Assembly (NCBI GenBank): GCA_009773375.1 | Contig: WRPH01000014.1 | Span: 1-64,000 of the forward strand | DNA length: 64,000 nucleotides | Direction of reading: 5' to 3' | DNA from: Paracoccaceae bacterium | Lineage (GTDB): Bacteria; Pseudomonadota; Alphaproteobacteria; Rhodobacterales; Rhodobacteraceae | Part shown: positions 1-64,000 of the stretch, one piece after another | How positions within the stretch are numbered: position 1 is the first letter of the stretch | Layout of the letters: each line of letters starts with the position of its first letter | Notes under the pieces: model-generated | Database searches by the model: none | What the model was told of the DNA's origin: nothing | The model's input: only the letters and a program-made list of their open reading frames with translations | Made by a program: the position numbers and the translations under genes

Positions 1-64
1 GATCTTCAATCCACCGCTGGTGGCTGAAACACCGCTGATCACCGGGGCGCTCAATCGGCTGTAA
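1..64 (+). CDS. 3' end of an unidentified gene (partial)
   Basis: An open frame runs in from the left edge (first full codon at base 2) and stops at TAA 62-64, giving about 20 C-terminal residues ending in ...TPLITGALNRL. Codon use matches the surrounding genes, so it is probably the true end of a rightward gene whose body lies outside the window. Twenty residues are too few to identify a family. It converges on efp, with two AT-rich hairpins between them. Confidence 0.45.
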   Translation, partial: IFNPPLVAETPLITGALNRL

Positions 65-154
65 CTGGATTTTATCAGCTTATCCCGATGAAGCCGCCCT
101 GTTCTGGCAGAATTGGTTACACTCCGAGATAATTTGTTACACAACAGCAGCCCA

Positions 155-197
155 CGATTTTTCTTAAAAATCGACCAAAAATCTTTCCAAGATTTTT
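155..197 (-). terminator. Tandem AT-rich hairpins after efp
   Basis: Two adjacent perfect inverted repeats lie just downstream of the efp stop. Arms 177-185 and 189-197 form a 9-bp stem with a 3-base loop, and arms 155-162 and 166-173 form an 8-bp stem with a 3-base loop. Both end in runs of A or T, so they could terminate efp on the minus strand and also the rightward gene ending at base 64. Confidence 0.6.
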
Positions 198-207
198 GTC
201 CCGGCGG

Positions 208-771
208 TCAGGCCCGCTCGGAGTATTCCATCAACTCCGTATGCACGATGATATCCTCATCCGGCCCGATGAACGGCGGGATCATGATGCGCACGCCGTT
301 ATCCAGGATCGCCGGCTTGAAGCTGTTGGCCGCCGTCTGACCCTTTTGCACCGGCTCGGTCTCAACCACCTTGCATTTTACCTTTTGCGGCAGGCTGACG
401 TTCAGCGGTTCTTCACCGAAATAGTTCACCGTCGCCATCATGCCATCTTGCAGGAAGGGCCGCCGGTCGCCCAGCAGTTCGGCATCAATTTCCACCTGCT
501 CATAGGTTTCGGAATCCATGAACACCAGTCGCCCGTCGGTTTCATACAAGAACTGCTGGTCCTTGTTTTCCAACTCGACCTTCTCGACCTTGTCTTCCGA
601 GCGGAATCGCTCGTTCAACTTGCGACCGTCGCGCAGGTTTTTCAACTCAACCTGAGCGAAAGCCCCCCCCTTGCCGGGTTTGACATGGTTGACCTTGACC
701 GAAGCCCAAAGCCCCCCGTCGTGTTCAATGATGGTTCCGGGCTTGATTTCGTTTCCGTTTATCTTCGGCAT
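208..771 (-). CDS. efp: Elongation factor P
   Basis: Translation elongation factor P, 187 aa, the usual family length. It binds between the P and E sites of the ribosome and relieves stalling at polyproline stretches. The start [19 protein letters not shown] is typical. The loop VKPGKGGAF places a lysine at residue 34, the position that EpmA beta-lysylates in E. coli; whether this organism modifies it cannot be seen here. The three beta-barrel domains are complete and the C-terminus is characteristic ([16 protein letters not shown]). Just upstream of the ATG, AACCTT (780-785) and AAGGTT (791-796) form a small hairpin that includes the only weak ribosome-binding sequence. Monocistronic. Confidence 0.97.
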
Positions 772-986
772 TGTGGCAAAACCTTGTCAAAAGGTTGAAG
801 AGATTGAAGCGCACCCTATATATCGGGTTCTGGTTCCAAGCAAGCAGACTAGATACGGTAGAGTGAAGTCCAAGCTATGCACGCAGCGCATAGCAGTCAT
901 TCCAAAGACGGCACGCCGAATCGTTGTCAAATCGTTACAAGCGCGGAACGAACGGAATTACAAGAGCAAGAAAAAAGGACGATGTG

Positions 987-1313
987 ATGTTGGGCTCGGT
1001 TGACAGCACAGCCTTCAACTTTGAACAAGGCCAGCGCGCCCGCAAGCTTTTTGCGGCGGTGGTCTTGGCTGCGTTGGATGATGCCATTGCAGATGACAAG
1101 AAATATGGCAACGGTCCTGATCAGATCGCTCGCTGGGCACGCTCGCGCGATGGCCGCGAAGTGTTGTCCTGTGCCGGGATTGACCCGAACGAACGTGTGG
1201 TCAAGGGCCTGATGGAATTTGTGTCTAAGGGCATTCGCACTTCGGTCGCGTTGTCGCGCGAAGAATCCGAACGCCGCCACGCGTTGGAGCTGGAACAGGC
1301 AGAAGCAGCCTGA
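987..1313 (+). CDS. Small conserved alphaproteobacterial protein (DUF6280-like)
   Basis: A soluble protein of 108 aa with no known catalytic motif. It begins MLGSVDSTAFNFEQGQRARK and contains a helical AAVVLAALDDAIADDKKYGN segment and a charged C-terminal helix rich in Glu and Ala. I recognise it as a small protein conserved in Rhodobacteraceae and believe it is the DUF6280 family, a name recalled rather than searched. The ATG at 987 is preferred over in-frame upstream starts because AAGGA (975-979) sits 7 bases before it. A strong terminator follows directly, so it is a single-gene transcript divergent from efp. Function unknown. Confidence 0.8.
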   Translation: MLGSVDSTAFNFEQGQRARKLFAAVVLAALDDAIADDKKYGNGPDQIARWARSRDGREVLSCAGIDPNERVVKGLMEFVSKGIRTSVALSREESERRHALELEQAEAA

Positions 1314-1332
1314 TCTTGCCGATCTCGAAATA

Positions 1333-1360
1333 GAAAAAGCGCCCCACGGGGCGCTTTTTT
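1333..1360 (+). terminator. Rho-independent terminator
   Basis: GCGCCCC (1339-1345) pairs with GGGGCGC (1348-1354), preceded by AAAAA and followed by TTTTTT. It is a classical intrinsic terminator for the small gene ending at 1313. The A-run on the left means it could also serve the leftward PopZ-like gene that ends at 1382. Confidence 0.9.
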
Positions 1361-1381
1361 CATGGCGGATCACCATCAGTT

Positions 1382-2164
1382 TTAATCAAACTCATGCGCG
1401 GCCAATGACCGGGCAATTTCTGCACGCACCAATTTGCGAATATTTCGGGTGATGCGTTCGCCCATCTTGCCAGCCAGCTCTTCCCGCAAGATATCGCGCA
1501 CCAACTCGCGCAGCACGTCTTCATCAAAGCGCATGCCCGCGTCGAGACTTTCATCCAGAACCGTATCCTGTTCCGGTGCCGCCGCCAGTTCGGCAATGAC
1601 GCTGGCCTCGGCCGCATCGGCCCAGACCGGGTCGGGTTCAAGCGTGCCTTGCATTACCGGAGCAGCATCGTCATCCGGCACCTCGGCTCCATCTTGCTGC
1701 GCCCATGACGGCACCTCTTCGGCAGCAGTCAATTCAAAATGATCCGAACCGTTGTCCAACTCGCCTGAGGTTTCTGCAACCGCATCCGGCGCAGGCAAAT
1801 CCCAGCCTTCCGACGAAAAATCGGCTTCGGGCTGCACATCACCGATTTCGGCTTCCCATTCATCGGGCTGGGCATCGACGGCGGCCCCAACGCTGCTGAC
1901 CACCAGTCCCAGCGCCGAAGGCTCTGGTTCGGCAGTCGCAACCGGGTCCGCCAGATGCAGCCGGGGTGCAGCCACGAACACCGCTTTCGCTTCGCTGTCG
2001 TCTTCTTGCACCACCCGTAACGCCGGGGTCAGGATCAGCTTTTCCGCCGGTTGTACAGCCGCCGCCCCCGCAGGACGCGCAAGCGGTCGCATATCTTCGG
2101 AAACCAGCCTGCGGATAGAGGACAGCACATCCTCGATCTCGGTCGAACTCATTGGCTCAGACAT
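1382..2164 (-). CDS. PopZ-like acidic protein
   Basis: A protein of 260 aa in three parts. A short N-terminal helix (about residues 8-24) carries the motif IEDVLSSIRRLVSEDMRP. A long acidic, proline- and alanine-rich, probably disordered middle follows. A helical C-terminus (about 210-255) contains VLRELVRDILREELAGKMGE. This layout matches the PopZ/DUF2497 family, polar organising proteins whose C-terminal helices oligomerise, but sequence similarity to true PopZ is confined to the two ends. The ATG at 2164 was chosen over a longer frame because the motif then sits right at the N-terminus, as in the family. It lies downstream of tolC, separated by a terminator. Confidence 0.6.
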   Translation of the reverse strand: MSEPMSSTEIEDVLSSIRRLVSEDMRPLARPAGAAAVQPAEKLILTPALRVVQEDDSEAKAVFVAAPRLHLADPVATAEPEPSALGLVVSSVGAAVDAQPDEWEAEIGDVQPEADFSSEGWDLPAPDAVAETSGELDNGSDHFELTAAEEVPSWAQQDGAEVPDDDAAPVMQGTLEPDPVWADAAEASVIAELAAAPEQDTVLDESLDAGMRFDEDVLRELVRDILREELAGKMGERITRNIRKLVRAEIARSLAAHEFD

Positions 2165-2285
2165 GCACCGCCCCGACGCTTTATTATCCAAAGTCTTAGC
2201 GGTCAGTCTAACCGCAGAACCATCGCAAGACAAGGAATTGGCACCGCCTGCCCCGCCGACTATCCGCCGAAATCATCTGCATTTG

Positions 2286-2324
2286 AAACAAAACAGCCCT
2301 TGCGGCGCGCGGCTGCAAGGGCTG
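2286..2324 (-). terminator. Intrinsic terminator of tolC
   Basis: CAGCCCTTGC (2294-2303) and GCAAGGGCTG (2315-2324) form a perfect 10-bp stem. Read on the minus strand it is followed by TTTTGTTT, as expected for a terminator just beyond the tolC stop codon. Confidence 0.85.
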
Positions 2325-2353
2325 TCATCGTTTCCAACCCGAAGACAATCGCG

Positions 2354-3742
2354 TCAGTTGGCGATCTTCTCCAGAATCTTGTCCAGCTTCTTGCCACGGG
2401 TCGAGGTGGCCGGCGCGTTCTTCACCGCGTCATAATAGGCTTCCGGGTCAAAGGTCGGGATGCCCAGCTTCAGCTGTTCCGCCGTCAGCAACCCCATCAC
2501 CGACAGCAGTTGATAGACGCCAACATAGCGGCTGGCCTCTGCCTGCAATTTGGTCGCGCGGGCCGACAGCAGTTCCTGCTCGGCGTTCAGCACGTCCAGC
2601 GTGGTGCGCGCACCCAAGGTCGCCTCTTCCCGCACACCATCAAAGGCCTTTTGCGCCGCCGTCACCTGCAACGATCCGGCCTCGATCGACGCACCAGCCA
2701 CTTCCAGATTGCTCCAGGCGCGACCGATGTTTTCCGACACCGTCACAACCGTTTGATGCAGCCCCGCCGCTGACGCCTCTTTGCGCGCCAGCGACTGGCG
2801 ATACAGCGCCGACAACTCGCCGCCCTGATAAAGCGTCTGCACCGCAGCCACGCCAAACGTGGTGTTGCCCGAGCCGGTGGTCAGATTGTCGGTAATCTTC
2901 ACCTGACCGTTGACTGTCGGCAGGAAGCTGCCTTTGGCAATCTGCACCCGCAGATCGGCGATCCGCGCTTCATGCTGGCTTTGGATCACCGCCGGATGGC
3001 TGCGCACCGCCACGGCTCGTGCATCTTCCATGCTTTTCGCCGTCTTCGGCAGCTTCGGCAGCGCCGCCAGATTGCCAGGATAATTCCCGGTCGCCGCCTT
3101 GTAGCGTTCGCGCGCCACCTTCAGGTTGCCCTGCCCCGCAGCCAGACCGGACCGCGCCGCCGCCAGCCGCGCTTCGGCCAGCGATACGTCGGTCAGCGTC
3201 ACTTCGCCCACGTCAAAGCGGTCTTTCGCCGCGCGCAGTTCCTGATTGATCAGCCGTACGTTCGACTCGCGCAGCGCCACAATTTCCGCCTGCAGCCGCA
3301 CATCGACATAGGCCGAAACCGCGTCCAGCAGCACTTGCTGTTCCACATTCACCAGCCCTGCGCGGGTGGCCAGAACCGCCTCTTTCGCCAGCTCAATGCC
3401 CAAAAGCCCACGGCCGCCGGCATAGATCAGCACCGAGGCCGTCAGCTCCGCCGAGGAATCGTCAGTCGAATAGAACGGCTTTGTTAGCCCGCGGAAGCCG
3501 TTAGGGGCTTCGTTATCATATTTGATCCAGCTGCCGCGCAGGGTGAAATCAATCACCGGGCGCAGCTTGGCCACCGCCACCGCCGCATCTTCATCGGCCG
3601 CGCGCAGCACCGCCTGATTTTGATCCAGCAGGTTCGAATTCTTGTAGGCGGCGATCAGCGCATCCGCCAAGGTCTCTGCCCGCGCAACCGGAGCCGCCAC
3701 CAAGGCCGCTGTCACCGCTAGTGCTGCCCAAAACTTCCGCAT
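2354..3742 (-). CDS. tolC: TolC-family outer membrane channel
   Basis: Outer membrane efflux channel of 462 aa, similar in size to E. coli TolC. A signal peptide (MRKFWAALAVTAALVAAPVARA) is followed directly by ETLADALIAAYKNSNLL, the typical start of the mature protein. Long alternating helical segments of the two OEP repeats follow, including NVEQQVLLDAVSAYVDV and the second-repeat ARTTLDVLNAEQELL. It provides the outer membrane exit for RND, MFS or type I transport systems, none of which are encoded nearby. The start at 3742 puts the signal peptide at the N-terminus. It lies 72 bases downstream of the pcm-like gene in the same direction, an arrangement common in alphaproteobacteria. Confidence 0.93.
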   Translation of the reverse strand: MRKFWAALAVTAALVAAPVARAETLADALIAAYKNSNLLDQNQAVLRAADEDAAVAVAKLRPVIDFTLRGSWIKYDNEAPNGFRGLTKPFYSTDDSSAELTASVLIYAGGRGLLGIELAKEAVLATRAGLVNVEQQVLLDAVSAYVDVRLQAEIVALRESNVRLINQELRAAKDRFDVGEVTLTDVSLAEARLAAARSGLAAGQGNLKVARERYKAATGNYPGNLAALPKLPKTAKSMEDARAVAVRSHPAVIQSQHEARIADLRVQIAKGSFLPTVNGQVKITDNLTTGSGNTTFGVAAVQTLYQGGELSALYRQSLARKEASAAGLHQTVVTVSENIGRAWSNLEVAGASIEAGSLQVTAAQKAFDGVREEATLGARTTLDVLNAEQELLSARATKLQAEASRYVGVYQLLSVMGLLTAEQLKLGIPTFDPEAYYDAVKNAPATSTRGKKLDKILEKIAN

Positions 3743-3814
3743 CCCGACCTCATCTGTCACCGCGCTTGCCGCGCATGTCTTTTGATGCGCGAGGTCTGGC
3801 CCCGCGCGCCTTTG

Positions 3815-4468
3815 TCACAGCGCGAAGGCCGCAGCCTTGGCAAAACCCGGCAACACCGGTGCCGTTGCATTGAAGGCAAAGCGCCAAGTCACCCGGCCTT
3901 CGGCCTTATGGCCAACTTTCACCACGCCCAGCGGGCCTTGCATGAAAATCGCCGCAATCCGACCGCCTTCGGCCAGTTGATCCAGCAAGGCCGCAGGCAC
4001 TTCCTGCACGCCGCCCTGCACGGTGATCACGTCATAGGGGCCGGATTGCGCCGCCCCCGCTGCCAGATCACCCTGCACAACCGTCACATTCGCAACGCCG
4101 ATTTCGGCCAAGGTGGCCAAGGCCGCCCCGGCAAGCCCCGCGTCGGATTCAACCGCCACCACCGAAGCCGCCATCCGCGCCAGAACAGCCGAAGAATACC
4201 CCAACCCGCAGGCGATATCCAAAATCCGGTCGCCGGGCAGAATATCCAGCGCGTCCAGCATCTTGGCCAAGGTGCGCGCTTCTGGCATCACCCGGCCCGC
4301 GCCGATATCGAGGTTTTCGCCGACATAGGCGGCCTCGCGTTTCGAATGCGGCACAAAGGCTTCGCGCGGCACGATCAGCATGGCGTCGATGATCGGAAAC
4401 TTGGTGACATCCGAGGGCCGGACTTGCGTATCAACCATCATCACGCGGCGGGCAGAAAAATCGCTCAT
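3815..4468 (-). CDS. Protein-L-isoaspartate O-methyltransferase-like protein
   Basis: A class I SAM-dependent methyltransferase of 217 aa. The SAM-binding motif DIACGLGYS is at residues 84-92, preceded by the Pcm-type region MLIVPREAFVPHSKREAAYVGENLDI. Pcm enzymes methylate isoaspartyl residues in damaged proteins. This group, found next to tolC in Rhodobacterales, is diverged from E. coli Pcm, so the substrate is not certain. The gene is probably co-transcribed with tolC. Confidence 0.8.
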   Translation of the reverse strand: MSDFSARRVMMVDTQVRPSDVTKFPIIDAMLIVPREAFVPHSKREAAYVGENLDIGAGRVMPEARTLAKMLDALDILPGDRILDIACGLGYSSAVLARMAASVVAVESDAGLAGAALATLAEIGVANVTVVQGDLAAGAAQSGPYDVITVQGGVQEVPAALLDQLAEGGRIAAIFMQGPLGVVKVGHKAEGRVTWRFAFNATAPVLPGFAKAAAFAL

Positions 4469-4687
4469 AGGCTAAACTCATCAGTCTAGTTAGGGTCCCC
4501 TCCCTCATGCCACATCTGCAAGAGCAGGGCAACGCAAGATCGCATTCATCTTCAAGAATGTATCAGCCTTGCGCAAGGTATTTCTGACGAAACTTCCAAG
4601 AAAATCTGCAACAGGCCGCCAATGGAAACCAAGCGTTAACCTTTCTGCGCGCAACCTGAGCGAACAAACCCGCAACAGGAGAGTGCG

Positions 4688-5008
4688 ATGCAGTTTGCCA
4701 GCCCTGCCGATGAATTGTCCGAAATCCGTGCCGAAATCGCCCGCCTGCAAACGCGTGAGGCGGCTTTGTGTGCCGCCTTCTGCCGCGACCCCGAACACGG
4801 CACACAGGGGCGGCACAGCCGGGTCGAGGTGGTGCAGCAACGCACGCTGGAATTTGATCCGGCACTGATGCCGGAAAACCTGCGCTACAACGCCAATTTC
4901 CACCGCGAGGTGATCCGGACAAAGGTGGTCAGCCAGCCGCTGCCGATCGCACACGCCCCCCGGCCCGGCTGGCCGATCCGCCGCGAAGCCGCCGCCGCCT
5001 TGCATTAG
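4688..5008 (+). CDS. Small hypothetical protein
   Basis: A soluble protein of 106 aa. The N-terminal half is a predicted amphipathic helix (DELSEIRAEIARLQTREAAL) that could form a coiled coil. The C-terminal half is basic and proline-rich. ACAGGAGAG ends 5 bases before the ATG, a good ribosome-binding site. The coding bias fits the neighbourhood, and the antisense frames over the same stretch show no family features. No signal peptide or membrane segment. Function unknown; it stands alone between divergent and convergent neighbours. Confidence 0.65.
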   Translation: MQFASPADELSEIRAEIARLQTREAALCAAFCRDPEHGTQGRHSRVEVVQQRTLEFDPALMPENLRYNANFHREVIRTKVVSQPLPIAHAPRPGWPIRREAAAALH

Positions 5009-5012
5009 GGCT

Positions 5013-5094
5013 GTGTCAGATCTTGACCGAAAATCGCCTGATCGAAAATCGCCGGCAAAAGGCACCGTGTTTCGAGGCATGCACAATCTGACAC
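5013..5094. repeat. Short inverted repeat flanking an 82-bp spacer
   Basis: GTGTCAGAT (5013-5021) is repeated in inverted form as ATCTGACAC (5086-5094). Between them GAAAATCGCC occurs twice in tandem. It sits between convergent genes. It may be a degenerate mobile-element end or a small non-autonomous element; no transposase is present. Confidence 0.35.
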
Positions 5095-5103
5095 GCGTTG
5101 GGC

Positions 5104-6723
5104 CTATTGCCCGTCGCGCAGCCTGAACCGCTGGATCTTGCCGGTCTGGGTTTTCGGCAAAGCCCGCACAAAGATCACCCGGCGCGGATATTTATAGGGC
5201 GCGATCACCCGTTTCACATGATCTTGCAGCAGCTTGATCATCAACGCATCGCCGTCCCGCCCTGCGGCCAGCACCACATGCGCCTCGACAATCTGGCCGC
5301 GCTCTTCATCCGGGCTGCCGATCACCGCGCATTCCGCCACGTCGGGATGCGACAGCAACGCCGCCTCCACCTCTGGCCCGGCGATGTTGTAGCCCGCCGA
5401 AATGATCATGTCATCCGACCGCGCCGCAAAGTGGAACCGGCCGTCCTCATCCTGCCAAAAGCTGTCGCCGGTCAGGTTCCAGCCATCGCGGACATATTTC
5501 TTCTGCCGCTCGTCGGCCAGATAGCGGCAGCCGGTCGGGCCCCGCACTGCCAGCCGACCCACCTCGCCGCGCGGCATTTCCTGCATGTTTTCGTCGACGA
5601 TGCGCGCCTCATATCCCGTCACCGGACGCCCAGTGCAGCCGGGGCGATGATCTTCGAAACGGTTGGTCAAAAAGATATGCAACATTTCAGTCGCCCCAAT
5701 GCCGTCGAGCATCGGCTTGCCGGTCTTGGCCATCCATTCCTCATAGACCGGCGCAGGCAAGGTCTCCCCCGCCGAAACCGCCGCCCGCAGGCTGGACAGA
5801 TCCGCGCCCTCGGCCATCGCCTTCAACATCACCCGGTAAGCGGTGGGCGCGGTGAAGCACACCGTCGCCTTGTGGGTCTGGATCAACTCGATCATGTTGG
5901 TCGGGGTTGCCTGCTCCAACAGCGCCGCCGCCGCACCAAAGCGCAGTGGAAATACCGCCAGACCGCCCAGACCGAAGGTAAAGGCCAAGGGCGGGCTGCC
6001 GACGAACACATCTTCCGGGGTGACGTTCAGCACCTCTTTGGCATAACCATCGGCGATGATCATCAGATCGCGGTGAAACGCCATCGCCCCTTTCGGCTCG
6101 CCCGTGGTGCCGCTGGTGAAACCGATCAGCGCCACATCGTCACGCCCCACCGGCGGCGGCGAAAACCGCACCGATTTCGACAGCGCCGCCCGGTCCAGTT
6201 CCGCATCATGGTTCGCCGTGCCGTCAAAACCGACCACGGTTTTCAGGAAATGCGAGTGCTTGGCGCAGGCCACCAGCTCTTCCAGCAGCCGCGTGTCGCA
6301 CAGCGCCAGGGTAATCTCGGCCCGGTCCACGATCTGGCCCAATTCGCCTGCCCGCAGCATCGGCATGGTATTGACCACCACCGCCCCCGCCTTGGTCGCG
6401 GCCAGCCAGCACGCCACCATCGCAGGATTGTTGGCAGACCGAATAAGAACACGATTTCCGGGCTTTACGCCGTAATCTTCCACCAGTACATGCGCGATGC
6501 GGTTCGACCAGTCGGTCAACTCCTTATAGGTGCGCTGCCGCCCGTTGCCGATCAGCGCGGTGTGGTCGCCAAAGCCCTTTTCGACCATCTTGTCGGTCAG
6601 TTCCACCGCCGCATTCATGTACTCCGGGTAGTCAAAACCCTCCAGCCAGAACACCGGTTGCTGATCTTCCGGCGGCAGGCGGTCGCGGGTGAAGGTATCA
6701 CTATGGCCTGTTGGTCCCAACAT
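5104..6723 (-). CDS. 2-aminobenzoate-CoA ligase-like AMP-forming acyl-CoA synthetase
   Basis: ANL-superfamily enzyme of 539 aa, the last gene of the operon that starts at 13017. It should activate an aromatic acid in two steps (acyl-AMP, then acyl-CoA). The P-loop FTSGTTGEPKGAM is near residue 190, the hinge region GYNIAGPEVEAALLSHPDV is in the last quarter, and the C-terminal catalytic lysine is in PKTQTGKIQRF. N-terminal features (DRLPPEDQQPVF) resemble benzoate/2-aminobenzoate-CoA ligases. The operon's monooxygenase/reductase uses 2-aminobenzoyl-CoA, so anthranilate is the likely substrate. The ATG at 6723 overlaps the RidA-like stop by one base; a GTG one codon earlier is possible. Confidence 0.85.
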   Translation of the reverse strand: MLGPTGHSDTFTRDRLPPEDQQPVFWLEGFDYPEYMNAAVELTDKMVEKGFGDHTALIGNGRQRTYKELTDWSNRIAHVLVEDYGVKPGNRVLIRSANNPAMVACWLAATKAGAVVVNTMPMLRAGELGQIVDRAEITLALCDTRLLEELVACAKHSHFLKTVVGFDGTANHDAELDRAALSKSVRFSPPPVGRDDVALIGFTSGTTGEPKGAMAFHRDLMIIADGYAKEVLNVTPEDVFVGSPPLAFTFGLGGLAVFPLRFGAAAALLEQATPTNMIELIQTHKATVCFTAPTAYRVMLKAMAEGADLSSLRAAVSAGETLPAPVYEEWMAKTGKPMLDGIGATEMLHIFLTNRFEDHRPGCTGRPVTGYEARIVDENMQEMPRGEVGRLAVRGPTGCRYLADERQKKYVRDGWNLTGDSFWQDEDGRFHFAARSDDMIISAGYNIAGPEVEAALLSHPDVAECAVIGSPDEERGQIVEAHVVLAAGRDGDALMIKLLQDHVKRVIAPYKYPRRVIFVRALPKTQTGKIQRFRLRDGQ

Positions 6724-7127
6724 CACACGCCCTCCGGAATGACAGCCGTTGCCTCGATTTCGACCTTGGCGCGATCCTCGACCAGCGCCACCACCTGCAC
6801 CAGCGCCATCGCCGGATAATGCCGTCCGATGACAGCCTTATAAACCGCACCCAAGCCCTTGAGATTATCCAGATATTCCCGCTTGTCCGTCACATACCAG
6901 GTCAGGCGGACAAGATGCTCCGGCCCCGCCCCGGCGCAGGCCAGCACCTCGACAATGCTGCGCAGCGCAACTTCGACCTGACCGACAAAATCGTCGGTCT
7001 CAAACTCCTGCTCGGCATTCCAGCCGATCAGACCGCCGGTGAACACCATCCGCCCGCTGGCTGCGATGCCATTGGCATAGCCCCTTGCGGCCTTCCAGTT
7101 TTTCGGGTGCAAAACCTCATGGCTCAT
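6723..7127 (-). CDS. Rid-family (YjgF/YER057c/UK114) protein
   Basis: A Rid-family protein of 134 aa, the usual monomer size; family members form trimers. Canonical RidA hydrolyses enamine/imine intermediates using an arginine in the motif PARS. Here the aligned segment is YPAMALVQVVAL, with methionine in place of that arginine, so this is not an archetypal RidA. The downstream KVEIEATAVI strand is conserved. The ring-reduction product of the operon's monooxygenase/reductase is an enamine, so a role in its deamination is attractive, but the missing arginine argues for caution. The ATG overlaps the stop of the thioesterase gene (ATGA). Confidence 0.85.
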   Translation of the reverse strand: MSHEVLHPKNWKAARGYANGIAASGRMVFTGGLIGWNAEQEFETDDFVGQVEVALRSIVEVLACAGAGPEHLVRLTWYVTDKREYLDNLKGLGAVYKAVIGRHYPAMALVQVVALVEDRAKVEIEATAVIPEGV

Positions 7128-7534
7128 GCCGCGTCCTCCATATATGCCTGTAACCGCGCCCGCATCGCGTCGGGCCATGCTGCAGCTTTCATCCCGTCAA
7201 TCCAAACCAGCGTCAGCGTCGCACGCATCCGTAATTCGTCGCCCATCCGCCCCTCGATACACACCGTCACCGAGGTTCGTCCCAGCTTCACAATTTTCAG
7301 CGAAAACAACACCTTGTCGCCAAGCCGCGACGGTGCCATGAACGCGGCTTCAATCGCAACCGTTGGCACGCCGTTGTCCGCCGCCATATGCATCTGTGCG
7401 AAAGATCGGCCAACAACGTCGTTGAAAAAGTTTTCCACCACCGAATTCGTCATCTCGAAATAGCGCGGATAAAACACAATCCCCGCCGGGTCGCAGTGGT
7501 TGAACTCGATCTGGATCAGCCGGGAATAGGTCAT
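7124..7534 (-). CDS. Hotdog-fold acyl-CoA thioesterase (4-hydroxybenzoyl-CoA thioesterase type)
   Basis: A single hotdog-domain protein of 136 aa. The motif [18 protein letters not shown] near residues 10-27 has the catalytic aspartate arrangement of the YbgC/4-hydroxybenzoyl-CoA thioesterase group. In this operon it may release free CoA from dead-end aromatic CoA esters, a role suggested for thioesterases in other CoA-dependent aromatic pathways. It overlaps both neighbours by 4 bases, so it should be translationally coupled. Confidence 0.88.
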
Positions 7535-8667
7535 CCGAGGATACTCCGCGCGATCACCACGCGCTGCACGTCCGAAGCCCCCTCGTAAATCCGCAACGCC
7601 CTGATTTCGCGATATAAAGCCTCCACCGCGAAGCCATGCCGCACGCCGTCGCCGCCATGCAGCTGCACCGCCATGTCGATGACTTTCTGCGCGGCCTCCG
7701 TGGCGTAAAGCTTGGCCATCGCCGCCTCGCGGCTGACCCGCGCCGCGCCCTGATCCTTGACCCAGGCCGCGCGATAAATCAGCAGCGCACTGGCATCAAT
7801 CTGCAACGCCATATCCGCCAGATGCCCCTGCACCATCTGCAATTCGCTCAGGGCCGCGCCCTGAATCCGCCGGCTTTGCGTGCGCGCCAAGGCTTCATCC
7901 AGCGCTCGCCGCGCAAAGCCCAGCGCCGCCGCCCCCACCGTCGAGCGGAACACATCCAGCACCGACATCGCGATCTTGAAGCCGTCGCCCGCCCGGCCAA
8001 TCAGCGCGCCCTCGGGCAACACCACATCCTGCAACGCCAGATGCGCCAAAGGGTGCGGCGCGATCACCTCGATCCGCTCCACCACCCGCAGCCCCGGCGT
8101 CTCGGCGGGCAGCAAGAATGCCGACAGCCCGCGCGCGCCCGCAGCCTCGCCGGTCCGCGCGATAATCACATAAACATCTGCAATGCCGCCGTTGGAAATA
8201 TAGGTCTTCTCACCATTCAGCACCCAGCCGCCCGGCCCGCGCAGCGCCGTGGTCGCCGTCGCCGCCACATCCGAACCAGACCCCGGCTCGGTCAGCGCAA
8301 AGCCCGCAATCGCCGTCCCCGCCCGCGTCCGCAGCAACCATTCCCGCTGCTCCTCCGAGCCAAACAGCGAAACCGCCCCCATACCAAGCCCTTGCATCGC
8401 AAAGGCAAAATCGGCCAACCCGTCATGCCGCGCCAGGGTTTCGCGGATCAGGCACAGGCTGCGCACATCCAGCTTTTCGCCAACCGCAGCCCCCGAATGC
8501 TGCAACCAGCCCCCTGCGCCCAGCATCGCCACAAGGCTGCGGCAAGCGGCATCGACATCGCCATGATCCACCGGCAAATGCGCAACGCACCATGCCTCCA
8601 GCGCCACAGCCAAAGTCCGATGCCGGTCCTCAAAGAACGGCCAGTCCAGAAAACTCTTGTCCGCCAT
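7531..8667 (-). CDS. Acyl-CoA dehydrogenase
   Basis: FAD-dependent acyl-CoA dehydrogenase of 378 aa, full length. The FAD/substrate signature [12 protein letters not shown] lies in the first half. The C-terminal segment [19 protein letters not shown] contains the Glu at the catalytic-base position of medium-chain enzymes. It probably dehydrogenates a saturated cyclic or ring-opened CoA ester formed after ring reduction, feeding electrons to ETF. It overlaps the thioesterase gene by 4 bases; 66 bases with an intergenic repeat separate it from the crotonase gene upstream. Confidence 0.92.
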
Positions 8668-8678
8668 GTTTCATCTGT

Positions 8679-8715
8679 CCTCAAATATCCCGGGGGTCCG
8701 GGGGCAGGCCCCCGG
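8679..8715. repeat. Intergenic ATATTT element plus GC hairpin
   Basis: TTTCATCTGTCCTCAAATAT followed by a CCCGGGGG run, then a hairpin CCGGGGG/CCCCCGG (8698-8704 and 8709-8715). It is one of six similar elements in the window (see findings) and lies inside an operon, between the crotonase and acyl-CoA dehydrogenase genes. Confidence 0.6.
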
Positions 8716-8733
8716 CGCTTGCCGCAAGGCCCG

Positions 8734-9543
8734 TCAGTCCCCGGCAAACACCGGCTTTTCCTTCGCCACGAACGCGCGATAGGCGCGCTCGAAATCGCGG
8801 GTCTGCATGCAGATCGCCTGCGCCTGCGCTTCGGCCTCAATCGCCTGCTCCAGCCCCATGTTCCACTCGTGGTTCAGCTGGGTTTTGGTCATGCCATGCG
8901 CAAAGGTCGGCCCCGCCGCCAGCCGCCGCGCCAGCGTCATCGCCTCGGCTTCCAGCGTCTCGGCGGAATGCAGTGCGTTCCAGTAGCCCCAGCGCTCGCC
9001 CTCGGCGGCGTTCATCACCCGCCCGGTATACAACAACTCCGCCGCCCGGCCTTGGCCCACGATCCGCGGCAGCATGGCGCAAGCCCCCATGTCACAACCG
9101 GCAAGGCCGACCCGGGTGAACAGAAACGCACATTTCGCTTCCGGAGTAGCCAGCCGCAGATCGGAGGCCATCGAGATGATCGCCCCCGCCCCAACCGCCA
9201 CGCCATCCACCGCAGCGATGATCGGTTTTCCACAGGAAATCATCGCCTTGACCAGATCGCCGGTCATCCGGGTAAAGGCCAGCAGATCCTTCATCGGCAG
9301 CCCGATCAGCGGCCCGATGATATCATGCACATCGCCGCCCGAGCAGAAATTGCCGCCGTTCGAGGCGAACACCACCACATCGACATCTTCCGCATAGACC
9401 AGCGCGCGGAAAGTGTCGCGCAGCTCGGCATAGCTGTCGAAGGTCAGCGGGTTCTTGCGGTCGGGCCGATTCAGCCGCACCACGGCGATGCGGTCCTGCA
9501 CGTCCCACAAGAAATGTTCCGGCGTCAGCCCTGCCAGTTTCAT
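8734..9543 (-). CDS. Crotonase-fold protein lacking both hydratase glutamates
   Basis: Enoyl-CoA hydratase/isomerase superfamily, 269 aa. The oxyanion-hole regions are present ([15 protein letters not shown] and [12 protein letters not shown]). Aligned by eye to rat enoyl-CoA hydratase, the first catalytic Glu is Ile (GAGAIIS) and the second is Thr (FLFTRVGL). An Asp/Cys pair appears where hydratases have PGAGGT (AGCDMGAC). This suggests chemistry other than simple hydration, perhaps ring-opening hydrolysis as in MenB/BadI-type crotonases; that is inference. The overlap with the MarR stop (ATGA) places it firmly in the anthranilate-CoA operon. Confidence 0.85.
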
Positions 9544-9971
9544 GGCTTGCCCATCCTTTTCAAAATATCGGTCAACTGGTCCAGATCGGTTTCGGACAGG
9601 CCGGCAAACAGCCGGTCCACCTCGCGTTCATGGTCGTTTGCCAGGCCTTCAAAGCTGGCCAAACCTTGCGGCGTCAGCGCCACATACACCGTGCGGCGGT
9701 CCTGATCAGATTGGGTGCGCCGCACCAGCCCGTCCTTTTCCAGCCGGTCCACCACCGTCGTCGCGTTGCCGTTCGACACCAGCAGCATCCGCGACAGCTC
9801 GCTCATCGTCACACCGTCGCGCCGCCGATAGAGCGCCGCCAGCACGTCAAAGCGTGGCAAGGTGGTGTCGTGCTTCAGCCGCAGAAACTCGCGCAGATGG
9901 CTTTCAGAGCTGCGCGTCACCCCCAGCATCCTGATCCACATCTTCAGGCGGCGTTTCGACAATTCGCTCAC
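9540..9971 (-). CDS. MarR-family regulator of the 2-aminobenzoyl-CoA operon
   Basis: A winged-helix repressor-type protein of 143 aa. The recognition region is [30 protein letters not shown] and the wing is [20 protein letters not shown]. MarR proteins of aromatic CoA pathways usually sense a CoA thioester and repress their own operon. Here the gene lies in the middle of the operon it probably controls, and the 18-bp palindrome at 13069-13086 is the natural operator candidate. The GTG start at 9971 overlaps the SDR stop codon (GTGA) and gives a normal MarR length. Confidence 0.88.
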
Positions 9972-10738
9972 AATTCGCCCCCCGCAATCGCAATCGCCTG
10001 CCCGTTGATGCCTTCCGAACCGGGGCCGCACAAAAACAGCGCTGTCGCGGTCACTTCCGCAGGTGCGATCAGCCGGTTCTGCGGGTTCATCGCCTCCAGA
10101 ACCCCGCGCGCCTCGGTCAGTGATTTGCCGGTTTTCTCGGCGATCACCTGCACAGAATGATCCGTCATCGGCGTATCCAGAAAGCCGGGGCAGATCGCGT
10201 TCACCGTGATCGGCTTCTTCGCAATCTCCAAAGCGAGACTGCGGGTCAGCCCGATCACCCCATGTTTCGCCGCCGCATAGGGTGCCACCTTGGCATAGCC
10301 CTTCAGCCCGGCGGTCGAGGCGACCGAGATCAGCCGCCCCCAGCCCGGCATCTGCAGCAGCCCCTCGCGCAGGGTCAGAAACACCCCCGTCAGGTTCACC
10401 GCGATCATCGCGTTCCACTGCGCAAGGCTGGTCTTTGCCATCACGGCAGAATCCGCAGCCCCGGCATTGGCGATCACCACGTCACACGGCCCTGCGGCGG
10501 CAAACATCGCCTGCACCGAGGCTTCATCGGTCACATCCGCCTGCACCACCCGGATACCGCTCGCCTTGGCCGCAACCGCTTCCAGCGCGTCGATCCGACG
10601 CCCCGCAATCACCACCTCGGCCCCGGCAGCGGCAAAGCCCAACGCGAGGTTTTCCCCCGCGCCCGACCCGCCGCCGGTGATCAGCACCCGTTTGCCTGCA
10701 AGCGTCATACCCTGCCCGATCATACCCGGCCCGATCAT
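9968..10738 (-). CDS. Short-chain dehydrogenase/reductase
   Basis: Classical SDR of about 256 aa. The cofactor motif is [15 protein letters not shown], followed by the IANAGAAD motif, a catalytic Ser in ISVASTAG and the YAAAK catalytic Tyr-Lys pair. It probably oxidises or reduces a cyclic alcohol/ketone CoA intermediate of the aminobenzoyl-CoA pathway. The ATG at 10738 overlaps the monooxygenase/reductase stop (ATGA). Two further in-frame ATGs follow at 10723 and 10708 because a 15-base unit encoding [10 protein letters not shown] is repeated, so the true start is uncertain by 5 or 10 residues. Confidence 0.88.
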
Positions 10739-13017
10739 ACTCTGATCGTCTCCTGCTGCTTCTGCACCAATCGCCGCGCCTGATCGCGCCCGGCAAGATA
10801 GGGCAGCGGCCATTGCGTGCCAGCATCGCCCTGCTGCACACCGGCATGCAAGGTCCAATACGGGTCGGCCAGATGCGGACGCGCAAGGCAGACCAGATCA
10901 GCACGACCGGCCAGCAGGATCTGGTTGACCTGTTCGGCTTCGGTGATATTGCCCACCGCCATCGTCGCAAGTCCTGCCTCGTTCTTGATACGATCCGAGA
11001 ACGGAGTCTGGAACATCCGGCCATAAATCGGACGCGCCTCGGTGCTCGTCTGCCCGGCGGATACGTCAATGATATCGGCACCTTCCGCCGCGAACATCCG
11101 CGCAATTTCCACCGCTTCTGCCGGGGTCACGCCGCCATCCACCCAGTCATTGGCAGAAATCCGCACCGACATCGGCTTGTGCCCCGGCCAGTAGCGGCGC
11201 ATCTCGCGGAACACCTCCAGCGGGAAGCGCATGCGGTTTTCCAGACTGCCGCCGTATTCATCTTCCCGCAGGTTCGACAGCGGCGAGATGAACGACGAGA
11301 TCAGATAGCCATGCGCCGCATGCAGCTCGATCATGTCGAAATCCGCACCCTCGGCCATCTCCACCGCCTTGATGAACTGGCGCAGAACCGCATCCATATC
11401 ATTGCGGTCCATCGCTTTCGGCACCGCATTGCCATCCTGCCACGGGATCGCCGACGCGCTCAACAGCGGCCAGTTGCCCGACACCAGCGGCTTGTCCGCT
11501 TCGGCCCAGCCAACTTGCGTCGAACCCTTCCGCCCGGCATGGCCGATCTGGCAGCAGGTCTTGGCCTTGGTTTCAGCATGGATGAAATCGTTGATCCGCT
11601 TCCAGGCCGCCTCGTGCTTGGGGGTATACAGCCCAGTGCAGCCGGGGGTGATGCGGCCATTCGCCGACACGCAGGTCATTTCAGTATAAACCAGCCCGGC
11701 GCCGCCCTTGGCGCGTTCGGCGTAATGCACGAAATGCCAATCGCCCGGCACGCCATCAACGGCGCGATACTGCGCCATCGGTGACACCACGATGCGGTTT
11801 TCAAGGCTCAGCCCGCGCAGTTGGAACGGCGCGAACATCGGCGCGCGCCCCGGCTGCCCGCCATACTGCGCCTGATACCAGTCTTCCGCCTCACGCAGCC
11901 ACTTCGGATCGCGCAGACGCAGGTTTTCGTGGCTGATCCGCTGGCTGCGGGTCAGCAGCGAATAGGCAAACTGCGGGGCCGGCATATCGAGATAGCGTTC
12001 AACCTCCTCGAACCACTCCAGCGAGTTGCGCGCCGCCGATTGCAGCCGCAGCACTTCGACCCGCCGCTCTGCCTGATAGCGTTCAAACGCCGCCTGCATG
12101 TTCGGCTCAGAGTGCAGGTATTCCGCCAGCGCAATCGCGCTGTCAAACGCCAGCCGCGACCCCGACCCGATCGAGAAATGCCCCGTCGCCGCCGCATCGC
12201 CCATCAGCACGACGTTTTCGTGATACCACTTGCCACAGATCACCCGCGGGAACTGCATCCACACCGCCGAGCCGCGCAAATGCGCCGCGTTCGACATCAG
12301 ATCATGGCCGCCCAGATGCGCGGCAAAGATCTTGCGGCAGGTTTCCACCGTGTCTTCCTTCGACATATGCTCAAAGCCCCAGCGATCCCAGGTTTCCGGC
12401 AGGCATTCGACGATGAAGGTCGCGGTGTTGTCATCAAACTGATAGACATGCGCCCAGACCCAGCCGTGTTCGGTCTTCTCGAAGATGAAGGTGAAGGCGT
12501 CGTCAAACTTGGCATGGGTGCCCAGCCAGACGAACTTGCACTTGCGCACGTCGATATCGGGCTGGAACACCTCTTGGTATTCGCGCCGCACCAGAGAATT
12601 GATGCCATCGCAGGCCACAACGATATCGTATTCCTTGCGGTATTCTTCGGCGGATTTGAATTCTGTTTCAAACAGCATCTCGACGCCCAATTCCCGCGCC
12701 CGCGCCTGCAGCAGCACCAGCATCGCCTTGCGCCCGATGCCGGCAAAGCCATGCCCGCCCGACACCGTGCGGGTGCCGTTATGCACCACCGCAATATCGT
12801 CCCAATAGGCAAAGTTGCTGCGGATCGAGGCTGTCGAAACCGGATCGTTTTTCTGCATCCGCCCCAGCGCGTCATCAGACAGCACGACGCCCCAACCAAA
12901 GGTGTCATTGGCCTTGTTGCGCTCCATCACCACCATCTGGTGCGACGGGTCGCGCAGCTTCATCGAGATCGCAAAGTAAAGCCCAGCAGGGCCACCGCCC
13001 AGACACAGAACCTTCAT
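10735..13017 (-). CDS. 2-aminobenzoyl-CoA monooxygenase/reductase-like (salicylyl-CoA 5-hydroxylase family) fusion
   Basis: A two-domain flavoenzyme of 760 aa. Residues 1 to about 385 form an aromatic-ring FAD monooxygenase domain ([17 protein letters not shown] at the N-terminus; [20 protein letters not shown] as the second FAD motif). Residues from about 395 to the end form an Old Yellow Enzyme domain ([48 protein letters not shown]). The same fusion is known from 2-aminobenzoyl-CoA monooxygenase/reductase of Aromatoleum/Azoarcus evansii, which hydroxylates and then reduces the ring; databases also call it salicylyl-CoA 5-hydroxylase. The ATG at 13017 is preferred because GGAGG is 7 bases upstream. 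First gene of an eight-gene operon. Confidence 0.92.
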
Positions 13018-13068
13018 GACCATTCCTCCAATAAGCGCGTTGCAATCAGGTTGGCACCGGACGAAAAC

Positions 13069-13100
13069 AATTTCAAGCTTGAAATTTCTGTCTTGAAATT
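13069..13100. promoter_or_regulatory. Perfect 18-bp palindrome, probable MarR operator
   Basis: AATTTCAAGCTTGAAATT (13069-13086) is a perfect palindrome in the 109-base gap between the divergent monooxygenase/reductase and hydratase operons. A further half-site, CTTGAAATT, follows at 13092-13100. This size and symmetry are typical of MarR dimer sites. One repressor bound here could control both operons. The TTCAAGCTTGAA core recurs with one mismatch at 17349-17360. Confidence 0.75.
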
Positions 13101-13126
13101 TTGTCGCAGCGGTGCAGAGTGCTGGC

Positions 13127-13885
13127 ATGGAAAATCTGATCATCACCCCGCAGGCGGGATGGCTGCAAATCACCCTCAACCGCCCCGCCGTCAAGAACGC
13201 GCTGAACACCGGCACGCTTGCCGCTTTGGCGCAGGCCTTGGCGCAGGCCGATGCCGACCCCGCAATTCATGCCGCCCTGATCCATGGCGCAGAGGGTAAT
13301 TTCGCCGCCGGTGCCGATATCGCCGAGATCGAAACCAAGACCAGCGCCGAGGCCGCCCGCGATCCGCGCAAGGCGCACTGGGCCGCGATCCGCAGCTTTT
13401 CCAAACCGCTGATTGCGGCGGTGGATGGCTTTGCCTTGGGCGGCGGGTTTGAGCTGGCACTTATGGCCGATCTGATGGTGGTCGCCCCCGACGCCCGGCT
13501 TGGCCTGCCCGAAACCAACCTTGGCCTGATCCCCGGCGCAGGCGGCACCCAGCGCCTGCTGGCCTTGGCAGGCCGCGCCCGCGCCTCGCGCATGGTGCTG
13601 ACCGGCGAGATGATCGACGGGGCCACCGCGCATCAGTGGGGCATCGCCGCCTACCTTGCCACCGGTCCCGCGCTGGACGAAGCCACCGCCCTCGCCACCC
13701 GCATCGCCCGCCGCGCCCCCCTAGCCCTGCAAGCCGCCAAAGCTGCGCTGGTCGCGGGCGACGAATCCGCACGCGCCTTCACCACCGAACGCGCCGGGTT
13801 TGAGGCATTGATGGACAGCGCCGACAAGGCCGAAGGCATCGCCGCCTTCCGCGACAAACGCAAACCGCAGTTCAGGGGCCAATGA
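13127..13885 (+). CDS. Enoyl-CoA hydratase/isomerase (canonical)
   Basis: Crotonase-family enzyme of 252 aa. Unlike the crotonase at 8734-9543 it keeps both catalytic glutamates: [16 protein letters not shown] and [19 protein letters not shown]. It should hydrate an enoyl-CoA after ring opening in anthranilate breakdown. First gene of the rightward operon with the 3-hydroxyacyl-CoA dehydrogenase and kynureninase-like genes. The ATG at 13127 was chosen; a GTG five codons earlier (13112) is possible, and no clear ribosome-binding site precedes either, so a leaderless transcript is conceivable. Confidence 0.92.
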
Positions 13886-15006
13886 TGACCACCAACGCAG
13901 CCACCATCGGCATCGTCGGCCTTGGCACCATGGGCCTTGGCATCGCGCAAGTCTTTGCCCAAGCTGGCTTTGCCAGCATCGCAACCGACGCCCACGCCCC
14001 CGCCCGCGACAGCGCCCGGATGCGGATGGAACAGGCGCTGACCGCCCGCGTTACGGCCGGAAAGCTGACCCCGCAGGCCCGCGACGCCACCCTTGCCAAC
14101 CTGCATATCGTTGAAACCCTGTCCGACTTCGCCCCTTGCGATCTGGTGATCGAGGCGATCATCGAACGCGCCGACGCCAAACAGGCCCTGTTCGCCGACC
14201 TTGAATCCATCCTGTCGGCGCAAGCGATCCTCGCCACCAACACCTCGTCGATCCCGGTCGCCAGCATCGCCGCCACCGCCAAACACCCGGATCGCGTGCT
14301 TGCGCTGCATTTCTTCAACCCGCCCACCGCGATGAAACTGGTCGAACTCGCCCCCCACGCAGGCACCGCGCCGCAAGCCATCGCCTGCGCCCGCGCCCTG
14401 ACCGAGACTGCGGGCAAAACCGTGATCCAGTGCCCCGACCGCCCCGGCTTCATCGTCAACCGCTGCGCCCGCCCCTATTACGGCGAGGCGCTGGCCCTGC
14501 TCGAAGAAGGCCACCCGGCGACCGAAATCGACGCCGCGATGATGGCGGCAGGCTACCGGCTCGGCCCCTTCGCGCTGATCGATCTGATCGGCGCCGATAT
14601 CAACCTCGCCGCCACCGAAGGTCTGGCCCGCGCCATGCAGGACCACCCGCGCTATCACGTCTTCGCCAGCCTCAAGACCCAGGTCGCCTCCGGCCACCTC
14701 GGCCGCAAGACCGGCCAGGGCTTTCTGCACCCCAATACCACCGAGGCCCGCGCCAACCCCGCCATCGCGCAGCGCATCGAGGCCACCCTGATCAACGAGG
14801 CCGCATGGCTGCTAGCCGAAGGCGGCACCACGCCCGACGGCATCGACACCGCGATGAAACTCGGCCTGAACTTCCCGCGCGGCCCGTTTGAGGCGCTCGC
14901 CCACTACGGCAAACCCGCGATCCGCGCCACCCTCGCCGCCCTCGCCGCAGCAGCCCCCGCGCCGCTGCAACCCCGCTACGCCCCCGCCCCTTTCCTGACC
15001 GAGTGA
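13882..15006 (+). CDS. 3-hydroxyacyl-CoA dehydrogenase
   Basis: NAD-dependent enzyme of 374 aa. It has an N-terminal Rossmann motif (IGIVGLGTMGLGIAQVFAQAG), the TNTSSIPVASIA segment, the catalytic-His region LALHFFNPPTAMKLVEL and two C-terminal 3HCDH dimerisation repeats, the second ending near PRGPFEALAHYG. Longer than FadB2-type enzymes (about 280 aa) and shorter than PaaH-type (about 500 aa). It follows the hydratase with an ATGA overlap and supplies the next beta-oxidation step. No thiolase gene is visible in the window, so thiolysis must be done elsewhere. Confidence 0.93.
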   Translation: MMTTNAATIGIVGLGTMGLGIAQVFAQAGFASIATDAHAPARDSARMRMEQALTARVTAGKLTPQARDATLANLHIVETLSDFAPCDLVIEAIIERADAKQALFADLESILSAQAILATNTSSIPVASIAATAKHPDRVLALHFFNPPTAMKLVELAPHAGTAPQAIACARALTETAGKTVIQCPDRPGFIVNRCARPYYGEALALLEEGHPATEIDAAMMAAGYRLGPFALIDLIGADINLAATEGLARAMQDHPRYHVFASLKTQVASGHLGRKTGQGFLHPNTTEARANPAIAQRIEATLINEAAWLLAEGGTTPDGIDTAMKLGLNFPRGPFEALAHYGKPAIRATLAALAAAAPAPLQPRYAPAPFLTE

Positions 15007-15011
15007 GCCCG

Positions 15012-16136
15012 ATGTCCGAGACCTATTTCCTCTACCACTCCATCGGCATGTATCCCGGCAAGTCCCGCGATCTGGCCGCCGCCATGGCCGAGTTTGCCGA
15101 AATCTGGGGCAGACCCGATGACAGCCAATGGGCCTATGTCCTTGGCAAACGGGCGAATTTCCTTCGCCGCTGGTCGGCGATCCTGAACGCCCCCGCCGAT
15201 AGCGTCACCGCGACCGAAAACGTCACCGCCGCGTTTCACACCCTGCTGGCCTCGCTGCCGCAGGGCCATCTGAAAGGGCGCACCGTGCTGGTCGGGGCAG
15301 ATTGCTTCCCTTCCAACCACTTCCTGCTGAATGGCATGGCAGAGAAATACGGCTTCACCCTGCACACCGTGCCGATGCGCCAAGGTGCGGCGCATGTCGA
15401 GGATGAAGATTTTCTTGACGCATGGACACCCCGCGTCGGCCTCGCGCTGCTGACATGGGTGTCGTCCACCTCCAGCCACCGCATTGACCTCAAGCGCATG
15501 GTCGCGCATGGCCGCCGCATGGGGTCGCTGATCGGCACCGATATCACCCAAGGCGCTGGCCTGATCCCCTATGATGTGCTGGCCCCCGAGGTGGATTTCA
15601 CCGTGTCGACCAGCCTGAAATGGATGTGCGGCACCCCCGGCGCGGGCATCCTCTACCTGTCGCCGCGCCTCGTGCAGCACTGCCACCCCGAGCTGCGCGG
15701 CTGGTTCAGTCAGGAAAACCCGTTCAACTGGGACATCACCGCGTTTTCCTACGCCCCCGACATTCGCCGGTTTGATAACGGCACCCCCGGCGTGATGGCG
15801 GCGCTGGCCAGCCTGCCCGCGCTGGATTGGCACGCAAGCCAGGACCAAGCCGCGCTGCTGGCGCATAACCGCACCCTGACCGCCCGGCTGATCGAGGCCG
15901 CCGATGATCTGCACCTACCCCTGATCACCCCGCGCGCCGAGGAAAAGCGTGGCGGTTCGATGATGCTGCGCCTGCCCGAAACCCACCCCGCCGCCGAAAT
16001 CGTTGGCAAACTGCGCAGCCAAGGCATCACCACCGACGCCCGCAGCCAGACCCTGCGGCTGTCTCCGGGCAACCTGACCACGCTTGCGGGCACCGAAACC
16101 CTGATCGCGGCGCTGCAAACCCTGCTGAAACCCTGA
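15012..16136 (+). CDS. Kynureninase-like class V PLP enzyme
   Basis: PLP-dependent fold type I protein of 374 aa (GTG at 15003 is an alternative start overlapping the preceding stop). The PLP lysine is expected at K203 in STSLKWMCGTPGAG, and the cofactor-binding Asp in IGTDITQGAG at residue 177. RGWFSQENPFNWD and RRFDNGTPGVMAAL recall kynureninase rather than cysteine desulfurase. Kynureninase makes anthranilate plus alanine, which would feed this operon directly, but the protein is somewhat short and a C-C or C-N cleaving activity on another aminobenzoyl compound is equally possible. Confidence 0.75.
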   Translation: MSETYFLYHSIGMYPGKSRDLAAAMAEFAEIWGRPDDSQWAYVLGKRANFLRRWSAILNAPADSVTATENVTAAFHTLLASLPQGHLKGRTVLVGADCFPSNHFLLNGMAEKYGFTLHTVPMRQGAAHVEDEDFLDAWTPRVGLALLTWVSSTSSHRIDLKRMVAHGRRMGSLIGTDITQGAGLIPYDVLAPEVDFTVSTSLKWMCGTPGAGILYLSPRLVQHCHPELRGWFSQENPFNWDITAFSYAPDIRRFDNGTPGVMAALASLPALDWHASQDQAALLAHNRTLTARLIEAADDLHLPLITPRAEEKRGGSMMLRLPETHPAAEIVGKLRSQGITTDARSQTLRLSPGNLTTLAGTETLIAALQTLLKP

Positions 16137-16164
16137 GGCGACCGCTGCCAGCGCAGCCCCGGTC

Positions 16165-16192
16165 ATCCTCTCTGCTTAAATATCCCCGCCGG
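16165..16192. repeat. Intergenic ATATTT-type element
   Basis: CATCCTCTCTGCTTAAATAT followed by CCCCGCCGG lies between the convergent kynureninase-like and AraC genes. It matches the other elements of this family at 8679, 37446 and, inverted, 44672. Confidence 0.55.
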
Positions 16193-16233
16193 AGGCTCTT
16201 GCATTCCGGTTAGCCGCAGGCTCCTGCCTCCCG

Positions 16234-17208
16234 CTAATCCTGATACCCCTCCCCGCGCGCCGCTCGCAGCGTGTCGCGCGGGCAAAGCCCATAGCGGGCG
16301 CGATAGCTTTCAGAAAATCGCCCGAAGTGCTGAAACCCCCAGCGCAGCGCCACATCCGTCACAGACCCCGCCCCCGCCAACAGATCGGCATGCGCCCGCG
16401 CCAGCCGCAGATCGCGCCAGAACCCCAAGGGTGTGGAGCCGCGATGCTGGCGAAACGCCAGTTGCAGCCCGCGCGCGCTGATCCCCGCCGCCGCCGCGAT
16501 CTCCTCCAGCGTCACGGGCTGCTCCAGATGCGCCTCGATGAAGCTTTCCGCCAGCCGCAGATGCCGTGGCCGCGGGGCTGCGCGTTTTCGGCCCAAAAGT
16601 GCTTGATAATCATGCCGGTGCGCCTCCAGCAGCCCCGCCATCAGCGCCGATTCCACCGCCCGCCCGGTCAGCCCCGCGCCAATCGGCGCAGCCCCCGCAT
16701 CGGCCTCGCTGATCAAAAACAGCACCAGCCGCCGCAGCGCCGCCCCCGGCCCGGTTGTCAGATCCAACGCGCCGGTAAAGGTCAGCACCCGTTCGGCCTG
16801 CGCGCCCAATTGCGCCGACAGATGCTGCATCATCGCCTGCCGGTCGATCTGCACCAACACCTGCCGCGTGCCCGCCTCCCAGATCATCGTCGTCGGCAGA
16901 TGCGGGTTCAGCACCGCCGCCGCCGCCGGGCTGGAATAATAGCGGTCATTGCCGTTCACAATCGCAGCCCCACCCGACAGCGGGATTTGCAGCAGATAAA
17001 ACCGCTCCAACGCCCCCGGCGCGATCAGCGTTTTCGCGCCATACTGGATGTAATTCAGGCTCAACCGTTCGCCCGGCAGGTGGTGATGCCGCGCATCCAT
17101 CGCGCCCTGCCCGATCCGGTCCAGCCGATGCGGGCAAAACACCGCCGCGACGCGTTCCCGCGCCTCGTCCAGATCGGTGGAACGAAACAGCTCATGCGCC
17201 GCCAGCAT
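16234..17208 (-). CDS. AraC-family transcriptional regulator
   Basis: A protein of 324 aa. The N-terminal half resembles the AraC_binding_2 domain of aromatic-acid regulators such as AndR (FRSTDLDEARERVAAVFCPH at the start; LSLNYIQYGAKTLI). The C-terminal 100 residues form the double helix-turn-helix, including VTLEEIAAAAGISARGLQLA and VTDVALRWGFQHFGRFSESY. It is divergent from the SDR/StyA/StyB-like operon, as the AraC regulator is in described iif indole-oxidation loci (recalled from literature). Direct repeats in the intergenic region are candidate binding sites. Probably an activator responding to indole or an oxidised indole. Confidence 0.88.
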   Translation of the reverse strand: MLAAHELFRSTDLDEARERVAAVFCPHRLDRIGQGAMDARHHHLPGERLSLNYIQYGAKTLIAPGALERFYLLQIPLSGGAAIVNGNDRYYSSPAAAAVLNPHLPTTMIWEAGTRQVLVQIDRQAMMQHLSAQLGAQAERVLTFTGALDLTTGPGAALRRLVLFLISEADAGAAPIGAGLTGRAVESALMAGLLEAHRHDYQALLGRKRAAPRPRHLRLAESFIEAHLEQPVTLEEIAAAAGISARGLQLAFRQHRGSTPLGFWRDLRLARAHADLLAGAGSVTDVALRWGFQHFGRFSESYRARYGLCPRDTLRAARGEGYQD

Positions 17209-17287
17209 TGCCCCTCCCTTTCGAATGGCAATCCGTGCAGCCTAGCACGCTTTGCGCCCCTGCAACCCGTTCTGTGACGATTTTTTC

Positions 17288-17322
17288 GTTTTTCGGATAG
17301 TCGCCCCGTTTGCCGGATAGCG
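17288..17322. promoter_or_regulatory. Direct repeats, candidate AraC-regulator site
   Basis: CGGATAG occurs at 17294-17300 and again at 17314-17320, in similar contexts (TTTTTCGGATAGTCGCC and TTTGCCGGATAGCGCC), spaced 20 bases apart on the same strand. Direct repeats about two helical turns apart are the usual AraC-family pattern. The pair lies about 55-85 bases upstream of the SDR start codon, a suitable activator position. Confidence 0.55.
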
Positions 17323-17347
17323 CCGCCCGCCCGTTGCGCGGACCCTC

Positions 17348-17361
17348 CTTCAAACTTGAAG
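17348..17361. promoter_or_regulatory. Near-palindrome matching the MarR operator core
   Basis: CTTCAAACTTGAAG lies 15 bases upstream of the SDR start codon. Its core TTCAAACTTGAA differs by one base from the TTCAAGCTTGAA core of the perfect palindrome at 13069-13086. Position next to the ribosome-binding site would suit a repressor site. Confidence 0.5.
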
Positions 17362-17376
17362 CATCAGGAGGGCGGA

Positions 17377-18141
17377 ATGCGCGGATTGACAGGCAAGGTG
17401 GCCATCGTGCCGGGCGGGGCGACGAAGATCGGTCAGGCGGTGGTGGCGGCCTTCCGCGACGCAGGCGTGCGGGTGATGGTGGCTGATATCGCCCCTGCCC
17501 CCGAAGCCGATGGCATCGCGTTCCAAGCCTGCGATCTGCGCGACGACGCCCAGATCGCCGCCCTGATCCAAGCCACCAAAGACCGCTTTGGCCGCATCGA
17601 CTTTCTGGTCAACGTCGCTTGTTCCTACCTTGATAACGGTGCCGCCACCACCCGCGCCGATTGGCTGACCGCGCTGGATATCAACATCGTAGGCTCGGTC
17701 ATGCTGATGCAGGCCGCCCTGCCAGAGCTGGAAAAAACCAAAGGCGCCATCGTCAACTTCGGCTCGATTTCCTCCCGCGTCGCGCAAACCGGGCGCTGGG
17801 TCTATCCGGTGTCAAAAGCCGCCATCCTGCAACTGACCCGCAACCAAGCGATGGACCTTGCCCCGATGGGCATCCGCGTCAACGCCGTCTCGCCGGGCTG
17901 GACGTGGTCGAACATCATGGACCAACTGACCGGGGGCAACCGCGCCAAGACCGATGCCGTCGCCGCCCCCTTCCACCTGCTGGGCCGCGTCGCCAACCCC
18001 GAAGAAATCGCCTCCGCCGTGCTGTTTCTGTGTTCGGATGAAGCCAGCTTCATCACCGGCACCGATATCTGCGTCGATGGAGGCTATACCGCAATGGGCC
18101 CGGAACAAGCCGTGCCCGCCATCCCGAAACTGATGGCCTAA
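17377..18141 (+). CDS. Short-chain dehydrogenase of the indole-oxidation-like operon
   Basis: SDR of 254 aa. The cofactor segment is VAIVPGGATKIGQAVVAAF (unusual Pro in place of Thr in the TGG motif). It has a V-N-V-A variant of the NNAG motif (FLVNVACSYL), a catalytic serine in FGSISSRVAQ and a YPVSK Tyr-Lys pair. In the Acinetobacter iif system, IifB is an SDR that oxidises the indole dihydrodiol made by the flavin monooxygenase; the same gene order here suggests the same role. ATG at 17377 chosen because GGAGG precedes it closely. Confidence 0.85.
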   Translation: MRGLTGKVAIVPGGATKIGQAVVAAFRDAGVRVMVADIAPAPEADGIAFQACDLRDDAQIAALIQATKDRFGRIDFLVNVACSYLDNGAATTRADWLTALDINIVGSVMLMQAALPELEKTKGAIVNFGSISSRVAQTGRWVYPVSKAAILQLTRNQAMDLAPMGIRVNAVSPGWTWSNIMDQLTGGNRAKTDAVAAPFHLLGRVANPEEIASAVLFLCSDEASFITGTDICVDGGYTAMGPEQAVPAIPKLMA

Positions 18142-18165
18142 AACAATAAAATCAGGGAGTTATCC

Positions 18166-19398
18166 ATGCGTAAAATCACCATCATCGGCGGCGGCCAGTC
18201 CGGGCTGCAACTGGGCATCGGCCTGCTGCAAGCCGGACACCACGTCCGCATCGTGCAAAACCGCACCGGCGAAGACATCGCCTCGGGCCGCGTGCTGTCC
18301 AGCCAATGCATGTTTTCCAATGCGGTGCAGCACGAACGCGACCTCGGCATTGATTTCTGGTCTGATGCCTGCCCGCCGGTCGAGGGCATCAACTTCATCG
18401 TCCCCAACCCCGACGGCTCTGGCAGCAAAGCCATCGACTGGGCGGCGCGGCTGGATCACAACGCCTATTCCGTCGATCAGCGGGTGAAAATCCCACGCTG
18501 GATGGCCGAGTTCAGCCGTCTGGGCGGCCAGATGGTGATCGCCGACGCGGGCATCGCCGAGATTGAAACCTACGCCCGGCAAGATGATCTGGTCATCGTC
18601 GCCTCTGGCAAGGGCGAAGTCGGCCGCATGTTCACCCGCGACGCCGAAAAATCCGCCTATGACAAGCCGATGCGCGCGCTTGCGCTGACCTATGTCACCG
18701 GCATGACCCCGCGCGCGCCCCATTCGGCGGTCGAATTCAACCTGATCCCCGGCGTCGGCGAATATTTCGTCTTCCCCGCACTGACCACCACCGGCCCTTG
18801 CGAAATCATGGTGTTCGAAGGCATCCCCGGCGGCCCGATGGATTGTTGGGCCGAGGTGAAAACCCCCGAACAGCATCTGGCGAAATCGCTGGAAATCCTG
18901 CAAACCTTCCTGCCGTGGGAATATGAACGCTCGAAAAACTGCCAGCTGACCGATGCCAACGGCATCCTGTCGGGCCGCTTTGCCCCCACCATCCGCCACC
19001 CCGTCGCCACGCTGCCCTCGGGCCGCAAGGTGCTGGGTCTGGGCGATGCGGTCTGCCTGAACGATCCGATCACCGGGCAGGGTTCCAACAACGCCGCCAA
19101 AGCCGCCGCGATCTACCTGCGCCGCATTCTCGAAAATGGTGACAAGCCGTTTGACGAGGCTTGGATGCAGGGCACCTTCGACCAATTCTGGGATTATGCA
19201 CAATGGGTTGTCGGCTGGACCAACATGCTGCTGTTGCCGCCGCCGCCCTTCATCCTTGACATCATGGGCACCGCCTGCGCCGATCAACGGCTGGCGCACC
19301 GGATGGCAAACGGCTTCAATGATCCGCGCGATTTCTTCCCGTGGTTTGCCGATCCCACCGCTGCGGCCAACTATCTGGCCGAGCTGAAGGCGGCATAA
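18166..19398 (+). CDS. StyA-like FAD monooxygenase (styrene/indole monooxygenase family)
   Basis: Flavin monooxygenase of 410 aa, the usual size of styrene monooxygenase A and indole monooxygenases. The N-terminal FAD motif is ITIIGGGQSGLQLGIGLLQ, and the second FAD region is LGLGDAVCLNDPITGQGSNN, very like the StyA PVLGQGAN pattern. These enzymes use reduced FAD from a separate reductase to epoxidise alkenes or indole. The reductase gene follows one base after the stop. With an SDR upstream and an AraC regulator opposite, indole (IifC-like) is a better guess than styrene. Good ribosome-binding site (CAGGGAG). Confidence 0.9.
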   Translation: MRKITIIGGGQSGLQLGIGLLQAGHHVRIVQNRTGEDIASGRVLSSQCMFSNAVQHERDLGIDFWSDACPPVEGINFIVPNPDGSGSKAIDWAARLDHNAYSVDQRVKIPRWMAEFSRLGGQMVIADAGIAEIETYARQDDLVIVASGKGEVGRMFTRDAEKSAYDKPMRALALTYVTGMTPRAPHSAVEFNLIPGVGEYFVFPALTTTGPCEIMVFEGIPGGPMDCWAEVKTPEQHLAKSLEILQTFLPWEYERSKNCQLTDANGILSGRFAPTIRHPVATLPSGRKVLGLGDAVCLNDPITGQGSNNAAKAAAIYLRRILENGDKPFDEAWMQGTFDQFWDYAQWVVGWTNMLLLPPPPFILDIMGTACADQRLAHRMANGFNDPRDFFPWFADPTAAANYLAELKAA

Positions 19399-19399
19399 G

Positions 19400-19894
19400 A
19401 TGACCGCGCCCATCGACGCCGCCGATTTCCGCACCGCGATGGCGCGCTTTCCGGGGGCTGTGACCATCGTCACAGCCCTGTCGGGAACCGAGCGGCGCGG
19501 CATCACCGCCACCGCCGTCTGTTCCGTCACCGCCGACCCGCCCAGCCTGCTGGTCTGCCTTAACCGCAAGACCGGCACCTGCGCTGCTGTGGCAGAGTCC
19601 GGGCGTTTCGCCGTCAACCTGCTCGCCGACGCCGCCCACCCGATCGCGCTGCGCTTTGCGGGCGTGGGTGGCGTGACCGGCGAGGATAAATTCGCCGCAG
19701 GCAGCTGGGCCACCGATGCCGCTGGCCTGCCGCTTCTGGCCGAGGCGGTGACGTCATTTTCCTGCGAGGTGGCAGAGACCTTGCAGGCCGGCAGTCACAC
19801 CATCTTCATCGGCCAGATCACCGGGCTGGTGCAGAACGCGGGTGCCGCGCTGATTTACGAGCAAAGCCGTTTCCACCGGCTTAGCCCGTTGTAA
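19400..19894 (+). CDS. StyB/IifD-like flavin reductase
   Basis: NAD(P)H:flavin reductase of the HpaC/StyB family, 164 aa, a complete FMN-binding split barrel. Characteristic segments are FRTAMARFPGAVTIVTA, RGITATAVCSVTADPPSLLVCLN and AVNLLAD. It should deliver reduced FAD to the StyA-like oxygenase encoded immediately upstream. Its 3' end overlaps that of the convergent SulP gene by 14 bases. Confidence 0.92.
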   Translation: MTAPIDAADFRTAMARFPGAVTIVTALSGTERRGITATAVCSVTADPPSLLVCLNRKTGTCAAVAESGRFAVNLLADAAHPIALRFAGVGGVTGEDKFAAGSWATDAAGLPLLAEAVTSFSCEVAETLQAGSHTIFIGQITGLVQNAGAALIYEQSRFHRLSPL

Positions 19895-21476
19895 CCTCCA
19901 ACGCCGCCACCGCATCGGCGACGCTATAGCTGCTGCGCGCGATCAGATCCCGCGCATCGGCTGCGGCCAGCACGTCGCGCACATGATCATGCACCCGCGC
20001 CAGTTGCAGCCGCACCCCCGCGCGCCGCATCGCCAGATCAAACGCCAGCAATTCATCCAGCGCGCTGCTGTCCAGATCGAAGGTTTCCTCAAGGCTCAGC
20101 ACCACCGCCTTGGCCGCGCGGCTGGCCGCAACCTTGTCCGCCACCAGCGCCAGAATCGGCGCGGCATTGCCGAAAAACAGCGGCTCGGATGGCCGCCACA
20201 ACGTCACCCCAGCCGGGGTTTCCGCCTCGGGGTGGCGCGCCATATCGACAAAGCTCTGGCTGCCCGGCAATCGCCCCAAGGCGACCATGCGCGGTGCCAC
20301 CAGCCGCCGCAGCATCGCAATCAGCGACACCGCCACCGCGATCAACATGCCGTTCAGCACACCAAACAGCAGCACCGCCGCCGCCGCCGCCGCCGCGATC
20401 CAGAAATCCCGGCCCAGCCGCCACAGCCGCAAGAACGGCCCCGGATGCAAGCCATGTGACAGCGTGCCAATCACCACCGCCGCCAGCACAGGTTCCGGCA
20501 AAGCGGGCAACAGCGGCGCGGCAAGCCAGACCAGCGCCACCAGCGCCAGCCCCGCAATACCCCCCGCCGCGCGCCCCTTCGCCCCCGCAGCCTCTGCCGC
20601 CATTCCGGCGGAAAACCCTGCGCCGACCGGCATCCCCCGCCCCAACCCCGCCGCCAGATTGGCCAACCCCAACGCCGCCAGTTCCCGGTTCGGCGACACC
20701 CGGTCACCATGCGCGGTCGCCAAGCCACTGATCGTGCCCCAACTTTCCGCAAACAGGATCAAGACCAGCGGCACCACATAAGGCCACAGCCCCGACCATT
20801 GCGCAAAACTCAACGCAGGCAGCCCCGGCCACTCCAGGCTCAACGAAATCGCCCCCACCATCGCCACACCACGCCCCGCCAGCCCCAGCGCAAGGCTGGC
20901 CGCGATCCCCGCTGCCAGCACGATCAGCGCCCCCGGCAGCGCCCGCAGCGGTTTCAGCCCATAGTAAACCGCCAGCGCCGCCAGCCCGATGCCAAGGCTC
21001 CAGCCATGCCAGGCCTGCGCCCAAACTTCGCGCAACAACGCCCACAGACTGCCCGAGGCGACCTCAACCCCCACCATCTGCGGCCACTGCCGCAAGATCA
21101 CCGTCGCCGCCACCCCAAAGGCAAAGCCGCGCAGCACCGGGCGCGACACCATCTGCGTCAGCCCGCCAAGGCGCACCAGCGCCGCCAGCAGAAACAGCGC
21201 CGCCACCGCCAGCACCACCGCCGTCGCCAGGTCCGCCCGCTGGTTGCCGCTGATCGGCATCGCCGCCAGCGTCGCAGCCAGTATCGCCGCCGAAGACGAG
21301 GTCGGCGACACGATCGCAAACCGGCTGCCGCCCACCGCCGCATAGGCCAGACAGCCCAAAATCGCCGCCATCACCGCCCGCTGCACCGGCAACCCGGCAA
21401 TCGCCGCATAGGCCACCGCCTCGGGCAGCAACAGCCCGGCCACCGACAGCCCGGCAATGATATTGCGCAACCGCAC
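19881..21476 (-). CDS. SulP-family anion transporter with STAS domain
   Basis: SLC26/SulP permease of 531 aa. About 10-12 hydrophobic segments start with NIIAGLSVAGLLLPEAVAYAAIAGLP (a SulP hallmark). A cytoplasmic STAS domain occupies the last 120 residues (VVLSLEETFDLDSSALDELL contains the phosphorylatable-type serine region). SulP proteins move sulfate, bicarbonate or dicarboxylates; the substrate is not evident. It is encoded two bases after the winged-helix regulator gene (GTG start), so the pair is probably an operon. Placement between two flavin-monooxygenase loci hints at transport of an aromatic acid, but this is guesswork. Confidence 0.88.
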   Translation of the reverse strand: MRLRNIIAGLSVAGLLLPEAVAYAAIAGLPVQRAVMAAILGCLAYAAVGGSRFAIVSPTSSSAAILAATLAAMPISGNQRADLATAVVLAVAALFLLAALVRLGGLTQMVSRPVLRGFAFGVAATVILRQWPQMVGVEVASGSLWALLREVWAQAWHGWSLGIGLAALAVYYGLKPLRALPGALIVLAAGIAASLALGLAGRGVAMVGAISLSLEWPGLPALSFAQWSGLWPYVVPLVLILFAESWGTISGLATAHGDRVSPNRELAALGLANLAAGLGRGMPVGAGFSAGMAAEAAGAKGRAAGGIAGLALVALVWLAAPLLPALPEPVLAAVVIGTLSHGLHPGPFLRLWRLGRDFWIAAAAAAAVLLFGVLNGMLIAVAVSLIAMLRRLVAPRMVALGRLPGSQSFVDMARHPEAETPAGVTLWRPSEPLFFGNAAPILALVADKVAASRAAKAVVLSLEETFDLDSSALDELLAFDLAMRRAGVRLQLARVHDHVRDVLAAADARDLIARSSYSVADAVAALEVTTG

Positions 21477-21478
21477 CC

Positions 21479-22033
21479 CTACCCCCGCCGATGCGTCGCA
21501 GCCACCCGCGCCACCTCTTCATAAATCCCCGACAGCACGTTCAACACCCGCGCCGCCTCTGCCAGCCGCGCCGAGAACCCCGGCAGCCCGGCGATTTCCG
21601 CCAGCAACAACCGCTGCCGCAACACGCCATAGTCATCCGTCACCCGCCGCCCCTCTGCCGTCACCTCATAACTGACCCCCGAGCGGCCCGAGCCCTTGCG
21701 CTCCACCAGCCCCGCCCCGATCAGTTTGCGCAGCGAATACTGAATATTCGGTATATCGTCGCGGTTGGTTAGCCGCGCCAGATCCTTGATGCTTTTCGGC
21801 CGGTCATTCATCCGGATGATATGCAACAGCGCGTTCTCCGGCCCGGTCGCCGCCAGATCGCACACACCCGCCAGACATTCCGACTGCCAGCGCCCGAATC
21901 CCTCAAACGCCCGCATCAGCGCGAATTCCAGCTCGGTCGCCTCCACCTCGACACCGCTTTGCGCCAGATGCCAGCGGTAATCAAAAGCTGACTCCGCCGC
22001 ATCATTTTGAACTTGAACGATTTTCTTGACCAT
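21479..22033 (-). CDS. Winged-helix (MarR-like) regulator
   Basis: A DNA-binding protein of 184 aa. The helix-turn-helix region is KSIKDLARLTNRDDIPNIQYSLRKLIGAGLV, followed by a wing (GRSGVSYEVTAEGRRV). The N-terminal part is longer than in standard MarR proteins. It is divergent from the RutA-like monooxygenase gene, which it may control, and is followed by the SulP transporter. ATG at 22033 chosen; an upstream ATG at 22051 in the same frame is possible. Confidence 0.8.
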   Translation of the reverse strand: MVKKIVQVQNDAAESAFDYRWHLAQSGVEVEATELEFALMRAFEGFGRWQSECLAGVCDLAATGPENALLHIIRMNDRPKSIKDLARLTNRDDIPNIQYSLRKLIGAGLVERKGSGRSGVSYEVTAEGRRVTDDYGVLRQRLLLAEIAGLPGFSARLAEAARVLNVLSGIYEEVARVAATHRRG

Positions 22034-22077
22034 GCCGCGCGCCTCCTGCACCCCGCCACAATCCCCTGCAAAATCCG

Positions 22078-22105
22078 TTGACGCAATGCGATTTTACGAT
22101 AGACT
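22078..22105 (+). promoter_or_regulatory. Putative sigma-70 promoter for the RutA-like monooxygenase
   Basis: TTGACG (22078-22083) and TAGACT (22100-22105) are separated by 16 bases, about 40 bases before the start codon at 22147. ATTTTA (22091-22096) and TAAAAT (22114-22119) flank the -10 region as an inverted repeat that could bind the divergent regulator. Confidence 0.45.
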
Positions 22106-22146
22106 TTCAAACATAAAATAAATCCAAAACCAACTGGGAGACCACC

Positions 22147-23238
22147 ATGACCACCAACCCGATGCTTTCGGGCGACCACTTTCGCTTGGGCACCTTTTCG
22201 TCAAACTGCTCGTCAGGCATGACCCCCACCAAAATCGCCGAGCGTTGGGACAATTCCTGGGACAACAACCTGAAACTGGCCAAGATGCTGGATGACGCGG
22301 GCATCGACTTCATGCTGCCGATCGCCCGCTGGATCGGCTACGGGGGTGAAACCGATTTCCACGGCGGCGTGCTGGAAACCATGACCTGGGCTGCCGGTCT
22401 GCTGGCCTCGACCAAGAATATCGCGGTGTTTGCCACCATCCACACCGCCGCCAACCACCCCGCGGTGATCGCCAAGCAGATCGCCACCATCGACCAGATC
22501 GGCCACGGCCGCGCCGGGCTGAACATCGTCGCGGGCTGGAACAAGCCGGAATACGAAGCGCTTGGCCTGACCCTGCCCGATGATCACGAATCCCGCTACG
22601 CCTATGCGCAGGAATGGTTCGATCTGGTGCGCAAGCTCTGGGCCTCGAACGAGCATTTCGATTGGGATGGCAAATACTTCAAGGCCAAGAAGATCAAGGG
22701 CAACCCGGCCCCGGTGCGCGGCTCGGTGCCGATCATCAACGCCGCAGGCAGCCCGCAGGGCCGCGAATTTGCCACCGACAACGCCAACTTCCTGTTCACC
22801 CCGGCGATTGATCTGGCCCGTTCCAAGGTGGAAATTCAGGAGCTGAAAGCACAGGCGCAGGCCAAGGGCCGCAAGGTCGATGTGCTGACCTTCTCTCACG
22901 TCATCTGCCGCCCGACCCGCGAAGAGGCCGAGGCCTTTGCCAAGCACACCGCCGTCGATAACGCCGATACCGACGCCATCGACAATCTGGTGAACCTGCA
23001 ATTCGCCCATGCCCACAGCTTCCCGCATGACCTGCTGGCGCAGATCAAGCACCTGTTCGCGCTGGGTCACGGTGGCTTCCCGCTGATCGGCACGCCCGAT
23101 GAAGTCGCCGCCGGCATCATCAAGCTGCACGAAACCGGCTTTGCAGGCTCCACCCTGTCCTTCGTCGATTATGTCGCGGAATTCCCCTATTTCCGCGACA
23201 CTGTGCTGCCGAAACTCAAGGCGGCTGGCATCCGCTAA
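22147..23238 (+). CDS. RutA-like LLM-class flavin monooxygenase
   Basis: Bacterial-luciferase-like monooxygenase of 363 aa. Segments such as MLDDAGIDFMLPIARWIGYGG, ATIDQIGHGRAGLNIVAGWNKPEY and INAAGSPQGREFATDNANFLF align by eye with pyrimidine monooxygenase RutA, which opens the uracil ring between N3 and C4. No other rut genes are nearby, so the substrate is probably not uracil. A dedicated flavin reductase follows after a hairpin. In an indole-related neighbourhood a heterocyclic amide such as an oxindole is a possible substrate (inference). Ribosome-binding site GGGAG. Confidence 0.85.
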   Translation: MTTNPMLSGDHFRLGTFSSNCSSGMTPTKIAERWDNSWDNNLKLAKMLDDAGIDFMLPIARWIGYGGETDFHGGVLETMTWAAGLLASTKNIAVFATIHTAANHPAVIAKQIATIDQIGHGRAGLNIVAGWNKPEYEALGLTLPDDHESRYAYAQEWFDLVRKLWASNEHFDWDGKYFKAKKIKGNPAPVRGSVPIINAAGSPQGREFATDNANFLFTPAIDLARSKVEIQELKAQAQAKGRKVDVLTFSHVICRPTREEAEAFAKHTAVDNADTDAIDNLVNLQFAHAHSFPHDLLAQIKHLFALGHGGFPLIGTPDEVAAGIIKLHETGFAGSTLSFVDYVAEFPYFRDTVLPKLKAAGIR

Positions 23239-23273
23239 ACCGCTTTGCCTTCGGGCAAATCCGGCCTAAATCA

Positions 23274-23300
23274 AGCTTCGCCGGACCTTCCGGCGAAGCT
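23274..23300 (+). terminator. Intercistronic 12-bp hairpin
   Basis: AGCTTCGCCGGA (23274-23285) and TCCGGCGAAGCT (23289-23300) form a perfect 12-bp stem with a 3-base loop and no U-tract. It lies between the monooxygenase and its reductase and probably protects the upstream message or attenuates the reductase. A smaller TTTGCC-TTCG-GGCAAA hairpin precedes it. Confidence 0.6.
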
Positions 23301-23315
23301 GCAAAAGGATGCGCC

Positions 23316-23807
23316 ATGACCGAACCCAGCCCGAAAGACTTCCGCGATGCCATGCGTGCCTTTGTCGGCAATTGCAGCCTGATCACCACCGGCAACGGCG
23401 AGGCGGCAACCGGGCTGATCGTCACATCGGCAATCTCGCTTTCCGCCGAGCCGCCGCTTTTGTTGGCCTGCGTCAACCGATCATCGTCCAGCTGGCCAGT
23501 GCTGAAAGAGACCGGCAGCTTCGGTTGGTCGTCCCTCGGGGCCGCACATCAGCCGGTAGCCGAGCGGTTTTCCGGCTTCGGCGGCATCAAAGGCCCCGCC
23601 CGCTATGAAGGGGCCGAATGGGAAACCGCCGTCACCGGCGCAAAACTGCTGGTCGGCGCGCCCACCGCGTTTGACTGCACGGTGGAAGAGATGATCGACC
23701 GCGCCACCCATTCGATCCTGATTGGTCGCGTGCAGGCGATCCGCACCACCCCGGATGCAGGCGCACTGATCTACTGGAACGGCGCCTATCGCAGCCTGAC
23801 CGCGTAA
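23316..23807 (+). CDS. Flavin reductase paired with the RutA-like monooxygenase
   Basis: HpaC/RutF-type NAD(P)H:flavin reductase, 163 aa (FRDAMRAFVGNCSLITTGNG; TGLIVTSAISLSAEPPLLLACVN). It is a distant paralogue of the reductase at 19400-19894. Where the paralogue has AVNLLAD this one has GWSSLGAAHQPVAERF, so the flavin-contact loop differs. Preceded by AAAGGA. It presumably supplies reduced FMN to the LLM monooxygenase in the same transcript. Confidence 0.88.
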   Translation: MTEPSPKDFRDAMRAFVGNCSLITTGNGEAATGLIVTSAISLSAEPPLLLACVNRSSSSWPVLKETGSFGWSSLGAAHQPVAERFSGFGGIKGPARYEGAEWETAVTGAKLLVGAPTAFDCTVEEMIDRATHSILIGRVQAIRTTPDAGALIYWNGAYRSLTA

Positions 23808-23820
23808 CACCACCACCAGC

Positions 23821-23933
23821 GGTGCGTGCAAGCACGCACCCTACCTCGCACCAATCGGCCTCAAGTCAGGTGCCAGCCTCATGACTTCCCCTAAGTGATC
23901 CAGCAAGAGGTAGGGTGCGTGCTTGCACGCACC
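23821..23933. repeat. Inverted pair of 27-bp palindromic repeats
   Basis: A 27-base unit starting GGTGCGTGCAAGCACGCACC and ending CTACCTC is at 23821-23847; its exact reverse complement is at 23907-23933. Each unit contains its own 20-bp palindrome. The pair occupies the gap between convergent genes. Related copies are at 40043, 40181, 44717 and, expanded, 58689. Confidence 0.85.
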
Positions 23934-24043
23934 ACGCCGCCCTGAAAACCGGCCAGCACGCCAAATCCCTAACGAAACCTTAATCCTGCAAGGTCAACCC
24001 ATTGACTTTGCAGGATTTTTATTGGTCCCGAGTTGGGACCGCC

Positions 24044-25570
24044 TCAAGCGAAGCTGCGGATCGTCGCCAAAGCCCCGTCCAGCGCCTTGCCCTCTTCATC
24101 CTTCAACGCCGCCTCACGCAGCCGCCGCGCCCAGTCCGCCGCATCCGGGCGACCCGCCACCAAAGCGACCCCGTCCAGCACCCGATCAAACTTCGACAGC
24201 CCGCGGGCATGGGTGTCAGAATAGCCCTTCACCAGCCGCCGACAGCGGATCACCTCCACCGCCAGATCGTAATTCGCGGGCAGGTATCCCAAAGCCACCG
24301 CCAGCCAGCGCTCCAGATGCGCCACCTCTTGCCGGTGCCGCAACGACCCCAGCCGCCGCCGCTTCATCCCGCCCAGAACATACAGCATCAGATAGGCCCG
24401 CAGACTATCGGTCCGCAGCCGCCGCCCCTTGTTGAACCAGCGATCCAGCCGCGCCATCCAGGTCGGGCTGGCCTCCAGCCTGGCCCCCAGACCCGCAGGC
24501 AACAGCCCGACAATCTCTTCCGCACGCGGATGCAAAAACTCGGTCAGCTGCACCACGTTCCCCGCCTTTGCGCCCATCTCCGCCGCGATCCGCTCGGCTC
24601 GCCCGGCACGGGTTTTCAGATCGGCCACCCGGATCACATCATCATAGGCCATCGCATTGGCGATATATTTCGCCGCCTGCCGCGCCAGTTCAAACGGAGC
24701 CTGATCGCGCGCCAGCACCGCCTCCACCCGGCCCAGATAGGCCGCGCCATAGGTCAGATCCTGAAATTCGACCACCTTGCGCAAACCCAAGCTCGCCATT
24801 TCAGCCACCGGCGCAGGCATCCGCCCGGCACGATCCGTCAAAGCCTGCCATTGCGCCAGCAAAGCAGCCGGCCCGCGCGGGGCCGTATCCGCCGCAACCT
24901 CTGGCGGCTTTTCAGCCACAGCGCCCTGCGCCGCCGCAAACCCTGCCGCAAACGCCCGCAAAGACGCCGCCGCGCCCTTGCCCCCCGACTTGATCGCCGC
25001 TTCAAACGCCTCCCGCGGGAAGGGCAACACCTCGGCCCCGGCCAGCGCGCCAAACAGGCTGGCCGAAATCACCGAGCCCTGCGCCACCGCCAGCGCATCA
25101 AAATCAGCCGCAATAAACCGCCGCGCAGCCACTTCCGCTGCCGCCATCACCTCTTCAGACGAGGCAATGCCATCTCCCGGCACCATCTTTTCCGAAACCG
25201 CCAGCGCTCGATGCGTCGAGGTGATCAGCACCGTGCGATCCGGCGTCACAAAGCCGCGCATGATCGAGCGGCCCGCCTCCATCATCTCGGCGGTGATCAT
25301 GATATCCACGTCCCCCGCCGCCGGCATCAGCGAGAACACTGGCACCTTCGCGCCGGCCGGAGCCATTTCCACATAGTAAACCGTCGCCCCGGTCCGCTGC
25401 GCCACGCCCGCCACGCTGGTCGCCTGACAGACATAGCCGTTCGCCCGCGCCACCGCCTCGATCCAGCCGGTCAGCACGCCGCCGCCTTGCCCACCGACCG
25501 CTAGAAGCGCCAGCTTGATCACGCCGTCCATACCTTTGGCCGCCATCGGAATTGCCTGATGTTGCGTCAT
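24044..25570 (-). CDS. iorB: Indolepyruvate oxidoreductase subunit beta (IorB) with C-terminal extension
   Basis: Gamma-domain subunit of a 2-oxoacid:acceptor oxidoreductase, 508 aa. The N-terminal 190 residues are the catalytic gamma domain (LALLAVGGQGGGVLTGWIEAVA; TSVAGVAQRTGATVYYVEM). The remainder is a helical extension of the DUF6537 type seen in aerobic proteobacterial IorB proteins. With IorA it converts an aryl-2-oxoacid plus CoA into the aryl-acyl-CoA, CO2 and two electrons. Start and IorA stop overlap (ATGA). Last gene of the operon beginning with the cyclase-family hydrolase. Confidence 0.9.
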   Translation of the reverse strand: MTQHQAIPMAAKGMDGVIKLALLAVGGQGGGVLTGWIEAVARANGYVCQATSVAGVAQRTGATVYYVEMAPAGAKVPVFSLMPAAGDVDIMITAEMMEAGRSIMRGFVTPDRTVLITSTHRALAVSEKMVPGDGIASSEEVMAAAEVAARRFIAADFDALAVAQGSVISASLFGALAGAEVLPFPREAFEAAIKSGGKGAAASLRAFAAGFAAAQGAVAEKPPEVAADTAPRGPAALLAQWQALTDRAGRMPAPVAEMASLGLRKVVEFQDLTYGAAYLGRVEAVLARDQAPFELARQAAKYIANAMAYDDVIRVADLKTRAGRAERIAAEMGAKAGNVVQLTEFLHPRAEEIVGLLPAGLGARLEASPTWMARLDRWFNKGRRLRTDSLRAYLMLYVLGGMKRRRLGSLRHRQEVAHLERWLAVALGYLPANYDLAVEVIRCRRLVKGYSDTHARGLSKFDRVLDGVALVAGRPDAADWARRLREAALKDEEGKALDGALATIRSFA

Positions 25571-27711
25571 TGTGCGCCTCCGAAAACCAGTCTCTTGCCG
25601 TCTCGCCGCCGTTGCAGCCAGCCGATCACCCGCGCCCGGAACGCCGCCAACCGGGCCTCCCAGGCCGAGGGGTTATGCACCACATCCGCGCGGTAGAACG
25701 ACGGGCACAGCACCGCCGCATCGGCAACCTCGCCGCAGTTGCCGCAGCCGACGCAGGATTGGTCAATGCTCGCCACCGGATCATCGCGCAGCGGATCATC
25801 CAGCCTTTTCAACGACAAAGACGGGCAGCCCGACAGCCGGATACAGGCGTGGTCGCCGGTGCAGACCGCCTCATCAATGCCAAAACGCGGGGCTTCAATC
25901 CGCCGGCCTTCCTTGATCGCCGCCGCCCGCAACGGCTTTTCCCGCCGTTGCTTGTTCAGCATACATTCCGACGAAGCCACGATCACCTTCGGCCCCGGCG
26001 CGTCGGTCGTCAGCGCCTCGCGGATGGTGTCACGCATCTTTTTCACATCATAGGTGCGGTCAATCTGGCGCACCCATTCTATGCCGATCCCGTTCAACGC
26101 CTTGGAAATCGGGTTCTTCGTCGCCTTCGTCGCATTGTCGGCGCGGCTCGACATCACGTCCTGCCCGCCAGTCGCCGCCGAGTAATAGTTGTCAACGATG
26201 ATCGCCACGCCGTCGGACTTGTTGAACGCCATATTGGTAAACGACGAGCTCAAACCGTTATGCCAGAACCCGCCGTCACCGATGATCGCCACTGGCCGCC
26301 GCTCGCCACCACCATCAAACGCCGCATTCGCCGCAGGGCCAAGGCCATAGCCCATGGTCGCGCCGCCAATTTCAAACGGCGGCAGGCTGGCGAACAGATG
26401 GCAGCCGATATCCGCCGCGATCTGGTGCTTGCCGAGTTCCTTTTCCACCAGCTTCATCGCGGCAAAGATCGGCCGCTCGGGGCAGCCGGTGCAGAAGCCC
26501 GGCGGTCGGATCGGCACGGTTTTTGACAGGTCCGGAATCGCAGGCCGGTCCATGTTCGGCGCACGCACCACCGCTGCAAGCATTGCCGGGGCTGCGGTTT
26601 TCAGGAAGCCCGTCACCGCATCCAGCATCACCTGCCCGGTATATTCCCCGGCCTGCGGGAACAGCCCCTTGCCGTGCAATTTCACCGCAGATTGGGCGCG
26701 ATACAGAAACGATCCCAGTTGCGTTTCGATAAACTCCGGCTGGCCTTCCTCGATCACCAGCACATGATCCTTGCCCGCGCAGAATTCCAGAAACTCGCCG
26801 GAAATCAACGGGTAGGTCACGTTCAGTACATAGATCGGCACATCGCTGGCACCGTAAATATCCGCCAGCCCCAGCCGTTGCAGCGCTCGGATCAGGCCGT
26901 TATACATGCCACCCTGCACCACGATGCCGAAATCCGCCTGCGGCCCGAGCACCTCGTTCAGCTTGCGCTCGCGGATGAATTTCTCGGCGGCTGGCCAGCG
27001 GTTTTTTACCTTGTCCTGTTCATGCGCGAAAGACATCGGCGGCAAAACCACCCGCGCGAAATCGCTGCGGGGGTTGGAAAGCGCATCCCGCACCGACAGC
27101 TTCGGCTTCTGATTGTCGCGAGTCTGGAAACTGCCAGTGACATGGCACGACCGGATTCGCACCATCAACATCACCGGGGTATTGCTGACTTCCGACAGCT
27201 CGAACCCATCTGACACCGCCTGCACAATCGACGGCAGGTTCGGACGCGGATCCAGCAGCCAGAATTGCGATTTCATCGCAAAGGCATGCGTGCGCTCCTG
27301 CATGATGCTGGAACCCTCGCCGTAATCCTCGCCAACGATCACCAGCGCGCCACCCGTCACCCCCGACGAGGCAAGGTTCGCCAGCGCATCCGAGGCCACG
27401 TTCACCCCAACCGACCCCTTGAACGTCACCGCCCCCCGGATCGGATAATGCACTGAAGCCGCCAGCATTGCCGCCGCCGCCGCCTCGTTGGCATTCGCCT
27501 CAAACCGCACGCCCAACTCGCCCAGCAGGTCTTGCGCGTCGGCCAGCACATCCATCAGATGCGAAATCGGCGCGCCCTGATAGCCACCGACATAACCGAC
27601 GCCGTTTTCCAACAGCGCCTTGGTCAGCGCCAGAATCCCCTCGCCGGTAAAGGTTTCGCCTGCGCCCAAACGCAGGTCTTCGACTTCGGCCTTGAAGGAA
27701 CGCTCTGCCAT
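25567..27711 (-). CDS. iorA: Indolepyruvate oxidoreductase subunit alpha (IorA)
   Basis: TPP-dependent alpha subunit of 714 aa. A pyrimidine-binding domain comes first. The GFCTGCPERPIF motif and the TPP signature (GDGGFWHNGLSSSFTNMAFN followed by an NYY segment) lie in the middle. Two [4Fe-4S] clusters are near the C-terminus: CTGDHACIRLSGCP at about residue 617 and CVGCGNC...LCP at about 652. The family decarboxylates arylpyruvates to aryl-acetyl-CoA. The operon neighbour resembles isatin hydrolase, whose product isatinate is also an aryl-2-oxoacid; decarboxylation would give 2-aminobenzoyl-CoA. Begins directly after the MarR stop codon. Confidence 0.92.
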   Translation of the reverse strand: MAERSFKAEVEDLRLGAGETFTGEGILALTKALLENGVGYVGGYQGAPISHLMDVLADAQDLLGELGVRFEANANEAAAAAMLAASVHYPIRGAVTFKGSVGVNVASDALANLASSGVTGGALVIVGEDYGEGSSIMQERTHAFAMKSQFWLLDPRPNLPSIVQAVSDGFELSEVSNTPVMLMVRIRSCHVTGSFQTRDNQKPKLSVRDALSNPRSDFARVVLPPMSFAHEQDKVKNRWPAAEKFIRERKLNEVLGPQADFGIVVQGGMYNGLIRALQRLGLADIYGASDVPIYVLNVTYPLISGEFLEFCAGKDHVLVIEEGQPEFIETQLGSFLYRAQSAVKLHGKGLFPQAGEYTGQVMLDAVTGFLKTAAPAMLAAVVRAPNMDRPAIPDLSKTVPIRPPGFCTGCPERPIFAAMKLVEKELGKHQIAADIGCHLFASLPPFEIGGATMGYGLGPAANAAFDGGGERRPVAIIGDGGFWHNGLSSSFTNMAFNKSDGVAIIVDNYYSAATGGQDVMSSRADNATKATKNPISKALNGIGIEWVRQIDRTYDVKKMRDTIREALTTDAPGPKVIVASSECMLNKQRREKPLRAAAIKEGRRIEAPRFGIDEAVCTGDHACIRLSGCPSLSLKRLDDPLRDDPVASIDQSCVGCGNCGEVADAAVLCPSFYRADVVHNPSAWEARLAAFRARVIGWLQRRRDGKRLVFGGAQ

Positions 27712-28179
27712 CTAGATCTCGTGCTTTCTGATATTTGTCAGCATTTTCTGTAGGGTAGCCACAAAGGCCGCACGCTCGGCTTCGGGAATGCCGCGAAACA
27801 TCCGCGCCTGCGCCTGCGCCATATGCGGCCACAATGTTTCAAACGCGGTGCGCCCCGCATCGGTGATGAACACACGCACCGCGCGGCTGTCGGCGCTATC
27901 CGCCTCGCGCCGCACCAGCCCGTCGGCGTTCAACTGCTCCAGCGCGCGGCTCAGCGTCGATTGTTCCACCACCGTATAGACCGCGAGTTCGCGGATCAGC
28001 GGCCCTTCGACCACCGACAGCACCGCCAGCGCCCGCATTTTCGGCGTGGTCAGGCCCAGATCGGCCATTTCTTCGCGCAAGGACGCGTTGTAACGCCCCA
28101 TGATGCGGTTCATCAGATAGGGCGCGAAATTGGTTAACCCGATCTCGCCCAATCGCGCCGAGGGTGGTTGATCTTTCAT
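27712..28179 (-). CDS. MarR-family regulator of the ior operon
   Basis: A protein of 155 aa. It has an N-terminal dimerisation helix (LTNFAPYLMNRIMGRYNASL), a helix-turn-helix (LIRELAVYTVVEQSTLSRALEQL) and a wing with the MarR DSRAVRVFITDAG motif. It is encoded inside the cyclase-FAD-marR-iorA-iorB operon, with ATGA overlap to the FAD gene, so it is likely an autorepressor responding to the pathway substrate. Candidate operators are the overlapping palindromes at 30598-30613 upstream of the operon. Confidence 0.88.
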   Translation of the reverse strand: MKDQPPSARLGEIGLTNFAPYLMNRIMGRYNASLREEMADLGLTTPKMRALAVLSVVEGPLIRELAVYTVVEQSTLSRALEQLNADGLVRREADSADSRAVRVFITDAGRTAFETLWPHMAQAQARMFRGIPEAERAAFVATLQKMLTNIRKHEI

Positions 28180-29747
28180 GCCCCCAGCCTCTTCGCTGCG
28201 TTGAAGCCCGAGCCGCCGCCAAGCCCCGGCCCCGGATGTGTCGAGGCACCGATATGGATCAGCCCGCGCACCGCGCCGGTGCCATTGGTCGAATGCGCAA
28301 ACGGTCGCCAGATGAAAAACTGATCCACGCTGCACGCCCCGCCATAGGGATCGCCGCCGACCAGATTGACGTTCATCCGCTCCAGATCAGCCGGAGAATA
28401 GGCCTTCCGCGCCAGCTTGATCTTGTCGAAATCCTTGATATGGCGCGCTAAAATCGCCTCCAGCCGATCGGCAAACGCCTCGCGCGCTGTGTCCCAGTCA
28501 CGCGCCTCAATCTCACCCGCCGCATCGCCCTTGATCACGCGCGGCGCGTCCGGGATTTGCAGCCACAAGATCGCCTTGCCGTCCGGGCAGCGGCTCGGAT
28601 CCAGCCGGTGCGGCTGGCCGACGCAGATCGTGGGCACCGCAGGCAGCATGCCGCGCTCGGCCTCATTGGCGGATTTCGACACCGAATCAATGCCATCCGC
28701 AAGGTGGATCAGCGCCACATCCTCCAGCCCGGCCGTTAACCATTCAGGGTGGCGGTCCAGCGCATAATGCAGTTGGAAATCGCCGCGACCATGGCGGAAC
28801 TGGCGTTCCGCCGCCCGATCTTCCGGCAGATTCACCTCCAGCAACCGGCCATAAAGCTGTCCCGGAGCAACGCTGGCCAGCACCGACCGACTGCCGATCT
28901 CCTCGCCCCCCACAAGCCGCACGCCCGTCACCCGACCATCCTTAACCATGATCCGGTCGACATCCGCGCCGGTGCGGATCACGCCACCTTTTTCTTCGAT
29001 CAGCCCGCGAAACGCCTGTGCCGCCACGCCTGCGCCGCCCTTGGAAATCGGCGCGCCCGCCGCCTCCAACGCGAAGGCAATCACCTTGCCCATCTGCGCC
29101 GAATAGGCAGATTCGGGCGTCAAGCCACAATGCAGCACCCAAGGTGCCCACAACGCCTGCACCAGCGGGCTGTGATAATTGCTGTCCAACCATCCCCGCG
29201 CCGGGGCCAAAGCGCTGCCCATCCACGCCGCAAGCCCGCGCAAACCGCGTTTCCGCACCTGCCCGAACAGCAGTTTCGCCGTGGGCCAGGACCACAGATC
29301 GCCGCCCAGAAGCGCAAACAAAAACGGCGCATCCGCACCGATTCCGCCGACATCCAGCGCATGCCTATCCCCATCGCCCGCCGACAAGGCATTGAAGTTA
29401 CTTACATTTTTCGCCTGATCCATCGTCAGAACCAGCGAAGTCCCATCCGGCCGCAACACGGCGGTCGGATGGGCGGTGTGGCAATATTCAAAGCCATGCC
29501 GCGCCAGATGCGGCGCCAAGGCCGCTCCGGCGGGAGAGGTCATGAACAGCACAAACGTCGCCGCCATCACATCATGCTGAAACCCCGGCAGGGTGATTTC
29601 ATCGCTGCGCAAGCAACCGCCGATGCGATCCTCACGCTCCAGAACCAGAACTTTGTCGCCTTTCAGCGCCAACAGGCTGGCAGCCACCAGCCCGTTGATC
29701 CCCGAGCCGATGATGATGTGCCCAAATGTGTCAGGACTGGCGGCCAT
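28176..29747 (-). CDS. Phytoene-desaturase-like FAD oxidoreductase
   Basis: NAD(P)/FAD-dependent amine-oxidase/phytoene-dehydrogenase superfamily protein, 523 aa. An N-terminal dinucleotide motif (HIIIGSGINGLVAASLLALKG) leads into LEREDRIGGCLRSDE, and the C-terminal FAD segment is HIGASTHPGPGLGGGSGFNA. The C-terminus HPGPGLGG is typical of the non-carotenoid branch found in catabolic loci. No carotenoid genes are near. It is paralogous to the interrupted gene at 30640-32205 on the other side of the cyclase gene. A dehydrogenation in the indole/isatin route, for example dioxindole to isatin, is an untested possibility. Confidence 0.85.
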   Translation of the reverse strand: MAASPDTFGHIIIGSGINGLVAASLLALKGDKVLVLEREDRIGGCLRSDEITLPGFQHDVMAATFVLFMTSPAGAALAPHLARHGFEYCHTAHPTAVLRPDGTSLVLTMDQAKNVSNFNALSAGDGDRHALDVGGIGADAPFLFALLGGDLWSWPTAKLLFGQVRKRGLRGLAAWMGSALAPARGWLDSNYHSPLVQALWAPWVLHCGLTPESAYSAQMGKVIAFALEAAGAPISKGGAGVAAQAFRGLIEEKGGVIRTGADVDRIMVKDGRVTGVRLVGGEEIGSRSVLASVAPGQLYGRLLEVNLPEDRAAERQFRHGRGDFQLHYALDRHPEWLTAGLEDVALIHLADGIDSVSKSANEAERGMLPAVPTICVGQPHRLDPSRCPDGKAILWLQIPDAPRVIKGDAAGEIEARDWDTAREAFADRLEAILARHIKDFDKIKLARKAYSPADLERMNVNLVGGDPYGGACSVDQFFIWRPFAHSTNGTGAVRGLIHIGASTHPGPGLGGGSGFNAAKRLGA

Positions 29748-29750
29748 TGG

Positions 29751-30539
29751 TTAACGCGCCACCAGCGCCAGCGCCCGGATGGGCGAGCCTGTGCCGTGTT
29801 CGATCTTCAACGGTGCCGCAATCAGGATCGCGCCTTTTGCCGGCAACCGATCCAGATTGGCAAGGCTGGCCAGACCGTAGCAGTTGTTCTTGTGCAGCAG
29901 ATTATGCGCCGGGAACGGCGGCGTCATGCCCCCGGCCTGCCCCGCATCGGTGCCGATGCACTGGCTGCCCCAGCCGACAATTCCCTTTGAGATCAGATAC
30001 TCGATGACTTCTGCGGTCGGCCCCGGCGTGTGCGGTCCGGTTTCATTGGCATTCAGAAAAAGGTTTTCATCATGGCTGCGCTTGTCCCAGTCAGACCGCA
30101 AGACCACCCACTCGCCCGCGCCGATGTTGCCGTGCTTGGCCTCCCACGCCTTGACGTGATCAATGGTCAGCAGGAAATCCGGGTCCGCTGCGCACTCTGC
30201 TGCGAAGTCCAGAACGTTAACGGGGGCCACCAGCCGCTGCACCGGCAGCGTGTCAGTATAGCCGTCGGCGTAATCCTTGCCGGTGATCCAGTGGTGCGGT
30301 GCGTCGAAATGCGTGCCGGAATGTTCGCCGACCTTCAGCCAGTTCCACGCCCAGAACGGGCCATCAGCGTCGTATTCGGAGATCCGGTGAATCTCGATCT
30401 TGGGCGTATCCTTGGCGAAGTCCGGCGGCAATTTCAACAAGGGCGTGTTCGGCCCCAGAACGCCGGTGCAATCAACCACTTCAACCCCGCCCGACGCGAG
30501 CATTCCAGCCAGACCGGCCAGCACAGTTGCGGAACTCAT
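29751..30539 (-). CDS. Cyclase-family metal hydrolase, isatin-hydrolase-like
   Basis: A protein of 262 aa with the metal-binding signature HSGTHFDAPHHW at residues 73-84 (HxGTHxDxPxH), diagnostic of the cyclase/kynurenine formamidase/isatin hydrolase family. The length is close to that recalled for isatin hydrolase (about 260) and longer than KynB kynurenine formamidase (about 210). Residues near GWGSQCIGTDAGQAGG complete the active site. Isatin hydrolase is a manganese enzyme that opens isatin to isatinate. Downstream IorAB could then act on isatinate. First gene of the operon, with a GGGAG ribosome-binding site. Kynurenine formamidase remains the alternative. Confidence 0.82.
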   Translation of the reverse strand: MSSATVLAGLAGMLASGGVEVVDCTGVLGPNTPLLKLPPDFAKDTPKIEIHRISEYDADGPFWAWNWLKVGEHSGTHFDAPHHWITGKDYADGYTDTLPVQRLVAPVNVLDFAAECAADPDFLLTIDHVKAWEAKHGNIGAGEWVVLRSDWDKRSHDENLFLNANETGPHTPGPTAEVIEYLISKGIVGWGSQCIGTDAGQAGGMTPPFPAHNLLHKNNCYGLASLANLDRLPAKGAILIAAPLKIEHGTGSPIRALALVAR

Positions 30540-30597
30540 CTTGATCTCCCTGTTTGCGGCGGCTGTCCCGCCTTAAGGAATCAGACTAGACAGAATT

Positions 30598-30613
30598 AAA
30601 TGCATTTGCAAAT
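30598..30613. promoter_or_regulatory. Overlapping palindromes in a divergent promoter region
   Basis: AAATGCATTT (30598-30607) and ATTTGCAAAT (30604-30613) are both perfect palindromes and overlap by four bases. On the minus strand TTGCAA followed after 17 bases by TAGTCT could be the cyclase-operon promoter, with the palindrome covering its -35. A related ATGCACTTGCAT lies inside the following gene near 31090. Candidate site for the MarR protein encoded at 27712. Confidence 0.45.
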
Positions 30614-30639
30614 ATCCCGACGTCACTCGGAGTCAAGAA

Positions 30640-32205
30640 ATGTCCGAAACCTACGACGCCGTCTTTATCGGCGCTGGCCACAACACCCTTGCATGCGCCC
30701 TGCATCTTGCGGCGCGCGGCTGGAAGGTTGGCTTGTTCGAACAGGCTGCCGTTGCAGGCGGGGCCGTGAAATCCGGGGCCTATACCCTGCCGGGCTTTCG
30801 CCACGATTAGGCGGCGATGAACCTGTCTTTGTTCGCCGGATCGGCGTTTATGAAGACGCATGGCGCTGAGTTGGCCAAACACGGGCTGGATTTTGCGCCG
30901 GTCTCGAACCCGTTCGCCTCGGTCTTTCCAGATGGCAGCTGGTGCGGCGTGTCCACCGACACCGCCGCCACAACCGCCCGGATCGCCCAGCTTTCGGCCG
31001 CCGATGCCGCCACCTGGACCAGGCTGACCGCAGGCTTCAACGCCGAAGCGCCGCATCTGTTCGGCCTGCTGGGCACCAAGATGAAATTACATGCACTTGC
31101 ATATTTCATGCTCAAAACACTGCGTGGCAAGGGTCTGTCTGGCACGCTGGACATGACGCGTTTCCTGCTGCAATCGCCGCGGCAATGGCTGACCCAGACC
31201 TTCACCTCTCCCAAGGTGCAGGCGATGCTGGCGGCCTGGGGCATGCACCTCGATTTCGCCCCTGATACCGCAGGCGGCGCGCTGTTTCCCTATCTGGAGG
31301 GGATGGCGGGCCAGGCCTTTGGCATGGTGCTGGGCAAAGGTGGCGCCGATACCATCATCCGCGCTCTGACCGGTGCCATCGAGGCTCGTGGTGGCAAAAT
31401 CGAATGCAGCCAAACCGTCAGCCGCATCCTGCATCAGCATGGCAAAGCCAGCGGCATCGAGCTGGCCGATGGTCGCAAGATCACTGCCACCCGCGCCGTC
31501 ATCGCCGGGGTCGCGCCGGGTGCGCTGCCAAAGCTCACCGGCACGCAGAGCAATTTCGATGCCAAAATGGCCGGCTTTACGCATGCCCCCGGCACGATGA
31601 TGATCCATCTGGCGCTGTCTGGCCTGCCGGACTGGTCCGCCGGTAACGATCTGCAATCATTCGCTTATATCCACATTGCCCCCAGCCTTGACCAGATGGC
31701 GCGCACCTATCAGCAAGCCCTTGCCGGTCTGTTGCCGGATGAGCCGATCCTTGTCGTGGGTCAGCCGACAACCGTGGACCCTTCGCGCGCACCTGACGGC
31801 CAGCACACGATCTGGTTGCAAGTCCGCATGGCCCCCGGCACGATCCAAGGCGATGCAAAGGGCGAAATCGCCGCCACCGATTGGGCCGAGGCAGCCGCGC
31901 CCTTTGCCCAACGCGCGCTGGATATTCTGGACCGCTACGCACCCGGAACCCAAGCCAAAATCCTATGCAAACGCATCGTGCCGCCGACCGAACTGGAGCA
32001 AGACAACCCCAATCTGGTGGGTGGAGATCAGGTTTGCGGCTCGCATCACCTGAGCCAGAACTTCTTGTTCCGCCCGGCGCGTGGCCATGCGGACGGCTCT
32101 ACCCCGATGCAGAATCTGCACCTGACCGGGGCCAGCGTTTGGCCCGGCGCGGGGCTTGGTGCCGGATCAGGCTTTCTTCTCGCCCAAAAACTGACCGGGA
32201 AATAA
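30640..32205 (+). pseudogene. Phytoene-desaturase-like FAD oxidoreductase interrupted by TAG
   Basis: An otherwise intact gene of 522 codons (paralogue of 28176-29747). It starts at ATG 30640 (MSETYDAVFIGAGHNTLACA, GGAG upstream) and reads through PGFRHD into an in-frame TAG at 30808-30810, then resumes in the same frame with AAMNLSLFAGSAF and continues to a normal C-terminus (LTGASVWPGAGLGAGSGF). The stop falls 56 codons in, right after the FAD-binding motif, so no active protein is expected unless the stop is read through. A single TGG-to-TAG change would explain it. An internal ATG at 30817 would make a form lacking the dinucleotide-binding fold. Frame and codon bias are otherwise unspoiled, implying recent damage or a base-calling error. 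Confidence 0.85.
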
Positions 32206-32238
32206 CCCCGGCTTCACCCATAACCACAGGGAAACACT

Positions 32239-33759
32239 ATGAAACTGAACAGACGTGCGCTTTTGCAACTTTCCGCCGCTGGCGTGTCACTGGCCGCTTT
32301 CGGCCTTCCCGCCCGCGCGCAAGCGATTGACGAGCTGGTCATCGCCTACAACGTGAACCTGCCCGCGTGGGATCCCACCACTGGCCCGTCGGCTGTCAAC
32401 CCGACGATTCAGGGGCTTTATCAAGCGGTGTTCGACCAATACATCCTGCAACAACCCGATCTGAAACCCGCCCCCGGCCTGCTGACCGAATGGGGTTGGA
32501 ACGATGACCGCACCCAGGTCTGGATGACCGTGCGCGAGGGTGTCACCTGGCATGATGGCAGCCCGTTCACCGCCGAAGACGTGGCGTGGAGCCTTGCCCG
32601 CGTTGCCGATCCGGCCACCGGCAGCCCGATTCAGTTTGTCTGGGGCACCCTGCAAAATCATCGGGTTGAGGGCAACAAGGTGATTGCCGACGTCAAGCAA
32701 TTCGACCCCACGATCTTCAAATGGATGTATTTCCTGACCGGCTATGTGCTGCCGAAGGCCTATTTCGAAAAGGTCGGGGCTGAAGGCTTTGAAGCGGCGC
32801 CCATCGGCACCGGCCCGTATATGGTTGAAAAGTTTGAAAGAAACGCTTTCGTGCGACTGAAGGCGAACGCCAACTACTGGGGCGGCAAGCCTGATTTTGA
32901 TACTGTGACGATCAAATTCGTCACCGACGCCGCCGCGCGCGTTGCCGAAATCGAATCCGGCAACGCCCATGTCACGCTGGAAATTCCCTACGAGGAATAC
33001 GACCGCCTGAAAGCAACCCTGACCGGCACCGCAGCGCCGGTTTCCGATATCGGTATGATTTTCCTCAATGATATTGAGGTGATGACCGACCCGAACGTGC
33101 GCAAGGCAGCCGCCTATGCGATTGACAAGCAGACCATCATCGACCGGCTGCTGTCGGGCTATGGCGTGCCGATCGACACGCTGGAGACGCCGCAGTACGA
33201 CGCCTATGATGCTGGCATCAAGGTTGGCTACAACCCGGAAAAGGCTGTCGAACTGCTGGCCGCATCCGGCTATAGCGTTGATAATCCTGTTAAATTCAAG
33301 ATCCAGACCACCAAGGGTTTCAAGCCCAAGGATTACGAGATGGTGCAAGCCATCGTCGGGCTGTGGCGCAAGGTCGGCATCGAGGCGGAAATTGAGGTCT
33401 ATGAGATCGCCAAGCACTACGAGTTGCGCGCAGCCGATCAGTTGGCCCCGGCCGCCTTCTACAACTGGGGTAACTCGGTGGGCGACCCGACCACCTCGAC
33501 CGGCTTTGCGATGTATGGTCCCTCGCCGCACTCGGTCTGGGATGGCCAGGATGTGATCGACATGATCAACCCGCTGTGGGGCGAACCGGATGAAGCCAAG
33601 CGCATCGACGGCTGGAAGAAGGTCGATGCCCATATCGCTGAAAACGCGCTGGTGATCCCGCTGCTGCAATACGTCCAGCCGATCCTGTCGGCACCGGGGG
33701 TCGTGGTGACGCCGCACGCCTCGGGCGCGCTGCTGCCGCAACTGATGAAGCGGGCCTGA
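32239..33759 (+). CDS. Dpp/Opp-type ABC transporter substrate-binding protein
   Basis: Periplasmic binding protein of the SBP_bac_5 family, 506 aa. The N-terminus MKLNRRALLQLSAAGVSLAAFGLPARAQA has a twin-arginine and a cleavage site after AQA, so Tat export is possible. The mature protein shows typical family segments: EGVTWHDGSPFTAEDVAWSL and IGTGPYMVEKFERNAFVRL. Family members bind peptides, nickel, glutathione or opines. It starts 33 bases after the interrupted FAD gene and heads a five-gene transporter operon. Genomic company suggests an aromatic or amide ligand rather than generic peptides, but the sequence alone does not say. Confidence 0.93.
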   Translation: MKLNRRALLQLSAAGVSLAAFGLPARAQAIDELVIAYNVNLPAWDPTTGPSAVNPTIQGLYQAVFDQYILQQPDLKPAPGLLTEWGWNDDRTQVWMTVREGVTWHDGSPFTAEDVAWSLARVADPATGSPIQFVWGTLQNHRVEGNKVIADVKQFDPTIFKWMYFLTGYVLPKAYFEKVGAEGFEAAPIGTGPYMVEKFERNAFVRLKANANYWGGKPDFDTVTIKFVTDAAARVAEIESGNAHVTLEIPYEEYDRLKATLTGTAAPVSDIGMIFLNDIEVMTDPNVRKAAAYAIDKQTIIDRLLSGYGVPIDTLETPQYDAYDAGIKVGYNPEKAVELLAASGYSVDNPVKFKIQTTKGFKPKDYEMVQAIVGLWRKVGIEAEIEVYEIAKHYELRAADQLAPAAFYNWGNSVGDPTTSTGFAMYGPSPHSVWDGQDVIDMINPLWGEPDEAKRIDGWKKVDAHIAENALVIPLLQYVQPILSAPGVVVTPHASGALLPQLMKRA

Positions 33760-33769
33760 TCGCCAGCAA

Positions 33770-33820
33770 GGCGGGGGGCTTCGCGCCCCCCAAGGCACAT
33801 TGGCTTGCTGCCAATGTGCC
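33770..33820 (+). terminator. Tandem hairpins between binding-protein and permease genes
   Basis: A GGGGGG/CCCCCC hairpin (about 33773-33791) is followed by GGCACATTGGC (33794-33804) pairing with GCCAATGTGCC (33810-33820) in a perfect 11-bp stem. No U-run. Such structures after a binding-protein gene usually stabilise that message so it exceeds the permeases. An ATATTT-type element follows (33821-33850). Confidence 0.65.
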
Positions 33821-33903
33821 CCCCCTGCGGAGTATTTTTGCCAAAGTGAATGCGAGGACCGAAGCGCGCCTTCGATCCTGACGTTGAAGGAGTGTTCCCG
33901 CCG

Positions 33904-34914
33904 ATGCAGTTGCTTCAATCGGTTCTGACCCGATTATTCACCACGCTGATCACCCTGATCGGCGTGGCGGTCATCGTGTTCTTTGTCATCCGTGTAGTGC
34001 CCGGCACCCCCATCGCCATGATGCTACCACCGGGGGCGACCGAAGATGACGTGGCGCGCCTGACCGCACTTTACGGGCTGGACAAATCCATTCCGCAGCA
34101 ATTTCTGATCTGGCTGTCGGGCACCCTGCACGGCGATTTCGGCACCTCGATCACCACGCGGCAGCCGGTGCTGGCGCTGGTGCTGTCGCGGCTGCCCGCG
34201 ACGCTTGAATTGTCAATCATGGCGCTGGTCATTGCCACCGCCATCGGCGGCTTCATGGCGCTGACAGGCACCCGCCTGCGCGGCACCAAGACCGAGGCCG
34301 CCATCGACATTTCCAACGGCATGGCGCTTTCCGTCCCCGATTTTCTGTGGGGCCTGATCCTGATCCTGGGCTTCGGCGTGCTGATCCCGATCTTTCACAT
34401 TTCTGGCCGCATCAGCCCATCGCTTGACCTGCCTTTCACCAGCAATTTTTACCTGTTCGAATCCGTGCTGCGCCTGCGCTTTGATCTTTGGGCCGATATC
34501 GTCGCCCATATGTTCATGCCTGCCCTTGCCCTTGCGATTCCGCTGGCTGCCATTATCGGCCAACTTCTTAAACAATCGCTTAAGGAAACCATGCATTTGG
34601 ATTACGTCACCCTCGCCCGTACCAAAGGCTACGGCGAGAACCATGTGATCCTGCATGAGGCGTTGCCCAACGCCATCTTGCCCACCCTCACCCTTGTCGG
34701 CGTGCAGTTCACCTTCCTGATCGGCGGCACCGTGATCATCGAGCGGCTGTTTTCCTATGAAGGCCTTGGCAACATGGCGATTGATGCCGTGATCAACCGC
34801 GATCTGCCGCTGATTCAGGGCATCGTGATCCTGTTTGCGGTGATCTTCACCGCCGTCAACCTGCTGGTAGACCTCTGTTATGCCGCCCTGAACCCGAGGC
34901 TTCGCCATGCTTGA
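33904..34914 (+). CDS. Dpp/Opp-type ABC permease (DppB-like)
   Basis: Inner-membrane permease of 336 aa with about six transmembrane helices, starting with LLQSVLTRLFTTLITLIGVAVIVFFVIRVVPG. The EAA loop that contacts the ATPases is in the segment LARTKGYGENHVILHEALPNAILP. GDFGTSITTRQPV is a hallmark of the DppB group. AAGGAG lies 11 bases before the ATG at 33904. It forms the translocation pore with the next gene, which it overlaps by 8 bases. Confidence 0.94.
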   Translation: MQLLQSVLTRLFTTLITLIGVAVIVFFVIRVVPGTPIAMMLPPGATEDDVARLTALYGLDKSIPQQFLIWLSGTLHGDFGTSITTRQPVLALVLSRLPATLELSIMALVIATAIGGFMALTGTRLRGTKTEAAIDISNGMALSVPDFLWGLILILGFGVLIPIFHISGRISPSLDLPFTSNFYLFESVLRLRFDLWADIVAHMFMPALALAIPLAAIIGQLLKQSLKETMHLDYVTLARTKGYGENHVILHEALPNAILPTLTLVGVQFTFLIGGTVIIERLFSYEGLGNMAIDAVINRDLPLIQGIVILFAVIFTAVNLLVDLCYAALNPRLRHA

Positions 34915-35758
34915 CGGCCGATCACAAATCAAACGCAAACTGCCGCCGCGGCTGATCCTGTCAGCCGGCTGGCTGATCTTGCTGGGCGCAGCCGCCATGC
35001 TGGCACCTTGGATTGCACCGAAAGACCCGCTGGCGCAGGATCTTTTCCTTGGCCAACTGCCCCCCGCTTGGGTGCAGGGGCACGAGCCGGGCTACCTGCT
35101 GGGCACCGATTCCCTAGGCCGCGACGTGCTGTCGCGCATCCTTTACGGCACCCGCCTTGCGCTGACCGTCGCCCTGCTCGCCGGGTCGATCACCTGCATC
35201 ATTGGCGCGACGCTTGGCTTGCTGGCCGGATTCCTGCGCGGCTGGGTAGACATTATGATCAGCCGCGCCATTGATATCTGGATGGCCTTCCCGCCGGTGC
35301 TGTTCTCGATCCTGCTGATCGCCGTGCTTGGCCCCGGCCTGACTTCGATCATCATTGCCATCGTCGTGATCGATTGGACCCGCTTTGCCCGCGTGATCCG
35401 CGCCGAGGCGATGACCCAAGGTGCGATGGATTACGTTGCCTCCGCGCAAGTTGCCGGTCGTACCCGACTTTCCACAATGTTCACCGAAATCCTGCCGAAC
35501 GTGCTGCCCACCATCACCGTGCTGCTGACGTTGGAAATGGGCATCGCCATCATTGTCGAGGCGATCCTGTCCTTCGTCAACCTGTCGATTTCCACCGATG
35601 ACCCCACCTGGGGTGGCATGATCGCGGAAGGCCGCACCTCTATCCACCAAGCCTGGTGGGTGCTGGTGTTTCCGCTGATCACCCTGTTTCTCACCGTCCT
35701 CAGTTTTTCGCAATTGGGCGAAGGGCTTAAAGACCGCTTCGATCCGGTGCTGCGATGA
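34907..35758 (+). CDS. Dpp/Opp-type ABC permease (DppC-like)
   Basis: Second permease, 283 aa. The N-terminal helix LILSAGWLILLGAAAMLAPW is followed by the periplasmic segment YLLGTDSLGRDVLSRILYGTR, diagnostic of DppC/OppC. The EAA loop is in AEAMTQGAMDYVASAQVAGR. It overlaps the first permease by 8 bases and the first ATPase by 4, so all are probably translated together. Confidence 0.94.
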   Translation: MLDGRSQIKRKLPPRLILSAGWLILLGAAAMLAPWIAPKDPLAQDLFLGQLPPAWVQGHEPGYLLGTDSLGRDVLSRILYGTRLALTVALLAGSITCIIGATLGLLAGFLRGWVDIMISRAIDIWMAFPPVLFSILLIAVLGPGLTSIIIAIVVIDWTRFARVIRAEAMTQGAMDYVASAQVAGRTRLSTMFTEILPNVLPTITVLLTLEMGIAIIVEAILSFVNLSISTDDPTWGGMIAEGRTSIHQAWWVLVFPLITLFLTVLSFSQLGEGLKDRFDPVLR

Positions 35759-36624
35759 GCTATCTGACCATCCGTAATCTGTCGGCCAACCTGAAGGGCC
35801 GCCCCGACCGCATCTTGCGCAATGTCTCTCTGCAGGTCGCTGCGGGCGAAGTGCGCGGTTTGGTGGGCGAATCCGGTGCCGGAAAATCCATGATCGGCAA
35901 GGCCATTCTTGGCACCTTGCCGTTGTCTATCGAGATCACTGGCGGCGAGATCATCCTTGACGGCACTGACCTGCTGAAACTGCCGCCCGCGCAGCGTCGC
36001 ACCCGCATCGGCCAGTTCTGCGCACTGATCCCACAAGACCCGTTGACCGCGCTGAACCCGTCGCGCCGGATTGGCCCGCAGATCACCAACCGTCTGGTTG
36101 ATATCCTGCGCTGGACCCGTGCCGATGCCGAAAAGCGCGCCCGCGAATTGCTGGCCGAGGTCCATATCCCCGACCCGGAGCGGGTGATGCGCAGCTATCC
36201 GCACGAACTTTCGGGCGGCATGCGGCAGCGCATCCTGATCGCCTCTGCCTTCGCAGCCGAACCCAAGCTGATCGTCGCCGATGAACCCACCACCGCGCTG
36301 GATGTCACGGTGCAAAAGCAGATCCTGAAGCTGATCGCCGAAATGCAGGCCCGCCACGGCACCGCCTTGCTGTTTGTCACCCATGATCTGGGCGTGGTGT
36401 CGAAAGTCTGCCAAAGCCTGTCGGTGCTTTATGGTGGGCTTGTGCTGGAAGACAGCCGCATGACCGATTTCTTTCACGCCCCCAAACACCCCTATTCCCG
36501 CGCCCTGCTGGCCGCGACCCCGAAATATACCGACCCCGACGGCAGCCTGACCCCGGTGCCAGATGCCGTGGTCGCGGCCACCCGCGCCGAAGTCGAAGCC
36601 GCCGACAGGAGCGCGCATGTCTGA
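35755..36624 (+). CDS. Dpp/Opp-type ABC ATPase (DppD-like)
   Basis: Nucleotide-binding subunit of 289 aa: Walker A GESGAGKSMIGKAI, signature LSGGMRQRILIASAFA and Walker B LIVADEPTTALDV. The C-terminal region, which carries an Fe-S or oligopeptide signature in many DppD proteins, is short here with no cysteine cluster (HPYSRALLAATPKYTDPDG is the family end motif). It pairs with the next gene as a heterodimeric motor. Confidence 0.94.
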   Translation: MSYLTIRNLSANLKGRPDRILRNVSLQVAAGEVRGLVGESGAGKSMIGKAILGTLPLSIEITGGEIILDGTDLLKLPPAQRRTRIGQFCALIPQDPLTALNPSRRIGPQITNRLVDILRWTRADAEKRARELLAEVHIPDPERVMRSYPHELSGGMRQRILIASAFAAEPKLIVADEPTTALDVTVQKQILKLIAEMQARHGTALLFVTHDLGVVSKVCQSLSVLYGGLVLEDSRMTDFFHAPKHPYSRALLAATPKYTDPDGSLTPVPDAVVAATRAEVEAADRSAHV

Positions 36625-37432
36625 ATCCTACGCCCCAAACCTTTACCAAATTGATAACTTGCGGCTGTCTTTGGCCGACATGACGAAAAAGCCGCTGGTT
36701 GGCGCGGCACCCCGGCTGGAAATCCTGAAGGGCCTCAGCTTTACCATCCCAAAAGGTGAGATTTTGGGCATCGTCGGCGGCTCTGGCTCGGGCAAATCCA
36801 CGCTTGGGCGCGCGCTGGTGCGGCTGCTTGAACCCTCGGGCGGTAGCATCAAATTCGACGGCAAAGACATCACCCACCTGCCCGAAACCGACCTGCACCC
36901 ACTGCGCCGCCGCTTCCAGATGATCTTTCAAGACCCGATGAGCAGCCTGAACCCGCGCCACCGCGTCGGTGCCATCATCGCAGCCCCGCTGTCGTTGCAC
37001 GGGCTGTCGAACCCGCGCCAACGCGCGCTGGAGGCCCTCGATCACGTCGGCCTGCCGCGCGGTTTCGCCACCCGCTACCCGCATGAACTCTCAGGCGGTC
37101 AGCGCCAGCGCATCGGCATCGCCCGCGCCATCGCGCTGAAGCCCGATTTCATTCTGGCCGATGAAATCGTCTCTGGCCTTGATGTCTCAAGTCAGGCGCA
37201 AGTTCTCAACCTATTGGAAACGCTGGTCAAAGACCTTGGACTGACACTGGCCTTCATCAGCCACGACCTGTCGGTGATCCGCCGCCTCTGCACCCGTATC
37301 CTCGTGCTGCACCGCGGCGAGATCGTCGAAAACGCCGCCACGCCCGCGCTTTTCGCCAATCCGCAGGCCAGCTATACCCGCGATCTGCTGGACGCCATTC
37401 CGCTGCCCGACCCCAAGCAGGTCTGGGCCTGA
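36617..37432 (+). CDS. Dpp/Opp-type ABC ATPase (DppF-like)
   Basis: Second nucleotide-binding subunit, 271 aa: Walker [16 protein letters not shown]-loop region [16 protein letters not shown], signature [16 protein letters not shown] and Walker [15 protein letters not shown] (usual ADEPVSALD replaced by ADEIVSGLD). ATG at 36617 has CAGGAG upstream and overlaps the DppD-like gene by 8 bases. Its last 176 bases are antisense to the run-on 3' end of the convergent FucU-like gene. Confidence 0.94.
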
Positions 37433-37961
37433 CGCCATCTTCCCTGTGGTCATCCTCTCTGCGCAAATATCCTCGGGGGGGCCGCATTGCCCCGGCAATG
37501 CGGCTTGGGGGGCGCGGCAAATCCACCACGCCCTTTTTCAGTATGAAACAGCCATAAGGCCCCGGATCAGAGGTGCGCACGATGGCAAAGGCCCGCTTCG
37601 CCGCCGCGTAAAACGCAAACCGCTCCAGCGCCTGCATCCGCACCGGGCGGCTTTCGGCTGCGTCGATCACCCGCTGCATCAGCCCGAAGACCGGCATCTC
37701 TGCCGCCGCATCGCCCACCACCTGCATCCGCGCCACCGGCGCATCGACAAAGCTATCCAGCGGCATCAGCGACAAGATCGCCGCGGCCCCGGTCGGAATA
37801 TCACAACCGACCATATCGACGATCCGACCATAGGTGGTCTCGGCGGCAATCGTTCCCGCCGGGTGGTTCACATCGCAGATCACCAACTCGTCGCCATGCC
37901 CCATCAGCATCAGCACATGCACAAGTTCCGCCGACAGATGCCGGTCAATCCCTTTCAGCAT
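37257..37961 (-). CDS. RbsD/FucU-family mutarotase with run-on C-terminus
   Basis: The first 145 or so residues are a complete RbsD/FucU protein (MLKGIDRHLSAELVHVLMLM; GHGDELVICDVNHPA; ERFAFYAAAKRAFAIVRTSD; YGCFILKKGVV). RbsD/FucU enzymes interconvert sugar anomers. The paralogue at 43207-43659 stops four codons after the same point, but here no stop is met until 37257. That adds about 85 Arg/Pro/Gly-rich residues encoded by an intergenic repeat and by the antisense of the DppF-like gene. The domain is probably functional; the tail looks accidental. It is the last gene of the ABC sugar operon starting at 41849. Confidence 0.8.
   Translation of the reverse strand: MLKGIDRHLSAELVHVLMLMGHGDELVICDVNHPAGTIAAETTYGRIVDMVGCDIPTGAAAILSLMPLDSFVDAPVARMQVVGDAAAEMPVFGLMQRVIDAAESRPVRMQALERFAFYAAAKRAFAIVRTSDPGPYGCFILKKGVVDLPRPPSRIAGAMRPPRGYLRREDDHREDGVRPRPAWGRAAEWRPADRGYSWPADWRKARAWRRFRRSRRGAARGYGCRGGGSPTGRG
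37446..37480. repeat. Intergenic ATATTT-type element
   Basis: TCATCCTCTCTGCGCAAATAT followed by CCTCGGGGGG lies directly after the DppF-like stop and is translated in antisense as part of the FucU run-on tail. It matches the element at 16165 closely. Confidence 0.55.
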
Positions 37962-37976
37962 TATCTTGCCGCCCCC

Positions 37977-38912
37977 TTACTTCACTGCCCCCGCTGCCAT
38001 GCCCTTGATGATATACCGCTCCAGCACCACGCCGATCACGATCAGCGGCAGGATCGCCGCCCAGGCCAGCGCCGCCATCGACCACCAAGAAATTCCCTGC
38101 GATCCGGTTTGCGAGGCCACCATCACCGGCAAGGTATTGGCATGGGTTGATGTCAGCAGCGCCGCGAAGAAATATTCGTTCCACGTCAGCACCAGCGACA
38201 GGATGAACGCCGCCACCATCCCCGGCAAGGCAATCGGCAAAATGATGGTGATGAACGCGCCCCAGATCGACAGGCCATCGACCAAAGCCGCCTCCTCCAG
38301 TTCCGTCGGGATTGACGAGAACTGATCACGCATGATCCAGATCACAATCGGCAGCACTGACAAAGTATACAACAAGATCAAGCCGATCCGCGTATCCAGC
38401 AGCGCCAGCTCCTTGTACAGAACCAACATCGGCAGCGCCAACACCACCGGCGGCAGGATCAGCTGCGACAGGAAAAAGAACGAGATATCGGCATTGCGCA
38501 TCCAGCCGAATTTGTAATTGAACCGCGACAGCCCGTAGGCCGCCAGCGATCCCAAAATCACCGCCAGCACCGAAGACGCCAGCGCCGCAATCGCAGAATT
38601 GGCAAAGCGCTTGAAAAACTCTGCCCGCACGGTGGATTCGTTGCCCCAGGTATCCGGCGACAGGCCCAAAGACCTCCAGCCCAGCCATTTCGGGGTGAAA
38701 TCCACCCAAGGCACCATATGCCCCTTCATCACATCCGGTGCCATCTTGAAGCTGGTGGTCAGCGTCCAATAGATCGGAAACAGACAGATCAGCGCCCAGA
38801 GCAGCAGCAGCCCGTAAATCGCCAGCCGCCCCGTCCACCACTTCGCCCGAAAGCCGCGATCCGACGCCGCGTCGTGGAAAATCTGCGTCTCGGCCATCTT
38901 TGCGCCACTCAT
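37977..38912 (-). CDS. CUT1-family sugar ABC permease (MalG-like)
   Basis: Permease of 311 aa with six predicted membrane helices. The N-terminal YGLLLLWALICLFPIYWTLTTSFK pattern is typical of MalG/UgpE. The EAA motif is in ELEEAALVDGLSIWGAFITIILPIALPG. It overlaps the MalF-like gene upstream (ATGA). A 15-base gap leads to the FucU-like gene. Part of a CUT1 importer whose ATPase is encoded divergently at 42109. Confidence 0.93.
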   Translation of the reverse strand: MSGAKMAETQIFHDAASDRGFRAKWWTGRLAIYGLLLLWALICLFPIYWTLTTSFKMAPDVMKGHMVPWVDFTPKWLGWRSLGLSPDTWGNESTVRAEFFKRFANSAIAALASSVLAVILGSLAAYGLSRFNYKFGWMRNADISFFFLSQLILPPVVLALPMLVLYKELALLDTRIGLILLYTLSVLPIVIWIMRDQFSSIPTELEEAALVDGLSIWGAFITIILPIALPGMVAAFILSLVLTWNEYFFAALLTSTHANTLPVMVASQTGSQGISWWSMAALAWAAILPLIVIGVVLERYIIKGMAAGAVK

Positions 38913-40015
38913 GTTCTTGGCCTCGCAAAGCGATCCGCCAGTTTCATCAGAATCGTCATCACGATGATGATCACCACCAGGTAGACCATCGCCAACAGCG
39001 TGCCGTAGCCGACGTTTGAGCGGTCGCGGTATTCGCGGAAGATGAACGACGTCACCGTATCGGTCGCCCCGCCCGGCCCGCCCGAGGTGACGGCGATCAC
39101 GATGTCGGCCAGCTTCAGCTTGAAGATGATGCGGATCAGGATAGCGGTGATCGACACCGGCAGCATCATCGGGAAAGTCACCTCCCAGAACGCCCGCCAG
39201 CCGTTGGCACCATCAACCTTGGCCGCCTCGTTCAGCTCTTTCGGAATGGCCTGCAACCCGGCCAGAATCATGATCATCATGAAGGGAATGAACGTCCAGG
39301 CGTCCATCAGCATGATGGTCAGCTTGGCGATCCACGGGCTGCCAAAGAACGACGGATCATCCCAGCCCAGCGCGCGCCCCAGCCGCGCCAACGGGCCGAA
39401 CCGCGCCTCCAGCATGGATTTGCCGATCATCCAGCTGACCGCCACCGGCGACAGCATCAGGGGCAGCAAAAACGCCACCCGGAAAAACTTGCGCGCCCGG
39501 ATTTCGGCGTTCAGCGCCAGCGCAAGGCCGAAGGCAATCGCATATTCGATCAGGATCGCCAGCACATACCAGACCATGTTCAGCATGGCGTTCCAGTAAA
39601 ACGGGTCCGCCCACATCTGCCGCACATTCGCCAAGCCATTGAACTGGCGGCCATTCGGGCTGGAAAGGTTCCAATCCGAAAATGCGATCACCAGACCAAA
39701 CAGCAGCGGAAACACCGTCAGCGAGATCACGAACAGCGCCGCAGGCAGCACGAACAGCGTGCGCTTGCCATGCTCGCCATGCATCAAGACCTGCCCCCAG
39801 CACAGGCAGATCGCCCACAACACATAGGCGTAAAGCGTCGGTCGCCAGTTCTCGAAACCAAAGCTGCCCCAGCCTTGCACCTGCATCAGCTGCGCGACTG
39901 CAACCGCCACCATCACAACAGCAGAGCCCCAGATGATGGCACGGCCAAAGCTGCGCCGCCCGGCCGAGATGTTGTCATTGCTGACAACGTGAAGAAGATC
40001 GCCTGAACCGCTCAA
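38909..40015 (-). CDS. CUT1-family sugar ABC permease (MalF-like)
   Basis: Permease of 368 aa. The EAA loop is IPKELNEAAKVDGANGWRAFWEVTFPMMLP. It has an N-terminal extension with two extra hydrophobic stretches before the core (FVLPAALFVISLTVFPLLFGL), as in some MalF/UgpA proteins. No ATG or GTG lies at a sensible place, so I choose the TTG at 40015 (MSGSGDLLHVVSNDN...) with GGGGCAAGAG before it. Reading further upstream would translate the palindromic repeats, which is unlikely. Start position uncertain. Confidence 0.88.
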   Translation of the reverse strand: MSGSGDLLHVVSNDNISAGRRSFGRAIIWGSAVVMVAVAVAQLMQVQGWGSFGFENWRPTLYAYVLWAICLCWGQVLMHGEHGKRTLFVLPAALFVISLTVFPLLFGLVIAFSDWNLSSPNGRQFNGLANVRQMWADPFYWNAMLNMVWYVLAILIEYAIAFGLALALNAEIRARKFFRVAFLLPLMLSPVAVSWMIGKSMLEARFGPLARLGRALGWDDPSFFGSPWIAKLTIMLMDAWTFIPFMMIMILAGLQAIPKELNEAAKVDGANGWRAFWEVTFPMMLPVSITAILIRIIFKLKLADIVIAVTSGGPGGATDTVTSFIFREYRDRSNVGYGTLLAMVYLVVIIIVMTILMKLADRFARPRT

Positions 40016-40042
40016 ACTCTTGCCCCGCCCTCGGAAAAGCAA

Positions 40043-40205
40043 GGTGCGTGCAAGCACGCACCCTACCTCTTGTTGCACGCCCGCCGCTCGTCGCGCGGGC
40101 ACCATATGAAATCGGCGAAGAGAATGATCCTGTAAAAGGACTTGTCGCCCTAGGCCGAACGCCTTGTCGCTCCGCACGATGGTAGGGTGCGTGCTTGCAC
40201 GCACC
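40043..40205. repeat. Inverted pair of palindromic repeats inside the ABC operon
   Basis: An exact copy of the 27-base repeat is at 40043-40069 and an inverted 25-base copy at 40181-40205, between the sugar-binding-protein and MalF-like genes. Each contains the 20-bp palindrome GGTGCGTGCAAGCACGCACC (or its equivalent). The arms could fold into one large stem in the operon mRNA. Confidence 0.8.
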
Positions 40206-40214
40206 CCTGCCCCG

Positions 40215-41849
40215 TCACAGCCCCAGACTTGCCTTGTACAGCGCAATCTGGCTGTCGCGGCCGATCTGGTCGGTGATCTTCTCCCAGGCTGCCGCAATCG
40301 CATCTGCGGTTTCCTGCGCCGATTTGTATTGGCCGGAGTAGCCCTTGGCCAATTCATCCTCGGCCACCGAGTAATATTGGAAGATGCCCGGAATACGCGG
40401 CTCGATCGCGGCGTTGGGGTGGTTGTAGCTGTCGGCGTTCGACCCCAGATAATCCTCGACAAAGGCGCGGTCATAGCCTGCCGCTTCCCATTCATCATAC
40501 TGGAAGTGGCTGTTGCGATAGGGCTGGAAGCCCGACGGATAGGCCGCCGTCCACAGCGACAGATCCTTGCCGCCCAGATGCGCTGCCGCCGACCAGGCCG
40601 CCTTGCGCTTTTTCTCGTCGCCCGAAACGCGGTTGGTGACGTAGACGCCCCAGCCCAGATAGGCCATGTTCGGCGATTCGTTGTAGGTTTCCTCCCAAGC
40701 CCCGGTGGCCGCGTTATAGACCTTGTCCGAGCCGGGGTTGATACCGAAGCCCACCACATCGCCCACAACTGAGCTGTCCGAGGTGCGCGCAGAAGACCCC
40801 ACGTCGCCCCACCAGGTCACCATCGACCCGGTTCCGGCCAGAAACTGGCTGAACGCGGTCGTGCCCGGATCGGCGTTGATCTGGTCGGCCGGATAGGCAC
40901 CGGGGGTGGCGATCAGGTCCATCACATCCTGAATCGCCTGCACCCAGCCGGGGTTGTTGACGCGCGGCTTCATGGTGTCGGGATCAAACAACCAGGCCGG
41001 ATCGGACGGATGTTTGACATAAGGCGTGGCGCGGTTTTCCAGGAAGTAGAAGCCGAAGCCGCCCCAGCCTTTCAACGGGTCCAGATAGCCGAAGGCCGGC
41101 AGACCGGTCAGCGGGTCAGTCTGGCCCACCAGCGCCTTGGAGGCCGCATTCACCTGCTGCCAGGTCTTGGGCACTTCGGCCCCGCCGATCGCCCCTTCAC
41201 CGAAATAATCGGTGCGGTAGGCGTAAGTATGGCAATCGCCGTCGATGGTGACGCGGTAGGTCTTGCCATCCCAGGTGCCGACCGGCGCCTTGAGGTAGTT
41301 CACATAATCATCCATGTCGATCTGGGTCTTCACCCAGTCGGGCATCTCATCCAGCAGGCCCTTGCCCGCGGTGTCGCCTTCAAACGGCGCGCCCATCTCG
41401 ATGATGTCGAAATCGACGGTGCCGGTGGCGATGGCCTGTTGCAGGCGCGGATTGTAATCGGCCTGCGCCAGATCGATCCAGTTGATCTTCGCCCCGGTGT
41501 AGGTTTCCCACGACTTCAGGAAACCCCGGAACAGCAGATTGTGCAGGTTCTGGTTGTTCAAGCCCATGAAGGTCAGCTCGACACCGGCAAATTCGCCCTC
41601 GGCGACATTGGCCTTGGTGGCACCCAGACACAGCTCGCCCACCTTCTGCCAATCAGCATCGGTCGGACTACCAGCACCGACCCCCGGAATCGCCAGAATC
41701 TGCGCCCGCACCGAATCCTGTGCCAGCGCCGGGCCAAAGCCCATCACCTTCGGCATGGCGGCAATAGCGCCCAGCGCCGTAGCGCCTTGCAGCATGCCCC
41801 GGCGGGTCATCTTGCCCCGCATCGCGGCCTTGTAAAGTTCAACTTTCAC
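40215..41849 (-). CDS. CUT1-type sugar ABC transporter substrate-binding protein
   Basis: Periplasmic binding protein of 544 aa, long for the family. It carries a Tat-type signal, MTRRGMLQGATALGAIAAMP, ending near ALAQ; the mature part begins DSVRAQILAIPGVG. Central family segments include AQADYNPRLQQAIATGTVDFDIIEMG. GTG start at 41849 with GGAGGAG 7 bases before it. First gene of the leftward operon; the CTAACATGTTAG palindrome lies about 180 bases upstream. Substrate unknown; the neighbouring enzymes suggest a pentose or 6-deoxyhexose. Confidence 0.9.
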   Translation of the reverse strand: MKVELYKAAMRGKMTRRGMLQGATALGAIAAMPKVMGFGPALAQDSVRAQILAIPGVGAGSPTDADWQKVGELCLGATKANVAEGEFAGVELTFMGLNNQNLHNLLFRGFLKSWETYTGAKINWIDLAQADYNPRLQQAIATGTVDFDIIEMGAPFEGDTAGKGLLDEMPDWVKTQIDMDDYVNYLKAPVGTWDGKTYRVTIDGDCHTYAYRTDYFGEGAIGGAEVPKTWQQVNAASKALVGQTDPLTGLPAFGYLDPLKGWGGFGFYFLENRATPYVKHPSDPAWLFDPDTMKPRVNNPGWVQAIQDVMDLIATPGAYPADQINADPGTTAFSQFLAGTGSMVTWWGDVGSSARTSDSSVVGDVVGFGINPGSDKVYNAATGAWEETYNESPNMAYLGWGVYVTNRVSGDEKKRKAAWSAAAHLGGKDLSLWTAAYPSGFQPYRNSHFQYDEWEAAGYDRAFVEDYLGSNADSYNHPNAAIEPRIPGIFQYYSVAEDELAKGYSGQYKSAQETADAIAAAWEKITDQIGRDSQIALYKASLGL

Positions 41850-42028
41850 GACATCTCCTCCCTGAAGATCGCCCGTCTTAGGCAGTGCCTGCGGGCCTGT
41901 GATTGCAGATCAAACCAGTCTGGAACGCCGCAACGCCGGACCGATCCGGCAGCCGTTCCGCGAAGCCTCCCCCATCAGCCGCGTTCCCTCGGATTAGCTT
42001 GGCCTGCCCCCGCCCCCCTGTCAAGATT

Positions 42029-42040
42029 CTAACATGTTAG
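42029..42040. promoter_or_regulatory. Perfect operator palindrome CTAACATGTTAG (site 1)
   Basis: A 12-bp perfect palindrome in the divergent region between the sugar-binding-protein gene (leftward) and the MsmK-like ATPase gene (rightward). The same sequence overlaps the promoter of the GntR-family regulator gene at 53838-53849, and a 10/12 match is at 48971-48982. Size and symmetry fit a FadR/GntR dimer site. Confidence 0.8.
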
Positions 42041-42108
42041 TATGATCAGCCAATGGACAGCCCCGCCCGGCATGGCTAATCTTTCGCCAACAACAGGGGG
42101 AAGACCGC

Positions 42109-43161
42109 ATGGCAGAAGTCACAATCCGCGATTTGCGCAAGGCTTACGGCGGGGTGCAGGTGATCCATGGCCTCAACCTTGATATCAAGGATGGCGAGTT
42201 CGTCGTGCTGGTCGGCCCATCAGGCTGCGGCAAATCTACCCTGTTGCGCATGCTGGCGGGGCTGGAGGAGATCACCGCAGGCGACATCAATATCGGATCG
42301 GCGCGGGTGAACAACCTGCCGCCGTCGGAGCGGGATATCGCCATGGTGTTCCAGAACTACGCGCTTTATCCGCACAAGACCGTCGCCGCCAACATGGGCT
42401 TTGCGCTGAAAATGCGCGGCATGGAGCCGTCTGCGATTCGCGCCAAGGTCGAACGCGCCGCAGCGGTGCTGGGCCTGACCCCCTACCTCGACCGCTTCCC
42501 GCGCGCCTTGTCAGGCGGCCAGCGCCAGCGCGTCGCCATGGGCCGCGCCATCGTGCGCGATCCGAAAGTCTTTCTGTTCGATGAACCGCTGTCGAACCTC
42601 GATGCCAAGCTGCGGGTGCAGATGCGCACCGAAATCAAGGAACTGCACCAGCGGCTGAAAACCACCACCGTCTATGTCACCCATGACCAGATCGAGGCGA
42701 TGACCATGGCCGACAAGATCGTCGTCATGCAAGGCGGCCGCATCGAACAGGTCGGCGCGCCGCTGGAGCTGTATGACCGCCCCGCCAACGTCTTCGTCGC
42801 CTCGTTCATCGGCTCGCCAGCGATGAACCTGATCGACGGCAAGGTGACCGGCGGCATGGTTGACGTCGCCGGGGCACGGCTGGCCCTGCCGCCCGGTTCC
42901 ACCGCACAAGATGGCCAAGAGGTTGTCTACGGCATCCGCCCCGAAACCTTCCACGTCGCGGCAGAGGGGCTGACCGGCACCATCGCCGTCGTCGAACCCA
43001 CCGGCTCGGAAACCCATGTCGTCGTACGCATGGCAGGCCGCGAAGTCACCGCCGTCTTCCGCGACCGTGTCAGCTTCCGCCCCGGCGAAAGCCTGACGCT
43101 CGCCCCCGATGCCAGCCAGTCGCATATCTTCGACAAGGTCTCGGGGCAAAGGCTGGCTTGA
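42109..43161 (+). CDS. CUT1-family sugar ABC transporter ATPase (UgpC/MsmK-like)
   Basis: ATP-binding subunit of 350 aa. Walker [16 protein letters not shown]-loop [14 protein letters not shown], signature [16 protein letters not shown] and Walker [13 protein letters not shown] are all present. The C-terminal 110 residues form the OB-type regulatory (TOBE) domain of MalK/UgpC proteins ([12 protein letters not shown]). It energises the MalF/MalG-like permeases encoded divergently. It leads a rightward operon with the second FucU-like protein and a ribokinase-like kinase. Confidence 0.95.
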
Positions 43162-43206
43162 CCAACCGGTCAAACCAAGCACACTTACGCGAAAAGGGAG
43201 TCTACC

Positions 43207-43659
43207 ATGCTCAAAGGAATTGACCCGCGCCTGAACGCCGAGGTGCTTGGCTGCTTGCGCGCCATGGGCCACGGCGATGTGCTGATCCTTGCCGACACCA
43301 ACTTCCCCTCCGATTCGGTCGCCCGTGCCACCGTCACCGGCAAACTGCTGCGGATGGATAACCTGACCTCGGCCGAAGCCGCGCAGGCCATCCTGTCGGT
43401 GATGCCGCTGGATACTTTCGTGGCCGATTTCGCCGGCCGGATGGAAATGGTCGGGGCCGCCGCCGAAATCCCGCCGGTGCAGGCGGAAGTGCAGGCTGAA
43501 ATCGACGCCGCCGAAGGCAGCCCGCGCCCGATGATCTCGATCGAACGCTTCGCCTTCTATGACATGGCGCGGCAAGCCTATGCGGTGATCCAGACCGGCG
43601 AACGGCGGTTCTATGGCTGTTTCATGCTCCGCAAGGGCGTGATCGCACCGGAGGCGTAA
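43207..43659 (+). CDS. RbsD/FucU-family sugar mutarotase
   Basis: A complete RbsD/FucU protein of 150 aa (MLKGIDPRLNAEVLGCLRAM; GHGDVLILADTNFPSD; ERFAFYDMARQAYAVIQTG; YGCFMLRKGVI). His in the GHGD motif is the conserved catalytic-type residue. Enzymes of this family equilibrate anomers of ribose or fucose after import. It lies between the ABC ATPase and the kinase genes, with AAGGGAG before the start. About half its residues match the paralogue at 37257-37961. Confidence 0.93.
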   Translation: MLKGIDPRLNAEVLGCLRAMGHGDVLILADTNFPSDSVARATVTGKLLRMDNLTSAEAAQAILSVMPLDTFVADFAGRMEMVGAAAEIPPVQAEVQAEIDAAEGSPRPMISIERFAFYDMARQAYAVIQTGERRFYGCFMLRKGVIAPEA

Positions 43660-43662
43660 GTG

Positions 43663-44586
43663 ATGAAACCAATTGTGATCCTTGGCATTTTTGTTGCCGA
43701 TACCGCCTATCGCGCCGCCCGCCAACCGAAAATGGGCGAAACCATTTTGGGCAACTCCTTTGTACTAGGGCCGGGCGGAAAGGGCTCGAACCAATCGGTC
43801 GCCGCCGCCATGGCCGGGGGCAAGACCCACTTCATCACCCGGCTGGGCGATGACGCCTTTGCCGACATCGCCCGCGCGACATGGGCCAGGGCCGGCGTGG
43901 TGCCCGAGGTAAAGATCGACGCCGAAAGCTACACCGGGGCGGCGTATATCTTCATCGAAGACGCCACCGGCAACAACGCCATCATCGTCTCGCCGGGGGC
44001 CGCTGGCCGGGTGTCGGTGCAGGATGTCGAGGAAAAAGCCGACCTGATCCGCTCTGCCGCGATCTTTGTGACGCAGCTGGAACAACCGATCCCCGCCGCC
44101 AAACGCGGGCTGGAAATTGCCCGCGCCGCTGGCGTCACGACCATCCTCAACCCCGCCCCCGCCGCCAGCATCGGCGATGATATTCTGGCACTGTGCGATT
44201 ATGTGACGCCGAACGAGACCGAAACCGAAGCGCTGACCGGGCTGCCGGTTACCACGCTCGCCGAGGCCGAAACAGCCGCCGACGCGCTGCTGGCGCGGGG
44301 CGTCGGTGCGGTGGTGATCACCTTGGGCGACAAAGGTGCGCTTTACCGCGACCGCAGTCGCTCGGTGCATGTGCCGGTTATTTCGGCGGGCCGCGTGGTG
44401 GAAACCACCGGCGCGGGCGATGCCTTCAACGGCGGCTTTGCAGTGGCCCTGTCGGAAGGTCGCGATGTGGTCGAGGCGGTCCGCTTCGGCTGCGCCACCG
44501 CCGGAATTTCCGTCACCCGCCCCGGCACGGCGCCCTCGATGCCCAGCCGCCCCGAGATCGACGTCCTGCTGGCCCGCGGTGCGTGA
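43663..44586 (+). CDS. Ribokinase-like PfkB carbohydrate kinase
   Basis: PfkB-family kinase of about 307 aa. The N-terminal PfkB signature region is FVLGPGGKGSNQSVAAAMAGG, and the catalytic-Asp motif VETTGAGDAFNGGFAVAL is near residue 250. The GPGGKGSNQ arrangement is ribokinase-like, although the sugar may be another pentose. ATG at 43663 is preferred since GGAGG lies 8 bases before it; GTG at 43660 is an alternative. Same operon as the ATPase and FucU-like genes. Confidence 0.9.
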   Translation: MKPIVILGIFVADTAYRAARQPKMGETILGNSFVLGPGGKGSNQSVAAAMAGGKTHFITRLGDDAFADIARATWARAGVVPEVKIDAESYTGAAYIFIEDATGNNAIIVSPGAAGRVSVQDVEEKADLIRSAAIFVTQLEQPIPAAKRGLEIARAAGVTTILNPAPAASIGDDILALCDYVTPNETETEALTGLPVTTLAEAETAADALLARGVGAVVITLGDKGALYRDRSRSVHVPVISAGRVVETTGAGDAFNGGFAVALSEGRDVVEAVRFGCATAGISVTRPGTAPSMPSRPEIDVLLARGA

Positions 44587-44743
44587 CCGGGTCGGCTGGC
44601 CGCCGCCCCTAACCACGCACCCTACCTCTGGCTGGTTTTGTCGGGGCTCGAGCAGGGGGGGCGTGGGTGCCTCCGGCGGGGATATTTAAGGACAGATGAA
44701 ACCGAAGCCTTGGTGAGAGGTAGGGTGTGTGCTGGCACGCACC
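44578..44743. repeat. Palindromic repeats and ATATTT-type element after the kinase gene
   Basis: A diverged unit runs from GGTGCGTGACC (44578) to ACGCACCCTACCTC (44615-44628), with an unrelated centre. An inverted ATATTT-type element is at 44672-44701 (CTCCGGCGGGGATATTTAAG then GACAGATGAA). A 25/27 match to the inverted palindromic unit is at 44717-44743. It fills the gap between convergent genes. Confidence 0.7.
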
Positions 44744-44768
44744 CTTGTCAGCAGGACAGGCGCTGATT

Positions 44769-45530
44769 TCATTCTGGCAGGATATTCACGGCTGGATGTG
44801 CCAGCCCCAGCTGCCCGCGCAGGTGCTTCAAGGCGATCTCTGCGCCTTGCACGCCCAAGTCTGCCGTGGCCTGAGATGCCGTCTCGGTATACCAGTGCCC
44901 GCCCTCTGATGCCCGCCCCATTGCCACGGTTTCTGGTGCCAAAGCCAGCATCAGCGCGGTTTCGCCCAGACCGGCATGGTCGAACGGAAAGCCCGAGTCT
45001 GGCGGAAACAGTGGCACCACCCGGATCCAGTTGAAAGGGTCCGCGGCAGCCGCCTGCTGCGCATAATAGTCCTTCATCGCGCCATCGCCCCACCAGCCCG
45101 GCCCGCGTTCAGCCTCCAGATGCCGGAAGATCGCGTTGCGTGCCGCCAGCCGGAACGCCAGATCGGTCGGCATGCCTTGCGCGAAATTCTCGGTCTGATG
45201 ATGGATCACGCCCACCACATTGCGAAACCCGGTTTTCAGCAGCGCCGCGAACAGCCCCTCGGCAAAGCTCAGCAGCACGCCCGGCTCGATATGCAGCGTG
45301 CCGGTGCCAACCGGCCCGGCTACCGCATGGCTGGCCGCGCCGTAGGCAAAGGCGGGCAGCACCACCACCGCATCGCCAAGTTGGGCGAGGATTTCCGTCA
45401 CCGCCAGCAGGTCCACCCCGGCGGGCAGATGCGCACCGTGATACTCCATCACCCCGATCGGCAACAGCACCGGCAGGTTGCGTGCAATCGCATCAGCGAT
45501 CTGGTCTGGCCGCATGCGTTCAAACTGCAT
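44769..45530 (-). CDS. Creatininase-family amidohydrolase-like protein
   Basis: Creatininase superfamily, 253 aa. The metal-binding start is VLLPIGVMEYHGAHLPAGVD (Glu, His and Asp ligands), followed by VVVLPAFAYGAASHAVAGPVG and NVVGVIHHQTENFAQG. The family includes creatininase, FAPy-nucleotide deformylase and several uncharacterised sugar- or cofactor-linked enzymes. ATG at 45530 overlaps the FGGY kinase stop by 11 bases. Last gene of a four-gene operon; its role in a sugar pathway is unknown, perhaps lactone or amide hydrolysis. Confidence 0.85.
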   Translation of the reverse strand: MQFERMRPDQIADAIARNLPVLLPIGVMEYHGAHLPAGVDLLAVTEILAQLGDAVVVLPAFAYGAASHAVAGPVGTGTLHIEPGVLLSFAEGLFAALLKTGFRNVVGVIHHQTENFAQGMPTDLAFRLAARNAIFRHLEAERGPGWWGDGAMKDYYAQQAAAADPFNWIRVVPLFPPDSGFPFDHAGLGETALMLALAPETVAMGRASEGGHWYTETASQATADLGVQGAEIALKHLRGQLGLAHPAVNILPE

Positions 45531-47019
45531 CACCGCCCCCCAAACCCTGCGCGATATCGCGGGTCTGCTGATAAAGCCTGCGCCACAGCGGGTATTGCCG
45601 GGCATAGACGGGTTCCGCCACCGGCTGCACCAGTCGCGCCACTGGGTTCCACTCGGCGATTTCGTCGGGCAACACCCGCCCCACCGCCACCGCCGCCAGA
45701 AACGCATCGCCATAGCTGGCCCCGATGGTCTTTTCGGCCACAATTTGCACCACGCTACCCAGATCCGAGGTCGCCTGCATCCAGACCGCGTTCCTGGTGC
45801 CACCCCCCACTGCCAGCACCCGCGCAGGCGTGGCCCCCAGACTGCGGCAAGTTTCCATCACATGCGCCGTGCCGCAGGCTATCCCCTCCAGCACCGCCCG
45901 ATAGAGATCACCGCGCCCATGCGTCAGGTTCAGCCCGAAGAACGCCCCCACCGCCTGCGGGTCATGGATCGGCGTACGTTCACCCGAGAAATACGGCAGG
46001 CACAGCAGCCCCTTCGCCCCTTTCGGGCTTGCCGCCGCCTCGGCCGTCAGCACTGCGAAGGCGGTCTCGCCCAACTCGCGCGCAAACTGATCGCGGAACC
46101 AATGCGTCAGCGTCCCCGAGGTTGCCAGCCCCGCCATCGAGGCGTGTTGACCCGGAAAGAGCCACGGCGCATACCACAGCCGGGCATCGCGCACCGGATC
46201 GGCCGTCACCTGAATGATGAAGATGGTCGAGCCATACATCATCATCATGTCGCCCGCGTCCTTCACCCCCACCGATACTGCTTCGGCCGCCGCATCAATC
46301 GTGCCCACCGTCACCGGCGTGCCGATGGCCAGCCCGGTTTCCGCCGCCGCCTGCGCTGTGACATGGCCGGCGATTTCGCTGCTCCACGCAAGGCGCGGCA
46401 AACGCTCCAGCGGCAGGATTTCGGGCGCTAGGTCTGCCACCCATTCCAGCCGGTTCACATCATAAAGCGGCGAGAAATTGGCCGCCGTATAGTGATCCAT
46501 CACATAAGCGCCGGTCAGCTTCCACGTCAGGTAAGGCGTCGCCGAAACCACCATCGCGGTTTGCGCATAGATCTCTGGGTGCTGCTGTTTCAGCCACAGG
46601 ATCTTGGGCCCGACCGATTGCGAGGTCAGCGCATTGCCGCAGCGGGCCAGGATCACCTCTGGCCCGATCTGCGCGTTCAATTCAGCAATCTGCGCCGACG
46701 CCCGCGTGTCCACGCCATAAAGCACGGCATTCATCAACGGCTTGCCCGCCGCATCCAACGGCAGCATGCAGGGCCCGATGGCCGAGCAGGCCACCGCCGC
46801 GATCTCTTCAGGTTTTACCTGAGATTCTGCCAGCAATGCCTTGGTAACAAAAACAAAATCATCCCACCAATCCTCTTCGGCGCGATGTTCGGCCCAGCCC
46901 GGTCGCGGCACGATCATCTTGTGCGCCCGGCTTGCCTGCGCCCCGATCCGACCCACTGCATCCACCAACACGCCTTTGGTTTCAAAGGTGCCGATATCGA
47001 CGCCGAGTGTATAGGTCAT
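45520..47019 (-). CDS. FGGY-family carbohydrate kinase
   Basis: Sugar kinase of 499 aa, xylulokinase-like in size and layout. The N-terminal phosphate loop is LGVDIGTFETKGVLVDAVG, and the C-terminal adenosine region is VLAVGGGTRNAVWMQATSDL. An unusual DMMMMYGST segment is in the second domain. The substrate could be a ketopentose such as xylulose or ribulose; the lyxose-isomerase-like enzyme nearby would supply D-xylulose. It overlaps the M42 gene (ATGA), so the two are translationally coupled. Confidence 0.88.
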   Translation of the reverse strand: MTYTLGVDIGTFETKGVLVDAVGRIGAQASRAHKMIVPRPGWAEHRAEEDWWDDFVFVTKALLAESQVKPEEIAAVACSAIGPCMLPLDAAGKPLMNAVLYGVDTRASAQIAELNAQIGPEVILARCGNALTSQSVGPKILWLKQQHPEIYAQTAMVVSATPYLTWKLTGAYVMDHYTAANFSPLYDVNRLEWVADLAPEILPLERLPRLAWSSEIAGHVTAQAAAETGLAIGTPVTVGTIDAAAEAVSVGVKDAGDMMMMYGSTIFIIQVTADPVRDARLWYAPWLFPGQHASMAGLATSGTLTHWFRDQFARELGETAFAVLTAEAAASPKGAKGLLCLPYFSGERTPIHDPQAVGAFFGLNLTHGRGDLYRAVLEGIACGTAHVMETCRSLGATPARVLAVGGGTRNAVWMQATSDLGSVVQIVAEKTIGASYGDAFLAAVAVGRVLPDEIAEWNPVARLVQPVAEPVYARQYPLWRRLYQQTRDIAQGLGGGDAV

Positions 47020-48101
47020 CGCGGCCTCCGCGACAGATCAAACCCCGGCCCGATCTGCGACAGCGCTTCCACCAATACATCGACCATTCCAGAAATATCA
47101 TCCAGATCAAATACTTCCAGCGCAGAATGCGTGTAACGCATCGGGAAGCCGACATCCAGACAAGCCACGCCTTCGCTGCCCATGAACTGGATATAAGACA
47201 GATCGGTCAGCGCGCCGGTATGGGCGGATCGTTGCAGCGGCAGCCCGCAGGTCAGCGCCGCCGACTCCATCAGCCGCACCAGTGCCGGATGCGGGATCAC
47301 CCCGTTCAGCGTGCCCCGGCCATGAAACGAATACAGCGAAATCCCCGGCCCGCCGCCCATCGTCACCTCGCCACGCACCGCCATATCGGGGGTATCGCAG
47401 GCCAGCAGCAGATCAATCTGCAAGGCAATATCCGGCGCGCAAGCCGTCGCCGCTGGCAGCACGCCGCGCAGGTTGTATTCCTCTTGCACCGACCAGACCA
47501 GATGCACCGTCGGCCCGTCCTCACGCAGCCGCAGCCGCTGCGCCAAAGCCAGCAGCGCCGCACAGCCCGCCCGATCATCGACCGAGGTGCCGGCCAGCCG
47601 GTTGCCCGCCAGCGCCAGCACGCGCGGCAGATAGACCACCGGGCAGCCGATCTGCACCCCCGCCGCTTCGGCCTCGGCCTTGGAGCCAAAACCCGCATCG
47701 ACATAAAGTTCCTGATACGGCACCACCCGGTATTTTTCTTCGGGCGTGGTGGCGTGATGGCTCTTGTTGGCAATCACCCCCGGCAGATCGCCCTGATTGG
47801 TGCAGATCAGCACCGCCTGCGCAGCAAGCGCGCGTTCCGGCACGCCGCCCAACCGCTCCAGCCGGATCAGACCGCTCTCTTCGACCTTGCGCACGACGAA
47901 TCCCAGCTGGTCCATATGGGTGAACACCATCACCACCGGTGCCGCCGGATCACCGGGAAAGCTGGCTATCAAGTTGCCCAGCCGGTCTGACCGATGCGCG
48001 ATGCCCATCGCGTCCAGATGCCCGGCGATGCAGCCCGCCACCCGGTCCTCATACCCCGACAGACCGGGGATCAGCATCAGCTCCGTGACAAGATCGCGCA
48101 T
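47016..48101 (-). CDS. M42-family metallopeptidase-like protein (SgcX/FrvX type)
   Basis: M42 glutamyl aminopeptidase/endoglucanase-type protein, about 361 aa. Metal-ligand motifs are MVFTHMDQLGFVV (His, Asp), GTSVDDRAGCAAL, VQEEYNLRG (Glu-Glu) and a C-terminal His in MRYTHSALE. E. coli sgcX and frvX encode similar proteins inside sugar operons, with unproven roles. Here it sits beside a BtpA/SgcQ-like gene, as in the sgc operon. ATG at 48101 overlaps the BtpA stop by one base; GTG at 48104 is an alternative. Confidence 0.88.
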   Translation of the reverse strand: MRDLVTELMLIPGLSGYEDRVAGCIAGHLDAMGIAHRSDRLGNLIASFPGDPAAPVVMVFTHMDQLGFVVRKVEESGLIRLERLGGVPERALAAQAVLICTNQGDLPGVIANKSHHATTPEEKYRVVPYQELYVDAGFGSKAEAEAAGVQIGCPVVYLPRVLALAGNRLAGTSVDDRAGCAALLALAQRLRLREDGPTVHLVWSVQEEYNLRGVLPAATACAPDIALQIDLLLACDTPDMAVRGEVTMGGGPGISLYSFHGRGTLNGVIPHPALVRLMESAALTCGLPLQRSAHTGALTDLSYIQFMGSEGVACLDVGFPMRYTHSALEVFDLDDISGMVDVLVEALSQIGPGFDLSRRPR

Positions 48102-48910
48102 CACGCCCCCCTGATCGCGCGCACGCGGTCCATGAAATCGCGGGCGCGGTCAGCATCCACCGCAGCCCAGGTATCGCCACCGACCTTCAGCGCAGACCCG
48201 ACGATGCAGCCATCCGCCACCCGGAACACATCGGCGACCGTGGCATGTTTCACCCCGGTATTCGCCAGCACCGGCGTTGTCGGCAGCACCCGTTTCACCG
48301 CCTCCAGATCAACCATCCGCGCCGCCTCGCCAGTGATCGCGCCCGACACCAGCACCGCATCGGGGATCGAGGAAAACACCGCCGACCGCGCCCGGTCCGG
48401 CAAAGACCGAGGATCAAGAGAGCCTGCGAACTCTGCCGAAACATTATACAATTTCGCAACCCCGCCCGCGCCGATCCGCTGACCATAGCGCAGCGCCGCC
48501 CCCGCATCGGGTGCCCAGACCCCCATATCGCTGGCATAGGTGCCGGTGAAAATCTCGCGCACAAACGCAGCCCCGGTGGCCGCTGCCAGCGCCATCGTCG
48601 CCATCGGGTCCCACAGCACATTCACCCCGAACGGCACGGTGATCTGGCCACGCAACCGGCCGATCACATAGGCCATCGTCGCGGTGCTGGCGGTATCAAC
48701 TCGCAGCTCATAGGGGCGGTCGTTCTCATTGCCGAACATCACCGCATCGACACCCGCCGCCTGCAACGCCGCCAGATCAGCCTCGGCCCCGCGCAGAATA
48801 CCTTCTACTCCCGCCTCTGGATCATGCAGCGGCGTCCCTGGCATCGCCCCCAGATGCACCATCGCAATCACTGGCTTCTTGTCGCCGAACACCCGTTGAA
48901 ACCGCACCAT
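48101..48910 (-). CDS. BtpA/SgcQ-family TIM-barrel protein
   Basis: A protein of 269 aa of the BtpA/SgcQ family: IAMVHLGAMPGTPLHDPEAG, then AAGVDAVMFGNENDRPYELRVD and the barrel end DGCIVGSALKVGGDTWAAVD. BtpA was first linked to photosystem I assembly in cyanobacteria; heterotroph members such as SgcQ lie in sugar operons and have no proven reaction. The fold resembles phosphate-binding TIM barrels, so a sugar-phosphate lyase or isomerase is conceivable. GGGAGGG precedes ATG 48910. First gene of the leftward operon, with the regulon palindrome 61 bases upstream. Confidence 0.9.
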   Translation of the reverse strand: MVRFQRVFGDKKPVIAMVHLGAMPGTPLHDPEAGVEGILRGAEADLAALQAAGVDAVMFGNENDRPYELRVDTASTATMAYVIGRLRGQITVPFGVNVLWDPMATMALAAATGAAFVREIFTGTYASDMGVWAPDAGAALRYGQRIGAGGVAKLYNVSAEFAGSLDPRSLPDRARSAVFSSIPDAVLVSGAITGEAARMVDLEAVKRVLPTTPVLANTGVKHATVADVFRVADGCIVGSALKVGGDTWAAVDADRARDFMDRVRAIRGA

Positions 48911-48970
48911 AGTCCCTCCCGTTTTGAGCGAGGCTAGCGCGAAAACCATTGGCCGGGAAGGCAGAACATA

Positions 48971-48982
48971 CTAGCATGTCAG
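48971..48982. promoter_or_regulatory. Operator-like palindrome (site 2)
   Basis: CTAGCATGTCAG matches CTAACATGTTAG at 10 of 12 positions; the two changes lie at mirror-image positions. It sits between the divergent BtpA-like and aldose-dehydrogenase genes, 19 bases before the ATG at 49001. Confidence 0.65.
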
Positions 48983-49000
48983 TGAAATGCGGAGGCAAAG

Positions 49001-50020
49001 ATGCAGGTCAGGCACTGGGATCGGTTGGGCAACGGCGGGCTGGATTTCACCGAACTCGGCTTCGGCGCGGCCCCGCTGGGCAACCTCTACCGCGCGATTT
49101 CCGAGGCCGAGGCGCAATCCGTGCTGACCCGCGCCTGGGATGGCGGCGTGCGCTATTTTGATACAGCACCGCTTTATGGCTTAGGCCTGTCGGAAACCCG
49201 GCTGAACCATTTCCTGCGCGATAAACCGCGCGACAGCTATGTGATCTCATCAAAAATTGGCCGCTTGCTGCGCGTCTGCAAACCCGATCAGCGCGACGGC
49301 TTCGGCAAATGGTTCGACGTGCCCGCCCGCAACGAGGTTTACGACTATTCCTACGACGGCGTGATGCGCAGCCTTGAGGCCTCGCTGGAACGGCTGGGGC
49401 TGGACCGCATCGACATCCTTTATGCGCATGATCTGGACCTCTTTAACCACAAGACCGCCACCGCGCTGACCGCCCGCCTGCACGATTTCATGGCCGGCGG
49501 CTACCGCGCCCTGCTCGATCTGCGCGATCAGGGCACCATCAAGGCCTTCGGTGCCGGAATAAACGAATGGCAGCCGTGCCAATGGCTGCTCGAACGCGGC
49601 GATTTCGATCTGTTCCTGCTGGCGGGCCGCTATACCCTGCTGGAGCAAGAGGCGCTGGAAAGCTTCCTGCCCATGGCCGAACAACGCGGCGCGGGCATCA
49701 TCATCGGCGGCCCGTATAACTCCGGCATCCTCGCCACCGGCCCGAAACCCGGCGCGTTCTACAACTACGACCCCGCCCCCGAAGCCATCCTGACCCGCAC
49801 CGCAGCACTTCAAACGATTTGCGCCCGGCACGGCACCCGCCTTGTCGATGCCGCCTTCCAGTTCCCGCTGCGCCATCCGGCGGTGGTATCGGTGATCCCC
49901 GGCGGGCAAGGCGTGGCCGAGATTGACAGCAATCTTGCCGCCGCCAAAGCCCGCATCCCGCCCGCGCTTTGGGCAGATCTGCAAGCGCAGGGCCTGTTGC
50001 ACCGCAAAGCGCCGCTCTGA
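49001..50020 (+). CDS. Aldo/keto reductase, D-threo-aldose (L-fucose) 1-dehydrogenase-like
   Basis: AKR-superfamily protein of 339 aa. The catalytic residues are visible: Asp54 and Tyr59 in RYFDTAPLYGLG, Lys85 in ISSKIGRLL and His in ILYAHDLD. TELGFGAAPLGNLYRAISEAEA at the N-terminus and NEVYDYSYDGVMRSLEASL are typical of D-threo-aldose 1-dehydrogenases, which oxidise L-fucose, L-galactose or D-arabinose to the lactone. GGAGG lies 7 bases upstream. Divergent from the BtpA operon across the operator-like palindrome. Confidence 0.9.
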   Translation: MQVRHWDRLGNGGLDFTELGFGAAPLGNLYRAISEAEAQSVLTRAWDGGVRYFDTAPLYGLGLSETRLNHFLRDKPRDSYVISSKIGRLLRVCKPDQRDGFGKWFDVPARNEVYDYSYDGVMRSLEASLERLGLDRIDILYAHDLDLFNHKTATALTARLHDFMAGGYRALLDLRDQGTIKAFGAGINEWQPCQWLLERGDFDLFLLAGRYTLLEQEALESFLPMAEQRGAGIIIGGPYNSGILATGPKPGAFYNYDPAPEAILTRTAALQTICARHGTRLVDAAFQFPLRHPAVVSVIPGGQGVAEIDSNLAAAKARIPPALWADLQAQGLLHRKAPL

Positions 50021-50089
50021 CGGCGTTTCCCCCTTCATCTTGCGGCATCGGCTGTTAGGATGGGGGCAATCCGCGATAAAGGCTCCGCC

Positions 50090-50857
50090 ATGCCCCACCC
50101 CTCCCGCCGCCCCACCGTGGGCATCATCGGCAACTCTTACCTGATGAATGACCGCTATGCGGTGCATGCGACGGGGCATATCAACTCGTCCGCCGTGGCC
50201 GAGGTGGCGGATTGCGTGCCCCTGATCGTGCCGACCGACCCGCGCTTTGTCTCGGTGGCCGACCTGCTGGCGATCTGCGACGGCTTTCTGCTGACCGGCG
50301 GTCGCCCCAACGTCCACCCCGCCGAATATGGCGAAGCCGAAACCCCCGCGCATGGCGAATTTGACCGCAACCGCGACGCCATCACCCTGCCGCTGATCCG
50401 CGCCTGTGTCGAAAGCGGCCAGCCCTTCTTGGGCATCTGTCGCGGCTTTCAAGAGGTGAACGTCGCGATGGGCGGCAGCCTGCACCCCGAAATCCGCGAT
50501 CTGCCGGGCCGGATGAACCACCGCATGCCGCCCGACGCGGTGATCGAGGAGCAATTCGCCCCCCGCCACGCCGTCCGCTTTGCCGAAGGCGGCGTGTTCC
50601 ACCGCCTGCTGGGCGCGCCCGAGGTGATGACCAACACCCTGCACGGCCAAGGCATCGCCCGGCCGGGCAGCCGCATCGTCATCGACGGCTATGCGCCAGA
50701 CGGCACCCCCGAAGCGATCTATGTCGCCGATGCGCCCGGTTTTACCCTGTCGGTGCAATGGCACCCGGAATGGAACGCAACCAACGACCCGGTGTCGCGG
50801 CCGTTGTTCACCGCCTTTGGCGATGCGGTGCGGGCTTGGGCTGCCCGACACGCATGA
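50090..50857 (+). CDS. Class I glutamine amidotransferase-like hydrolase (peptidase C26)
   Basis: A protein of 255 aa of the gamma-glutamyl-GABA hydrolase (PuuD) type. The nucleophile is Cys117 in FLGICRGFQEVNVAMGG and the catalytic His is in LSVQWHPEWN. PuuD frees GABA from gamma-Glu-GABA. In this sugar regulon an unusual gamma-glutamyl conjugate, or a role unrelated to polyamines, may apply. Start at 50090 with AAAGG upstream. Between the aldose dehydrogenase and isomerase genes on the same strand. Confidence 0.88.
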   Translation: MPHPSRRPTVGIIGNSYLMNDRYAVHATGHINSSAVAEVADCVPLIVPTDPRFVSVADLLAICDGFLLTGGRPNVHPAEYGEAETPAHGEFDRNRDAITLPLIRACVESGQPFLGICRGFQEVNVAMGGSLHPEIRDLPGRMNHRMPPDAVIEEQFAPRHAVRFAEGGVFHRLLGAPEVMTNTLHGQGIARPGSRIVIDGYAPDGTPEAIYVADAPGFTLSVQWHPEWNATNDPVSRPLFTAFGDAVRAWAARHA

Positions 50858-50956
50858 TCTTCTGCAAAAACGAACCGATCCGCCGCCTGTCGTAGCCCGA
50901 TTTCCGCGCGGAAACCGGTCCCGGAAACCGCACGGTTTCCACCCGCTGCATCCCGG

Positions 50957-50984
50957 TTGTTTACGCTAACACCAACGCTATACT
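50957..50984 (+). promoter_or_regulatory. Putative promoter with operator half-site
   Basis: TTGTTT (50957-50962) and TATACT (50979-50984) are 16 bases apart, 30 bases before the start of the lyxose-isomerase-like gene. CTAACA (50966-50971), half of the regulon palindrome, lies inside the spacer. Confidence 0.45.
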
Positions 50985-51013
50985 GCCGCCCGAACGCTAG
51001 GGAGAGATCGCCA

Positions 51014-51697
51014 ATGAAACGCTCACGCATCAATGACATCATGGCCGCTGCGGATGAGATGATCCGCCATTACGGCTTTGTGCTGCCACCCTTCGCCTAT
51101 TGGTCGCCCGATGAATTCAAGGCCAAGGCCAGCATCGCCCGCCGCGTCATCGAGGGGCGCTGCGGCTGGGATATCACCGATTACGGTCAGGGCCGCTTTG
51201 ATGATCTGGGCCTGTTCCTGTTCACCCTGCGCAACGGCTCGCTGGCCGATCTGCAACGCGGCGGCGGCATGTGTTATGCCGAAAAGCTGTTGATTTCGCG
51301 GCAGGATCAGCTTTCCCCGATGCACACCCATGTCATCAAGGCCGAAGACATCATCAACCGCGGCGGGGCCACGCTGGTGGTCGAACTGTTTGGGTCCGAC
51401 GATCACGGCAACTTCGCCGCCGACCGGGGCGGGCTGGTGCGCTGCGACGGCATCGATCGCCCCTACAAGCCCGGCGACAAGCTGAAACTCGCCCCCGGCG
51501 AAAGCGTCACCCTGATGCCGGGCGATTGGCACGCCTTCTGGGGCGAAGGCGGCGACGTGCTGATCGGCGAGGTGTCCACCGTCAACGACGACGTCACCGA
51601 CAACGTCTTCCGCGAACCGATTGGCCGCTTTGCCGAGATTGACGAAGACGTCGCCCCCACGCATCTGCTGGTCAGCGATTACGAGAAATGGCTGTGA
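51014..51697 (+). CDS. D-lyxose isomerase-like cupin sugar isomerase
   Basis: A cupin protein of 227 aa resembling D-lyxose ketol-isomerase (YdaE/LyxI type), which interconverts D-lyxose and D-xylulose and often D-mannose/D-fructose. Metal ligands are visible: His104 and His106 in SPMHTHVIKAEDI with Glu111, and a later His in MPGDWHAFWGEGGDVLIGEVS. Strong ribosome-binding site (AGGGAGAG). It likely feeds ketopentose to the FGGY kinase of the same regulon. Confidence 0.9.
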   Translation: MKRSRINDIMAAADEMIRHYGFVLPPFAYWSPDEFKAKASIARRVIEGRCGWDITDYGQGRFDDLGLFLFTLRNGSLADLQRGGGMCYAEKLLISRQDQLSPMHTHVIKAEDIINRGGATLVVELFGSDDHGNFAADRGGLVRCDGIDRPYKPGDKLKLAPGESVTLMPGDWHAFWGEGGDVLIGEVSTVNDDVTDNVFREPIGRFAEIDEDVAPTHLLVSDYEKWL

Positions 51698-51700
51698 AAT

Positions 51701-51725
51701 CAGGGGGGCGTGTCGCCACGCCCCC
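51701..51725. terminator. GC-rich hairpin between convergent genes
   Basis: GGGGGCGTG (51703-51711) pairs with CACGCCCCC (51716-51724) around a TCGC loop. It lies between the stops of the isomerase and M3 peptidase genes and could separate the two transcripts in both directions, though no U-tract is present. Confidence 0.5.
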
Positions 51726-51731
51726 TGCCGC

Positions 51732-53747
51732 TTAAACCTCTTCCAGCAAACCCCGGCCCTTCAACAACGGTTCCACCCCCGGCATCTTGCCACGGAATTT
51801 GGTATAAAGCTGGTCCGGCTCTTCTGAACCGCCCGCCGACAGGATAAACTGCTCCAGCCGCGCCGCCACCTCTGGATCAAACGCATCCCCCGCCTCTTCA
51901 AACGCGGCGAAGGCATCGGCATCCATCACTTCCGACCACATGTAGCTGTAATAACCGCTGGAATAGCCGTCGCCGGAAAACACATGCGCGAAATGCGGCG
52001 TGGCGTGGCGCATCCGGATCGCGCGCGGCATGCCGATGGCCTCCAGCACTTCGGCCTGTTTCTGCATCGGGTCTGCCGGGGCCGCACCTTCATGAAACGC
52101 CAGATCGACCAGTGCCGAGCCGATGAACTCCACCGTAGCAAAGCCCTGATCGTAAGTGCCCGCCGCCAGCAGCCGTTGCAGCATATCGGCGGGCATCGCA
52201 GCCCCGCTCTGCCAATGCCGCGCGTGTTTTTCCAACACCTCCGGCACCTCCAGCCAATGTTCGTAAAGCTGGCTGGGCAGTTCGACGAAATCACGCGCCA
52301 CCGAGGTGCCCGAGATGAAGCCATAGGTCACATTCGACAGCATCTGATGCAGCGCATGGCCAAATTCATGGAACAGCGTGCGGGCATCGTCATAGGACAG
52401 CAGCGCCGGATCGCCCTTGGCGAAGTTGCACACATTCACCACGATGGGGCTTTGTTCGCCCCCCAGTTTGCGTTGCGACCGCATCGCTGAACACCACGCC
52501 CCCGAGCGTTTCGAGCCGCGCGCAAAGTAATCACCGATGAACACCGCCACATGCGCGCCACGCCGCGTCACCTCCCAAGCCCTTGCATCGGCATGATAAA
52601 GCGGGGTGTCCAGCGCGCGAAACTCCAGCCCGAACAGCCGGTTGGCGCAATCAAACTGCGCTGCCAGCATCGCATCCAGCGACAGATAGGGTTTCAGCGC
52701 CGCCTCATCCAGATCATGCTCCGCCAGCCGCCGCTTTTCGGAATAATAGCGCCAGTCCCATGGCTCCAACGGCCCAGCGATGCCATCTGCATGCAGCATC
52801 GCCTCCAGCACCGCCGCATCTGCCATCGCCTTGCGCTTGGCAGGCGCCCACACCCGCATCAGCAATTCGCGCACCGCCGCCGGAGTTTTCGCCATTTCAG
52901 GCTCCAGCTTATAATCTGCAAAGCTGGCATAGCCCAAAAGCTGCGCCCGTTCCGCCCGCAACGCCAGAATTTCCGCCGCAACGCCACGGTTATCAGTGGC
53001 CCCACCATTCGCCCCACGCAGGCCCCAGGCCTCAAACGCCTTTTGCCGCAACGCCCGGCGCGGGCTGAACTGCAAGAACGGCACAATCAGCGACCGGCTC
53101 AGCGTCACCACCGGCCCCGCCACGCCCTTCTCCACCCCTGCCGTGCGCGCCGAGGCCACCACGAAATCCGGCAGGCCTTCCAGATCGGCCTCGCTCAGCT
53201 CCATGAACCACGCCCGTTCATCCGCCAGCAGGTTCTGGCTGAACTTCGTGCCCAGCACCGCCAGCCGCGATTTCACCGCCGTCAGCCGCGCCGCCTGATC
53301 GCCCTGCAACAGCGCCCCCGACCGCACGAACATCTGCCGATACAGCGTCAGCACCCGCAGTTGTTCCAGACTTAGCCCCAAACCATCGCGCCCCTGCCAC
53401 AGCGCCTCAATCCGCCCGAACAGCGCCGCGTTGTTGGTCACTTCGGACGCAAACGCGCTCATCTTCGGGGCCAGATCGCGCTGCAACGCCTCGCGCGCCT
53501 CGGTGCTGTCGGCCCCGGCCAGATTGTAAAACACGCCTGACACCCGATCCAACAGCGCCTCGGCCAGCTCCAGCGCCTCGATGGTATTGGCAAAATCGGG
53601 GGCCTCCGCCTGCCCGGCAATCGCTGCGATATGCGCCCGCGCCTCTGCCAAAGCCGCGTCAAACGCCGGGGCAAAATCCGTGTCCGAGATCGCAGCAAAC
53701 GGCGGCAGGCCGAACTCGGTCGTCCACGGGGTCAGCAAAGCATTCAT
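51732..53747 (-). CDS. M3-family oligopeptidase (Dcp/oligopeptidase A-like)
   Basis: Zinc metallopeptidase of 671 aa, full length for M3A enzymes. The HEXXH motif is in LFHEFGHALHQMLSNVTYG at about residue 460, followed by SGTSVARDFVELPSQLYEHW, which carries the third zinc ligand. It degrades short peptides in the cytoplasm. ATG at 53747 has AAGGAG upstream. Divergent from the GntR gene. Whether it belongs to the sugar regulon or is just a neighbour is unclear. Confidence 0.94.
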   Translation of the reverse strand: MNALLTPWTTEFGLPPFAAISDTDFAPAFDAALAEARAHIAAIAGQAEAPDFANTIEALELAEALLDRVSGVFYNLAGADSTEAREALQRDLAPKMSAFASEVTNNAALFGRIEALWQGRDGLGLSLEQLRVLTLYRQMFVRSGALLQGDQAARLTAVKSRLAVLGTKFSQNLLADERAWFMELSEADLEGLPDFVVASARTAGVEKGVAGPVVTLSRSLIVPFLQFSPRRALRQKAFEAWGLRGANGGATDNRGVAAEILALRAERAQLLGYASFADYKLEPEMAKTPAAVRELLMRVWAPAKRKAMADAAVLEAMLHADGIAGPLEPWDWRYYSEKRRLAEHDLDEAALKPYLSLDAMLAAQFDCANRLFGLEFRALDTPLYHADARAWEVTRRGAHVAVFIGDYFARGSKRSGAWCSAMRSQRKLGGEQSPIVVNVCNFAKGDPALLSYDDARTLFHEFGHALHQMLSNVTYGFISGTSVARDFVELPSQLYEHWLEVPEVLEKHARHWQSGAAMPADMLQRLLAAGTYDQGFATVEFIGSALVDLAFHEGAAPADPMQKQAEVLEAIGMPRAIRMRHATPHFAHVFSGDGYSSGYYSYMWSEVMDADAFAAFEEAGDAFDPEVAARLEQFILSAGGSEEPDQLYTKFRGKMPGVEPLLKGRGLLEEV

Positions 53748-53815
53748 GAAAACTCTCCTTTGCAGGCAAGCTATGCAGCCCACCGCACAAGGTCCAGCCC
53801 GCTGCACGCTGTTTC

Positions 53816-53850
53816 TTGATCCGCGCGCGGGCTTCCGCTAACATGTTAGA
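53816..53850 (+). promoter_or_regulatory. Leaderless gntR promoter overlapped by operator palindrome (site 3)
   Basis: TTGATC (53816-53821), a 17-base spacer and TAACAT (53839-53844) form a good sigma-70 promoter whose predicted start is the A of the gntR ATG at 53851. The palindrome CTAACATGTTAG (53838-53849) covers the -10. No ribosome-binding site is present, so the message is probably leaderless and autoregulated. Confidence 0.65.
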
Positions 53851-54558
53851 ATGTTACATGCCGCCCCACCCTCCGCCAAGCTTGCCCCGCTGGATCAGTT
53901 CAGCGGTTCTTTGGGCCAGCGCGTCTATCAGACGCTGCGGCAGGCGATCCTGTCGCTGGCGTATAAGCCCGGTGAAATCCTGCGCAAGCCCGAGATTTGC
54001 CAGCAACTGGGCGTCTCGCGCAGCCCGGTTTCCGATGCGGTGGCGCGTCTGGCCGCCGAAGGGCTGGTTGATGTGGTGCCGCAGGCTGGCACTTACGTCG
54101 CACGGTTTTCCATGGTCGAAATCCGCGAAGGCGCTTTCCTGCGCGAAGCGATCGAACTGCAAGCCATTGAACTGGTGGCCGAAAAAATCACTGAAGATCA
54201 ACTGGTGCAACTGCGCCGCAACATCACCGTGCAGGCCGCCCTGCTGGCCGACGGCGATAGTGCAGGCTTTCATCAGCTTGATGGTGAAATGCACGAGCTG
54301 ATCCGCAACTTCACCGGCTACCGCAAACTTTCCACCGTCGCCGATACCGCTTGGGCGCATGTCAACCGCGCCCGCCAGCTATTGCTGCCGATTGAAGGCC
54401 GGGGCGAAGCCACGCTGGAGGAACACCGCGCGATTCTGTTGGCGCTCGAAGCACACGACCCCGCCGCCGCCCGTGTGGCGCTGCGCCATCACCTGCGCCA
54501 GCTGATCAGCTATCTGGAGCCGCTCGAACGCAGCCACCCGGAATATTTCAACCCCTGA
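53851..54558 (+). CDS. GntR/FadR-family regulator of the sugar regulon
   Basis: A protein of 235 aa. The winged helix is at about residues 20-85 (SLGQRVYQTLRQAILSLAYKPGE; PEICQQLGVSRSPVSDAVARLAAEGLVDV). A FCD ligand-binding domain follows, with acidic and histidine residues for metal or ligand binding (HQLDGEMHELI; HRAILLALEAHD). It probably represses the surrounding genes until a pathway sugar or sugar acid binds. Its own promoter contains a perfect copy of the palindrome found at the other two divergent promoters. Followed after 18 bases by the TIM-barrel isomerase gene. Confidence 0.92.
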   Translation: MLHAAPPSAKLAPLDQFSGSLGQRVYQTLRQAILSLAYKPGEILRKPEICQQLGVSRSPVSDAVARLAAEGLVDVVPQAGTYVARFSMVEIREGAFLREAIELQAIELVAEKITEDQLVQLRRNITVQAALLADGDSAGFHQLDGEMHELIRNFTGYRKLSTVADTAWAHVNRARQLLLPIEGRGEATLEEHRAILLALEAHDPAAARVALRHHLRQLISYLEPLERSHPEYFNP

Positions 54559-54576
54559 CCCAATCCCCGAGGCCGC

Positions 54577-55539
54577 ATGACCCTGCCCAACGCCCCCCGC
54601 TACGCCACCCGTCTGAACGCCTTCAAGGTCAAGGGCGGCTCGGTGGCCGAGATGATCGCAGGCGCGGGCCGGGTTGGCGGGCTGGATGCCGCCGACCTGA
54701 ACTTCCCCGATCATTTCGAGGCGCACAGCCCGGCGCAACTGGGCCGGATGCTGGCCGATCAGGGCATGGTGCTGAACGGCCTTGCGATGCGCTACTACAC
54801 CGAGGCCGGTTTCAAGCTGGGCGCTTTCACCCACCCCGACCGCGCCATGCGTGCCGCCGCGATTGATCTGACCAAGCGCGGCCTTGATGCCTGCGCCGAA
54901 ATGGGCGGGCGGCTGATGACGCTGTGGATGGGGCAGGACGGCTACGACTATTCCTTCCAGATGGATTACGCCCGCGCCTGGGAAGACAGCCTTGCCGCGA
55001 TTGCCGAGGTGGCCGATCATAACCCCGGTCTCGACATCGCCATTGAATACAAGCCGGATGAGCCACGCGCCTTCGCGCTGATGCCCGATATGGCCACCAC
55101 CCTGCTGGCGCTGCGCGAGGTGAACCGCGCCAATACCGGCGTGACCTTGGATTTCGCGCATGTGCTTTACGCGGGCGAGATGCCCGCCTATGCCGCCACG
55201 CTTGCCGCCCGGCACAGCCGGATCTTGGGCGTGCATCTGAATGACGGCTACGGCAAGCGCGACGATGGGCTGATGGCAGGCACCGTGCATCCCATTCAAA
55301 CGCTTGAGCTTTTCGTGGCGCTGGATCGCGCGGGCTATGATGGCGTGATCTATTTTGACACCTTCCCCGACCATGCCGGGCTGGACCCGGTGGCAGAATC
55401 CCGCGCCAATATCGCACTGACGGATCGTCTGCGCGACATCGCCCGCAGACTCTCGCAAGACCCCGACCTCGCCCGCGCCATCGCCGCGCAGGACGCCGCC
55501 GCCAGCACCCGGCTGCTGGCGAAGCGGCTCTATGGATAA
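54577..55539 (+). CDS. Sugar isomerase/epimerase TIM-barrel protein
   Basis: Xylose-isomerase-like TIM barrel (AP endonuclease family 2 fold), 320 aa. Putative metal ligands are in DIAIEYKPDEPRA (Glu), VTLDFAHVLYAGE (Asp, His), ILGVHLNDGYGKRDDG (His, Asp) and the late Asp/Glu region IYFDTFPDHAG. This pattern resembles L-rhamnose/D-tagatose epimerase-type isomerases. Co-transcribed with the regulator. Substrate unknown; likely the imported sugar or its keto form. Confidence 0.88.
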   Translation: MTLPNAPRYATRLNAFKVKGGSVAEMIAGAGRVGGLDAADLNFPDHFEAHSPAQLGRMLADQGMVLNGLAMRYYTEAGFKLGAFTHPDRAMRAAAIDLTKRGLDACAEMGGRLMTLWMGQDGYDYSFQMDYARAWEDSLAAIAEVADHNPGLDIAIEYKPDEPRAFALMPDMATTLLALREVNRANTGVTLDFAHVLYAGEMPAYAATLAARHSRILGVHLNDGYGKRDDGLMAGTVHPIQTLELFVALDRAGYDGVIYFDTFPDHAGLDPVAESRANIALTDRLRDIARRLSQDPDLARAIAAQDAAASTRLLAKRLYG

Positions 55540-55865
55540 AAACACTGGCTTCAAGAAAAGGCCCACTTTACCCGATTTGTCACGCGACAAATCGGGTCGC
55601 GCCTGCCTGCCCGCGGCAGGCGCGTTTCCGCGCCAGCCCAGGCAGCCGCGCCCCGATTTTCAAACGATTGTTTGCGGCATGAACTCCCTTGTTCAACGGC
55701 CCTTGGCCTTATGAACAACGACCCGAAAAACGCTCCCCCGGAGCGTTTTCTTGCGGTTCGGCCCTACGCGGAAAGTCTCGTCAAACCTTAACAAGTCCTG
55801 AACACCCTCGCACAACCCACTGCCAAACAACACTAATCCCCACTGTCCACACGCGGACACACCCA
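55540..55865. other. 326-base intergenic region with three hairpins, no gene
   Basis: CCCGATTTGTC (55571-55581) pairs with GACAAATCGGG (55586-55596); CGCGCCTGCC (55598-55607) pairs with GGCAGGCGCG (55615-55624). A classical terminator follows at 55726-55751 (AAAACGCTCC, CCC loop, GGAGCGTTTT). The last 110 bases before the ATPase stop hold nothing I recognise. Short frames here lack ribosome-binding sites and coding bias. Confidence 0.7.
55726..55751 (+). terminator. Intrinsic terminator
   Basis: AAAACGCTCC (55727-55736) and GGAGCGTTTT (55740-55749) form a 10-bp stem with a 3-C loop, flanked by A and T runs. It is suited to ending transcripts from either side: the TIM-barrel gene and, in reverse, the metal ATPase gene. 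Confidence 0.75.
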
Positions 55866-58682
<2,817 letters not shown>

Positions 58683-58688
58683 CCCGGC

Positions 58689-58745
58689 GGTGCGTGACGC
58701 CCGGTCTTCGCTGCCGCGAGACCGGGCTTTCACACACCCTACCTC
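58689..58745. repeat. Expanded member of the palindromic repeat family
   Basis: It begins GGTGCGTGA and ends CACACACCCTACCTC like the other units, but the centre is replaced by a different hairpin (GCCCGGTCT paired with AGACCGGGC). It lies just after the SDR stop. Confidence 0.6.
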
Positions 58746-58760
58746 GCACCCAATCCCCCC

Positions 58761-58795
58761 ACTTCATCTTGGCAAAAATACTCCCGCGCGGCGCG
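58761..58795. repeat. Intergenic ATACT/ATATTT-type element
   Basis: CTTCATCTTGGCAAAAATAC followed by TCCCGCGCGG. In reverse complement it resembles the element at 33821-33850 (GCGGAGTATTTTTGCCAAAG). Part of the 250-base gap between the SDR and alr genes; nothing else is recognised there. Confidence 0.5.
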
Positions 58796-58935
58796 CGCCC
58801 GCCGCCGCCGCAAACCCCGGCTTTCGGCAAAAATCCGCGTCAGCGCGGTCGAGCGGGGCCTCGATGGCCCCCGAGACTGCACCAGAGCCAAGAATTCCCC
58901 CTTGACCCCGCGCGCCGCCCTGTCAAAACCGGGCT

Positions 58936-59985
58936 ATGGCTACAGCAACTCTCTCCATCGACCTCGACGCCATCGCCGCCAACTGGCGCGCCTTGGATAA
59001 AGCCTCCGCTTCGGGGGTGCAAACCGCTGCGGTGGTCAAAGCCGATGCCTATGGGCTCGGCATCGCCCGCGTTGGCCGGGCACTGGCGCAAGCGGGCGCG
59101 CGGCGGTTCTTTGTCGCCGTGGCCGAAGAAGGCGCCACGCTGCGGCAAGTGCTGGGGCAAGGCCCGCAGATCTGCATCCTGTCGGGGCACATGGCGGGCG
59201 ACACCGACATGATCGGCGATCTGGACCTGACGCCGATGCTGAACAGCCTCGATCAGGTCACCCGCCATCTCGAATCGCTGCCCGGCCAGCCATTTGGCGT
59301 GCAGCTTGATACCGGCATGAACCGTTTGGGCATGGAAGAAACCGAATGGGAGGCGATTGCCCCCTTCGTGCTGGAGGCGGGGCCGGAACTGCTGATGTCG
59401 CATCTCGCCTGCGCCGATGATCCAGATCACGGCTTGAACGAAACCCAGTTGGCCAGCTTTCTGGCGATGACCAACGGCACCGGCGTGCCGCGCAGTCTTG
59501 CCGCCACCGGGGGTATTCTGCTCGGGCCGAAGTACCACTTCGATCTGACCCGCCCCGGCATCGGCCTTTATGGGGGCCGCCCCTACGAGGCGGCGCGCCC
59601 GGCAATCACGCTGTCGCTGCCGGTGATCCAGACCCGCGAGGTCGCGGCGGGTGAACCGGTCGGCTATTCCTGCGCCTGGACCGCCGATGCGCCTTCGGTG
59701 ATTGCCACCGTTGCCGCAGGCTATGCCGACGGGCTGCCGCGCACGCTGTCGAATGCGGCGGTGCTGTGGGATGGCGACACGCCCTGCCCGCTGGTAGGCC
59801 GGGTCTCGATGGATCTGATCACCGTCGATATCACCCACCTTTCGCAAATCCCGCGCTATCTCGATATCATCGGCCCGCATCAATCCGCAGATGAGCTGGC
59901 CGATATCGCTGGCACCATCGGCTATGAAATCCTCACCAGCCTCGGGTCGCGCTACGTCCGCCGCTATTATGAGGGCGCGGCGTGA
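58936..59985 (+). CDS. alr: Alanine racemase
   Basis: PLP-dependent alanine racemase of 349 aa, supplying D-alanine for peptidoglycan. The PLP lysine is in [12 protein letters not shown] (about residue 35) and the second catalytic residue, a Tyr, in PVGYSCAW (about 240). [12 protein letters not shown] is the usual C-terminal motif. Full length. No good ribosome-binding site is evident. It leads an operon with mlaE and mlaF (GTGA overlap). Confidence 0.95.
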
Positions 59986-60776
59986 GCCTGACCGCCCTGC
60001 CCGAAGCCGCCCTTGCCAGCCTTGGCCGCGCCACCTTGGCGGCTTTGGCAGCTTTGGGCCGCATCGCGCTGTATGCTGCCAGCACCCTGTCGCATATCGT
60101 CCGCCCGCCGTTCTACCGCCGCGAATTTCTGACTGCCCTGCTGCAAGTCGGCTGGCTGTCGCTGCCGGTCGTAGGTCTCACCGCCATCTTCACCGGCGGC
60201 GCGCTGGCGTTGCAGATCTATGCCGGCGGCCAACGCTTTTCCGCCGAAGCTGTGGTGCCGCAGATCGTCGCCATCGGCATGGTGCGGGAACTTGGCCCGG
60301 TGCTGGTTGGCCTGATGATCGCCGCCCGCGTCACCTCTTCGATCGCCGCCGAAGTTGCCACCATGAAGGTGACCGAACAGATCGACGCCTTGGTCACGCT
60401 ATCGACCCATCCGATGAAATACCTGACCGTTCCGCGCGTTCTGGCGGGTTTTCTGACCGTGCCGCTGCTGGTCGGCATCGGCGATATCATCGGCATCATG
60501 GGCGGATTTCTGGTGTCAACCGAACAACTCGGCTTCAACCGCGCCAGCTACATCAAGAACACCATCGACTTTCTGGAAACCGCCGACGTGGTGTCATCCC
60601 TGATCAAGGGCGCGGTGTTCGGCTTCATCGCCACGCTGATCGGCTGCTATTACGGGATGAATTCCGGTCGCGGCGCGCAAGGCGTGGGCGGGGCCACCAA
60701 GAACGCCGTCGCCGCCGCCTCGATCCTGATTCTGGCCGCCAACTTCGTGCTGACCTCGGTGATGTTCGGATCATGA
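59982..60776 (+). CDS. mlaE: MlaE-family lipid ABC transporter permease
   Basis: Permease of 264 aa with five or six membrane segments. Characteristic MlaE segments are [45 protein letters not shown] and [25 protein letters not shown]. It takes part in retrograde phospholipid transport that keeps outer membrane asymmetry. GTG start overlaps the alr stop. The MlaD and MlaC partners are not encoded here. Confidence 0.94.
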
Positions 60777-61519
60777 TCGAGCTTTCACAAGTCACCAAGG
60801 CCTTCGGCAAGAACCGCGTGTTGCGCGGCATCAACCTGACGATTCCGCGCGGCCAAAGCATGGTCGTCATCGGCGGTTCCGGCACCGGCAAATCGGTGCT
60901 GCTGAAATCCATCCTCGGCCTTGTCACCCCCGATTCCGGCCGCATCACCCTTGATGGCGTCGATGTGCGCGAGACCGAGCGTGATGCCTTCCTGGCCCGT
61001 TTCGGCATGCTCTTCCAAGGCGGCGCGCTGTTTGACAGCCTCAAGGTCTGGGAAAACGTCGCCTTCCGGCTGATGCGCGGCCACACCAAACGCCCCAAGG
61101 CCGAAGCCCATGAAATCGCGGTGGAAAAACTGCGCCGGGTCGGGCTGAAACCCGAAACCGCTGATCTTTACCCGGCGGAGCTGTCGGGCGGCATGCAAAA
61201 GCGCGTCGGCCTCGCCCGCGCCATCGCCGCCGAGCCTGAAATCATCTTTTTCGACGAACCCACCACCGGACTGGACCCGATCATGTCGGGCGTCATCAAT
61301 GAATTGATCCGCGAAATCGTCACCGAAATGGGCGCAACCGCGATGACGATCACGCATGACATGTCGTCGGTGCGCGCCATCGCCGATCAGGTGGCGATGC
61401 TGCACGATGGGTTGATCCGCTGGACCGGCCCGGTCGCCGAGATGGACACCGCCGCCGATCCCTACCTGCAACAGTTCATCCATGGCCGTGCCGAAGGGCC
61501 GATTGAAAGCGTGCGATGA
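60773..61519 (+). CDS. mlaF: MlaF-family lipid ABC transporter ATPase
   Basis: ATP-binding subunit of 248 aa: Walker A IGGSGTGKSVLLKSI, Q-loop region MLFQGGALFDSLKVWEN (typical of MlaF), signature LSGGMQKRVGLARA and Walker B IIFFDEPTTGLDP. It energises the MlaE permease. Start overlaps the mlaE stop (ATGA) and its own stop overlaps the next gene, so four genes are coupled. Confidence 0.95.
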   Translation: MIELSQVTKAFGKNRVLRGINLTIPRGQSMVVIGGSGTGKSVLLKSILGLVTPDSGRITLDGVDVRETERDAFLARFGMLFQGGALFDSLKVWENVAFRLMRGHTKRPKAEAHEIAVEKLRRVGLKPETADLYPAELSGGMQKRVGLARAIAAEPEIIFFDEPTTGLDPIMSGVINELIREIVTEMGATAMTITHDMSSVRAIADQVAMLHDGLIRWTGPVAEMDTAADPYLQQFIHGRAEGPIESVR

Positions 61520-61926
61520 CGCTGCTGTTCGACCCTGCGCGCTTTACCAATCTGATCTGGCAGCTGAACACCGCGCTGAGCTGGCTGTTGATTCTGCTGC
61601 CAGCCACGATTGCGCTTGCAGGCTATGCCAGCCTTGCCCAGCGCAGCGATGACCGCATCCGGGCTTGGGTGCAAGTGATCACCGGCAGCCTGCTGACGCT
61701 GTGGCTGCTGGCGCCGTGGCAGCCAACAGACCCCGCGATCCGCGCCGCCAATGCCACCATCACGCTGTTTACCTATGGCTATGTGCTGCAAGACTGGCTG
61801 CGCGAGCTGTGGCGCAGCAGCGGTTTGCCGCGTTGGGCGCACTGGCTGGTGTTTGTGACCTTCCTCGCCACCCTGCTTTGCGCGGCGGTGATGGGCTATC
61901 AGATCTACCTGCTGGACCGGCCCTAG
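61516..61926 (+). CDS. Small four-helix membrane protein
   Basis: A protein of 136 aa with four predicted membrane helices (LSWLLILLPATIALAGYASL; WVQVITGSLLTLWLLAPW; ITLFTYGYVLQDW; WLVFVTFLATLLCAAVMGYQ). No enzymatic motifs. It overlaps mlaF by 4 bases (ATGA), so it is in the same operon and might be an accessory of lipid transport, but nothing in the sequence proves that. Confidence 0.75.
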   Translation: MTLLFDPARFTNLIWQLNTALSWLLILLPATIALAGYASLAQRSDDRIRAWVQVITGSLLTLWLLAPWQPTDPAIRAANATITLFTYGYVLQDWLRELWRSSGLPRWAHWLVFVTFLATLLCAAVMGYQIYLLDRP

Positions 61927-61997
61927 CCCGTTCACAGATTCGCCCATTTTGGCACCCCACCACAATTGCACAAAGTTTTCCCGCAGGGGTTGCGACA

Positions 61998-62018
61998 TTG
62001 TTTCCACCGGCGAAACAA
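61998..62018. other. Small hairpin in a 217-base intergenic gap
   Basis: TTGTTTC (61998-62004) pairs with GAAACAA (62012-62018). It is the only structure noticed between the membrane-protein gene and the next gene; no promoter stands out. Confidence 0.35.
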
Positions 62019-62143
62019 CACGGCTTACCCCCAAGACTTTGATCGCTAACCCCCTGCGGATCAAGGAAAATGTTTGCAAAATTTGTGGCAACTCGGAAGG
62101 GTTCATGCGGAACGATTAAGACCGGATGGTCGGAGGAATTGGT

Positions 62144-62923
62144 ATGGCGGTGAATTGGCGGGAAACCCTGCGCGTGACACAGGCGGGGGTGCAGTCTGTG
62201 GCGCAGGCGATCATCGTGATGCTGGCCGCAGGCGTGGCGCTTGCCACCGCTGCTGCCGCCCTCGGGCAAATCCCTTGGCCGCAGATTGCGCTGTTCTTCG
62301 GTGGCCAAGCCGTGCCGAACGCCGGCATGTGGCTGCAAATCGGGTTGACGCTGGTGCTGGCGATGATGACCTTCTTTCTGCCCGCCAATACCCGCATGGC
62401 CCGGCTGGAGCGCAGCCACCGCAGCTTTGCGATGGGGATGCAGGACGTGGCGCAGGCCTACCGCCACGCCCATGCCGCCGACCGCGCCGGGGTGTTTGCA
62501 CTGTCGGGTGAATTTGAATCGATGCGCGCCCGCATGGAGCATCTGCGCGCGCACCCGGATTTCCAGCATCTTGAACCGGAGCTGCTGCAACTGGCCGCGC
62601 AGATGAGCGTGGAAACCCGTGACCTTGCGCGCGGCTATTCCGATGAAAAGGTCGCCCGTGCCAAGGGCTTTCTGCGGCAGCGGCAAGAAGAAGTGCAGCA
62701 ACTGACCGACAAGCTGGCGATTGCGCGCCGCACCTGCGATGAACTCCGCCGTTGGCTGGGCGACATACAGGCCGAAGAACTGCAGGCCCAAACCCAGTTG
62801 AAACGGCTGGAGGCGGATCTCAAGGAAATCCTGCCGACGCTGGGCTATGATTTCGATCTGGAGGATCACCGCGAAGATCATCGCGACGCCAATGTGGTGG
62901 CGCTGCCGAAGCCGTCGAAATAG
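62144..62923 (+). CDS. Membrane-anchored coiled-coil protein
   Basis: A protein of 259 aa. Two N-terminal membrane helices (AQAIIVMLAAGVALATAAAALG; GMWLQIGLTLVLAMMTFFLP) precede a long helical, coiled-coil cytoplasmic part (YSDEKVARAKGFLRQRQEEV; RRWLGDIQAEELQAQTQLKR). Rhodobacteraceae relatives are often labelled DNA repair protein in databases (recalled), a name with no visible basis in the sequence. GGAGGAA ends 5 bases before the ATG at 62144. Function unknown. Confidence 0.78.
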   Translation: MAVNWRETLRVTQAGVQSVAQAIIVMLAAGVALATAAAALGQIPWPQIALFFGGQAVPNAGMWLQIGLTLVLAMMTFFLPANTRMARLERSHRSFAMGMQDVAQAYRHAHAADRAGVFALSGEFESMRARMEHLRAHPDFQHLEPELLQLAAQMSVETRDLARGYSDEKVARAKGFLRQRQEEVQQLTDKLAIARRTCDELRRWLGDIQAEELQAQTQLKRLEADLKEILPTLGYDFDLEDHREDHRDANVVALPKPSK

Positions 62924-62982
62924 CCGCCCTTGCGTCTGGCGGGCTGGGGCGCAACACTGGGCGAAACCGCTGGAAAGCCGCA

Positions 62983-63732
62983 ATGTCCCGCCCACCAAAG
63001 ATTTTTTCCACCAAGCCCGTCGGCCCGAAGTCTTCGGCGCTGCGCGGTCTGCGCCTGATCACCGCGCACCGCCGCGCCAAGGCATCGGATCGTGCGCTGG
63101 CCACCATCCTTGCCGCCATTGCCGGGGCTGCGAATGCCGGCGGCTTCATTCTGCTGGGCAGCTATACTTCGCATATGACCGGCTATCTGTCGGCGCTGGC
63201 TGATAACATCGTGCTGCAAAATCTGGCGCTGGTCGGGCAAAGCCTGCTGGCGATCACGCTGTTTGTGCTGGGGGCGGCGGCTTCGGCGCTGACAATCAAC
63301 TGGGCGCGCGACCACCGGCCAACCCGGCAATATGCCATCCCGATCGGGCTGCAAGGTGGGCTTCTGGTGGCGCTGGCCGGGCTTGGCGCCGCCGATCTGG
63401 CACCGGCGCTGGCGCAGACACTGGGCCTTGGCCTGCTTTCGTTCATCATGGGGTTTCAAAACGCCACCATCACCAAGATCTCTTACGCCCGCATCCGCAC
63501 CACCCATGCCACCGGCATGATCACCGATGTCGGCATCGAGCTGGGTCGTGCCGCCTATGGCCGCGTCTTCCACACCGCCACCCGCGCCGACCGCGCCAAG
63601 CTGGCGATCCTGCTGCAATTGCTGGCGACGTTCCTGATCGGCGGCATCATCGGAGCCTTGGGCTACAGTTACGCGGGCTTCGCCTTCTCACTGCCCCTCG
63701 CTGCGATCCTGCTGGGGCTGGCCCTGTTGTGA
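62983..63732 (+). CDS. YoaK/DUF1275-family membrane protein
   Basis: A protein of 249 aa with about six membrane helices. Family segments are IAGAANAGGFILLGSYTSHMTG, LGLGLLSFIMGFQNATITKI and THATGMITDVGIELGR. DUF1275 proteins are widespread inner-membrane proteins of unknown transport or scaffold function. No convincing ribosome-binding site; start chosen at the first ATG. Its stop overlaps the next gene. Confidence 0.88.
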   Translation: MSRPPKIFSTKPVGPKSSALRGLRLITAHRRAKASDRALATILAAIAGAANAGGFILLGSYTSHMTGYLSALADNIVLQNLALVGQSLLAITLFVLGAAASALTINWARDHRPTRQYAIPIGLQGGLLVALAGLGAADLAPALAQTLGLGLLSFIMGFQNATITKISYARIRTTHATGMITDVGIELGRAAYGRVFHTATRADRAKLAILLQLLATFLIGGIIGALGYSYAGFAFSLPLAAILLGLALL

Positions 63733-64000
63733 AATACGCCAACCTCGCCTTGCTGATCCTGTTCCCCGTCGCGTGGTTCGCCCCCCTGCTGCGCGCCGCC
63801 CTGCTGCCGATTTTCGGCATGGACGAAATCTCGGTGATCACCGGGCTGCAATCACTCTGGGCCTCTGACCCGGCCTTGGCACTGCTGGTGACGTTCTTCG
63901 CCATCTTCGCGCCCTTTGCCAAAACCCTTGGCCTTGCGCTAATCCACTTCGGTCTGCTGTCGCGCCAGACCCTGCCCGCGCTGCACCTGATCGGCAAACT
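63729..64000 (+). CDS. Paraquat-inducible protein A-like membrane protein (partial)
   Basis: The first 90 residues of a protein starting at GTG 63729 (VKYANLALLILFPVAWFAPL), overlapping the DUF1275 stop by 4 bases and cut by the right edge. The segments FGMDEISVITGLQSLW and LLVTFFAIFAPFAKTLGLAL match my recollection of PqiA-domain proteins, which work with MCE/Mla-like lipid systems. That fits the mla genes just upstream. Confidence 0.78.
   Translation, partial: MKYANLALLILFPVAWFAPLLRAALLPIFGMDEISVITGLQSLWASDPALALLVTFFAIFAPFAKTLGLALIHFGLLSRQTLPALHLIGK

Follow-up and report, generated by a model that had tools for sequence, protein, structure and literature searches.

The window, a stretch of 64,000 nucleotides from a Paracoccaceae bacterium, carries on the minus strand between positions 30539 and 24044 an operon of five co-directional ORFs that abut or overlap, encoding a putative isatin hydrolase (IsaH), an FAD oxidoreductase, a MarR regulator, IorA and IorB (Table 1). 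ORF and domain calls in this region agree with the operon content given in a first-pass annotation. Four further elements that the annotation does not name are the AMP-forming ligase gene at 5104-6726, the indole oxidation set, the kynureninase-like PLP gene and the second FAD oxidoreductase gene. Because the same gene order, hydrolase-(FAD)-MarR-IorA-IorB, is repeated in many relatives and on an independently annotated Sulfitobacter plasmid, we do not regard the arrangement as a product of chance.

Table 1. Features of the window considered in this study, in order of position.
Feature	Coordinates	Strand	Basis or remark
AMP-forming aryl-CoA ligase, benzoate-CoA ligase family	5104..6726	-	TIGR02262; downstream of ABMR, same strand
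Acyl-CoA dehydrogenase family protein, ABM operon	7531..8667	-	named by inspection
Enoyl-CoA hydratase family protein, ABM operon	8734..9543	-	named by inspection
MarR-like regulator of ABM operon	9540..10010	-	co-travels with ABMR; start chosen by us
SDR of ABM operon	9968..10801	-	co-travels with ABMR; start chosen by us
ABMR, 2-aminobenzoyl-CoA monooxygenase/reductase	10735..13017	-	NF006101
Enoyl-CoA hydratase and 3-hydroxyacyl-CoA dehydrogenase family genes	13112..15006	+	named by inspection
Kynureninase-like PLP enzyme	15003..16136	+	Aminotran_5 and KYNU_C
Indole oxidation set: SDR (IifB-like by position), indole monooxygenase, flavin reductase	17356..19894	+	PDB, Pfam
IorB with DUF6537	24044..25570	-	NF006179; POR and DUF6537 domains
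IorA, TPP and Fe-S subunit of proposed CoA-acylating isatinate:acceptor oxidoreductase	25567..27711	-	TIGR03336, motifs
MarR-family regulator	27712..28179	-	Pfam MarR_2; start at 28179 chosen by us, longest ORF extends to 28335
FAD oxidoreductase 1, CrtO/phytoene-desaturase-like superfamily	28176..29747	-	Pfam NAD_binding_8
isaH, isatin hydrolase B type (predicted), cyclase family	29751..30539	-	PDB match, pocket and metal signatures
Palindrome-containing site, candidate MarR operator	30600..30614	+	between isaH and fad2
FAD oxidoreductase 2 (fad2)	30640..32205	+	divergent from isaH operon; ORF evidence
Dipeptide-type ABC transporter (SBP, two permeases, two ATPases)	32239..37432	+	ORFs; conserved neighbour

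The cyclase-family product of isaH is very probably an isatin hydrolase, as the first-pass annotation had suggested, and not a kynurenine formamidase. It aligns without gaps to PDB 4j0n (Isatin hydrolase B), residues 1-261 on 1-261 (E 6e-149; 498 bits, compared with a self score of 612 bits), and it carries the three isatin hydrolase signatures and pocket positions described in the accessible part of PMC6117287. These are the metal motif HxG[T/A]HxDxPxH, present as HSGTHFDAPHH from residue 73 (H73, H77 and D79); the aromatic pocket WxW/FxW with Trp84 and Phe209 in IHB numbering, present as W63, W65, W84 and F209; and the GLAS or GLQC motif, present as GLAS at 222-225. The segment HSGTHFDAPHHW, cited earlier for this hydrolase, is also found in it. 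IsaH thus resembles the isatin hydrolases IHA and IHB (Labrenzia aggregata, Ralstonia solanacearum; PDB 4j0n, 5nnb and 5nmp) in sequence, metal motif, aromatic pocket and GLAS, although Labrenzia IHB has Phe63 where the window protein has Trp, and the accessible part of PMC6117287 is silent on operon partners. Against the kynurenine formamidase (KynB) model TIGR03035 it scores 30.4 bits, with a cutoff of 223, and its gap-free PDB match is to isatin hydrolase B. On this homology, IsaH is predicted to hydrolyse isatin, a reaction that is Mn-dependent in isatin hydrolases.

IorB scores 666 bits against NF006179 (IorB beta family PRK08312; cutoff 348), whereas IorA, at 272.9 bits, falls far under the equivalog cutoff of 650.9 for TIGR03336 (IOR_alpha). 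IorA has a TPP motif (GDG at 478-480 and N508), a first Fe-S motif with three cysteines only (617/623/629) and a complete second motif, CxxCxxCx9CP (Cys 653/656/659/669). These TPP and cysteine residues are invariant across two 18-member alignments, and we take the GDG-x(n)-N and Fe-S cysteine motifs to be those of 2-oxoacid:acceptor oxidoreductases. A PDB sequence search with IorA and IorB returned no solved relatives, and an AlphaFold model of IorA (pLDDT 58, pTM 0.35) was left unused. The window IorAB resembles indolepyruvate and other aryl 2-oxoacid:ferredoxin oxidoreductases in subunit families, TPP motif and Fe-S motif, the last with the reservation that the first cysteine cluster has three residues, but differs from them in the IOR_alpha score, in the DUF6537 of its beta subunit and in its proposed substrate, 2-aminophenylglyoxylate.

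The aerobic 2-aminobenzoyl-CoA pathway is known from Azoarcus evansii. In the window, the monooxygenase/reductase named by the first-pass annotation is real: it scores 1259 bits against NF006101 (cutoff 1078), with both a VioD-like half (1-358) and an OYE-type half (392-732) matched. NCBI titles this family salicylyl-CoA 5-hydroxylase/oxidoreductase; we take a match to mean ABMR. The neighbouring ligase is a probable 2-aminobenzoate-CoA ligase by sequence, scoring 361 bits, slightly under the TIGR02262 cutoff of 375, and in many genomes it lies near the ABMR gene on the same contig. The window therefore has ABMR, ligase and accessory operon in common with the known pathway, as set out in the accessible part of the review PMC6221969, and is proposed to add to it a second, ATP-independent entry through isatinate.

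FAD oxidoreductase 1 scores 138 bits against the NCBIfam CrtO model (cutoff 1000) and perhaps serves in isatin formation; we infer roles for the FAD enzymes and an oxidation of dioxindole to isatin. The divergent fad2, whose product is 37% identical to FAD oxidoreductase 1, carries an in-frame TAG at 30808-30810 that interrupts it in this assembly; relatives have intact copies. The palindrome between isaH and fad2 has a single exact match in the window, with sites carrying three mismatches occurring elsewhere at chance expectation. Similar sequence is visible in some relatives, but the exact core lies upstream of isaH/fad2 in only 15 of 79 isaH loci, and the palindrome does not support a shared regulon. 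Five ABC transporter genes lie beside IorA in 32-35 of the best 80 of 585 loci from a named scan, and the transporter is also annotated on the Sulfitobacter plasmid.

We consider it likely that this operon provides a lower isatin pathway, in which IsaH and IorAB act ahead of ABMR. IsaH would open isatin to isatinate (2-aminophenylglyoxylate). IorAB, probably an isatinate:acceptor oxidoreductase of the TPP/Fe-S type, would then decarboxylate isatinate oxidatively onto coenzyme A, yielding 2-aminobenzoyl-CoA, CO2 and a reduced electron carrier, and ABMR and its operon would dearomatise and then degrade 2-aminobenzoyl-CoA. Such a route would avoid both free anthranilate and the ATP spent on activating it. 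Our search of the open-access literature, with subscription papers mostly outside its reach, returned nothing on conversion of isatinate to 2-aminobenzoyl-CoA by IorAB.

The first-pass annotation had proposed a search for co-occurrence of these genes with the monooxygenase/reductase. When this was run, isaH (limit E 1e-40 in the order and 1e-50 in a class sample) was present in 33 of 196 genomes of the order, and all 33 carry IorB (Fisher p 1e-31) and an ABMR match (p 6e-14; in G002 at 48% identity only), values that overstate independence because related genomes share history. In 26 of the 33, no more than 10 kb separates isaH from IorB, and ABMR and IorB are less than 12 kb apart in 9 of the 35 genomes having both. 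Nine further isaH genomes in the class sample all carry IorB, and eight carry ABMR. Among the best 80 of 585 IorA loci, isaH at 45% identity or more was found in 56 and ABMR in 14, and all 14 ABMR-linked genomes carry isaH; 24 have no isaH nearby, of which four are iad-like and 20 show neither in the stretch examined. In one genome (G089), IorB lies 0.5 kb from ABMR with the ligase present and no isaH match. The linkage of IsaH, IorAB and ABMR is far beyond expectation, and it lends comparative support to the step from isatinate to 2-aminobenzoyl-CoA that had been drawn from gene company, while the IorAB reaction itself is one that we still infer.

It is also conceivable, but in our judgement unlikely, that IorAB is a general arylpyruvate/indolepyruvate oxidoreductase, and that a different enzyme, or a chemical reaction via 2-aminobenzaldehyde, turns isatinate into free anthranilate, from which the ligase then makes 2-aminobenzoyl-CoA. 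The IorAB family name fits this alternative, as do IorB relatives in many genomes without isaH: among 61 class-sample genomes searched, 38 have IorB and 9 of these 38 have isaH, and in ABMR genomes of this sample without isaH the relatives are mostly 29-50% identical. Such a general function sits poorly, however, with the finding that isaH never occurs without IorB in 42 isaH genomes.

The distribution of the ligase bears on the same question. Of 80 genomes of the order with ABMR that were examined, 78 have it, which favours a path through free anthranilate, but genomes with isaH, IorAB and ABMR and no ligase orthologue exist. When the comparison is confined to genomes of 90% completeness or more whose ABMR match extends into both halves, the orthologue (E<=1e-100) is absent from 3 of 40 isaH-positive genomes (G084, G157 and G395) and from 0 of 84 isaH-negative ones (Fisher p 0.03, uncorrected for kinship, on totals of 40 and 84 counted by eye from listings). 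This count omits 8 of 55 isaH-negative ABMR genomes of the order. It also excludes, as less than 90% complete or with a partial ABMR match, 16 of 60 ABMR-positive class-sample genomes from outside the order sample (G202, G219, G258, G298, G307, G371, G386, G389, G403, G419, G447, G466, G484, G486, G492 and G505). Of these, the isaH-positive G486 and the isaH-negative G219, G307 (reductase-half match only), G386, G484 (ligase fragment) and G505 have no ligase at E<=1e-100. The filter used completeness alone, with contamination unfiltered (7% in G350). G395 holds, in one 20 kb stretch, iad-like Rieske genes, isaH-iorA-iorB and the ABM operon minus the ligase. The orthologue is also missing in Pacificibacter marinus; it is missing in Agrobacterium a22-2 too, but that case is weakened by another AMP-ligase adjoining the ABMR-like gene. 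The proposed bypass of anthranilate and the ATP-consuming ligase thus fits the ligase-free genomes, but 37 of the 40 isaH-positive genomes, the window's own included, keep the ligase, and here the isatinate route would therefore be a second, additional entry.

Two of the ligase-free genomes also bear on the idea that IorAB does form 2-aminobenzoyl-CoA but that a thioesterase then frees anthranilate for re-activation by the ligase, with no ATP saved. The G157 and G084 loci encode 4HBT thioesterases, and anthranilate is detected in IAA degraders according to the accessible parts of published accounts; yet neither genome has a ligase orthologue, and the thioesterases may act later or recycle CoA, which makes this idea very improbable.

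Published auxin-degrading iad loci of Variovorax and Bradyrhizobium, as far as the accessible parts describe them, resemble the window in having IorA/IorB (IadA/IadB), MarR regulators and an isatin intermediate. Their published end product is anthranilic acid, whereas the window route is proposed to lead to 2-aminobenzoyl-CoA; these parts give no role for IadAB, and describe IadI as an annotated kynurenine formamidase acting downstream of C8H7NO2. IadD/E-like Rieske proteins from locus L167 have no match in the window. In the accessible part of the Variovorax preprint (PMC12633357), an iadC-K2 segment lacking iadAB restores anthranilic acid in a deletion strain; IadAB is therefore not required for anthranilate there, in keeping with a general role for IorAB. 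The same source reports strong build-up of C8H7NO3, the formula of isatinate, and of C7H7NO only with iadC-K2 overexpression, in an HS33 host whose deletion of genes 77-53 takes out iadA (gene 72) and, judging from gene order, iadB as well. On our reading, which is not that of the preprint authors, this build-up is consistent with the strain having lost an enzyme that consumes isatinate. Wild-type Variovorax cultures, too, contained isatinic acid, so strains without iadAB are not alone in building it up.

That IsaH and IorAB belong to unrelated pathways for aromatics and lie in one island through co-transfer only is extremely improbable: isaH does occur on 57 plasmid records, with the whole module on at least one, and 20 of the best 80 of 585 IorA loci lack both isaH and iad-like Rieske genes in the stretch examined, but order and direction are constant in several families, co-occurrence holds in 33 of 33 genomes, and the module has been joined separately to iad-like, indole and PLP genes.

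For the lower isatin pathway that we favour, the monooxygenase/SDR set of the window genome could form isatin from indole; certain other genomes could make it from IAA with iad-like enzymes. The product of 18166-19398 matches PDB 7z4x (E 5e-188), and the SDR and reductase were assigned by Pfam. The window shares an indole flavin monooxygenase, a reductase and an SDR with the Iif system of Acinetobacter, in which, according to the accessible part of its description, IifA makes anthranilate from 3-hydroxyindolin-2-one without isatin, unlike the route proposed here.

Upstream of this set, the second gene of the hydratase/dehydrogenase pair overlaps the PLP gene by 4 bases. The PLP enzyme scores 79 bits against the kynureninase model TIGR01814 (cutoff 246), but PDB 1qz9 kynureninase is still its best PDB match in sequence (E 3e-19) and fold; an AlphaFold model (pLDDT 75) has a class-V aminotransferase fold, with kynureninase leading cysteine desulfurases by a small margin. 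In five genomes a homologue of this enzyme is fused to a second isatin hydrolase, and three of the fusion loci contain an M20-type peptidase. This fusion is new here, and the open-access literature that we searched, which left out most subscription papers, holds no account of it. A long open frame in L104 that resembled an isaH fusion is spurious. Of the 196 genomes of the order, 20 have a kynU-like gene, and 19 of these 20 are isaH-positive (p 1e-16).

In view of the fusions, isatin may also derive from an oxidised-tryptophan amino acid. We suggest tentatively, as something that may well prove wrong, that the module, in addition to its part in indole and auxin use, serves to break down oxidised tryptophan. 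The PLP enzyme would cleave dioxindolylalanine (3-hydroxy-2-oxindolyl-alanine) by retro-aldol reaction to L-alanine and isatin, which would pass to isatin hydrolase and then to IorAB, giving 2-aminobenzoyl-CoA without ATP. Amino-acid/peptide ABC transporters and, in three fusion loci, the M20-type peptidase would supply the substrate. This suggestion draws on the kynU-like/isaH co-occurrence, on the fusions and on the transporters found alongside; in addition, PLP aminotransferases are reported to couple L-alanine with isatin, which is the proposed cleavage run backwards.

If correct, the proposal would supply a missing step in the pathways by which bacteria use indole, plant auxin and, it may be, damaged tryptophan. 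Through an isatinate:acceptor oxidoreductase, degradation of indole, auxin and possibly oxidised tryptophan would feed into the 2-aminobenzoyl-CoA pathway with no need for ATP or free anthranilate, and electrons would be conserved. The proposal offers a function for IorAB (IadAB), which are marker genes of auxin-degrading loci, and an alternative reading of the published Variovorax metabolite build-up, and it gives the fusion of isatin hydrolase with a kynureninase-like enzyme, undescribed in the literature that we searched, a function that can be tested.

The operon that holds the hydrolase, the FAD oxidoreductase, the MarR regulator and IorA/IorB had been correctly recognised in the first-pass annotation, as had the likeness of its first enzyme, IsaH, to isatin hydrolases. 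Residues 1-261 of IsaH align without gaps to isatin hydrolase B (498 bits, E 6e-149; self score 612 bits). The next-best matches are isatin hydrolases from Ralstonia and of the Labrenzia A type. As signatures of these enzymes, the excerpted text of PMC6117287 gives the motif HxG[T/A]HxDxPxH, a WxW/FxW pocket of aromatic residues and either GLAS or GLQC; the window protein carries the corresponding residues H73, H77, D79, W63, W65, W84, F209 and GLAS 222-225. A kynurenine formamidase, the alternative that the annotation itself had named, is ruled out at family level, where IsaH scores 30 bits and the cutoff is 223. Judging by its sequence, IsaH very probably hydrolyses isatin.

Features of the isatin operon and its surroundings (source assembly 3.71 Mb, 71 contigs)
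Feature	Positions	Strand
ABM operon	10735-13017 (2-aminobenzoyl-CoA monooxygenase/reductase, ABMR) down to ligase at 5104-6726	
Short operon with kynureninase-like PLP gene last	13112-16136	
Indole oxidation set	17356-19894	
MarR-like gene	21479-22051	
Luciferase-like flavin monooxygenase and flavin reductase	22147-23807	
Operon: IsaH, FAD oxidoreductase, MarR regulator, IorA, IorB with DUF6537 domain	30539-24044	-
Divergent FAD gene and dipeptide-type ABC transporter	30640-37432	

The luciferase-like monooxygenase, reductase and MarR-like group is kept beside IorB in a few close relatives (L075, L077, L088). The second FAD oxidoreductase gene (30640-32205) is broken in this assembly by an in-frame TAG at 30808-30810, and the frame is intact at the corresponding place in most relatives shown; the interruption reflects either a pseudogene or an assembly error.

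Enzymes of the IorAB superfamily convert a 2-oxoacid R-CO-COO- to R-CO-SCoA and CO2. With isatinate as the substrate (R = 2-aminophenyl), IorAB would yield 2-aminobenzoyl-CoA and CO2. Window IorA has a TPP motif running from GDG478 to N508, an intact second Fe-S motif and three cysteines in the first, and two 18-member alignments show no variation at the residues of these TPP and Fe-S motifs.

A co-occurrence search, as had been proposed from the sequence alone, was run on 196 genomes of the order (limits E<=1e-40 for isaH and IorB, E<=1e-100 for ABMR) and detected isaH in 33, IorB in 39 and ABMR in 88. All 33 isaH genomes have IorB (Fisher p 1e-31) and an ABMR match (Fisher p 6e-14), with kinship uncorrected in both tests; one of these ABMR matches, in G002, reaches only 48% identity. 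IsaH and IorB genes lie within 6 kb of each other in 24 of these genomes, within 10 kb in 26 and within 20 kb in 30, and of the 35 genomes having both ABMR and IorB, 9 place the two no more than 12 kb apart (the nine picked by row inspection). Six genomes, G008, G052, G142 (distant IorB), G020 (fragment), G089 and G184, have IorB without isaH; 0.5 kb separates IorB from ABMR in G089. A class sample of 318 genomes contains 11 with isaH, two of them shared with the order sample. The nine others all have IorB, at only 36-40% identity in five and 41-43% in two, and all except G380 have ABMR. Because IorB relatives also occur in 29 of 52 other class-sample genomes searched, finding a distant IorB by itself does not mark a genome as an isatin user.

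Similar gene company surrounds named IorA loci, of which the best 80 of 585 places were scanned with isaH counted at no less than 45% identity. The closest named relative among them is Cypionkella aquatica IorA (95% identity). Of these 80 stretches, 56 contain isaH and 60 a MarR3 homologue; the operon's FAD oxidoreductase is present in 38 and the individual ABC genes in 32-35. Fewer contain ABMR (14) or the ligase (3). All 14 genomes with ABMR near IorAB carry isaH. Among the 24 loci lacking isaH, three of which are stretches shorter than 7 kb, 4 contain iad-like Rieske genes and 20 have neither these nor isaH. On a 92 kb Sulfitobacter mediterraneus plasmid (NZ_CP081112.1) the module comprises an ABC transporter, the cyclase with two FAD oxidoreductases, MarR and IorA/IorB; a PLP class V gene lies on the far side of the replication genes.

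If IorAB makes 2-aminobenzoyl-CoA, then genomes with isaH and IorAB should tolerate loss of the anthranilate ligase. The comparison took in genomes of at least 90% completeness whose ABMR match covers both halves, comprising 40 isaH-positive (33 order, 7 class) and 84 isaH-negative (47 of 55 order, 37 class) cases. At E<=1e-100 the ligase is missing from 3/40 isaH-positive versus 0/84 isaH-negative genomes (p 0.03), and the 37 that keep it include the window's own. Two of the three, G084 and G157 (Pacificibacter maritimus), have the gene run abmR-SDR-...-MarR with isaH-(FAD)-MarR-iorA-iorB; the isaH-negative genomes G158 and G168, whose ABMR is just as distant (63-64%), retain the ligase close to ABMR on one contig. 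The third, G395, belongs to a different family. One stretch of it holds genes for an AMP-ligase (25% identity to the ABM ligase), a thiolase, an SDR, a MarR regulator and Rieske alpha and beta subunits; next come isaH-iorA-iorB, a gene of the RidA family and the ABM operon, abmR-SDR-MarR-ECH-ACAD, which lacks its ligase. Where ABMR and IorAB lie close together in named genomes (14 cases), ten have a ligase of at least 56% identity. The best match is at most 40% in the other four: P. maritimus once more, P. marinus, a MAG of the Rhodospirillales that has iad-like genes, and Agrobacterium a22-2, where another AMP-ligase adjoins the ABMR-like gene. The ligase test is supportive, not decisive, since the cases are few and every genome searched has a more distant AMP-ligase of some kind. 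RidA-family (Ribonuc_L-PSP) genes lie in ABM/IorAB loci at L167:11336-11731 and L171:11025-11438; their products possibly hydrolyse an enamine after ABMR.

In the window's genome, isatin itself could arise from indole: the indole set may form 3-hydroxyindolin-2-one, which an FAD enzyme would oxidise to isatin. The nearest solved structure to the set's oxygenase is 7z4x (E 5e-188), which we take to be the Variovorax indole monooxygenase VpIndA1. This set accompanies the module in only 2 of the best 80 of 585 named loci (L086, L088), and so is not the core source. The PLP gene is a stronger pointer, and 19 of the 20 order genomes (of 196) that have it also have isaH (p 1e-16). Five genomes (L174, L175, L176, L177, L178) encode the PLP enzyme and a second isatin hydrolase as a single in-frame fusion, the joint open frame being 688-706 codons long. 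Three fusion loci include a peptide-type ABC transporter and M20-type peptidase (L175 by Pfam; L177 and L178 by resemblance), and two a P450, ferredoxin and glutamine-synthetase-like gene (L174 by Pfam; L176 by resemblance), found at L174:4157-7059 upstream of the fusion, the ferredoxin there being 2Fe-2S. With gene names assigned by inspection, stand-alone copies directly follow dppF in L179 and adjoin ABC transporter genes of the amino-acid type in L183, L185, L186 and L187; other copies lie farther off or on another contig. The nearest solved relative of the PLP enzyme is kynureninase, yet its score falls well short of the cutoff for that family. By a cleavage of the kynureninase type, dioxindolylalanine would be split into isatin and alanine; the excerpted text of PMC13397446 reports the reverse direction, PLP aminotransferases joining L-alanine to isatin. 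That the enzyme supplies isatin in this manner is a tentative, somewhat doubtful proposal.

Isatinate has the formula C8H7NO3, and 2-aminobenzaldehyde C7H7NO. As excerpted, Conway 2022 takes iorB/iadB and iotA/iadA as markers exclusive to auxin loci of the iad type, and reports isatin, isatinic acid and anthranilic acid in Variovorax cultures (PMC9613470). In the available portion of a 2025 preprint (PMC12633357), iadC-K2 restores anthranilic acid in an HS33 strain deleted for genes 77-53, so that iadAB are dispensable for anthranilate, and strong build-up of C8H7NO3 and C7H7NO occurs only in iadC-K2 overexpressing strains. With iadA numbered 72 and iadC 70 there, iadB is presumably gene 71; a search of that portion for iadA/iadB gave 0 matches. 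Its authors view both compounds as intermediates toward anthranilic acid. Our own reading is that isatinate accumulates in Variovorax when IadAB is missing.

The route from isatinate to 2-aminobenzoyl-CoA put forward in the first-pass annotation gains support from co-occurrence and the ligase test that its reader did not have, with the exception that the window's genome retains the ligase. The isatin-to-2-aminobenzoyl-CoA interpretation is better supported than was then known, with the activity of IorAB as its predicted step.
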